From Chitinophagales bacterium (GTDB taxonomy: Bacteria > Bacteroidota > Bacteroidia > Chitinophagales > UBA2359): a stretch of DNA of 35,916 nt. Shown here piece after piece: positions 1 through 35,916 of the stretch. Position numbers and translations under genes: made by a program. The stretch is taken from contig JAHDEE010000046.1 in the NCBI GenBank assembly GCA_020629005.1, forward strand, positions 1 to 35,916, read 5' to 3'. The notes below the pieces were generated by a model. The model was not told the DNA's origin. It did not search any database and saw only the letters and a list, made by a program, of their open reading frames with translations. Position 1 is the first letter of the stretch. The number at the start of each line of letters is the position of its first letter.

Positions 1-58
1 GGATGACAGAAATAGAAGCCCTTAAAGGTGGTGCGAATTTCGTTTGCGTAGCACTGGT

Positions 59-1300
59 CTATTGCACTTTTCTTGGAACGATCAACTTATCTCCGATCTT
101 GATGACATTGGAGCTTAGCTCATTCATTCCTTTTAGCTCCTCCATACTGATTTCGTATTGCTGAGCTATTGAGTACAAAGTATCACCAGCCTGCACATGG
201 TAGAGCTCCTTGATTCGAATCTTACCATTTTCCCTAACCGTGGGAGTTGGCACCTCTGTTTCAGAAGTCGGCGTTACCTTTTCATTTGGAACCGGAATAT
301 TGTAAGGCTTTGTGGGCGCATTATCCCGTTTCGGAGTCGGCTTTGTATAGTGATAAGGCGGACGAATATCCGGATTGCTTCGCTCCTTTGGGGCATTCTT
401 TACCTGCCCACGAAGAGCGACCATTTCTCCTATATCCGGCTGACTGCCATCAATCATTTTATTCATCTTGTAGAGGCTTCGCAATTTGATTCCGTACATC
501 TGTGAAATCTCATGCATTGTTTCACTGCCTTCTACCAGGTGAAACGATTTTCCGGGAGGCCCTTTCTTACGCTTTGGCTGCAAGAATACCTTAGTGTTTG
601 GCGGAATGAAATCAAGTCTGTTGTATTCATTCCATTTGCAAATCCTCTTTACATCTACTCCGTAAGCATCGGCTACAACTTGTGGCGAGACACCACTAAT
701 AGTCATTACTGTTTTGATACGATTGTAGTAGAACATCTCTTCGAGCTCTTCCTGCTGCTTTTGCAGCTCGAACTCTTCCTGAGAAAAAGGCACTCCAGCA
801 TCGAAACGATACAGTGCGTGCTTTTCAATCAATAGAATGAGGTTATGCGCGTAGTTTGGATCGGTAGCATATCCAGCGGATTTTAGTCCTTTGGACCAGC
901 CTTTGTAATCCGTTGTCTCCAGATCAAACAAGAACGAGTATCGCCCCTTCTTCTTTAAGAAGATTGAATGGTCGCGATAGGATTCAAATGCAGAGGTATA
1001 CTTTCGAAAGCATTCCTGGGCTTCATCATCATCGTGATATACTTTGGCACCTTGCCAGTCGTGGCACTTGATTCCAAAATGGTTATGCGCCTTTGTAGCA
1101 AGCTCGCTTCTTCCATAAGTGGATTCCAGCATTCCCTGTGCGAGAATTATGCTAGCCGGAATCCCGGAATTTGACATTTCAGTGATCGCAAAATTCTTGT
1201 ACTTATCAACATATTCAGCAGGTGGTTTGGCGGCGGTAGTAACCGAATATGAAAAGAACAGGAACGAAAGAAATGTGGTTATCACTTTGATGAATTGCAT
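59..1300 (-). CDS. Secreted glucosaminidase (FlgJ/Bax-type) with LysM repeats
   Basis: Predicted peptidoglycan hydrolase that cleaves N-acetylglucosaminyl linkages in the cell wall. The chosen ATG (codons 1298-1300) gives a hydrophobic signal peptide starting MQFIKVITTFLSF and ending near TTAA; the frame stays open to 1336 but the extra 12 residues would spoil the signal. The glucosaminidase domain covers about residues 30-165, with the catalytic Glu in AQGMLESTYGRSELA (about residue 59), followed by HNHFGIKCH and a C-terminal SAGYATDPNYAHNL typical of the family. After a Glu/Gln-rich linker come two recognisable LysM modules (SFHLVEGSETMHEIS and LYHVQAGDTLYSIAQQYEI, the latter at the very C-terminus) and a weaker LysM-like segment before them. 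A Pro/Lys/Thr-rich linker separates the last two modules. The gene is monocistronic as seen; no clear TANNTTTG promoter was found upstream. The family call is firm; the physiological role (division or remodelling) is inferred. Confidence 0.9.
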   Translation of the reverse strand: MQFIKVITTFLSFLFFSYSVTTAAKPPAEYVDKYKNFAITEMSNSGIPASIILAQGMLESTYGRSELATKAHNHFGIKCHDWQGAKVYHDDDEAQECFRKYTSAFESYRDHSIFLKKKGRYSFLFDLETTDYKGWSKGLKSAGYATDPNYAHNLILLIEKHALYRFDAGVPFSQEEFELQKQQEELEEMFYYNRIKTVMTISGVSPQVVADAYGVDVKRICKWNEYNRLDFIPPNTKVFLQPKRKKGPPGKSFHLVEGSETMHEISQMYGIKLRSLYKMNKMIDGSQPDIGEMVALRGQVKNAPKERSNPDIRPPYHYTKPTPKRDNAPTKPYNIPVPNEKVTPTSETEVPTPTVRENGKIRIKELYHVQAGDTLYSIAQQYEISMEELKGMNELSSNVIKIGDKLIVPRKVQ

Positions 1301-1845
1301 GTTAAGCGCTCTGCTAGGGAGTACTTGGGAACTCATACAATGTTTTTCATTAACAAATAACGTACTGAACGTGTGCGCCTTAAACTCTATTCTGCTTTAT
1401 TTCGACAAAAGACGCTTAAATTATGTGACCTTAAATGGTGTTTAGATTTAATCTATCTCAGCAGTTGCGGACGCAAAGATAAGGGGACAAACCTTAATAA
1501 AAAACTTATCTCATTAAAGTTATCCACAGTGCTGCCATCCGCCTTGTCCGGAGCCTATCTTCTTGTCAAAACCGAGCTAGTTATACACATTCGTTTGAAA
1601 AGTGGCATAAATTATGCCAAGATTTGCGTTTTCAGTTGACGAAGGGCATAATTGCAGATGACAAGGTTTTGCCTTCAGAACTGAGAATCAGAGCAATGTA
1701 CAGGCAATCTGCTAGCCAAAAAATAGACTCAGACAGACTTTGTTAGGTGTCAGAAAAAAGAAGATGATGGCTAAGAATTGCACGGAAGGTCCAGATAATG
1801 GACAAAATCGGCCTGTTGAAAAAATCTTTCCGAAAAAGTGAGAAA
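1301..1845. other. Long intergenic region with DnaA-box-like 9-mers and a palindrome
   Basis: No convincing gene is seen in these 545 bp; the open frames are short and lack family features. Two exact TTATNCACA 9-mers lie on the plus strand, TTATCCACA at 1520-1528 and TTATACACA at 1581-1589, and an AT-rich stretch lies just 5' of them (about 1381-1520). A 17-bp perfect palindrome, TGGCATAAATTATGCCA, sits at 1603-1619. The region also carries the promoter of the minus-strand glucosaminidase. A replication-origin or DnaA-regulated role is only a possibility; the remainder, 1640-1845, shows nothing recognisable. Confidence 0.4.
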
Positions 1846-2502
1846 TCAGGAGGCATTTCCGCTGTAATACGCGATAACGGGGTTGTTTTTGCGCTCGTGA
1901 CCAATCGTGGTATGCGGTCCATGCCCAGAATACACCACTACATCGTCGCCCAAGGGGAACAGTTTCTCGTTTATAGAGCTCAACAAGGTCTTTAAATCTC
2001 CTCCTGGTAAATCATGGCGGCCAATTCCTTCCTTAAATAGCACATCCCCAGCTATCACAAAGCGATCTTCTTCGCAGAAGAAAGAAATACTGGCTGGGCT
2101 GTGACCAGGGGTAAACAACACCTGCAATTTGGCATTTCCAAAGCTTACGACATCTCCCTCTTCGAGGAACTTTGTGGCGGGAAAAGGCTCTACCTCCACA
2201 CCAAACATTTTGCCCATTACCGGGGCCATTTCCAGTACAGGCAGCTCGCCTTTATGGATAGTTAGCTCCAGATTGTAGCGCTCACCGATGAATTTGTTAC
2301 CCAGAACATGGTCAATATGGCAATGAGTATTTAGAAGCTGCACTGGTTTGAGTTCTTTCCATTGGATCAGGTTCAGAATGACTTCACGTTCCATGGAGTC
2401 GCTGCAGCCTGGATCAATGATGACACATTCCTTGGTTTCATCATATAGTACATAGGTATTTTCACTCCATGCATTCAGGGCAAAACTTGCTATTGTTACC
2501 AT
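1846..2502 (-). CDS. MBL-fold metallo-hydrolase (glyoxalase II / YcbL-like)
   Basis: Zinc-dependent hydrolase of the metallo-beta-lactamase superfamily, most similar in layout to small cytosolic glyoxalase II-like proteins. The signature THCHIDH (HxHxDH) lies near residue 58 and is followed by the later metal ligands in FTPGHSPAS, AGDVLF and YSGHGPHT. The order and spacing fit a complete fold. I start at ATG 2500-2502 (MVTIASFALN), giving 218 residues, a usual length for this subfamily; the frame extends to 2616 but the added 38 residues do not look like part of the fold. The substrate cannot be told from sequence: thioester hydrolysis such as S-lactoylglutathione is the textbook activity, but many members act on other esters. 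It faces the large envelope gene across a 236-bp divergent promoter region. Confidence 0.88.
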   Translation of the reverse strand: MVTIASFALNAWSENTYVLYDETKECVIIDPGCSDSMEREVILNLIQWKELKPVQLLNTHCHIDHVLGNKFIGERYNLELTIHKGELPVLEMAPVMGKMFGVEVEPFPATKFLEEGDVVSFGNAKLQVLFTPGHSPASISFFCEEDRFVIAGDVLFKEGIGRHDLPGGDLKTLLSSINEKLFPLGDDVVVYSGHGPHTTIGHERKNNPVIAYYSGNAS

Positions 2503-2738
2503 TCTTGGACTTTTATTTGTACTCAGAAGACCATTATTGAATAATTGTTGCTTAAAGGTAATCATTAAAGCAGTTTTGGCGTTCCTGCTTAGGGCGAAGA
2601 TGTCTAATTTATACATTATACATAGTGTTTGCAGGAAATGAGGCTTGTACAGTCGTGTTTTCTAAATTCAATGCCTCAATATGGGCAGCGCACCATTGCC
2701 TTTGGCTCTTTGTTGCTCAATAAGGATAAAACAACAAA

Positions 2739-5700
2739 ATGACCGTCAAAATACGCCAGCTTTTCCTCATCGTGTTCTTCATCTCAGGCCTGATGTCTGC
2801 TTGTTGCTCTGCCCTTTATGCTCAGGGGATCAATACGGAGTTTGGCCAAAACCGTGTTCAATACCACGACTATGAATGGTCATTCATTGAATCGGCCAAC
2901 TTTAAGTCCTATTTCTATCAAGGTGGTCAGGATTTGGGTAAGTTCGCTTTATCGATAGCAGAGAAGAATTTAAGTTGGATTGAAAAGAAGCTGGAATATA
3001 AGCTGAATAATAAGATCGAGATCATGGTGTACCATAATATCTCGGATCTAAAGCAAACCAACATTGGGCAGGGATTTGAAAACAAGAATACGGGTGGAGT
3101 CACTCCAATCATCGGTAATAAGATTTTTGTCCATTACAACGGAGATCATCGAGACCTGGAGCAGCAGATTAATGAAGGCATAGGCAAAGTTTTCGTTGAA
3201 AACATGGTCTTTGGAGGAAATCTTCAGGAAATCATCCAGAATGCAGTCCTGCTCAACTTGCCTTCCTGGTTTGTTGATGGGCTGGTATCCTATGTAGGTA
3301 GAGAATGGAGCACAAAACATGATGATCGTCTCAGAAAGGGTATTCAGGAAGGCAGTTATGATAATTTCAATAAGTTGCAGAATGAACAGGCAGCTTTTGC
3401 GGGTCACTCCTTGTGGCATTACATAGCGGAAACCTACGGGCCGTCAGCTATTCCGAATTTACTCTATCTCACCAGAATTAATCGCAGTGTTGAGAGTGGC
3501 TTTTTGTTTGTGCTTGGTGGCTCCGTCAAAACCATCATACAAGAGTGGCGAGATTACTATAGCCAGCTTTATGCTTATGATTTGCAAGTGAGAAATGCGT
3601 TTCCTGAAGACAAATTCCTATTCAAGATAAAGCAGAAGAAGGAGGTACAGCTTGGTGAAGTGAAAATGAGCAACAGCGGAAAGTACATCGCCTATGCTGT
3701 CAATGTATTGGGTCAATACAAGGTCTACCTTTATAACACGGAAACCGGCGACAAGAAGGTCTTGCTGAAAAAGGGATTTAAATCTCATACCCAACCAGCT
3801 GATGATGTGTATCCGCTGATCGCCTGGGCGGAGAAAAGCCACAAGCTCTGCATTATCTACGAACGCAGAGATCAAATACTGTTGCAGTATCATGATATTG
3901 ATCGCGATGAGGTATTGAAAGAACCTATTACAAAGTTCCAGCAGGTCTTGGATGTAGCATTTACCGACAATGATAAAAAACTGCTGTTGAGCGCAGTGAG
4001 AAAGGGTCAGTGCGATTTGTTCAGCTACTTTATCCCCAATACAAAAGTGGTACAAATCACCAATGATTTCTACGATGATCTGGCTCCCTCCTACGCCGTT
4101 CTTGCCGGACGACGTGGTGTACTTTTCAGCTCCAACCGACTTGACGACACGCTGCGACGCGAGAAGCTGGATACCATCCTACCAGTGAATCAATTCGATT
4201 TGTTCTTTTTAGATCTCGAGCAAAGCAATAGCTCACAGATCATCCGGCTGACCAACAGTCCTCTAAGCGATGAATGGGCGGCAAAAAAGACCAAGGGCGA
4301 GTACTTCAGTTATCTAAGTGATTACAACGGCATCTACAATACTTATATGGCGGAATTGGACAGCAGCCTCCTACGTACTGATCAGTATGTCTACTTCCAG
4401 GATTCGATGGTTGTGAACCCCAGTTATCCACTAGATAGCTTTCAGCAAATGGGTATCATTGATTCAACCTTACTGAAGGATGTATACCTGTTCGATAGCA
4501 AGCGCTATGCGATGAGCAATTTTGGCAATAATATTCTCTCACAAGATGTTGGTGCTTTGCGCAACCAGATAGTATACGCGACCATGGAAGGCAAACAATA
4601 CAATTTCTACCTCGATCAATTGCCAGATGATCCTGCTTCTTCAGCCCTGGAAGTTGAAAATACCGCCTTTCGCAACCAGATGGAAAATAAGCGAAAAAAT
4701 AGGCGGAAGAAGAAGGACAAAGTAAAGACTAGTAGGCTACCTGGGGCCAAGCCTGCCAACAAGCAACAAAGTGGTTCAAGTGCTCAACAGGAGAAGAAAA
4801 AGAAAGAGAAGCCCTCCAAGCCTGAGTTATCAGTCGCAGATGAAGTTTTATTTCAACCTGGAAAGGAGGATGAAGAAGCAAGTGGAATACCTGACAAGAC
4901 CCTTGAGGAGGAAGCTGATTCGAAACAAGGTCAGCTGGAGGATCATGAGAGTACCGAGCTCTTGAATGAAGATTTCTACTTTCAAACTGAGTTTGACGAT
5001 GTGTATGACCTTACCATAGATCGAGTAAGTGCGGAAGAGCAAGACAATGCAAAACAGGCAAGGGAAGCGGAAAGTCAGTCGAATGCGACAGCCAGCACAA
5101 AAACCGCAGATAATGTAGTTCCCAGCAAAGCGGGTAACAATAGCATCAATCCTTATCCCGATATGGTGGTTGCTCCCAAGTATAAGAGAACCAGAATTCG
5201 CCCCTACGACGTCCGCTTTGGAGTAGACGAGGTAGTTACGCAGTTTGATAACAGCATTCTTTTTACGCCTTATGAAAGCTATACAGCAGGAGGCAATGTG
5301 TACACTTCTCCAAATCTGAATGCCTTGATGAAAGTAGGGGCCACAGATCTCTTTGAGGATTACCGGATCATAGGAGGGTTTCGTCTACCATTGGGTCTGG
5401 ATGGCTCAGAATATTTTTTGGACTACCATTCATTCAAGAGACGTCTGGACAAGCGCTTTATGGCGTATCGCAAAGTAACCAAGGAAGCATACAGGGTTAC
5501 CATCGATCCAGATAGCCCGGGGGAAGAAGTAAATGGACGGATCGTTACCAACCTGATGCAGATGACTTTGAGCTGGCCCTTTGATATTACCAGCAGTTTA
5601 AGAATGCAGGCAGGCTATCGTGGGGATCGAATCTACTTCTCTGCCGAAGACCTTTTCAGTTTGGCTTTGAGGAACAATCAGGAAAACCTATTCAATCTGA

Positions 5701-6491
5701 AATTTGAATTTGTTTACGACAACAGCTATGAAGTGGCTCTCAATATTAGAAATGGGACCAGATTCAAGGTGTACAATGAATTCTATAAGCCCTTCCGCGC
5801 ATACATTAGCGACAATGATCTTGATGTTAGCTTCAAAGACACTGGATGGCTAGGAGTACTAGGTTGCGATTTCAGACACTATCAAAGACTGCACAAACAG
5901 ATTGTTTGGGCATCACGTTTTACAGCAGGCAAATCCTATGGTACTCGCAAGCTGCTCTACTATATGGGTGGAGTGGAAAACTGGCTTCGTGATCCTTCTA
6001 AGCAGTTCAATCAGCAGACTCCGATCAATCAGGATGCTAACTATTTACTACAGACCATTACCGCAAACCTTCGAGGATTCCAGTACAATATCCGAAACGG
6101 AAGCAGTCATGCACTGCTAAACACCGAGGTAAGAGTGCCCTTGTTCAGTTATCTGATCAATTCCCCAATTCGTTCTGAACTGATTAGAAACTTCCAGATA
6201 GTTGGGTTTCTTGACGCAGGAACGGCCTGGGAGGGATGGAGTCCTTTTACCGAAGACAACCGCTACTACACAGTGCAAGTGCCATCTCAATTGGAGATCG
6301 AAAATACCAATGCAGGTGTACCAGTTGTTGCAACTGTGAATTACTTCCGAAATCCAATCGTGTATGGATATGGAGTCGGCTTTCGAACCAAGCTGCTTGG
6401 TTACTTCGTTAAGATGGACATGGCCTATGGATCTGATAGCGGTGCGAAGACTTCACGTACCTGGTTTATCTCTCTCGGAACGGACTTTTAG
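2739..6491 (+). CDS. Giant envelope protein: peptidase-MA-like + beta-propeller + BamA-type barrel
   Basis: A 1250-residue protein with a signal peptide (residues 1-28, ending ALYAQ). Residues 45-290 resemble the peptidase MA-like (gluzincin) fold, ending in LPSWFVDGLVSYVG (about 174-187), a segment conserved in that family. Where an HExxH zinc site would be expected the sequence reads QQINEGIGKVFVEN (about 142-155), so the peptidase is probably inactive. Residues 300-630 contain repeats such as GKYIAYAVN and VLFSSNRLDDT, typical of TolB/PD40 propeller blades. Residues 646-803 are a low-complexity Lys/Glu/Gln-rich linker. From about 817 to the end is a surface-antigen (D15/Omp85-type) barrel, closing in ISLGTDF with the terminal Phe usual for BamA-inserted barrels. 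AAGGA lies 12 nt before the ATG. Such proteins recur in Bacteroidota; the function is unknown, plausibly outer-membrane assembly or export. Confidence 0.8.
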   Translation: MTVKIRQLFLIVFFISGLMSACCSALYAQGINTEFGQNRVQYHDYEWSFIESANFKSYFYQGGQDLGKFALSIAEKNLSWIEKKLEYKLNNKIEIMVYHNISDLKQTNIGQGFENKNTGGVTPIIGNKIFVHYNGDHRDLEQQINEGIGKVFVENMVFGGNLQEIIQNAVLLNLPSWFVDGLVSYVGREWSTKHDDRLRKGIQEGSYDNFNKLQNEQAAFAGHSLWHYIAETYGPSAIPNLLYLTRINRSVESGFLFVLGGSVKTIIQEWRDYYSQLYAYDLQVRNAFPEDKFLFKIKQKKEVQLGEVKMSNSGKYIAYAVNVLGQYKVYLYNTETGDKKVLLKKGFKSHTQPADDVYPLIAWAEKSHKLCIIYERRDQILLQYHDIDRDEVLKEPITKFQQVLDVAFTDNDKKLLLSAVRKGQCDLFSYFIPNTKVVQITNDFYDDLAPSYAVLAGRRGVLFSSNRLDDTLRREKLDTILPVNQFDLFFLDLEQSNSSQIIRLTNSPLSDEWAAKKTKGEYFSYLSDYNGIYNTYMAELDSSLLRTDQYVYFQDSMVVNPSYPLDSFQQMGIIDSTLLKDVYLFDSKRYAMSNFGNNILSQDVGALRNQIVYATMEGKQYNFYLDQLPDDPASSALEVENTAFRNQMENKRKNRRKKKDKVKTSRLPGAKPANKQQSGSSAQQEKKKKEKPSKPELSVADEVLFQPGKEDEEASGIPDKTLEEEADSKQGQLEDHESTELLNEDFYFQTEFDDVYDLTIDRVSAEEQDNAKQAREAESQSNATASTKTADNVVPSKAGNNSINPYPDMVVAPKYKRTRIRPYDVRFGVDEVVTQFDNSILFTPYESYTAGGNVYTSPNLNALMKVGATDLFEDYRIIGGFRLPLGLDGSEYFLDYHSFKRRLDKRFMAYRKVTKEAYRVTIDPDSPGEEVNGRIVTNLMQMTLSWPFDITSSLRMQAGYRGDRIYFSAEDLFSLALRNNQENLFNLKFEFVYDNSYEVALNIRNGTRFKVYNEFYKPFRAYISDNDLDVSFKDTGWLGVLGCDFRHYQRLHKQIVWASRFTAGKSYGTRKLLYYMGGVENWLRDPSKQFNQQTPINQDANYLLQTITANLRGFQYNIRNGSSHALLNTEVRVPLFSYLINSPIRSELIRNFQIVGFLDAGTAWEGWSPFTEDNRYYTVQVPSQLEIENTNAGVPVVATVNYFRNPIVYGYGVGFRTKLLGYFVKMDMAYGSDSGAKTSRTWFISLGTDF

Positions 6492-6494
6492 ACG

Positions 6495-7436
6495 ATGGCT
6501 AAAGTGGGTGAAAGCAGCAGCGAGCGTAGAATCAAGACGATGGAGTCTGGCATTCTCGAGCTGCAGATATGGCTTGAGGATGTTGTGCGCATCGGCTTGG
6601 TGGAGCTCTCACAGCGACAAGGCGATTATTGGAGTCTTAAGGGCAAGCGGATGTGGGATGCCAAATGTAAGGGTTTGGCCAACCTGATCTATATGCTGCC
6701 ACAGGCCTTCCGTCGCCCAAACTGGAAAGAAGAAGCTACAGACATACTGGCCAAACTACATCTCGCCTCAACAGGCTTCCAAAACCGGGATCATCTACCG
6801 GATTTGCTGGTTGAGGACCTAAAGACCTTTATAGGCGTCGACCAAAAGAAAGAGCTGGCAAGGCAGCAACCAGCCATTGCGGATCAATGGCTGGTGCTAG
6901 GCAAAAAGCTTGGGAAAGCAGATAATGTAAACTCACAAACGCTTTGGCTCAAAGGCCGAGAGACAGGGCGATTTGCACAGATATTGGAGTACAAGTTTGG
7001 CTCTGACGATTTTGACACAAAGCTCTTTCCTGGGCAAAGCATTGAGGCCAGCCTGCATTTCCATGCATCAAACTATCCCATGAGAGCGATACTGCAGGAG
7101 GAGCATGCTCCATTTTGTGGCTACCAAAACCCAGTTGGAGTTGAAGCATTTGAGCAATTGCTGAGGGATTATTCTGAGGCCCTAGGGAAAAACCCATTCC
7201 TGTACCGGTATCCAGCGCTTTTCGATAATATCAAGCCCCTCATCTCCACAGACGGAAACTTGTTCCTTGTAGACCAGAATCAACAGATTATTCCGGTGTG
7301 GCCCCGTTTCGCCAGCCAGTTGGAGTTGATGGCGATAAGTGGTGGGAATGCCATCAGCCTATTTGGCGAATGGACAGGGACACAGTTGATACCACTTAGT
7401 GTATTTGAAGGAGAAGGCTGGTTGTCATTGGCCTGA
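6495..7436 (+). CDS. SWIM-protein C-terminal homologue lacking the SWIM zinc finger (MoxR/VWA system partner)
   Basis: A 313-residue cytosolic protein. From residue 14 on it matches, by my recollection of the family, the C-terminal half of SWIM zinc-finger proteins encoded beside DUF5691, MoxR, DUF5682 and VWA genes: GILELQIWLEDVVRIGL, MWDAKCKGLAN, KLHLAS, LPDLLVEDLKTFIGV, DQWLVLGKKL, TLWLKGRETGRFA, LFPGQSIEASLHFH, NPFLYRYPALF and ISLFGEWTGTQLIPLS. Full-length relatives have a further N-terminal module of about 100 or more residues with CxC...CxH; here no such cysteine/histidine set exists and the gene starts exactly where the post-finger region would. It begins 3 nt after the barrel gene, in the same frame, and its last 12 nt overlap the end of the convergent VWA gene. 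Its partnership with the minus-strand cluster is inferred from family association. It could be a true finger-less variant or the survivor of a rearrangement. Confidence 0.72.
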   Translation: MAKVGESSSERRIKTMESGILELQIWLEDVVRIGLVELSQRQGDYWSLKGKRMWDAKCKGLANLIYMLPQAFRRPNWKEEATDILAKLHLASTGFQNRDHLPDLLVEDLKTFIGVDQKKELARQQPAIADQWLVLGKKLGKADNVNSQTLWLKGRETGRFAQILEYKFGSDDFDTKLFPGQSIEASLHFHASNYPMRAILQEEHAPFCGYQNPVGVEAFEQLLRDYSEALGKNPFLYRYPALFDNIKPLISTDGNLFLVDQNQQIIPVWPRFASQLELMAISGGNAISLFGEWTGTQLIPLSVFEGEGWLSLA

Positions 7437-8552
7437 ATTGATCATTCTAAGTTTGCGCCCTTGCAGGGCATCGGCCATCAAGTCTGGAAACTGATCTGGA
7501 GTACAAGCAAAAGATGGGATGCCCATTGCCGCAAATGAGGCAGCATTCGAGGAGGAAAATTGGGGTTTCCCGGTATCATTCAAAGCCAGTAAGCAGATCA
7601 TGTTTACCCCATCTTTTTTCAATTTTCCGGCACGGCCTAACATCTGGTTGAGATCGCCGCCTTCCATTAAATCACTAATCAAAATCAGTATGGTATCCTG
7701 TGGCTTATCCACAATGTTATCCACATAGGCAAGGGCCTGATTTATGTCTGTTCCTCCACCCAAATTCACCCCAAACAAGAGCTCAACGGGATCTCTCAAC
7801 TGCTCTGTCAAATCGGCAACAGAGGTATCAAAGGTCAGCATAGTGGTCTTTATGGCACCTATGGAAGCCATTACTGCTCCAAAAATACTGGCATAGACTA
7901 CAGAGGTAGACATCGATCCGCTTTGGTCAAGACAGAGGATCACATGTTTGAGTTTTCCACTTTTTCTGCCATAGCCATGAAGCTGTTCAGGAATGATCGT
8001 ATTGTATTGCTTTTGATAGTGTTTCAGGTTCTTTAGGATGGTGCGGTGCCAGTGAATTTCAGCAGCTTTAGGTCGGCGATTTCTTACGGAGCGATTCAAT
8101 GCACCACGCAGTGCCTTGTAGGTGGGCATTTTTAGCCGTTTTTGAAGCTTACTCACTACCTGGTTTACCACTTTCCTGGCAGTAGCTCGCGTCTTGGATG
8201 GTATTACATTTTTCAAACCTAGAATGGTAGCCACCAATTCCACATCTGGCTCCAGCTCTTCAAGAATCTCAGGTTCTAGCAGCAATTGATCCAAATGAAG
8301 TCGTTCCATCGCGTCCTTCTGCATGATCCGCACCACTGATTTTGGAAAGTACTTCCTAATATCCCCAAGCCAGCGTCCTACATGTGGCTTACTGGCCGCG
8401 AGTCCTCCAGACTGATCCAGATTAGCATCGTATAAATCAGACAATGCTTTGTCGAGTTTCATTTGTTCCTCATCCAATGGAATATCAACAAAATCATCCG
8501 CATCCTCTCCAAGTAGGAGTCGCCATCGTGTCTGGAGTTTGGCCTGTGTCAT
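7425..8552 (-). CDS. VWA-domain protein of the MoxR/DUF5682 cluster
   Basis: A 375-residue protein with no signal peptide. The C-terminal half is a von Willebrand factor A domain: VILCLDQSGSMS at 204-215 contains the MIDAS DxSxS, with the further metal-binding Thr in GGGTDIN (T268) and Asp in LISDLMEGG (D294). All key MIDAS residues are present, so Mg-dependent ligand or substrate binding is plausible. The N-terminal 170 residues are helical and charged (for example RWLGDIRKYFPKSVVRIM), unlike common VWA partners such as CoxE. In MoxR/VWA pairs the AAA+ ring usually acts on clients recruited by the VWA protein. It is the last gene of the minus-strand cluster, 33 nt after the DUF5682 gene, and its 3' end overlaps the convergent SWIM-like gene by 12 nt. 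Confidence 0.9.
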   Translation of the reverse strand: MTQAKLQTRWRLLLGEDADDFVDIPLDEEQMKLDKALSDLYDANLDQSGGLAASKPHVGRWLGDIRKYFPKSVVRIMQKDAMERLHLDQLLLEPEILEELEPDVELVATILGLKNVIPSKTRATARKVVNQVVSKLQKRLKMPTYKALRGALNRSVRNRRPKAAEIHWHRTILKNLKHYQKQYNTIIPEQLHGYGRKSGKLKHVILCLDQSGSMSTSVVYASIFGAVMASIGAIKTTMLTFDTSVADLTEQLRDPVELLFGVNLGGGTDINQALAYVDNIVDKPQDTILILISDLMEGGDLNQMLGRAGKLKKDGVNMICLLALNDTGKPQFSSSNAASFAAMGIPSFACTPDQFPDLMADALQGRKLRMINSGQ

Positions 8553-8585
8553 TTGTCTTCTTCGTTTTCCTTTTTAATGCTGTGC

Positions 8586-10796
8586 TTATGCTCCATCCAA
8601 TAGAAGCCGCAGTACGGGTATTACCCGTTTTAAGTTGTCTTCATTTACCTGTTTGCGCATTTCTTCTTTTAGCTGCACATGCTTTGCATTCGCTACTCGT
8701 GCAATAGCAGCTCGCTCAGGCTTCGCATATTCGGAGAAAGAGCGGCGCAATAAGGGCAAGACCTGCAAGAAAGTATCTTCGTTCAAATCCTTCAGCCATT
8801 CACTGATCATTCGGATCATCGAAGGATTGTGGATCAATAAAAGTCCCGATCCGTAAAGTAGCCCTTCAAGCCATTTAGCAGATCGTGCTGGATCTGTATG
8901 GGAAGCAAGTTCCAGATTCATGAAACGGGAAAGTTCCTCCTCGCTGATCAGCTTTCGTTCCTGAAGCATGCGGCTAACTACGCCTGCAAGTTTTCTGTGT
9001 ACAGAAACTCCTTCTTTGTGAATCAGATTCAGCAATGTCTGGTTCCAACCGGAGGTGAACTCTTGCAGGTTCAGTAACTGTACTGCATTGTTGACACCGA
9101 TGATCTTTTCAAACATTTGATCGGCCAGTTCATCGTCGATTTGCTTACAAGCTGGCGCTAATCCTATGAAGATTCTGGGGAGCGCGGCATCGATTACATT
9201 CTTCACAAGCGAGGCCTCTGTTTGTCTGACATTTCCGTATCTCATTACGTTTACCAAGGGCAAGACAGCCTGCATCAACTCTGCGACCGGCCCCTGAGTA
9301 GCCACTTGATCTGACAGCCGATTGACTATCTTGAGCAGGAGAGCGGGCAGATTAGCCAGAAATGCTTTTTCAAGTAGTCGGGCCAGCTCCGAGATATCAT
9401 CTCTTGCGGTATTCAATCGTTCATTGACAAAGGCTAAACAAGCGGTCTCCAGGGTATTTCCCCAGGTAGCCGCTTCGATAATTTCCAGCTCGATTTCCGG
9501 ATTCCATCTTATCTTCCATGCCTCCCAGAAGCTGCCCTTTGCACCACCGATAGTAGTCAGACGTCCCCAATGAATATTCAATAGATTAAGCCTGTGAAAA
9601 AACTGGCTAAAAGCCAGGTCCCTTTCTTTGCGAAGATCAAATTTCTCTTGATCCTTTTGTTTGTTGAGCGGACCTGCCTTTTTCCACTTCTTCCCCAGTT
9701 TGTTTATCTCTGCCTGAAGCGGTAGCAAAGGTATGCTGTCGGGCACAGTCCCCATTTTATCGCCAATGATTAATTGCCGATGTATTAGATTTAACAAGGA
9801 ATCATCACGCAGGTTAAATACAGACTTTACCGCCTCCTGCATTTCTTCCAGTCCGGGAACCTCTAGAGCTCGGATGGTTGATAACATTTCGGTCAGTCGC
9901 ACGGCCTCGATCACACTTGCCGGACTCGCATCTATACCCTCGTCTCTTAGCAACGCAGCCGTACGTGACATCCAATGAAGTACCAGCTCATCGCGGTCCA
10001 AATTATACATCAACTCATACCAGGCCGGAGACAGCACGCCGGCCCCGTACCCACTAGTATAGCTGAGTCGTTCGTAGGTCCAGGGAATCCAGGTAGCATG
10101 CACCTTTGTTTTGCGCAATCCTTTCAGCAAATTATTGTCGCTTTTGACGGCAGGCATCTGTTCAAGCGCTGGCGCATGATAGGCGCCGCAGATAACGGCG
10201 ATTCGTTCGTATCCTTCCTTTATCGTTGCTCTTATTCGTTTGCGCATATATGCTTCACGAAGGAGATTGGAAGCCGAGGTTTCGCTGTCTTTTCTCAAAA
10301 GGCCAATCAGTTCAGAAACGTGGGCAAAGATATCTTCTGACTCCCGGCGCTGCTCCACAAGGGACTCCCACCATCTTTCACCTGATTCGAAGCCGGCTTC
10401 TTTGGCAATTTGACTCAGGGGGTCTAGCCCATACTTTTGACCTTCCGTTTGGGATGCATCACTGAGCTTTTGCTTGTAGGACTCATGCCATTGCATGGAA
10501 ATTGGAAGATCTATTAACCTAATTGGGAGGCCTTGATCTAGTCCATATTTGATGGCATTCCACTCAGGGCTAAACTCTGCAAAAGGATAATAGGCCGCTT
10601 TATTGCTGTTCTTGACATCGTACACCAACATGGCTACTGGAGGCACCATCCCCAGCTGTGTCACCATTGCCAGCAGCTCCTCCCCTTCTTCAGTACCTTC
10701 AATCAGAAGAATGTTAGGTGCCCAATTCCGAAGTGCTCGCATCAAGCTTCTACTTGACCCAGGCCCATGATGCCGTATGCCAAAAACGCGTACCAC
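8586..10796 (-). CDS. DUF5682 family protein, TIKI/EreA/TraB-like N-terminus
   Basis: A 736-residue cytosolic protein. The N-terminal 215 residues carry motifs I associate with the TIKI/EreA/ChaN/TraB superfamily: FGIRHHGPGSSRSL at 5-18, ILLIEGTEEG at 29-38, RLIDLP at 93-98, and CGAYHAPAL at 203-211, with paired His and Glu suited to metal or acid-base chemistry. DPLSQIAKEAGFESGERWWE (125-144) is a block characteristic of DUF5682. The remainder is alpha-helical, HEAT-like and rich in Leu. The start is GTG: cac at 10794-10796 overlaps the TAG stop of the MoxR gene by one base, so translation is probably coupled. Family assignment is from memory and fits the neighbours; hydrolytic activity is inferred, the substrate unknown. 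This is the most likely enzymatic output of the cluster besides the ATPase. Confidence 0.82.
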   Translation of the reverse strand: MVRVFGIRHHGPGSSRSLMRALRNWAPNILLIEGTEEGEELLAMVTQLGMVPPVAMLVYDVKNSNKAAYYPFAEFSPEWNAIKYGLDQGLPIRLIDLPISMQWHESYKQKLSDASQTEGQKYGLDPLSQIAKEAGFESGERWWESLVEQRRESEDIFAHVSELIGLLRKDSETSASNLLREAYMRKRIRATIKEGYERIAVICGAYHAPALEQMPAVKSDNNLLKGLRKTKVHATWIPWTYERLSYTSGYGAGVLSPAWYELMYNLDRDELVLHWMSRTAALLRDEGIDASPASVIEAVRLTEMLSTIRALEVPGLEEMQEAVKSVFNLRDDSLLNLIHRQLIIGDKMGTVPDSIPLLPLQAEINKLGKKWKKAGPLNKQKDQEKFDLRKERDLAFSQFFHRLNLLNIHWGRLTTIGGAKGSFWEAWKIRWNPEIELEIIEAATWGNTLETACLAFVNERLNTARDDISELARLLEKAFLANLPALLLKIVNRLSDQVATQGPVAELMQAVLPLVNVMRYGNVRQTEASLVKNVIDAALPRIFIGLAPACKQIDDELADQMFEKIIGVNNAVQLLNLQEFTSGWNQTLLNLIHKEGVSVHRKLAGVVSRMLQERKLISEEELSRFMNLELASHTDPARSAKWLEGLLYGSGLLLIHNPSMIRMISEWLKDLNEDTFLQVLPLLRRSFSEYAKPERAAIARVANAKHVQLKEEMRKQVNEDNLKRVIPVLRLLLDGA

Positions 10797-11872
10797 TAGA
10801 GAATGTCTTTACAAGCCCGATACATGTCAGACCAGTGCTTTCGTTCTTTGACCACTGTTTCGAGATACTCCTGGAAGATCGGCTTGTCCTGCGAAGGATC
10901 TTTGATCACCGCCCCTATGAGTCCACCGGCCACATCAGTGGCATTGAGTTGCCCATCTCCGAAGTGAGTGCTGAGTGATAGGCCGTTAGTCATCACCGAA
11001 ATTGCCTCAGCCGAGCTCAGTGTGGATGATGGGGATTTGATTCTCAATTTCCCATCTTCAGTTTGTCCTGACCGCAGCTCCCGAAAAATGGTGACTAGTC
11101 TTCTAATTTCTTCCACAGCCATTCCAGTGGTAGGAATTTCGAGTGACTTTCCAATACTGTAAACCCGTTGTTTTACAATTTGCACCTCTTCCTCGATACT
11201 CGACGGCAGTGGCAACACAACAGTATTAAAGCGTCTCTGAAGCGCCGCTGAGAGGTCATTGACCCCCTGGTCTCTGTCGTTGGCAGTAGCAATGAGGTTA
11301 AAACCTTTTGCCGCTTGTATTTCTGACCCCAACTCTGGAATGGGCAGTACCTTTTCTGAAAGAATCGTAATCAGCGTATCCTGGACATCTGCTGGTATCC
11401 TTGTCAGCTCTTCCACTCTCACTAGCTTTCCTTCCCTCATGGCAGTCATCACCGGACTGTTTACCAGGGCTTTGTCACTAGGCCCTTTTGCCAGCAACTC
11501 GGCATAATTCCACCCATATCGGATCGCATCTTCAGCGGTGCCGGCTGTTCCCTGTACCAGAAGGGTGGAGTCTCCGGAAATCGCGGCGCTTAGATGCTCG
11601 GAGACCCATGTCTTGGCCGTACCGGGCAATCCCATGAGCAAAAGCGCTCTATCCGTTGCCAACGTTGCAATGGCGATTTCGATTAAACGTGAATTGCCAA
11701 TGTATTTTGGGGTGATCTCTGTGCCATCTTCCAGTTTGGTTCCCATGAGGTATTTCAGGACCGCCCAGGGGGATAGCACCCAGTTTGGTGGTTTCGGATA
11801 CTTGTCCTCCTCCAGAAGTGCCTTTAGCTCCGTTTCGAATTCTTGCTCCGCATGTAATCGTATGGTCTCCAT
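10796..11872 (-). CDS. MoxR-type AAA+ ATPase of the VWA/DUF5682 cluster
   Basis: A 358-residue AAA+ ATPase. Walker A is MGLPGTAKTWVSEHL (GxxGxxKT at 81-88), Walker B is KLVRVEELTRI with the catalytic EE, sensor 1 is LIATANDRDQG, and the arginine finger lies in LSAALQRRFNTVVLP; the helix-2-type insertion region follows the MoxR pattern. All catalytic residues are present, so it should hydrolyse ATP. MoxR proteins form hexameric rings that remodel or activate partner proteins, normally together with a VWA protein, here encoded two genes downstream. ATG at 11870-11872 follows the DUF5691 stop by 6 nt (AAAGAA between them), and its TAG stop shares a base with the GTG start of DUF5682, so the three genes form one transcription unit. 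Compared with RavA or the classical MoxR, the GTAGTAEDAIRYGWNYAEL segment after Walker A is typical of this cluster type. Confidence 0.92.
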   Translation of the reverse strand: METIRLHAEQEFETELKALLEEDKYPKPPNWVLSPWAVLKYLMGTKLEDGTEITPKYIGNSRLIEIAIATLATDRALLLMGLPGTAKTWVSEHLSAAISGDSTLLVQGTAGTAEDAIRYGWNYAELLAKGPSDKALVNSPVMTAMREGKLVRVEELTRIPADVQDTLITILSEKVLPIPELGSEIQAAKGFNLIATANDRDQGVNDLSAALQRRFNTVVLPLPSSIEEEVQIVKQRVYSIGKSLEIPTTGMAVEEIRRLVTIFRELRSGQTEDGKLRIKSPSSTLSSAEAISVMTNGLSLSTHFGDGQLNATDVAGGLIGAVIKDPSQDKPIFQEYLETVVKERKHWSDMYRACKDIL

Positions 11873-11878
11873 TTCTTT

Positions 11879-13360
11879 CTAGGCTTTTATGCAGGTGATC
11901 ATCTCGAATCGATGCTTCCAATTCTTCATCAATTCTGAAATGTAATAGCGCAATTCCGGACTATGGCCGTTTCCATTTTTCCAGGCCTTTTCGTACTCTG
12001 GATACAGTGTTATCGGAAGCAGGTTTCCCAGTGGGCCCATAGAAGTTGCCAGGCGACGAAGGATTAAGCCGTTGACGGGTCTTTGTTGATCTTTATAGAG
12101 CGACTGCAACATGGCACGGGCCGCCCTGGGTTTCAGTCTATATTGATGCTTCATTACCAGACTTACTCCCAAATTTGTCTCAGCGGAAAAGGCATGTGTG
12201 CTAAAATTCTCTGCCAGCAGCTGATCTGCAAGATCGCCATCAAGGAGTTCCATTAATTGCGGAAAGAGATAGGTTGGCATCCCTCTTGTCAAGCCTTGTT
12301 TTTCGAAGAGAAGGCGAAGAATTTTAGTTGCCCAATTTTGGTCCCGATGATTGATTGCCGATAAAGAAAGCCCAGTCAAAAGGGCTTGATTCCATTCCGA
12401 ATTTTGCAATTCATTCAGCAGAATTTTTTCCTTGATTTGCAGCGATTGCAAAAGATCCTCTGGGCTTACTGCTGCGAGCATCCATATAAGGGCCTCCGTT
12501 TTGGTTCCAATGCCATAGGGCTTCAGTTTTTTCTTGTTCAACTGCTCCTTGTCTATTGTTTCATCTGTCAAGGGCAATTGACCAATTTGCAGGCTTTGCT
12601 TTAGCACTCCCTTTACTTCCATAATCTGAGAGAGATACGTCAGCATCCTTTGTGCATAACGGGAGCGAGGCAGGCTGGGTAAAAGCCTACCGGCTTCGGT
12701 ACGGACTTCTTTTCTGCGATGATCAAGCAGGCTATCCAGTAGTGCTTCCTGATTGGGATGCGCAAAGGGAAGTAGCTTAAGACAAGCCGCCAATAGATCA
12801 GCACTATCTTTTGTTTGCACTTCTAACAGCAGGTCCAAAACTCCGTCTGGCTTCGCCTGTGAGAATGCCAGGAAATATCTAAGTCTTTCCTTTCGGTTGC
12901 CTTTGCGCCACTGCTGTACTTTCGGATATAGATTTGTTTGCCAGCTTTCGTTATACTGACTTAACCATTTACCCCTTTCTCCAAGCAGGGTAACATGATC
13001 CAAACCCGGATAGTGTTTCTTACAAAGTTGATCCATTGTACGCGGCAACAAAAAGGGGCGTAAAATGCAAGAAGCATTTAGGGTTTCTCTGTAGAATTCA
13101 TGAATCAGTTCATGCTTCTTGTCTTCCAAAAGCTGGTAGAGAAAAATGGATGATTTTTGACTGATCTGCTGGTAGGATTCCGGGGCTGCTACATTGGGTT
13201 CAGATTCATGTTGTTTTAGTGGAACCAGACCTGCTTTTCTTGCCATGGAAGCACGCGTCATATAGGCCAGGAGCTTGCCTTCGACTGAGGCATTGACAGA
13301 CAAATCCTGAAGTTCTGCGGCCAGCATTTCTTCGTCGATGGGTGAGCGATAAAGTCCCAT
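11879..13360 (-). CDS. DUF5691 family protein (helical repeat), first gene of MoxR/VWA cluster
   Basis: A 493-residue, soluble, almost entirely helical protein without signal or membrane segments. Features I connect to DUF5691 are LLGERGKWLSQYNESW near the middle of the N-terminal half, the segment WRKGNRKERLRYF, and the repeat-like LLDSLLDHRRKEVRTEAGRLLPSLPRSRYAQRM, which reads like HEAT repeats. The frame opens with GTG at 13363 followed directly by ATG at 13358-13360; I use the ATG. It is 6 nt upstream of the MoxR gene and 79 nt downstream of bioY on the same strand, with no visible terminator between. No catalytic motif is seen; a scaffold or adaptor role for the ATPase is inference. The DUF assignment is from memory, supported by the co-encoded DUF5682, MoxR and VWA genes. 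Confidence 0.78.
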   Translation of the reverse strand: MGLYRSPIDEEMLAAELQDLSVNASVEGKLLAYMTRASMARKAGLVPLKQHESEPNVAAPESYQQISQKSSIFLYQLLEDKKHELIHEFYRETLNASCILRPFLLPRTMDQLCKKHYPGLDHVTLLGERGKWLSQYNESWQTNLYPKVQQWRKGNRKERLRYFLAFSQAKPDGVLDLLLEVQTKDSADLLAACLKLLPFAHPNQEALLDSLLDHRRKEVRTEAGRLLPSLPRSRYAQRMLTYLSQIMEVKGVLKQSLQIGQLPLTDETIDKEQLNKKKLKPYGIGTKTEALIWMLAAVSPEDLLQSLQIKEKILLNELQNSEWNQALLTGLSLSAINHRDQNWATKILRLLFEKQGLTRGMPTYLFPQLMELLDGDLADQLLAENFSTHAFSAETNLGVSLVMKHQYRLKPRAARAMLQSLYKDQQRPVNGLILRRLATSMGPLGNLLPITLYPEYEKAWKNGNGHSPELRYYISELMKNWKHRFEMITCIKA

Positions 13361-13442
13361 CACCAGGGTCTCTTCTATGTTCTTTTCTGACTTAATGGGA
13401 TTGTCATGATTTGCATTCCAATTGCCCTTCCGGCTCTCGATG

Positions 13443-13964
13443 CTAATTGAATAATCTATTTTGCCCTACCACTTGCATCAGGACTGAGACGATGATGGCT
13501 GCCATGAAAACTTTGATACCGGCACCAGGTAGTAGCGAGGGCAAAACGGATTTAAAGCTTGTTTGCCAGCCCAGGTGGTAAGCTAACCATAAACAACCAA
13601 TTGAAAGAATCAGTCCAGTGGCCAAGGTAAAGTTTATCAGAAGCTTTAGGAAATCTGCCCCCCAAAGAAATCTGAGGTAAGCGCTCAAGGCAGCGGCAGG
13701 TACAAAGCTATACAGGAAACCTGCTGTCTTGCCTGTCAGCACTTCTGTTCCGGAGCTTCCACCTGCAAACACAGGCAGTCCGACGGCACCAGCACAAAGA
13801 TAGAGTAGCATGCATAGTGCGGCAAGACGTGGCCCTAACAATCCACCTACCAGCAATACGCCAAGACTCTGTCCGGTTATTGGTACTTCACCGATGTTGA
13901 ATTCGATTTGTGCCATTAGGCTCATGGAGAGGAGACCTGCGAGAATTTTAGCTATTTCGATCAT
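13443..13964 (-). CDS. bioY: BioY family biotin transporter (ECF S component)
   Basis: An integral membrane protein of 173 residues. The conserved BioY core is plain: GEVPITGQSLGVLLVGGLLG, then PRLAALCMLLYLCAGAVGLP, VFAGGSSGTEVLTGKTAGFL and later helices; about six membrane segments are evident. It takes up biotin across the inner membrane. No EcfA or EcfT gene is nearby, so it acts alone or with an energising module encoded elsewhere. The frame is open to 14021, but I choose the ATG at 13964 (MIEIAKILAG): the family begins here, and a TATCTTTA promoter-like element lies just upstream inside the longer frame. It precedes the MoxR/VWA cluster on the same strand at 79 nt, so read-through is possible, though a functional link is not implied. 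Confidence 0.88.
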   Translation of the reverse strand: MIEIAKILAGLLSMSLMAQIEFNIGEVPITGQSLGVLLVGGLLGPRLAALCMLLYLCAGAVGLPVFAGGSSGTEVLTGKTAGFLYSFVPAAALSAYLRFLWGADFLKLLINFTLATGLILSIGCLWLAYHLGWQTSFKSVLPSLLPGAGIKVFMAAIIVSVLMQVVGQNRLFN

Positions 13965-13977
13965 AGGGTTGAGGGTG

Positions 13978-13985
13978 TAAAGATA
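13978..13985 (-). promoter_or_regulatory. Possible -7 element for bioY
   Basis: On the minus strand the sequence reads TATCTTTA, one base off the Bacteroidota -7 consensus TANNTTTG, 13 nt before the chosen bioY ATG. No convincing TTG -33 element was identified. If real, the leader is very short. Confidence 0.3.
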
Positions 13986-14021
13986 GCTTTTTGGGGTTCC
14001 AATGGAATTGAAGAATGGCAT

Positions 14022-14097
14022 TGCTGGTTAGGGATTGGGGATTACAGATACGGATTGGGCTAGGACTACGGATTACAGATGGTTGATTGACTGGTGC
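14022..14097 (+). repeat. Degenerate short direct repeats at the 5' side of dispersed repeat copy A
   Basis: GATTACAGAT occurs at 14040-14049 and 14071-14080, within a stretch of related GGATT/ACGGATT words (for example ACGGATTGGGC and ACGGATTACAGATGG). The arrangement looks like a decayed short tandem array. It directly precedes the core of the dispersed repeat, just as the heptamer array precedes the core of the second copy. Confidence 0.5.
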
Positions 14098-14320
14098 TGC
14101 GGCGGACTGCCAGTGAAAAATAGCCCCGGGCGAAACGGTATGAAGTGCTGCGACAGCGTGGTGACTGGCAGCCAATGGTGGCTCCGACCTTAGGAGGAGA
14201 CGCCAGTGGCTGACCAGGAACAGCTGGCGAAGTGCTGAATAATAGTGGAGCACGGGGAGACCGTTGGCGCGCTGGAAACAGATTCGCTCCTAAAAAAATC
14301 AAATTTACTCTTTCCCGGCT
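14098..14320 (+). repeat. Dispersed structured repeat, copy A
   Basis: This segment aligns by eye, over its full length and in opposite orientation, with 26081-26294. Shared blocks in order are AATAGCC, GTGGTGACTG, a TGGCTC block, a GGAGAC-like block, CAGGAACA, and a 3' end reading TTCGCTCC then an A-rich stretch and AATCAA. Over the best 63-nt ungapped block I count about 44 identities. CTGCCAGT (14107-14114) can pair with ACTGGCAG (14164-14171); a small hairpin GCTG-CGA-CAGC lies at 14147-14157. The spacing from the start to CGCTCC is about 190 nt here and 187 nt in the other copy. It could be a small RNA, a MITE-like or REP-like element, or a degenerate relic; no gene is recognised in it. 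Confidence 0.6.
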
Positions 14321-14380
14321 TTGTGTCATAGTGACTTTGTCCTTTGGGCGTTTTACATAGAAAGAGCTTTTAATTAGCCT

Positions 14381-14388
14381 TACATTTG
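14381..14388 (+). promoter_or_regulatory. -7 promoter element (TACATTTG) of the flavoprotein gene
   Basis: TACATTTG matches the Bacteroidota -7 consensus TANNTTTG and ends 14 nt before the ATG at 14403, implying a leader of only several nucleotides. No good TTG -33 box is seen at the usual distance. Confidence 0.55.
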
Positions 14389-14402
14389 CAGCAAATTGAC
14401 TT

Positions 14403-15359
14403 ATGGAAAATCGAATCACAAAATTGTTTGGGATAAAATATCCGATCATTCAGGCCGGAATGATTTGGTGTTCGGGCTGGGAGCTGGCATCTGCGGTCAG
14501 TAATGCTGGAGGGCTTGGAATCATCGGTAGTGGATCGATGTATCCGGAGATATTGGAGGAGCATGTGCAAAAGTGCAAGGCGGCAACGGATAAACCCTTT
14601 GCGGTGAATCTACCTTTGCTTTATCCTTCGATTGGGGAGCATATAGATACCATTATCAAGCATAAGGTTCCTATAGTGTTTACATCTGCTGGAAACCCGA
14701 AAAAATACACGGCAACCTTTAAACAGGCTGGTATAACAGTGGTTCATGTCACTGCTAGTTTGAAATTTGCGAGGAAAGCAGAGGCAGCTGGTGTTGATGC
14801 GATTGTGTCGGAGGGTTTTGAGGCTGGTGGCCATAATGGTAAAGATGAGACTACGACGCTCTGTTTGATACCAGTTGTAGCGGATGGCGTCTCTATCCCG
14901 GTGATTGCGGCGGGAGGCATTGCTAGTGGGCGAGCAATGGCGGCTGCATTTGCCTTAGGCGCTGAAGCGGTGCAGATTGGCAGTCGTTTTGTAGCGAGTG
15001 AAGAGTCTTCAGCTCATCAGAACTTCAAGGAGAAGGTAGTAGAAACGGGTGAAGGGGGCACAAAACTTAGTTTAAAGCAAGTAGTGCCTGTGCGATTGAT
15101 TAAGAACAGTTTCTATGAGCAGGTTGATGAGGCAGAGAAGAGAGGGGCTAGTGCGCAGGAGCTGGCCATGCTGCTAGGTAGGGGTCGCAGCAAGAAAGGC
15201 ATGTTTGAGGGCGATATGGTGGACGGGGAACTTGAAATAGGCCAGATCGCTTCCCAGATTAGCGATATTAAGCCTGCAGCGACGATATTGGAGGAGATTT
15301 GGTCGGAATTTCAAGACACTTGTGGACGAATGGCTGCCTTGCAGCTTGGTGCGGAATGA
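14403..15359 (+). CDS. Nitronate monooxygenase / FabK-like FMN-dependent oxidoreductase
   Basis: A 318-residue TIM-barrel flavoprotein of the nitronate monooxygenase / 2-nitropropane dioxygenase family, which also includes enoyl-ACP reductase FabK. The N-terminal FGIKYPIIQAGMIW binds FMN phosphate-side elements, AGGLGIIG follows, SEGFEAGGHNG (about 136-146) carries the catalytic His (H144), and VIAAGGIASGR plus QIGSRF close the FMN site. All are intact and the length is normal. The substrate may be nitronates, detoxified to keto compounds, or enoyl-ACP; a separate FabI is encoded at 26481, which makes the FabK role less needed here but does not exclude it. It stands alone between dispersed repeat copy A and a 290-bp gap. 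Confidence 0.85.
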   Translation: MENRITKLFGIKYPIIQAGMIWCSGWELASAVSNAGGLGIIGSGSMYPEILEEHVQKCKAATDKPFAVNLPLLYPSIGEHIDTIIKHKVPIVFTSAGNPKKYTATFKQAGITVVHVTASLKFARKAEAAGVDAIVSEGFEAGGHNGKDETTTLCLIPVVADGVSIPVIAAGGIASGRAMAAAFALGAEAVQIGSRFVASEESSAHQNFKEKVVETGEGGTKLSLKQVVPVRLIKNSFYEQVDEAEKRGASAQELAMLLGRGRSKKGMFEGDMVDGELEIGQIASQISDIKPAATILEEIWSEFQDTCGRMAALQLGAE

Positions 15360-15649
15360 GGCAAGGGCAGGGCGATTGAGGGCTTTTGTTAGCTATATGA
15401 TGTAAAATAATCACATTTTTGAACTGGTGATTTTTAACATCCTTTATGGATTTCGACAACTATATTGGAAAATCTGGAGTGCTTTAGCTATTTTAAAGCA
15501 TCTAAGAGCAGGCGTGTAACAATCAGTGATTCAGAGGTTTAGTGGAGCTGCGCTAGATTGGAGTGAATAGATAATGCGGGGATCAGGGTACGAAACCCTG
15601 GGGATTTAAATATTGTGGACTACATTGTGTTAATATATATCCGGCAGCG
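15360..15649. other. Intergenic region with small hairpins, no gene seen
   Basis: These 290 bp hold no convincing coding region. AATCAC (15409-15414) and GTGATT (15427-15432) can form a weak stem running into TTTTT, a possible terminator for the flavoprotein gene. TGCTTTA (15480-15486) and TAAAGCA (15494-15500) form a perfect 7-bp hairpin, and CAGGGT/ACCCTG pair around 15586-15602. The anmK promoter should lie in the last part, but no TANNTTTG match was found. Confidence 0.35.
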
Positions 15650-16741
15650 ATGAAAACGTATAAAGTGCTCGGCATAATGACTGGTACATCTATGGATGGA
15701 CTGGATATTGCCTATTGTCATTTCCATGTTGAAGCGGGGAAATGGTCTCATGAGGTGAAGTGTGCTGACTGCATTCCCCATCCCAAAAAATGGAAACTCA
15801 GGCTGGAAAACCTGGTTTTGCAAAATGCTGTGACCTACCTCAAGACCGATACTTTCTTCGGGCATTATATTGGAAATACCATTAATGAATTCATTGCCAA
15901 AAATGAGTTGGAAGGAGATATTGACTATATCGCCAGTCACGGACAGACGATATTCCATCAACCCGAAAAACTACTAACGAGCCAGATCGGTGATGGAGCT
16001 GCGATTGCAGCTGTGACAGGAATTCCTACTGTTTGCAATTTCCGTACAGTTGATGTTGCGCTTGGGGGACAGGGTGCTCCAATAGCTCCAATTGGGGATT
16101 TGCATCTCTATCCTGGTTATGATTTTTTCCTCAATCTTGGAGGCATCGTTAACATAGCAGCCAGGACAACCAAGGGAATGATCGCTTATGATATTTCTGG
16201 TTGCAATTTATTGCTAAATAAATTTGCTGAGGGCCTTGGTCATGAATTTGATCAGGATGGTGTGCTTGCAAGATCTGGAATGGTGGATTATGCCTTATTA
16301 GAAGAACTTAACAACTCCTGGTATTTTGAGAAGGAATACCCAAAGTCACTTTCAGCAGGTTGGGTAAGTAAGATCATTCTGCCAATGTTTAGAAAACACG
16401 ACATACCTACAGAAGATAAGCTGGCTACTGTGGTGGAGCATATTGCCTTTCAGGTCTCAAAGAACGTGGACATTATCTGCCACAATGAGAACATAGTAAA
16501 GAGTCCGGATTTGAAAATGCTGGTAACTGGCGGCGGGGCATTTAATTCTTTCTTGATAGAACGCATGCAGGATCGTGCTCCTTCAATACAAATTGAGACT
16601 CCCGATGAAGTTACTATTAAGTTTAAAGAGGCAGTGATCATGGCTTTCATAGGCATTCTCCGGGTGAGAGGTGAGGTTAATTGCCTGAGTTCTGTTACCG
16701 GAGCCAACCGAGATAGTATTGGTGGTGAGTTGTATTACTAG
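15650..16741 (+). CDS. anmK: Anhydro-N-acetylmuramic acid kinase
   Basis: Phosphorylates 1,6-anhydro-MurNAc, with ring opening, to MurNAc-6-phosphate during peptidoglycan recycling. The 363-residue protein has the hallmark N-terminus VLGIMTGTSMDGLDIAYC (residues 6-23, ATP phosphate loop of the ASKHA fold), SHGQTIFHQ, NFRTVDVALGGQGAPIAP, FFLNLGGIVNIA, EFDQDG and LVTGGGAFN, all in family order and with normal length for Bacteroidota. No murQ etherase gene is adjacent in the window. The next gene follows by 33 nt but appears to have its own promoter overlapping the anmK stop codon. No operon partner is evident upstream. Confidence 0.96.
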   Translation: MKTYKVLGIMTGTSMDGLDIAYCHFHVEAGKWSHEVKCADCIPHPKKWKLRLENLVLQNAVTYLKTDTFFGHYIGNTINEFIAKNELEGDIDYIASHGQTIFHQPEKLLTSQIGDGAAIAAVTGIPTVCNFRTVDVALGGQGAPIAPIGDLHLYPGYDFFLNLGGIVNIAARTTKGMIAYDISGCNLLLNKFAEGLGHEFDQDGVLARSGMVDYALLEELNNSWYFEKEYPKSLSAGWVSKIILPMFRKHDIPTEDKLATVVEHIAFQVSKNVDIICHNENIVKSPDLKMLVTGGGAFNSFLIERMQDRAPSIQIETPDEVTIKFKEAVIMAFIGILRVRGEVNCLSSVTGANRDSIGGELYY

Positions 16742-16749
16742 TACTTTTG
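16719..16749 (+). promoter_or_regulatory. Promoter of the SDR-FAH-E1 unit overlapping the end of anmK
   Basis: TTG at 16719-16721, a 20-nt spacer, then TACTTTTG at 16742-16749 fit the Bacteroidota sigma-A pattern (TTG, N19-20, TANNTTTG). The -33 part lies inside the last codons of anmK and the -7 begins right after its TAG. It is 25 nt upstream of the SDR ATG. Confidence 0.6.
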
Positions 16750-16774
16750 CGGTCTGGCTAATACATGAAAACCT

Positions 16775-17767
16775 ATGATTCTGGTAACTGGTGGCAGTGG
16801 CTTCCTTGGAGCACACCTGATACGTAAGCTGATACGAGCTAATGCAGGGTCCGTGCGGGCCATCAGGAGAAAGAAATCCAGTATTCCAAAAGACTTAAAA
16901 TCGCAGGTAGAGTGGATCAAGGCTGATTTGCTCGACACCTCATCATTGCTGGAGGCGGTTCGTGACGTGCAAGAGGTTTACCACTGTGCTGCGCTTATTT
17001 CCTTTGATCCGAAGCAGCGGGACCATATGTATCAGGTCAATGTAGAAGGCACTGCCAATATGGTTAATGTTGCTTTGCAAGCCGGTGTAGAAAAGCTGCT
17101 ACATGTCAGTTCGATCGCTGCATTGGGCAGGTTTGCTAAAGATGGCGCAGAAGTGGATGAGCAGTGTGCTTTCGACGCGGAAAAATCCACATCGCACTAC
17201 GCACTGTGCAAATACGAATCGGAAATGCAGGTGTGGAGAGCTGTAGCAGAAGGGTTGGCGGCAGTGATCGTAAATCCCTCGATCATAATTGGCCCTGCAG
17301 ACAACTGGAAGCTTGGCTCGGCCAGGCTGATCACTCAGGCCTGGGAAGGTCTGCCATTTCATCCCTCAGGTGGCTCTGGTTTTGTAGATGTAAGAGATTG
17401 TGCTGAGGCAATGATACAACTGATGCGAGTTCCTGCGGCTATTGGAGAACGGTTTATACTGAATGGAGCTAACGCCAGTTACCAGGAATTCTTCGCTCAC
17501 GTTTTAGCTATGCTGGGCAAAAAGCCGACAAGAGGGGCATTGCCTCGCCCTTTAGGAGAAATTGCCTGGAGAGCTGAAAAGCTGCGTAGCACAATGACCG
17601 GAAAGTCGCCCATATTAACACGAGAAACATTTAGGCAAACGCAGCAATTTTTCAAATACAGCAATCAGAAGGTGTCTGAATTACTAAACTATGAGTTCTT
17701 ATCTTTGGAGCAAAGTCTTAGCGACAGCTGTGAGGCTTTCCTTAAACAGGTAACAAAGAGCAAATAG
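16775..17767 (+). CDS. NAD(P)-dependent epimerase/dehydratase-type SDR
   Basis: A 330-residue extended short-chain dehydrogenase/reductase. The Rossmann glycine motif is LVTGGSGFLGAHL (TGGSGFLG, residues 5-12), DLLD at 51-54 suits the cofactor adenine contact, HVSSIAALG (110-118) carries the active-site Ser region, and HYALCKYESE gives catalytic Tyr142 and Lys146; NPSIIIGP follows as in this subfamily. The basic RAIRRKKS after strand 2 suggests NADPH preference. Substrate cannot be named; dihydroflavonol-4-reductase-like and sterol dehydrogenase-like enzymes share this architecture. It is the first gene of a tight unit: the next gene starts 5 nt after its stop. Confidence 0.88.
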   Translation: MILVTGGSGFLGAHLIRKLIRANAGSVRAIRRKKSSIPKDLKSQVEWIKADLLDTSSLLEAVRDVQEVYHCAALISFDPKQRDHMYQVNVEGTANMVNVALQAGVEKLLHVSSIAALGRFAKDGAEVDEQCAFDAEKSTSHYALCKYESEMQVWRAVAEGLAAVIVNPSIIIGPADNWKLGSARLITQAWEGLPFHPSGGSGFVDVRDCAEAMIQLMRVPAAIGERFILNGANASYQEFFAHVLAMLGKKPTRGALPRPLGEIAWRAEKLRSTMTGKSPILTRETFRQTQQFFKYSNQKVSELLNYEFLSLEQSLSDSCEAFLKQVTKSK

Positions 17768-17772
17768 ACCGT

Positions 17773-18384
17773 ATGAAGATAATTTGTGTTGGGAGAAACT
17801 ATGCAAAACACGCCCAGGAAATGAAAAGTGAGGTTCCGACCGAACCAGTGCTTTTCATGAAGCCCTCAACGGCTTTGATGATCAACAACAAGGACTTTTG
17901 GTATCCTGACTTTTCGGAAAATATACACCACGAAGTCGAGTTCGTTCTCCGCATTTGCCAGCATGGCCGGTCAGTTCAGGAAAAATATGCCTGGAAGTAC
18001 TATGATGCGATCACTGTTGGCCTGGATTTTACAGCTAGAGACATACAGGCAAAGTGCAAACAGAAAGGACTACCCTGGGAAAAGGCCAAATCATTTGATA
18101 ATAGTGCCCCGGTCGGCAGATGGATTCCGATGCAGGAAATCGAAGATCCCAAGGCGCTGAAGCTTTCGCTGAAGCGCAATGGTGAAGAAGTGCAGCGAGG
18201 CAGTCGTTCGGATTTAATCTTTGATTTTGACTTTCTGGTGAGCTATATTTCCATATACTTTACGCTCAATAAAGGGGACTTGATTTTCACAGGCACTCCT
18301 GAAGGAGTGGGACCGATTGCGAGAGAAGACCTGCTTACGGCCTATTTGAACGAGGAGAAATTATTAACTTGTAGAGTTAAGTAG
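17773..18384 (+). CDS. Fumarylacetoacetate hydrolase family protein (FAHD1-like acylpyruvase/decarboxylase)
   Basis: A compact, 203-residue single-domain FAH-family enzyme. MKIICVGRNYAKHAQEM is the usual start, followed by the metal ligands in HHEVEFVLRI (E54, E56) and GLDFTARD (D85), then KSFDNSAPVG, LIFDFDFLVSYIS and the C-terminal GDLIFTGTPEGVGP. All ligands are present. Relatives hydrolyse acylpyruvates or decarboxylate oxaloacetate; which applies is not decided by sequence. Gaps of 5 nt upstream and 26 nt downstream place it in one transcription unit with the SDR and the ketoacid dehydrogenase E1, which suggests aromatic or branched-chain acid degradation but proves nothing. Confidence 0.9.
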   Translation: MKIICVGRNYAKHAQEMKSEVPTEPVLFMKPSTALMINNKDFWYPDFSENIHHEVEFVLRICQHGRSVQEKYAWKYYDAITVGLDFTARDIQAKCKQKGLPWEKAKSFDNSAPVGRWIPMQEIEDPKALKLSLKRNGEEVQRGSRSDLIFDFDFLVSYISIYFTLNKGDLIFTGTPEGVGPIAREDLLTAYLNEEKLLTCRVK

Positions 18385-18410
18385 TAAGCATTAACGAAAT
18401 TGTTCAAACT

Positions 18411-20504
18411 ATGGACGAAGTGGCCTTATCGGGAAAAAAGAAAAGCAAGAAGAAAGATTTGAAAGAGATAAGCCTGCAAGCTTACGAATTAATGCTAAAG
18501 GCCAGATACATGGCCAGAATTTACGATGAAAATCGTAGCATCACCAAATATGTACACAGTACGTCCAGAGGCCATGAAGCCATACAATTGGCCACGGGAA
18601 TGCAGCTCAAACCGTACGATTATGCTGCTCCCTATTACCGCGACGAGTCCATGTTGCTCGGCATGGGATTTAGCCCTTATCAGCTAATGCTGCAATTGCT
18701 TGCCAAACGGGACGACCCTTTTTCAGGTGGTCGAAGCTACTATAGTCATCCTGCCAGCAATGACCCTAATTTTCCGACTATCCCTAATCAGTCCAGTGCC
18801 ACCGGTATGCAAGCGATTCCAGCAACCGGGATGGCTCAGGGGGTACAGTACCTGGAGCAAAAGGGTCTTGCAGCACATACGCATAAGCCAATAGTGCTTT
18901 GCTCGCTGGGCGACAGCTCTGTAACCGAAGGAGAGGTAAGTGAGGCCTTTCAATTTGCTGCGCTCAAGGAATTGCCAATTATCTACTTGATTCAAGACAA
19001 CGAATGGGGCATATCTGTTAGTTCTGATGAGTCCAGATGCATGGACGCATACGAGTACATACAAGGCTTCAAGCAGATCAAGGCCGTTAGGGTAGATGGT
19101 TCGGACTTCGGCCAATCCTACACCTGCATGCGTGAGGCGATCGATTATGTGCGAAAAGAGCGAAAACCAATACTGGTACATGCACAAGTACCATTGCTTG
19201 GACACCATACCAGCGGAGTGCGAAAGGAGTGGTACAGAAGCGACGAAGATTTGGCCCTGCATGGCAAAGATGACCCAACTCCAAAACTGAGAACCGCACT
19301 GCTCAGCATGGGTGTAAGTGCTGAAGAGCTGGACGAAATGGAGGACCTGGCTAAAGAAGAAATCAGCAAAGCATTTCAGGATGCCGTTGATGCACCTTCA
19401 CCGGAACTGAGCTCCTTGTTTGAGCATGAATTTGTCCCTACTCCTGTTACGGAAGAAGCAGGAGTACGATGCCCTGAGGGAGGTAAAAAGGTGGTTATGG
19501 TAGATGCTGCCTTGTTTGCTATGGATGAGATCATGCGAAAGCATCCTGATGCCGTTTTCTACGGTCAGGATGTAGGGCGTAGACTTGGAGGTGTATTCAG
19601 AGAAGCTGCTACACTAGCCGAAAAATACGGGGACGATCGGGTATTCAATACTGCGATTCAAGAGGCATATCTGGTAGGTTCAACGCTAGGTATGAGTACC
19701 GTTGGTTGTAAGCCAATGGTGGAGATTCAGTTTGCCGATTACATCTGGCCCGGCATCAATCAATTGGTAACCGAATTGTCCAAAGCCTGCTACCTCTCTA
19801 TGGGTAAGACCAATGCACAGAGCTTGATTCGTATTCCAATTGGCGCCTATGGAGGCGGAGGCCCCTATCATTCCGGATGTATCGAATCGGCGGTGCTGGC
19901 TACACGTGGCATTAAAGTGGTATTCCCTTCCAATGCGGCGGACATGAAGGGATTGCTCAAGGCGGCTTTCCTCGATCCGAATCCAGTGGTGTTTTTCGAG
20001 CACAAGGGCTTATATTGGTCCAAGGTGCCGGGTACCGAAGAAGCCAAGACCATAGAACCAGACGAGGACTATATTATTCCGCTTGGGAAGGCAAGACTTG
20101 CATTGGAACCAGAAGCCGAAAAGCTCGAAAATGGCGAAACGCTATGTGTCATCACCTATGGCATGGGTGTGCATTGGGCATTGAATGCGGCCAAGAACTT
20201 CGTTGGGCAAATTGAGATCGTAGACCTGCGTACCCTGTATCCGATGGACGAAGAGGCCGTGTTTGCCGCAGTGAGAAGACATAATAAATGTATTGTGCTC
20301 ACCGAAGAGCAGTCCCTCAACTCCATGGCAGAAAGCCTGGCTGGCAGAATATCCATGCAATGCTTCCAGGACTTAGATGCACCTGTGCAGGTTTTGGGAG
20401 CGGAGAATCTGCCTGCAATTCCGCTAAATATTGACCTCGAAAGAGAGATGCTGCCCAATGCAGAAAAGCTCGGAAGAGTGATTGAACGCCTCTTGAACTG
20501 GTAG
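18411..20504 (+). CDS. Fused E1 alpha-beta of a branched-chain-type 2-oxoacid dehydrogenase
   Basis: Thiamine-diphosphate-dependent E1 that decarboxylates 2-oxo acids and passes the acyl group to the E2 lipoyl domain. The 697-residue chain is a fusion: residues 20-330 are the alpha subunit, with the TPP motif GDSSVTEGE at 167-175 ending in QDNEWGISV, and residues 355-697 are the beta subunit, recognised by FYGQDVGRRLGGVFREA, FNTAIQEAYLVGSTLGMS, IPIGAYGGGGPYHSG and KVVFPSNAADMKGLL. A short Lys-rich leader (GKKKSKKKDLK) precedes the alpha domain. Fused E1 of this kind is common in Bacteroidota. No E2 or E3 gene lies in the window. Branched-chain 2-oxoacids are the likely substrate; pyruvate-type activity cannot be excluded. 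It is the last gene of the SDR-FAH-E1 unit. Confidence 0.92.
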   Translation: MDEVALSGKKKSKKKDLKEISLQAYELMLKARYMARIYDENRSITKYVHSTSRGHEAIQLATGMQLKPYDYAAPYYRDESMLLGMGFSPYQLMLQLLAKRDDPFSGGRSYYSHPASNDPNFPTIPNQSSATGMQAIPATGMAQGVQYLEQKGLAAHTHKPIVLCSLGDSSVTEGEVSEAFQFAALKELPIIYLIQDNEWGISVSSDESRCMDAYEYIQGFKQIKAVRVDGSDFGQSYTCMREAIDYVRKERKPILVHAQVPLLGHHTSGVRKEWYRSDEDLALHGKDDPTPKLRTALLSMGVSAEELDEMEDLAKEEISKAFQDAVDAPSPELSSLFEHEFVPTPVTEEAGVRCPEGGKKVVMVDAALFAMDEIMRKHPDAVFYGQDVGRRLGGVFREAATLAEKYGDDRVFNTAIQEAYLVGSTLGMSTVGCKPMVEIQFADYIWPGINQLVTELSKACYLSMGKTNAQSLIRIPIGAYGGGGPYHSGCIESAVLATRGIKVVFPSNAADMKGLLKAAFLDPNPVVFFEHKGLYWSKVPGTEEAKTIEPDEDYIIPLGKARLALEPEAEKLENGETLCVITYGMGVHWALNAAKNFVGQIEIVDLRTLYPMDEEAVFAAVRRHNKCIVLTEEQSLNSMAESLAGRISMQCFQDLDAPVQVLGAENLPAIPLNIDLEREMLPNAEKLGRVIERLLNW

Positions 20505-20511
20505 CCGGTAT

Positions 20512-20561
20512 ACAATCCTCGATACTCGCTAATTCTGGCAATTTACAGCCCGTAGGATTGT
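20512..20561. repeat. Inverted repeat between E1 and metK
   Basis: ACAATCCT (20512-20519) and AGGATTGT (20554-20561) are perfect 8-bp inverted arms around a 34-nt loop. The right arm overlaps or abuts the TTG -33 region of the metK promoter. No T-tract follows, so it is either a weak terminator for E1 or an operator-like element. Confidence 0.4.
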
Positions 20562-20562
20562 G

Positions 20563-20592
20563 TTGTTACTTATCTGCATTTCGCTATCTTTG
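20563..20592 (+). promoter_or_regulatory. metK promoter
   Basis: TTG at 20563-20565, a 19-nt spacer and TATCTTTG at 20585-20592 match the Bacteroidota consensus closely. The ATG of metK is 44 nt beyond the -7 element, so the leader is about 37 nt, too short for a known SAM riboswitch. Confidence 0.7.
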
Positions 20593-20636
20593 CAGGATTA
20601 ACGAAATTAGAAACTAACATAAAAATCCTGGCTATC

Positions 20637-21887
20637 ATGTCTTACCTATTTACATCTGAGTCTGTCTCAGAAGGACACCCCGATAAGGTTGCTGATCAGA
20701 TTTCTGACGCCGTGCTTGATGCTATTTTGCTTCAAGACAAAGAAAGCAAGGTTGCCTGTGAAACTTTTGTAACTACCGGGCTCGTAGTGGTCGGTGGCGA
20801 AATTCACAGTACTGCCTATATCAACCTCGACAGTCTGGTACGAGGCGTTATAGACCAGATTGGATACAATAAATCGGAATACCAGTTTGATGCAAAATCC
20901 TGTGGTATCATCTCAACACTTCACGAGCAAAGTTCAGACATTCGTCAAGGTGTCGATCGTGCCAGTATAGAGACACAGGGAGCAGGAGACCAAGGAATGA
21001 TGTTTGGCTATGCCACCAACGAGACCAAGAATTATATGCCTCTTACCCTGGAGCTTTCGCATATGATACTGGAAGAAATGGCTGCCATTCGCAAGGCCGG
21101 GAAGGTGATGAAGTACCTTCGTCCGGACTCAAAGTCGCAAGTAACTATCGAATACACAGATGACCACAAGCCCAAAAGCATTCAGAGCATCGTAATCTCG
21201 ACCCAGCACGACGATACGATTGGCGATGAAAAACAAATGCAAACCCGGATCGAAAAGGATGTCAAAAAACACTTGATTCCAAAAGTGCAAAAGCGACTCT
21301 CAGCAGATCTGGCAAAAATGCTAGGCTCAAAGAAAATTAAGTACTTAATCAATCCAACTGGGAAATTTGTCATCGGCGGTCCACACGGCGATACAGGGCT
21401 TACCGGAAGAAAGATTATCGTTGATACTTATGGCGGTAAAGGTGCGCACGGAGGTGGAGCATTTTCTGGTAAAGATCCATCAAAAGTAGATCGTTCGGCA
21501 GCTTATGCGACCAGACATATTGCCAAAAATTTAGTAGCCGCTGGCGTTGCCGATCAGATCTTGGTGCAGGTGGCCTATGCTATTGGTGTTGCGGAGCCGG
21601 TTGGACTTTATGTAAACACCTACGGCACAGCTAAAGTAGACAAGAGCGATCAGGAGATTGCAGATATTACCAACGAGCTTTTTGATCTTCGTCCTGGCTT
21701 GATCATTAAACGACTGGGACTCAAGAATCCAATCTTTTCGCCTACTGCCAAGTATGGACACTTTGGCCGACAACCTGGAAAGATCTCCTTAAAGCACGGC
21801 AAAGGTAAAGCGAAACAATTCAACACCTTCACCTGGGAAAAGCTGGATTACGTATCCAAAGTGAAGAAGGCATTTAAGATCAAATAG
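20637..21887 (+). CDS. metK: S-adenosylmethionine synthetase
   Basis: Makes S-adenosylmethionine from methionine and ATP. The 416-residue protein shows the family signatures: [20 protein letters not shown] at the N-terminus (ATP and Mg ligands), [12 protein letters not shown] in the middle (MetK signature 1), [38 protein letters not shown] (signature 2, P-loop-like) and [13 protein letters not shown]. All are intact. It is preceded by its own promoter and followed by a bidirectional terminator, so it is probably monocistronic. The chain is slightly longer than the E. coli enzyme because of insertions, including [19 protein letters not shown], seen in Bacteroidota members. Confidence 0.98.
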
Positions 21888-21926
21888 AGTGTAGACCAAA
21901 GCAGCCTTATATACCCAATAAAATGA

Positions 21927-21957
21927 AAGGGCCGACCACAAGTTGTGATCGGCCCTT
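21927..21957. terminator. Bidirectional terminator between metK and the DUF11 gene
   Basis: AAGGGCCGA (21927-21935) pairs with TCGGCCCTT (21949-21957), and CACAA (21937-21941) pairs with TTGTG (21943-21947), leaving one mismatch and a one-base loop; in reality a few bases will stay open at the tip. It separates convergent genes. On the minus strand a TTTCATTTTATT tract follows; on the plus strand the tract is poorer. Confidence 0.8.
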
Positions 21958-21985
21958 CGTCATATAAATAAATACTCCCCGTAAA

Positions 21986-24900
21986 TTATTTGATAATTGT
22001 GATTTGTCGGGTGCTACTGTGCTCCGAACCAAGCACCTTCAACAGATAAGTCCCTTGAATCAAATCCTCGACCCAAATTTCCGTGGAAGAAATGCTAAGT
22101 CCGCCTTGCTTCACCAGTTTACCAGTGATGTCAAACAACTGGTAGCTATCGTATCCACCTCCAGCAGTATCCAAATAAATCATACTAGAAGCAGGATTCG
22201 GATAGAAAGAAATTTGCTTGCCAGGCAAAATCGTACCCTCATTATTCGTCGGTTCCTCAACAAAGATCGGCTGTGGCTCATTCTTCGAAGTAATGGCACG
22301 CACGTTCTTGATGCTGAATTTGTATTCTGAGTTTTTCTTACCAGCAATATCATCAATCATTCCGTGGATAGCGCATACCGGGCCAAATCCTGTTTGATCA
22401 GATTGGTCATTTCTGGTGATGGCAATATCAACCTCGTAACTAGACTGTAACAAGTATTCGAAAGTCAGCAAATTAACCCCTTCTTCTCCTACCCAGGAGT
22501 CGCCAAAGTCAACAAAGAAAGTCCCAGGCACAAACTCAATATTTTCAAAACTCACTGTGAAAGCCAATCCATAGGTATTAGAAGCCGGAATGCTCTCCGT
22601 ACCAAGTCGTACCGGAAGGTCAAGGAACATCCCTGAGCTCAAAATATCTGCAGGCTCCTCCAGAAACAATTGTGGGTCATCTTCAGTGGCCTCCATAGCA
22701 TCCTCGGTCTTTCCATGAGTCAGGCCATAGTTCTCAGTGATAGCCAACTGATCTGACATTGTCACCTGCCCATCACCATCACAGTCTGCATGGTTGTAAT
22801 TGACTTCATCATCAAAGTATCCTTCCCAGCAGTCGGCTTCAAATCCTTGCCATTCAGTAGATGTCTCCGCTCTTGCAGGCCCGCTAGTACCATAGACAAG
22901 TCCCAGATTCAGCAGATCAAAGTTGTTGGCAATGCCATCATTGTTCGCATCTCCAGGCCATACTTCCTCTGTACAAGCTGGCCCAGCCACCGTTATCGTA
23001 ATACCTGCTTCGTCGTCTTCACTTTGGTCGCCATCATCGTTATTAGGCTCAGAGTCAAAATCTGCTGCGCCGTCAACATCACTGTATTTGATGATTTCAG
23101 CCAATATCTGGTGATCACCAGCTTCAGCAGCTCCAAGTGTTAGCGTCAGGGTTTCAGGCTCATTGCGTTTCACCTCTCCTACATTCCAGACCGACTCAGC
23201 CGAAGCAAACAAACCCTCGCTCGCAATCGCTCCAATGAAGGCAAGCCCTTCAGGAAGTGCAATTGAAACTTCAACAGCATCCGCGTCGTGCATATATTCA
23301 TTCGTGATTTCCAATACCACCTCGAATTGCTCATCAAGTAAATAGCTTTCTGGAACAGCAGTAATTTCCAAGGCAAGATCTACTATCGGAGTATCATTTA
23401 AGGCATTCACCCAAACCTCTGCTCCGGCTTCATCATCTTCTATATGCTGGCCATCATCATTGTTTGGCGTCGAATCCACATCCTGCTGGTCAGCGGCAAT
23501 TACCTGAGCCTCAAAGTAGAATATCCCACCATCGTATGGCATTTGGATACGCTCCAGGAAGCGATAGCCTCCTGCCTGAATCTCTCCAACATCCCAGATT
23601 CCTGTCACAGGATCGTAGTCCCACTCATCACTGGAAACAAATGCATATCCAGGATCAACAGGGTAGTACACCTGCACGCCAGTCGCATCTGTCAAACTAT
23701 TGTTATAAAGCGTCAGTGCAGAGTAGGTATTATCTCCGGCATAGTCATCACCTGAATGCGCTTCCATACTTAGTTCAAGATCTATCACACCTGCTGGTGG
23801 ACCACCACCTCCAACTTGTAGTAGGACACCTGCCTCGTCATCTTCCGATTGATCTCCATCGTCATTATGCGGCTCAGAGTCGATATCATTCTGACCGGCT
23901 TCAGTCACTTGAAAGCTCCATGGAAGAGCTCCCAAGGCCATTCCGTAAACCATCATTGTACCACCCAAGGCCCGAGTTTCGCCAGCTGCAAGCAAAGCAA
24001 TGTCTTTGTAGAGAATGTACTCATTCATCTCAAATTCGAAGTCGCCCATCACATATTGGAGATCAGTAGAAAGATCAGAACGCACCTGTACGCTCGTAGC
24101 ATCATCTGGCCCCAGGTTCGTAACGATCAACTCAAAGCCAAACTCCTCCCCTTCTTCAGGTTGCATATCACTCACTACAAACTCCACTTCCAGATCTATC
24201 ACATACTCGACCGTCTCAAACTCTTCAGTGATCACCACCTCATCATCCTCAAAACCGAAAGAATACCACTCAGGACTGGAGTCCAAATCAGGCGTTTCAC
24301 AAGCGGAAACTTTTACTATATAGGTATTCAGACCTGACTCCATTTGAGCTTGAATCTCGCAGGCAATGCTTGCACCAGCAGCTAGGCTCTCTATGCTCCA
24401 GCTATCGCCAGAAAGTGTTGCTCCCGGACTATTTGCAGTTTCGTATATAAGGTTCTCGATGTTTGGAATATCTAAATCCACTACTATGCCTGTTGCATCG
24501 ATGGTACCTTCATTACTCACTACAATATTGTAGCTGGCAAATTGCTCACCAGTCTGGTAGTCAATATTGAAGTCTACTTCCAAATCAGCATAGCTTCCAG
24601 CCGGTTGCACGACCATGGTCACCAATCGCTCATCGTTTTCTGAAGAAGGGGTTCCAAAAATATGATTGGCTGGACTAGAATTAACATCCGTCTGATCACA
24701 AGTATGCACCTGACTTTCCACCACATGAGCACCAACATCTCCTGCCACAGCATTTACAACAAGCTCGGCAACCTCACCGACGCCTAAGTCACCGTGGTAC
24801 CAGATTCCAGTACCAGGACTAAAGTTACCCTCACTGCTTTGCAGTATAGAGCCTGCCGGCACAAATGTCTCAACAGAAACTCCAGTAGCCGCTTCAGGTC

Positions 24901-25894
24901 CGCCATTGGTCAACAAAATCTTGTACTGGAATGGCTCTCCACTTACAGCAGTGATATGCTCCGGTATCGTCATCAACAACAGATCAACAGTCCCATCTTC
25001 ATTGCCGCTCTCCACAAAAAACACTGTACCACACTCATCATCTTCCGACTGATCTCCATCATCATTGTTTGGCGTCGAGTCTATATCTTGTATATTCTCA
25101 TTCTCGCTCCAAGACTCCACTTCGGCAGTTATCTGAGGGCTATCATCAACCGTTGCAACCACTGTTATGCTAAGGTATTCAGTCGCTCCCACCATCATTT
25201 CTCCAGCGTTCCAAATGTCATTCATTACAACATACTGACCTGTACTCGTCTCACTGGAAACAAAAGTAAGTCCTTCGGGAATAGTATGCGCAACATTCAC
25301 GCCATATGCCGCATCAGGCCCTTGATTCGTCAACTCAAAAGTGTAAGTCACCTGATCACCAACCGCAATCGTTGTGGCAGAGATAGTTACGTCCAGTTCG
25401 AGATCAATAGCAGTTCCCCAGGACTCAACCTGAACTCCAACTACAGCCTCATCATCTTCGTCCTGGTTTCCATCATCATTGTTCGGCACACTGTCAATAT
25501 CATCCTCAATTGCACTTATTACTTCGGCATACAGTTCCAGGCTTCCCTCAGCATCAGCAGTTAGTGTCACATCCGTCTGCCGAGACTCGCCAGCCGCCAA
25601 ATTACTTTCAGAAAACTGCAATAAGTGATTCACTACATCATAGACACCGCTTGTAGCAGACACATAGGTAACCATTTCGGGGAGATAAAGGGCTACTTCT
25701 TGTGCTTCGGCATCTGAAGGTCCATTATTGCTAAGGACCAAACTTAGGGTAAAGGTATCACCCTGAGTTACAAAGGTCACATCGGACTCCATTTGTAACT
25801 CCAGGTCAATTGTTTGTGCCTCTATGCTACCTTGGGTAAATAGTAGCGTTAAGAAGAGGCTTAGGGTGTAAAGGCTAAATCTAAATTTTCTCAT
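21986..25894 (-). CDS. Secreted DUF11-repeat protein with dockerin-like and cohesin-like domains and T9SS sorting tail
   Basis: The start MRKFRFSLYTLSLFLTLLF (ATG 25892-25894) gives a normal signal peptide ending IEAQ; the frame stays open to 25966. The 1302 residues hold seven DUF11/CARDB-like immunoglobulin-fold repeats of about 130 residues each (about 27-970), most starting IDLEL and several with NNGPSDA/NQGPDAA-type motifs. Five repeats end with a linker close to DSTPNNDDGDQSEDDE; repeats three and four have diverged linkers. Residues 974-1075 carry two dockerin-like EF-hands, GDANNDGIANNFD and DCDGDGQVTMSD. Residues 1076-1227 look cohesin-like. The last 75 residues (ISFYPNPASSMIYLD to the end) are a type A T9SS sorting domain, so the protein should be exported and anchored or released at the surface. 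Asp/Glu-rich linkers suggest calcium binding. Function is unknown; an adhesin or surface matrix role is plausible. Confidence 0.85.
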   Translation of the reverse strand: MRKFRFSLYTLSLFLTLLFTQGSIEAQTIDLELQMESDVTFVTQGDTFTLSLVLSNNGPSDAEAQEVALYLPEMVTYVSATSGVYDVVNHLLQFSESNLAAGESRQTDVTLTADAEGSLELYAEVISAIEDDIDSVPNNDDGNQDEDDEAVVGVQVESWGTAIDLELDVTISATTIAVGDQVTYTFELTNQGPDAAYGVNVAHTIPEGLTFVSSETSTGQYVVMNDIWNAGEMMVGATEYLSITVVATVDDSPQITAEVESWSENENIQDIDSTPNNDDGDQSEDDECGTVFFVESGNEDGTVDLLLMTIPEHITAVSGEPFQYKILLTNGGPEAATGVSVETFVPAGSILQSSEGNFSPGTGIWYHGDLGVGEVAELVVNAVAGDVGAHVVESQVHTCDQTDVNSSPANHIFGTPSSENDERLVTMVVQPAGSYADLEVDFNIDYQTGEQFASYNIVVSNEGTIDATGIVVDLDIPNIENLIYETANSPGATLSGDSWSIESLAAGASIACEIQAQMESGLNTYIVKVSACETPDLDSSPEWYSFGFEDDEVVITEEFETVEYVIDLEVEFVVSDMQPEEGEEFGFELIVTNLGPDDATSVQVRSDLSTDLQYVMGDFEFEMNEYILYKDIALLAAGETRALGGTMMVYGMALGALPWSFQVTEAGQNDIDSEPHNDDGDQSEDDEAGVLLQVGGGGPPAGVIDLELSMEAHSGDDYAGDNTYSALTLYNNSLTDATGVQVYYPVDPGYAFVSSDEWDYDPVTGIWDVGEIQAGGYRFLERIQMPYDGGIFYFEAQVIAADQQDVDSTPNNDDGQHIEDDEAGAEVWVNALNDTPIVDLALEITAVPESYLLDEQFEVVLEITNEYMHDADAVEVSIALPEGLAFIGAIASEGLFASAESVWNVGEVKRNEPETLTLTLGAAEAGDHQILAEIIKYSDVDGAADFDSEPNNDDGDQSEDDEAGITITVAGPACTEEVWPGDANNDGIANNFDLLNLGLVYGTSGPARAETSTEWQGFEADCWEGYFDDEVNYNHADCDGDGQVTMSDQLAITENYGLTHGKTEDAMEATEDDPQLFLEEPADILSSGMFLDLPVRLGTESIPASNTYGLAFTVSFENIEFVPGTFFVDFGDSWVGEEGVNLLTFEYLLQSSYEVDIAITRNDQSDQTGFGPVCAIHGMIDDIAGKKNSEYKFSIKNVRAITSKNEPQPIFVEEPTNNEGTILPGKQISFYPNPASSMIYLDTAGGGYDSYQLFDITGKLVKQGGLSISSTEIWVEDLIQGTYLLKVLGSEHSSTRQITIIK

Positions 25895-26080
25895 AACATT
25901 CAATTTGTTCTGCATCGCTATCAACAGTACAAATATGCCTCCTATCCCCAAATTCAGCATGTACAATTTTCAGGCAAAGAATCACAAAACATAACCCCAC
26001 ACAAACCTTTATCATTGATTTACAGCGAATTATCACACACACTGGTATCAAAACAAGTCTCCAAAACAGCTCCACACCCC

Positions 26081-26294
26081 AGCCGAAAAATTGATTTATT
26101 TGGAGCGAAACGCACATACACGTGGACAAGGGCTACTCGCTATCCATTTCAATGAGCTACCTGCCTGCTTGTTCCTGCTCGCTCCCTGCTGTCTCTCCGC
26201 AAGCTCCGAGCCAGCATGGAGCGGCAGTCACCACAGCAGTCAGGCAGCTCATTTCCATTTCTATCGAGGCTATTCTGCCGGCTGTCTCGGTCGC
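26081..26294 (-). repeat. Dispersed structured repeat, copy B
   Basis: The reverse complement of this segment matches copy A at 14098-14320 block by block (AATAGCC, GTGGTGACTG, TGGCTC, CAGGAACA, TTCGCTCC followed by AATAAATCAA). Right after the shared GTGGTGA, the minus-strand CTGCCG (26222-26227) can pair with CGGCAG (26275-26280), the same position as the copy A stem but with different bases. It lies in the divergent region between the DUF11 gene and fabI. Like copy A it is preceded on its 5' side by a simple tandem repeat. A second possible outer pairing, GAGCTGCCTG with CAGGCA...GCTC, exists on the minus strand. Confidence 0.6.
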
Positions 26295-26333
26295 CTGGGG
26301 TTTGGGATTTGCTCTGTATTGACCTTTGCTCCT

Positions 26334-26399
26334 TACTCCTTACTCTCTACTCTCTACTCTCTACTCTCTACTCTCTACTCTCTACTCTCTACTCTCTAC
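26334..26399 (+). repeat. Tandem array of the heptamer TACTCTC
   Basis: Eight exact TACTCTC units run from 26341 to 26396, followed by a partial TAC and preceded by a degenerate TACTCCT unit (26334-26340). On the minus strand the unit reads GAGAGTA and precedes copy B of the dispersed repeat. The array ends 22 nt before the fabI -7 element. Copy number may vary by slippage. Confidence 0.9.
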
Positions 26400-26421
26400 C
26401 AAATTCCAATTCCTGAATCCC

Positions 26422-26429
26422 TATCTTTG
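26422..26429 (+). promoter_or_regulatory. -7 promoter element (TATCTTTG) of fabI
   Basis: TATCTTTG matches TANNTTTG exactly, 51 nt before the fabI ATG. No TTG is present at the usual -33 position, which falls at the end of the heptamer array. Confidence 0.55.
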
Positions 26430-26480
26430 TGGGTCTGTTGGAGTATTCGTAATTGTAAACTAAAAGAGGGAAAAGGGACT

Positions 26481-27302
26481 ATGCAACATAAGATACTAGA
26501 AGGAAAGCGCGGGCTAATATTCGGTGCATTGGATGAGCAGTCCATTGCCTGGAAGGTGGCTTTGAAAGCGAAACAAGCAGGAGCCACATTTACATTAACC
26601 AATACAGCTCCGGCACTGCGATTTGGCAATTTGCAAGAACTGGCGAGACAAACAGATTCGGAAATCATTCCTTGTGATGCCACAGATACAGATGAACTGG
26701 AATCACTTCTGCTCACCAGCATGGAAGTGTTGGAAGGAAAGCTGGATTTTGTACTTCATGCCATTGGCATGTCGCCAAACGTGCGCAAGAAGAAAGGATA
26801 TACAAATGTCAATTACAATTTCTTCAATAAGACCTTAGACATCTCTGCCTTGTCTTTGCACAAGCTTTTGCAGACAGCCAAAAAGCTGGATTGCATTAAT
26901 GAGTGGGGAGCAGTGACCGCCTTGACTTACATTGCCGCACAAAGAAGCTTTCCGGATTATGGAGACATGGCAGATGCCAAATCTACGCTGGAATCTATTG
27001 CACGAAACTTTGGCTATCACTATGGAGTGGAGAAGAAGGTCAGAATCAATACCGTGTCTCAATCACCAACACTTACTACTGCCGGATCAGGAGTGAATCG
27101 CTTCGACAAGTTTCTGCTTTTTGCGGATGACCTATCTCCTCTGGGCAATGCAGATGCAGATAGTTGCGCCGATTTTTGTGTAATGCTCTTCTCCGACTAT
27201 TGTCGCATGGTGACGATGCAAAACCTCTTTCACGATGGAGGTTTTTCGAGCATGGGAATGACGCCTGAGATGCTCGACAAGTTCTATGGTAAGTCTGAGT
27301 AA
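26481..27302 (+). CDS. fabI: Enoyl-[acyl-carrier-protein] reductase (NADH), FabI
   Basis: Catalyses the last reduction of each fatty-acid elongation cycle. The start is ATG 26481 (MQHKILEGKRGLIFGALDEQ); the frame is open back to 26091, but that part is repeat DNA and the protein family begins here, with a purine-rich AAAAGGGA just upstream. The 273 residues show the FabI-type cofactor motif GLIFGALDEQSIAW, the SDR region HAIGMSP, and the catalytic pair in YIAAQRSFPDYGDMADAK (Tyr, then Tyr-x6-Lys). The segment RINTVSQSPTLTTAGSG replaces the usual RVNAISAGPIRTLAASG and is typical for Bacteroidota forms. It is driven by a TATCTTTG promoter and followed 82 nt later by the superoxide dismutase gene, which has its own -7 element. 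Confidence 0.93.
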   Translation: MQHKILEGKRGLIFGALDEQSIAWKVALKAKQAGATFTLTNTAPALRFGNLQELARQTDSEIIPCDATDTDELESLLLTSMEVLEGKLDFVLHAIGMSPNVRKKKGYTNVNYNFFNKTLDISALSLHKLLQTAKKLDCINEWGAVTALTYIAAQRSFPDYGDMADAKSTLESIARNFGYHYGVEKKVRINTVSQSPTLTTAGSGVNRFDKFLLFADDLSPLGNADADSCADFCVMLFSDYCRMVTMQNLFHDGGFSSMGMTPEMLDKFYGKSE

Positions 27303-27334
27303 GGCATTTATGCAAATAATTTGTGGAAAGACCT

Positions 27335-27342
27335 TATTTTTG
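27335..27342 (+). promoter_or_regulatory. -7 promoter element (TATTTTTG) of the superoxide dismutase gene
   Basis: TATTTTTG fits TANNTTTG and lies 42 nt before the ATG at 27385. A TTG occurs only 11 nt upstream, too near for a standard -33 box. Confidence 0.5.
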
Positions 27343-27384
27343 TACTCGGAAACTGGAAAACTTTATTAAATAAAAGACAAACTT

Positions 27385-28005
27385 ATGGCATTCAAACTTC
27401 CTGACCTTCCTTACGAATATAATGCGTTGAAGGAGCACATTGATGCTCGTACGATGAAGATTCATCACACGAAGCACCATCAGGGATATACCAACAAGCT
27501 GAACGCTGCAATTGAGGGTACTGATCTTGCTGAGAAAAGCATAGAGGATCTGATGAAAAAAGCAAGCGAAAATGCAGCTGTACGAAACAATGGTGGTGGC
27601 TATTATAACCACAGCCTGTTTTGGAGAATTATGTCGCCGGAAGGTGGTGGTGAGCCTAAGGGTAAACTTGCCAAGGCGATCAAAGATAGTTTCGGTTCTT
27701 TCGAGAAGTTTAAGGAGGTATTTGCTAAAGCTGCCGGCACCCAATTTGGCTCTGGATGGGCATGGCTGTCAGTGAACCGCTCGGGTAAATTATTCGTGTC
27801 TTCTACACCTAACCAGGACAATCCGTTGATGGATTGCGCTGAGAAAAAAGGCAAGCCGATTTTGGGTCTGGATGTATGGGAACACGCCTACTACCTAAAG
27901 TACCAAAACAAGCGCCCTGATTACGTACAGGCATTTTTCAATGTAGTAAACTGGTCGCAGGTCAGCCGAAACTACACTGCGGCAACAGCAAAGAAGAAAA
28001 AGTAA
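27385..28005 (+). CDS. Superoxide dismutase, Fe/Mn family
   Basis: Dismutates superoxide to oxygen and hydrogen peroxide. The 206-residue protein has all four metal ligands: His27 in [11 protein letters not shown], His76 in [10 protein letters not shown], Asp163 and His167 in [17 protein letters not shown] and [10 protein letters not shown] are also conserved; Gln144 in the NQD motif is the residue position typical of Mn enzymes, so Mn or mixed use is more likely than Fe only. No signal peptide is present, so it acts in the cytoplasm. The chain ends in a Lys tail (AKKKK). A strong terminator follows 50 nt after the stop codon. Confidence 0.97.
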
Positions 28006-28055
28006 TCCCGATTTAGCGATGAGTGAGCCTGTTCTTGCACATTGCTCCAGAAATG

Positions 28056-28110
28056 AGCCTTGCAATGCTCTTGGTGCCTTTGGTACTGACTGTCTTGCAA
28101 GGCTTTTTTT
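28056..28110 (+). terminator. Rho-independent terminator of the superoxide dismutase gene
   Basis: AGCCTTGCAA (28056-28065) and TTGCAAGGCT (28095-28104) are perfect 10-bp inverted arms with a 29-nt loop, directly followed by a run of T to 28110. The T-run only suits the plus strand. The convergent permease gene ends at 28116. Confidence 0.8.
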
Positions 28111-28115
28111 GTCCG

Positions 28116-29345
28116 CTACTCTGCCGCCACAAGCTGGCTTTGTGCAGCTGCTTTTTTGGCCGGGAAGTACGATGCCAGTAAGGTAATAATAACCACCGTC
28201 AGACTGACCCAAACGAAGTCGCTTACACGCAAACTAACTGGATAAGCATCGATCAGGAAAGTATTGCCGCCTAGTTTGACGACCTCGAAGTGCATCTGGA
28301 TGAGACAGACAATCGTTGCCAAAAGCATTCCTAAGAAGGCCCCGATTCCCGCAAGCAACAGGCCTTCTAACAAAAAGATACGAGAGATGAGTTGCTGATC
28401 TCCGCCCATTGCTTTGAGGATACCGATGTCCTTACGCTTCTCCAACACCAGCATAGACAAAGAGCCGATTATATTGAAGCCGGTAATCAACAAGATAAAA
28501 CTGAGTATTGCATAGACTGCCCAGTTTTCTGCCTGCATCACCTTATACATAAACTCATCCTGCTGATAGCGGTCCTTAACCACAAAATCATCCCCGATAA
28601 TAGCAGCAATCTGCTGCTGCACATCTGCGCTCTTTGCCCCTTCTGAAAGCGCCACTTCATAGGTTGAAACCGCCTCTTCGCGCTTCATCAATTCGCGGGC
28701 AAAGCGCAGCGGAACAATGACATAACGGGAGTCGAAATCCGCCTGAATTGAAAATGTTCCGGCTGCCATGATAGGCATTTTTTCAAAAGCGTTTTCCGGA
28801 TTCAGGCTACTGGTTTTGGCATTTCGCTTCGGAAGGTAGATGTAGATGGGATCAAACTGATTGAATAAGCGAATACCAAGCATCGCTTCCACCCCAAATC
28901 CGATCACTGCGAAATTCTGATCATCTTCCTGCAGGAGAAATTCACCATGCACAATGGTAGTATCCACCATAGATACATGACGGTAATTTTGGTCTACCCC
29001 CTTTATTGTCACAATCAGCGGCTTCTCCTTGTACATCACCACTGCATTTTCTTCCAGCACCGCAGAAAAAGCTTTCACGCCAGGCAACTCCCAAATCTCT
29101 TCTTTCTGCTCTTCACTTAGTGTAAAGAACTTGCCCTTCTTCACTTCGATTTTGAAGTCGGGATTGAAAGTATTGTATAAAGAGGAAACGAAGTCTTCAA
29201 ATCCATTGAAAACAGAAAGGACCAGGATAAAGCTAAAAGTGGCCACCAATATACCCATCATGGCCACACCCGAAATGATGTTGATGGCATTGGTAGATTT
29301 CTTGGAGAACAGGTAGCGCCTCGCAATTTTAAAAGCCAGCTTCAT
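28116..29345 (-). CDS. FtsX-like ABC permease (LolC/LolE-type lipoprotein release)
   Basis: A 409-residue inner-membrane permease with the MacB/LolC topology: one N-terminal membrane helix (about 23-48, INIISGVAMMGILVATFSFI), a large periplasmic domain (about 50-270), then three C-terminal helices (about 275-300, 320-350, 375-395) including NIIGSLSMLVLEKRKDIGIL, the FtsX motif that contacts the ATPase. It fits LolC/E, which extract lipoproteins from the inner membrane with LolD. No LolD ATPase gene is adjacent. It lies 168 nt downstream of rbfA on the same strand, a neighbourhood I recall as common in Bacteroidota; the gap holds an 88-bp inverted-repeat element. Confidence 0.88.
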   Translation of the reverse strand: MKLAFKIARRYLFSKKSTNAINIISGVAMMGILVATFSFILVLSVFNGFEDFVSSLYNTFNPDFKIEVKKGKFFTLSEEQKEEIWELPGVKAFSAVLEENAVVMYKEKPLIVTIKGVDQNYRHVSMVDTTIVHGEFLLQEDDQNFAVIGFGVEAMLGIRLFNQFDPIYIYLPKRNAKTSSLNPENAFEKMPIMAAGTFSIQADFDSRYVIVPLRFARELMKREEAVSTYEVALSEGAKSADVQQQIAAIIGDDFVVKDRYQQDEFMYKVMQAENWAVYAILSFILLITGFNIIGSLSMLVLEKRKDIGILKAMGGDQQLISRIFLLEGLLLAGIGAFLGMLLATIVCLIQMHFEVVKLGGNTFLIDAYPVSLRVSDFVWVSLTVVIITLLASYFPAKKAAAQSQLVAAE

Positions 29346-29392
29346 GATCGTGGTTTAGGGATTGTGAATCAATAAGTGTCTGATTTTGGCGC

Positions 29393-29480
29393 TGCTAGAA
29401 ATGATTTAGACGAGGCATTTTTTGACAGCATCCTTGTTGGCTGGTGGAGAAAAATAACGATGGATAAATCATTTCTAGCA
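29393..29480. repeat. 88-bp element with perfect 16-bp inverted ends
   Basis: TGCTAGAAATGATTTA (29393-29408) and its exact reverse complement TAAATCATTTCTAGCA (29465-29480) flank 56 bp. The interior can pair further (ATTTTT with AAAAAT, CAGC with GCTG), so the whole could fold as a long imperfect hairpin. No clear target-site duplication or T-tract was seen. It lies in the rbfA-permease gap. Confidence 0.7.
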
Positions 29481-29513
29481 AGTCAAAATGGACAGTTATT
29501 GATTCTCTATCCC

Positions 29514-29882
29514 TTAATCTTCCGGCTGATCTTCGTCCTTCTTGATCTCTTTGAAAATCTTGTCCAGTTTATCAACTTCATCAAGTGAGCTGTCCAGATA
29601 GAACTGAAGTCGTGGCATTCGACGCAATTTGTTTTTGATGCGTCTATAGAGTTCTTGTTTAATCTCAAATTCTGCTTCCTGGATTTGCTCCAATACGCTT
29701 TCCTTTTCCGGCACATTGTATACACTTAGATATACACGTGCAATCATCAGATCGGGGGTAAGTACGACTCCGCTGATGGTCACAAAAGCGCGGCCGTAGA
29801 TACTGGCTCCTTGTCTGCTGAAAACATCAGCCAGATTTTGATGGACCAGTTTGCTGGTTTGTTGTTGTTTGATTGATTCCAA
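29514..29882 (-). CDS. rbfA: Ribosome-binding factor A
   Basis: Binds the 30S subunit and aids 16S rRNA 5' end maturation, especially in cold. The short KH-like protein shows SKLVHQNLADVF, TISGVVLTPDLMIARVYLSVY, and IKNKLRRMPRLQFYLDSSLDEVDKLDKIF, all typical. There is no upstream ATG. The frame has TTG codons at 29912 and 29882. I prefer 29882, because reading MESIKQQQTSKLVHQNL aligns with the usual RbfA start (M-E-S-x-R-Q-x-Q), while the 29912 codon overlaps a TATTTTTG promoter element; the 29912 choice would give 132 residues. It is divergent from the ABC exporter across about 150 bp. Confidence 0.9.
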   Translation of the reverse strand: MESIKQQQTSKLVHQNLADVFSRQGASIYGRAFVTISGVVLTPDLMIARVYLSVYNVPEKESVLEQIQEAEFEIKQELYRRIKNKLRRMPRLQFYLDSSLDEVDKLDKIFKEIKKDEDQPED

Positions 29883-29909
29883 TATGCTATTTGGTTCTTT
29901 TACCTTTGG

Positions 29910-29917
29910 CAAAAATA
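29910..29917 (-). promoter_or_regulatory. -7 promoter element (TATTTTTG) of rbfA
   Basis: On the minus strand TATTTTTG matches TANNTTTG 27 nt before the TTG start at 29882. It overlaps the alternative TTG start at 29912, which therefore is unlikely to be in the transcript. No TTG -33 box at the proper distance. Confidence 0.45.
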
Positions 29918-30030
29918 AGACAATATCGGCAGGCTGTCTTTATACCCTGCTTGCTTAAGGACATAATTTGTGCTGCCAACGTTCATTTTGCCGGCATTAT
30001 ACGGGATTTCATTAGGTTTACATCAAATTA

Positions 30031-31875
30031 GTGCAGAACAATAGCTTGAATAGATTCTTTGCCACTCTCCGATACCTGCGTCCCTACAGCTTTTACGCTT
30101 GCATGAATGCGATCTGCAATATTTTTGCGGTGGTCTTTTCTCTTTTCTCCATCACGATGGTGATCCCCTTCCTGCAATTGCTTTTTGACAAGCAGGCACT
30201 TCAACTGGAAGCCCCAACCGAAAGCGCATTTACGATAGCAGGAGCCACTTCCCGGTTTAATCACTTTCTCAGTCAACTGATCGTTGAGGAAGGAAAACGC
30301 AGTGCATTGATTTTTATCTGTGTGTTGGTGATGGTGATGTTTCTACTGCGCAACTTCTTTCGCTACGCAGCCATGTGGTTCATGGCTCCCATCAGAAACG
30401 GCGTAGTACGAGACGTCCGTCAGGAGGTTTTTGATAAAATGCTGCAATTACCACTGTCCTACTATTCAGAACAAAAGAAAGGGGACCTGATGGCCCGTTC
30501 TTCCTCAGACGTACAGGAGATCGAGTATAGTATCATGCACACCCTGGAAGCCAGCATTCGCGAACCCCTAACCATCATCGCCTATCTGGGCGCAATGCTC
30601 TACATTAGCCCTAAACTGACGGCCATCGTGTTTGTCGTTTTGCCAATTGCAGGGGTGATCATTGGCACCATTGGCAAGACCTTAAAACAGGCCTCCAGGA
30701 AAGCGCAGAATAAGTTGGGTGAGATCATTTCTATGATTGAAGAAACCATTGGCGGACTGCGGATACTACAGGCATTTAATGCCGAACCTTATCAGAAAGC
30801 TCGCTTCCGCGAAAACAACAATGAGCACTTCCGATTGATGAACAATATGTTGCGAAGAAGAGACCTCTCTTCCCCTCTTTCGGAGTTCCTGAGTATCAGT
30901 GCCCTGGTAGTGGTACTATACGTCGGCTGTCAAATGGTGCTGAACGAGAAAGGCATTCATCCCGAAATCTTCATCTACTTCATGGTGATCTTCTCCCAGG
31001 TGATTCCTCCCGCAAAAGCCCTCACCTCAGCCTGGTATAGCATACAAAAAGGCATGGCGTCAGTTGACAGAATTCAAGATGTTCTCAAGGTACCCCTGAA
31101 AATTGATGAGCAAACAGACGCAAAGGAAATCAGCGATTTTCAGCACGAAATTGAGTTTCGCAATGTGAGTTTCAGCTATGAAGAAACACCTGTACTCAAG
31201 AACATAAACCTTCGAATACCTAAGGGCAAGATGGTGGCTTTGGTAGGTCCTTCCGGAGCCGGAAAGTCAACCCTGGCAGACCTGCTTATTAGATTTCACG
31301 ATGTAACTGAGGGACAGATCCTGATAGATGGTCTTGACATCAGAGAGATAAAACTCAGTGCTCTTCGTTCTTTGCTGGGTGTCGTTACACAGGAAGCATT
31401 GCTGTTTAACGACAGTGTACACAACAACATCTCGCTTGGACGAAGCAACAATGAGCAAGAGGTTTTTGCTGCTGGAAAGCAAGCGAACGCAGATACATTC
31501 GTTCGGAAGCTAGATCAGGCGTATCAACAACATATCGGCGATCGGGGGACAAAATTGAGCGGAGGAGAACGGCAACGGCTCACAATTGCCAGAGCATTGC
31601 TGGGCAAACCTTCCATATTGATCCTCGATGAAGCCACTTCAAACCTGGATGCAAAGTCAGAACAGCTGGTTCAGGCTGCTCTAAAAGAGCTTATGGAAGA
31701 GCGCACTTCAATCGTAATTGCGCATCGCTTGTCAACGATACAAAAGGCCGATCTGATCATTGTTATGAAGGATGGAGAGATCGTGGAAAGCGGGCAACAC
31801 CAGGGCTTATTAGCCAATTCTGCTTTGTATAGTCATTTGGTCCAGTTGCAAGAAATGTCGGAAAAGCGATCCTAA
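30031..31875 (+). CDS. MsbA-type ABC exporter (fused permease-ATPase)
   Basis: A 614-residue half-transporter that would act as a homodimer. Residues 20-330 form the six-helix exporter domain (for example FAVVFSLFSITMVIPFLQLL, IFICVLVMVMFLL, LTAIVFVVLPIAGVIIGTIG). Residues 375-605 are the ATPase: Walker A GPSGAGKST at 406-414, Q-loop VVTQEALLFN, signature LSGGERQRL at 509-517, Walker B ILILDEATSNLD and the switch His in IVIAHRL. All are intact. Relatives export lipids such as lipid A precursors (MsbA) or drugs and peptides; the substrate is not decided. The start is GTG at 30031, with no ATG nearby. It is divergent from rbfA and followed by a 9-bp inverted repeat. Confidence 0.93.
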   Translation: MQNNSLNRFFATLRYLRPYSFYACMNAICNIFAVVFSLFSITMVIPFLQLLFDKQALQLEAPTESAFTIAGATSRFNHFLSQLIVEEGKRSALIFICVLVMVMFLLRNFFRYAAMWFMAPIRNGVVRDVRQEVFDKMLQLPLSYYSEQKKGDLMARSSSDVQEIEYSIMHTLEASIREPLTIIAYLGAMLYISPKLTAIVFVVLPIAGVIIGTIGKTLKQASRKAQNKLGEIISMIEETIGGLRILQAFNAEPYQKARFRENNNEHFRLMNNMLRRRDLSSPLSEFLSISALVVVLYVGCQMVLNEKGIHPEIFIYFMVIFSQVIPPAKALTSAWYSIQKGMASVDRIQDVLKVPLKIDEQTDAKEISDFQHEIEFRNVSFSYEETPVLKNINLRIPKGKMVALVGPSGAGKSTLADLLIRFHDVTEGQILIDGLDIREIKLSALRSLLGVVTQEALLFNDSVHNNISLGRSNNEQEVFAAGKQANADTFVRKLDQAYQQHIGDRGTKLSGGERQRLTIARALLGKPSILILDEATSNLDAKSEQLVQAALKELMEERTSIVIAHRLSTIQKADLIIVMKDGEIVESGQHQGLLANSALYSHLVQLQEMSEKRS

Positions 31876-31886
31876 TAAACGGCAGG

Positions 31887-31908
31887 AATTAGGTATCTTT
31901 ACCTAATT
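31887..31908. terminator. AT-rich inverted repeat after the ABC exporter
   Basis: AATTAGGTA (31887-31895) and TACCTAATT (31900-31908) are perfect 9-bp arms with a TCTT loop, followed by TTTAAAT. It may end the exporter transcript, but the stem is AT-rich. It also contains TATCTTTA, one base off the -7 consensus, so it may instead be an operator-promoter for the PKD gene at 31950. Confidence 0.4.
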
Positions 31909-31949
31909 TTAAATCAAACAAACTAGCTCAAAATTCTCAAACCAGTAAT

Positions 31950-33749
31950 ATGAAAAAACATTACTTAAGCTTTCTTTTTTGCCTCTTTGCTTGTTTCTCT
32001 CTACAGGCGCAAATCAGCATCACAGCTGATGATATGGCATCACTGGGTATTGCAAAAGGGCTTTCCAGCAGCACCAATGTCTCTGACTTATCAGCGGGCG
32101 AACCATCTGACGAAGCTCAGGTCTGGGACTTCAGTGCTTTGGAAGCGGAAGAAAACGCGCTGCTTCTGTATGCGCCTGTTGCTGGCACTGTTGCTGAGGC
32201 CGATTTTCCACTTGCCGAATTCTCCAGGACAGCCAGTGTTTCTGAGCTCTTAGGTCTGGATTTGGAGGCTTTGCTTGCTGACCTTGTTGGTGCGGAGCAA
32301 ATCCCACCGGCAACGGCTTACTACACTACCAACGGAGAGGGTACAGTATTTACGCAAGGTTTTAATGCAGAAATCAATGTACCAGGAATTGCTGATTTGG
32401 GTGCAACCACACTGCCAGCAGACCCACCAGATATGCTGATGACCCCTTTACAGTATGGAGATGAGCATTTCAACGATGGACAATTTCAACTAACAGTAGA
32501 AGTAGAGGCTTTGCCAATCCCTATTACGATCACCATTGATGTAGATCGAACAGTCACAGCTGATGCGCATGGAACCGTTGAATTACCTGAATCCAGCCAT
32601 GAGGTTCTTCGCTACAGTGAAATAATGGACATCGCTGTAAATGCAGTAATTTTTGACACTTCCTTCTCTGTTCAATTCTACAAATTCTTTGCAGAAGGCG
32701 AAGGCCATCCAATCGCGACTATTCGTGCCGTCGATCCTGGGCCAAGTGGCACCCCAGAGGCAATCGAATGGGTAGGTGCTGTACCTGAGGCCTCCCTTGC
32801 AGTTAGCTACAACTCCGAATGCCTTGATGTAACATTCATCAATGACAGCCAGTTCCTGGTAGATTACAACTGGGACTTTGGCGATGGCAATACCGCACAA
32901 GGCCCATTCCCGAGTCACAGCTACGCTGAGTTTGGAGAGTACGAAGTCACTGTCTCGGCAGTCGACATAAACGGTGAAGAATTCTCGGAAACCTTAATGG
33001 TGGAGCTAAACTGCCCACTGGCAGCCGATTTCTCCGCCAATGTTAACTGCATAAACGGTGATACCAATTTCATCAACAACAGTTCGAACTGGGCATCTTG
33101 CAGCTGGGATTTTGGTGATGGCAACACTAGTGAAGAGATCAACCCTTCGCATACCTATGAGCAAGATGGAGACTATACTGTCGTTCTATCGGTTGTCGGA
33201 ATCAATGGTGAAACGGAAGAGATTTCTCAAGATGTCAACTATACCAATTGCGCACTAGTGTCAGCCTTCGATTTTGAAGTAATTTGCCCTCAAGTAAGCT
33301 TTAGTAATATGAGCGAAAATGCTGAATCCTACTTCTGGGATTTCGGCGACGGTAACGGCTCTGCTGAAGAGAACCCTTCACATACTTATGCAGTCAACGG
33401 AACCTATACAGTAACCTTGAGTGCAAGCATTGACGGCTTGAGTGAAAACTACAGCACCGAAGTCACTTTGGACTGCCCGGTTTCGAATGAAGACCTGAAC
33501 GGCATTGGCTGGCAGGCATTCCCAAATCCTACCGACGGCATCTTCAATATCAAGACAGACCAACGTCTGGAAGCTGGCAGCATCCTCAGCGTGTACAACA
33601 TGCTTGGTGCAGAAGTATTGCAAAGCCGTGTAGGAGATATGCAAGACATTCAGATCGATCTATCTCAGTTCGCATCTGGACTATATCTCTTCGAGGTAAC
33701 CAATTCCACTTCTGTTAATCTACTGAAGGGAAAAGTACTGGTAGACTAA
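31950..33749 (+). CDS. Secreted PKD-repeat protein with T9SS sorting domain (paralogue 1)
   Basis: A 599-residue secreted protein: signal peptide 1-20 (ending LQAQ), an unrecognised N-terminal domain to about 280, three PKD domains (about 281-355, 356-433, 437-509; motifs YNWDFGDGNT, CSWDFGDGNT, YFWDFGDGNG with a HTY or HSY strand each), and a type A T9SS tail from about 518 (WQAFPNPTDGIFNIKTD). The N-terminal domain carries DEAQVWDFSAL at 54-64 and ITIDVDRTVTADAHG near 195-208, both shared with the next gene. PKD domains usually mediate surface protein contacts or glycan binding. No catalytic motif is seen. It is followed by a terminator hairpin and its paralogue. Confidence 0.9.
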   Translation: MKKHYLSFLFCLFACFSLQAQISITADDMASLGIAKGLSSSTNVSDLSAGEPSDEAQVWDFSALEAEENALLLYAPVAGTVAEADFPLAEFSRTASVSELLGLDLEALLADLVGAEQIPPATAYYTTNGEGTVFTQGFNAEINVPGIADLGATTLPADPPDMLMTPLQYGDEHFNDGQFQLTVEVEALPIPITITIDVDRTVTADAHGTVELPESSHEVLRYSEIMDIAVNAVIFDTSFSVQFYKFFAEGEGHPIATIRAVDPGPSGTPEAIEWVGAVPEASLAVSYNSECLDVTFINDSQFLVDYNWDFGDGNTAQGPFPSHSYAEFGEYEVTVSAVDINGEEFSETLMVELNCPLAADFSANVNCINGDTNFINNSSNWASCSWDFGDGNTSEEINPSHTYEQDGDYTVVLSVVGINGETEEISQDVNYTNCALVSAFDFEVICPQVSFSNMSENAESYFWDFGDGNGSAEENPSHTYAVNGTYTVTLSASIDGLSENYSTEVTLDCPVSNEDLNGIGWQAFPNPTDGIFNIKTDQRLEAGSILSVYNMLGAEVLQSRVGDMQDIQIDLSQFASGLYLFEVTNSTSVNLLKGKVLVD

Positions 33750-33805
33750 GCTGAGTAGCTGTCAAACTAATTGCGAACATTTGTTCAGCAAATTTGAAAA
33801 TAGGT

Positions 33806-33848
33806 CAATGACTTCTCCGGGTAGAGCCTGGGGAAGTCATTGCTTTTT
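33806..33848 (+). terminator. Strong terminator hairpin just before the second PKD gene
   Basis: CAATGACTTC (33806-33815) pairs with GAAGTCATTG (33833-33842); the stem continues inward (TCCGGG with CCTGGG, wobbles included) to a TAGAG loop. TTTTT follows at 33844-33848. The next ATG is only 13 nt past the T-run, leaving no room for a promoter after it. Confidence 0.85.
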
Positions 33849-33860
33849 AATCTCAAGGAA

Positions 33861-35909
33861 ATGAAACAATTTTTCAACTTTCTATTGCTTTGTTTCGCGA
33901 GCAGTATCGCGCTGGAAGCACAACCCGTCATCAGCAGTGATTTATTGCCTACAGCTGGAACAGCCCAGGTGATGTCAATAGCCGAATCCACTGATGATAT
34001 CCTGCTTGGAGCGGCTAGCGAAGAAGCACAGAGCTGGGATTTTAGCGGCTTGCTTGCCGCAGACACCCTCTTCGTTTCCTTCGAGACTTCGCAAAATTCG
34101 CCAGGTTCTGATAGCTATCCCCTTTCGGCCATGGCACGTACCGCCCCACTAACTCAAGTCCTGGGATTTGACCTTAGCTCTCTACTCGGTGGCTTCGGTG
34201 GCGGAGGTGGTCCTGGAGGAGGAGCCGATTTCCTCGAGGGCACGGCTCATTATGCCATCAACAATGGAAATGGCAAGCGTTTCATCTTGGGCATTCGCAC
34301 AGACATAGGATTTGGAGGTGAAATCACCATCAATGCTTCTCCTCCAGATCTTTACCTGGCACCAATGGAACTGGGGCAATCAGAACAAGCAGCCGCCTCC
34401 TACGAGATTCCAATCGAATTGGACTTCATTCCAATTCCGATTAGCATTTCCATAGATGTAGATAAAACGCTCTCAGCAGATGCCTATGGAGAAATGATCC
34501 TGCCAGGCGATACCTTCGAAGTGCTTCGTGTTTTGGAAACAAATACGATCACAGCCGGAATACCAGGAATCTTTGACACGACATTTACCACCAATATCTT
34601 TCGCTTTCACAGTGTGGAGCGAAACTATCCGGTAGCCATTGCCAGTGCGGTGCCTTCCGACGGTGGCTTCGACATCACCTCAGTAGAGTACCTTCAGCAA
34701 TCTGTTCCCGCCTCTGTCGCATTCGATAGTGGCTCAGATTGCCTCACGGTAGAATTCGACAACGACAGCCAGTTTGCTGTCAACTTCAATTGGGATTTTG
34801 GAGATGGCAGTACAAGTACTGAAATTCATCCAACCCATACTTATGAAGCAGAAGGCAGCTATACAGTGAGCTTGACTGCCCAGGACCTCGATGGCAACGA
34901 ATCGGAATTTGTGGTAGATGTCGAAGTTGCCTGCCCCTCAGAAGCAAACTTCTTCCCTCAGGATGATTGTCTGGCTGTCACCTTCAACAATTTTAGCGAT
35001 AACGGCGCCAGCTACAACTGGGACTTTGGCGACGGAAATGTCAGCACCGAAGAGTCCCCTGTACACAACTATGCCGAGATCGGTGTTTATGAAGTAAGTC
35101 TTGAAGTGATCGGTATCGTAGGCGATACCTCTACTGTGGTGAATACGGTTGATGTAAGCTGTACTACGGTAGCCGACTTCGACTACAGCAACGAATGTAC
35201 AACGGTAAGCTTCGAAAACAATAGTGAAAATGCAGTCGCCTACTTTTGGTCTTTTGGAGACGAAACCTCCAGCGACGAAGAAGCTCCTGTGCATGAATTC
35301 TTTGAACCAGGCACCTATGAAGTAATCCTCACTGTACAGGGGGAGATAGGCGATGAGCAGGTGTACACCGAGCTAGTCGAAGTCAGCTGTCCACTTTCCG
35401 CAGCCTTTGGCGTAACTCAGGACCCGGAAAACTGCCAGCAGTTTTTCTTTGCCCAGGAAAATCCTAATGTCGAATCCCTCAGTTGGGAGTTCGGTGACGG
35501 AACAGGATCAGTACAGCCAAATCCAAGCCACGAATATGGCTATGACAATGAATTCACCGTTACCTTAACCACCACTGCTGCCTGGGGCGAATCGACCAGT
35601 ACCACTCAAACCGTAGTTGTAGAATGTGGCTTGCCAACAATTGCATTGGAACGAGATGCGTATCTTAGCATCTACCCTAATCCAGCCAGCGATCTGCTAT
35701 TCATTGATCGATCCAATACCAGTCAAAAAACTTTGGATCTGGTTTTCTACAATAGCATAGGACAAATGGTTGCCACCAGATCGCTACCTGCAAATCAGGC
35801 TTTGTCCACGCTCTCGATCGCGGATTTGAGTGAGGGCATTCATTTGGTGCAATTGATTTCAGCAGGTGATGTGATTGGTTCTTTGTCATTGATGGTTTTG
35901 GGGGAGTAG
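33861..35909 (+). CDS. Secreted PKD-repeat protein with T9SS sorting domain (paralogue 2)
   Basis: A 682-residue paralogue of the preceding protein. The start is ATG 33861 (MKQFFNFLLLCFASS), preceded by AAGGA; an in-frame TTG at 33840 lies in the terminator hairpin and is unlikely. Signal peptide 1-20 (ending LEAQ), N-terminal domain to about 283 with EEAQSWDFSGL at 54-64 and ISIDVDKTLSADAYG, a Gly-rich insert GGFGGGGGPGGG at 110-121 absent from paralogue 1, four PKD domains (about 284-358, 360-434, 437-511, 512-590) against three in paralogue 1, and a type A T9SS tail from about 600 (YLSIYPNPASDLLFID). The third and fourth repeats have drifted (YFWSFGDETS, LSWEFGDGTG). The role is unknown, presumably at the cell surface. 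It ends 7 bp before the window edge. Confidence 0.9.
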   Translation: MKQFFNFLLLCFASSIALEAQPVISSDLLPTAGTAQVMSIAESTDDILLGAASEEAQSWDFSGLLAADTLFVSFETSQNSPGSDSYPLSAMARTAPLTQVLGFDLSSLLGGFGGGGGPGGGADFLEGTAHYAINNGNGKRFILGIRTDIGFGGEITINASPPDLYLAPMELGQSEQAAASYEIPIELDFIPIPISISIDVDKTLSADAYGEMILPGDTFEVLRVLETNTITAGIPGIFDTTFTTNIFRFHSVERNYPVAIASAVPSDGGFDITSVEYLQQSVPASVAFDSGSDCLTVEFDNDSQFAVNFNWDFGDGSTSTEIHPTHTYEAEGSYTVSLTAQDLDGNESEFVVDVEVACPSEANFFPQDDCLAVTFNNFSDNGASYNWDFGDGNVSTEESPVHNYAEIGVYEVSLEVIGIVGDTSTVVNTVDVSCTTVADFDYSNECTTVSFENNSENAVAYFWSFGDETSSDEEAPVHEFFEPGTYEVILTVQGEIGDEQVYTELVEVSCPLSAAFGVTQDPENCQQFFFAQENPNVESLSWEFGDGTGSVQPNPSHEYGYDNEFTVTLTTTAAWGESTSTTQTVVVECGLPTIALERDAYLSIYPNPASDLLFIDRSNTSQKTLDLVFYNSIGQMVATRSLPANQALSTLSIADLSEGIHLVQLISAGDVIGSLSLMVLGE

Positions 35910-35916
35910 AGGACAA

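Follow-up and report, generated by a model that had tools for sequence, protein, structure and literature searches.

What does a five-gene cluster do when one of its members has been shortened, inverted and placed at the opposite end? The question is raised by a locus in a Chitinophagales bacterium, within a stretch of 35,916 nucleotides (contig JAHDEE010000046.1) called the window here. The cluster spans positions 6495-13363 and is made up of four genes on the minus strand and one convergent gene on the plus strand (Table 1). On the minus strand, 33 nt separate the VWA and DUF5682 genes, the DUF5682 and MoxR genes overlap by 1 nt, and 6 nt lie between MoxR and DUF5691. The end of the VWA frame overlaps the convergent plus-strand gene by 12 nt. 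The frames, strands and minus-strand spacing are as a sequence-only reading of this DNA had described them, and Pfam HMM searches bear out its assignments to VWA_CoxE, DUF5682, AAA_5 and DUF5691 rather than to unrelated families. The start of the DUF5691 gene is uncertain, since the frame stays open upstream of 13363 and its relative in the congener G007 reaches further in that direction too.

Table 1. Genes of the cluster and the upstream outer-membrane protein (OMP) gene, with positions in the window.
Feature	Position	Strand	Description
TolB-like propeller and outer-membrane barrel protein (OMP)	2739-6491	+	1250 aa; intact
SWIM-less partner	6495-7436	+	313 aa; C-terminal part only (alignment with full-length partners; codon-position pattern; model)
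VWA_CoxE protein	7425-8552	-	375 aa; complete MIDAS; Pfam VWA_CoxE E 3e-44
DUF5682 protein	8586-10796	-	736 aa; Pfam DUF5682 E 3e-217
MoxR AAA+ ATPase, YehL subfamily	10796-11872	-	358 aa; Pfam AAA_5 E 4e-37
DUF5691 helical protein, putative adaptor/scaffold	11879-13363	-	494 aa; Pfam DUF5691 E 1e-53

The five families belong together. In a neighbourhood survey of 80 DUF5682 loci they co-occur far above chance. The order SWIM, DUF5691, MoxR, DUF5682, VWA, with all genes co-directional, is found at 45 of these loci in many phyla, which confirms the canonical layout with the SWIM gene at one end that the sequence-only reading had given. At three further loci the SWIM and DUF5691 genes are fused. 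In the window all five families are encoded together, though of the SWIM partner just the C-terminal part remains. The four other genes keep the canonical order, whereas the SWIM-type gene is inverted and lies at the opposite end. The arrangement had been called unusual, and none of the 80 surveyed loci has an inverted SWIM gene. None of the papers searched names DUF5682 or DUF5691.

The plus-strand protein is the C-terminal part of the fifth partner, as had been proposed, for it aligns end to end with the C-terminal ~310 residues of the SWIM partners. In the alignment with full-length partners, the missing part comprises the SWIM finger plus a linker, some 130-160 residues. The finger motif, CxCxnCxH, occurs in every complete partner of the survey and is lacking in both the window and G007. 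The C-terminal part of the SWIM partner is predicted to form a helical region and two OB-like barrels, with weak OB-like structural neighbours (Z 6-6.7). The 313-residue protein has no Pfam match, its model has no Foldseek match at E < 0.001, and the protein was not found in the viral contigs searched. Other SWIM proteins encoded in the window genome and G007 were considered as the missing half, and they do not match as such.

The shortened gene begins 3 nt past the stop codon of the OMP gene, which is conserved in 19 of 20 genomes of the family. Because that gene is intact and ends at 6491, a contig effect is excluded as the cause of the truncation. Both the truncation and the junction are identical in G007. 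Between the two genomes, changes in the SWIM-less gene number 0.36, 0.22 and 0.63 per first, second and third codon position, an excess at the third; as dS is saturated for this pair, no dN/dS is given. Judged by this pattern, the gene is under purifying selection in the genus. Since the truncation and junction are shared with a congener and the gene appears to be selected, the arrangement is no assembly artefact. The window cluster is a derived version, in which the SWIM half has been lost and the order broken.

Two named clusters have the same composition, or nearly so. By sequence comparison, the window cluster matches ddrTUVWX of Deinococcus deserti and yehLMPQ of E. coli, and hence is not nameless. 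In D. deserti, ddrTUVWX (Deide_18730-18690) is a five-gene operon that opens with a SWIM zinc finger gene and closes with a VWA CoxE-like gene; the SWIM gene is induced more than 10-fold by radiation in an IrrE/DdrO-dependent manner and has an RDRM upstream (PMC5552922). It is the same five-gene set, with homology tested on the sequence of Deinococcus taeanensis rather than D. deserti. A complete SWIM-DUF5691-MoxR-DUF5682-VWA set was read directly in D. taeanensis, with identities to the window of 66% for MoxR, 48% for VWA and 35% for DUF5682. An RDRM string gave no site in locus L218; a looser palindrome search gave one RDRM-like site, which in D. taeanensis lies 36 nt ahead of the SWIM gene. 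The window itself yielded no damage motif. In ddrTUVWX the SWIM protein is complete and comes first in a co-directional operon, whereas the partner in the window lacks the finger, is convergent with the remaining genes and sits at the opposite end.

The yehI-yehK-yehL-yehM-yehP-yehQ cluster of E. coli K-12 has homologues of MoxR, DUF5682 and VWA in the window order, plus a SWIM protein. It differs in having no annotated DUF5691 gene and in that YehQ, the SWIM protein, comes last; the C-terminal part of YehQ has no recognisable relation to the window partner. Upstream, the cluster adjoins genes of the DUF4132/MolR type, and MolR has been described in the LexA regulon (PMC8533742). A CTG-N10-CAG site precedes yehF, and strict LexA-type patterns gave nothing convincing across the yeh region.

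The ATPase belongs to the YehL subfamily of MoxR AAA+ proteins named in PMC3893208: it has a MoxR-type AAA_5 domain and is closer to YehL (39% identity over 349 aa) than to RavA (18% over 153 aa). Its Walker and sensor motifs had been called intact. Walker A and sensor 1 (N198) are indeed intact, as is the arginine pair R213-R214, but Walker B reads Glu-Glu and there is no arginine at the expected sensor 2 position. Glu-Glu is found in 66 of 66 relatives, including YehL, and by this comparison both deviations are features of the family. The VWA protein shares 31% identity with YehP of E. coli across 372 aa and has the complete MIDAS expected of it (D209-x-S-x-S, T268 and D294).

DUF5682 had been described as a putative enzyme, and this can be refined. 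Moderate evidence, consisting of weak TraB matches, a structural neighbour and conserved residues, suggests that its N-terminal part (about residues 1-270) is a TraB/TIKI-like domain and a putative hydrolase, followed by a C-terminal helical solenoid. The key residues in the window protein are H9/H10, E33, R180 and H207; H9, E33, R180 and H207 are kept in 91-92 of 92 DUF5682 sequences. Their spacing resembles that of TraB (H57, E83, R249, H274). As in the TraB/TIKI/Ere superfamily, the GxxH, Glu, Arg and GAxH motifs stand at superfamily spacing, and the H-E-R-H spacing is also like that of the catalytic set described for a TIKI endopeptidase (PMC6254334). DUF5682 differs from the superfamily by its long solenoid. 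Of the 2His/2Glu set of RRSP, the first Glu is missing in DUF5682, as it is in the TraB alignment.

Pfam TraB matches 3 of 21 DUF5682 members, at best with E 4e-4, and hhalign of the N-terminal part against TraB and erythromycin-esterase alignments was not significant. Model residues 1-219 superpose on a Tetrahymena complex IV subunit (Z 9.1, rmsd 4.8, 181-190 aligned). This chain is probably of the TraB family, since that complex contains such a subunit (PMC10060162); the TraB alignment itself matched no PDB sequence. DUF5682 itself gave no credible match among PDB sequences, and its model no Foldseek match at E < 0.001. Long helical matches to the C-terminal half were set aside as a common solenoid shape.

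The reading that we favour, at roughly even odds (about 0.5), is that the cluster encodes a remodelling machine for stress or DNA damage. The YehL-type MoxR would form an ATP-driven ring, into which the VWA protein may insert to transmit force, as NorD does with NorQ. DUF5682 would be the client or effector, a putative hydrolase that MoxR-VWA gates or loads. The SWIM/OB protein and DUF5691 would form an adaptor arm, a pairing supported by their gene fusion, which probably touches nucleic acid or nucleoprotein. In this genus the adaptor would have lost its finger and be expressed behind the OMP gene. As the finger is lost and the gene still selected, whatever selection maintains can do without the finger. 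The original role may be kept by another, paralogous cluster of this genome, which is complete (contig C449). Radiation induction is so far seen only in Deinococcus; for the window a DNA-damage role is the most likely form of stress, by analogy.

That complete paralogue could instead do all the work, with the SWIM fragment a relic of rearrangement in a decaying cluster, as the lost finger and broken order might suggest. This is very improbable: each of the five reading frames is also open in G007 and conserved there, and a second SWIM partner was looked for in G007 and not found; in every one of the five genes, substitutions between the two genomes fall mainly at third codon positions; and SWIM-less partners occur in G504 and G073 too. 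A more serious rival, though still an unlikely one, is a maturation chaperone like NorQD or CoxDE, in which MoxR-VWA inserts metal into, or activates, DUF5682 or another metalloenzyme with no link to DNA. In its favour, the VWA protein falls in the CoxE family, and the nearest relatives of the MoxR with a solved structure include NorQ. NorQD reshapes its client so that metal can be inserted (PMC13036017), and the E. coli neighbour MolR has been linked to molybdate (PMC8533742). NorQD and RavA-ViaA share the pairing of an AAA+ MoxR ring with a VWA co-chaperone, but belong to other MoxR subfamilies and lack DUF5682, DUF5691 and SWIM partners; SWIM and OB-like adaptors are not known from Nor/Cox systems. 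A non-systematic inspection of neighbours saw no metalloenzyme or metal transporter gene constantly beside the cluster, and in D. deserti the inducer is radiation (PMC5552922).

The sequence-only reading had proposed a stress or conflict response. Stress gains from the ddrTUVWX literature (PMC5552922), which it did not mention, while conflict is weakened. MoxR-vWA ternary conflict systems do exist (Kaur et al. 2020, PMC7159879), with a MoxR and vWA core and an extra component, as here, so DUF5682 might be the effector of a further type; it is found on 31 plasmid records and one phage record, and PHROGs contains relatives of VWA and DUF5682. The third component of those systems is VMAP, iSTAND, FtsH or a beta-propeller, however, none of which is among the Pfam matches here, nor is any EAD or variable effector domain. 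That paper names neither SWIM nor DUF56xx, the bpMoxR profile scores 25.7 here, below its cut-off of 27, and PADLOC gives the window proteins a single weak AAA match (E 0.0065). In E. coli, yehM (5284 of 5426 genomes, 97%) and yehL (5171 of 5426) are near-universal and nearly always chromosomal. The DUF5682 tree tracks phyla (16 label changes against 36.5 when shuffled), and in some relatives the cluster members are scattered over the genome. Anti-phage defence or another conflict role is therefore less likely, and improbable overall.

A more specific form of the remodelling machine can be put forward only tentatively. MoxR-VWA may gate a TIKI-type hydrolase, DUF5682, which an OB/SWIM adaptor would deliver to DNA that has been damaged or to the proteins on it. 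If true, an ATP-controlled DNA-damage hydrolase would be spread across many phyla and occur in E. coli as well; in the window genus it would operate in the absence of the SWIM finger, and be coupled to an outer-membrane gene. The five-gene machine is widespread yet almost unstudied, although about 95-97% of E. coli genomes have the cluster. Once yehLMPQ, ddrTUVWX and the MoxR-vWA literature are brought together, there is a function to test, DNA damage, and an active site that can likewise be probed in a standard laboratory strain, and the natural SWIM-less, relocated form indicates which part of the core machine is dispensable.

The typical form of this cluster is a row of five co-directional genes. 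Among 80 named DUF5682 loci from Bacteroidota, Cyanobacteriota, Chloroflexota, Pseudomonadota, Planctomycetota, Verrucomicrobiota and others, 45 have the order SWIM partner, DUF5691, MoxR, DUF5682, VWA on a single strand. In three more, the first two genes are fused, and this fusion in relatives ties the SWIM partner to DUF5691. An inverted SWIM gene occurs in none of the 80 loci, and every complete SWIM partner in the survey carries the finger.

The window (contig C216 of a 6.9 Mb genome in 456 contigs, 97% complete) has a different layout. DUF5691, MoxR, DUF5682 and VWA_CoxE are separated by a 6-nt gap, a 1-nt overlap and a 33-nt gap, and the convergent gene has 313 codons. Its protein has no Pfam match and aligns over its full length with the C-terminal part of relatives' SWIM-finger partner; the absent N-terminal part comprises the finger, CxCxnCxH, and a charged linker. 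The frame begins 3 nt past the stop codon of an upstream gene, which encodes a TolB-like/outer-membrane protein in 1250 codons. This upstream gene is present in 19/20 family genomes and, outside the genus, is followed by other genes where the downstream region is readable. Elsewhere the window encodes a secreted 1326-aa protein that combines seven DUF11 repeats with a sorting tail for the Por (type IX) secretion system.

Coordinates of clusters and individual features
Feature	Location	Strand or arrangement
DUF5691, MoxR, DUF5682, VWA_CoxE and convergent gene	window 6495-13363	four minus, one plus
SWIM-DUF5691-MoxR-DUF4132-DUF5682-VWA, own genome	L006 (C449) 5175-15717	co-directional
Fused SWIM partner-DUF5691, ~970-990 aa	L079 5794-8727; L114 5634-8618; L152 6025-8931	
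SWIM-less partners, 317 and 315 aa	L153 9764-10717; L154 9627-10574	
Secreted DUF11-repeat protein	window 21986-25966	
Repeat with CATACCGCTTCGCCCG core	window 14124-14142; L040 67-82	
DUF5682 relative, phage record	MT835988.1 10647-12755	
CTG-N10-CAG (LexA-type) site, E. coli	L038 4448-4467	

The SWIM-less arrangement is no artefact. In the congener G007, one contig (C199) carries the same gene behind the same outer-membrane protein gene, 1 nt past its stop, and another (C281) carries VWA-DUF5682-MoxR-DUF5691-BioY in the window's order; both end where they would meet. The two SWIM-less proteins are 56% identical, and the differences between their genes concentrate at the third position of codons (0.36/0.22/0.63), a pattern shared by the four other cluster genes. 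The missing half was not found elsewhere in either genome, where the remaining SWIM proteins are of other kinds. Further SWIM-less partners, apparently of independent origin, occur in the relatives G504 and G073.

Two SWIM-less partners from other families of the class lie away from the remaining cluster genes, that of L154 after an RNase III-like gene. A dispersed intergenic repeat of the window genus with the core CATACCGCTTCGCCCG has four exact copies in the window's own genome, three in G007 (one at the contig end of the SWIM-less gene) and none in the relative G008.

In the predicted model of the SWIM-less protein (pLDDT 90), a helical region is accompanied by two beta barrels. Its best structural neighbours are tandem OB folds of HIN and RPA type (Z 6-6.7), matches too weak to claim nucleic-acid binding.

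In the DUF5682 model (pLDDT 85), an alpha/beta domain at the N-terminus is joined to a helical solenoid. Structural comparison pairs residues 1-219 with a complex IV subunit from Tetrahymena (Z 9.1, rmsd 4.8, 181 aligned); the Tetrahymena supercomplex has a TraB-family subunit (PMC10060162), which may be the matched chain. Pfam TraB matches 3/21 members (best E 4e-4). H9, E33, R180 and H207, kept in 91-92 of 92 sequences, have the order and spacing found in TraB and in the TIKI endopeptidase catalytic set (PMC6254334). Because the profile comparison with TraB/TIKI families was not significant, membership of the domain in this superfamily is probable, not proven. Among phage records, just one contains a relative of DUF5682 (29% identity, unannotated); it is 14 kb long and comes from a human faecal sample.

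In the window MoxR, which belongs to the YehL rather than the RavA subfamily, Walker A and sensor 1 are intact, as are the arginine residues; Glu-Glu forms Walker B, as in 66/66 relatives, and no Arg was seen at the expected sensor 2 position. The VWA protein has a complete MIDAS. In NorQD, a MoxR ring turns its VWA partner and thereby remodels the client (PMC13036017).

The window's genome also holds a complete cluster on contig C449, with a DUF4132 gene inserted. In the DUF5682 tree this copy falls in a different clade from the window copy, which groups with those of G007 and G008 within a Saprospirales/Hymenobacter clade where many DUF5682 genes are solitary. Solitary genes, the other four being absent within up to 10 kb each side (L077, L086, L104, L127 and others), belong mainly to Saprospirales and also to some cyanobacteria. 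Since its clade in the tree has such genes, and the relatives G036 and G083 have cluster parts far apart or on separate contigs, the window may show an intermediate of operon break-up.

E. coli yehLMPQ shares 39% (MoxR), 24% (DUF5682) and 31% (VWA) identity with the window, and Deinococcus taeanensis has the complete cluster. In D. deserti the corresponding operon is ddrTUVWX (Deide_18730-18690), whose SWIM gene is induced more than 10-fold by radiation in dependence on IrrE/DdrO and which has an RDRM motif upstream (PMC5552922). D. taeanensis has a palindrome resembling this motif 36 nt ahead of its SWIM start. The 22 kb as a whole contain one such site, where chance predicts 0.45, so the weight rests on its position. 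In E. coli, the co-directional yeh run begins with yehF, and a LexA-type site precedes that gene by 8 nt, although loose sites of this type are numerous; MolR has been described as a LexA regulon member (PMC8533742). Genes yehM and yehL are near-universal (5284/5426 and 5171/5426 E. coli genomes), the DUF5682 tree is phylum-coherent, the genes are scattered in relatives, and PADLOC defence models gave no match to the window's proteins apart from a weak hit of an AAA model (E 0.0065). These observations favour a chromosomal stress function over a mobile defence system; going by the Deinococcus data, the stress would be DNA damage.
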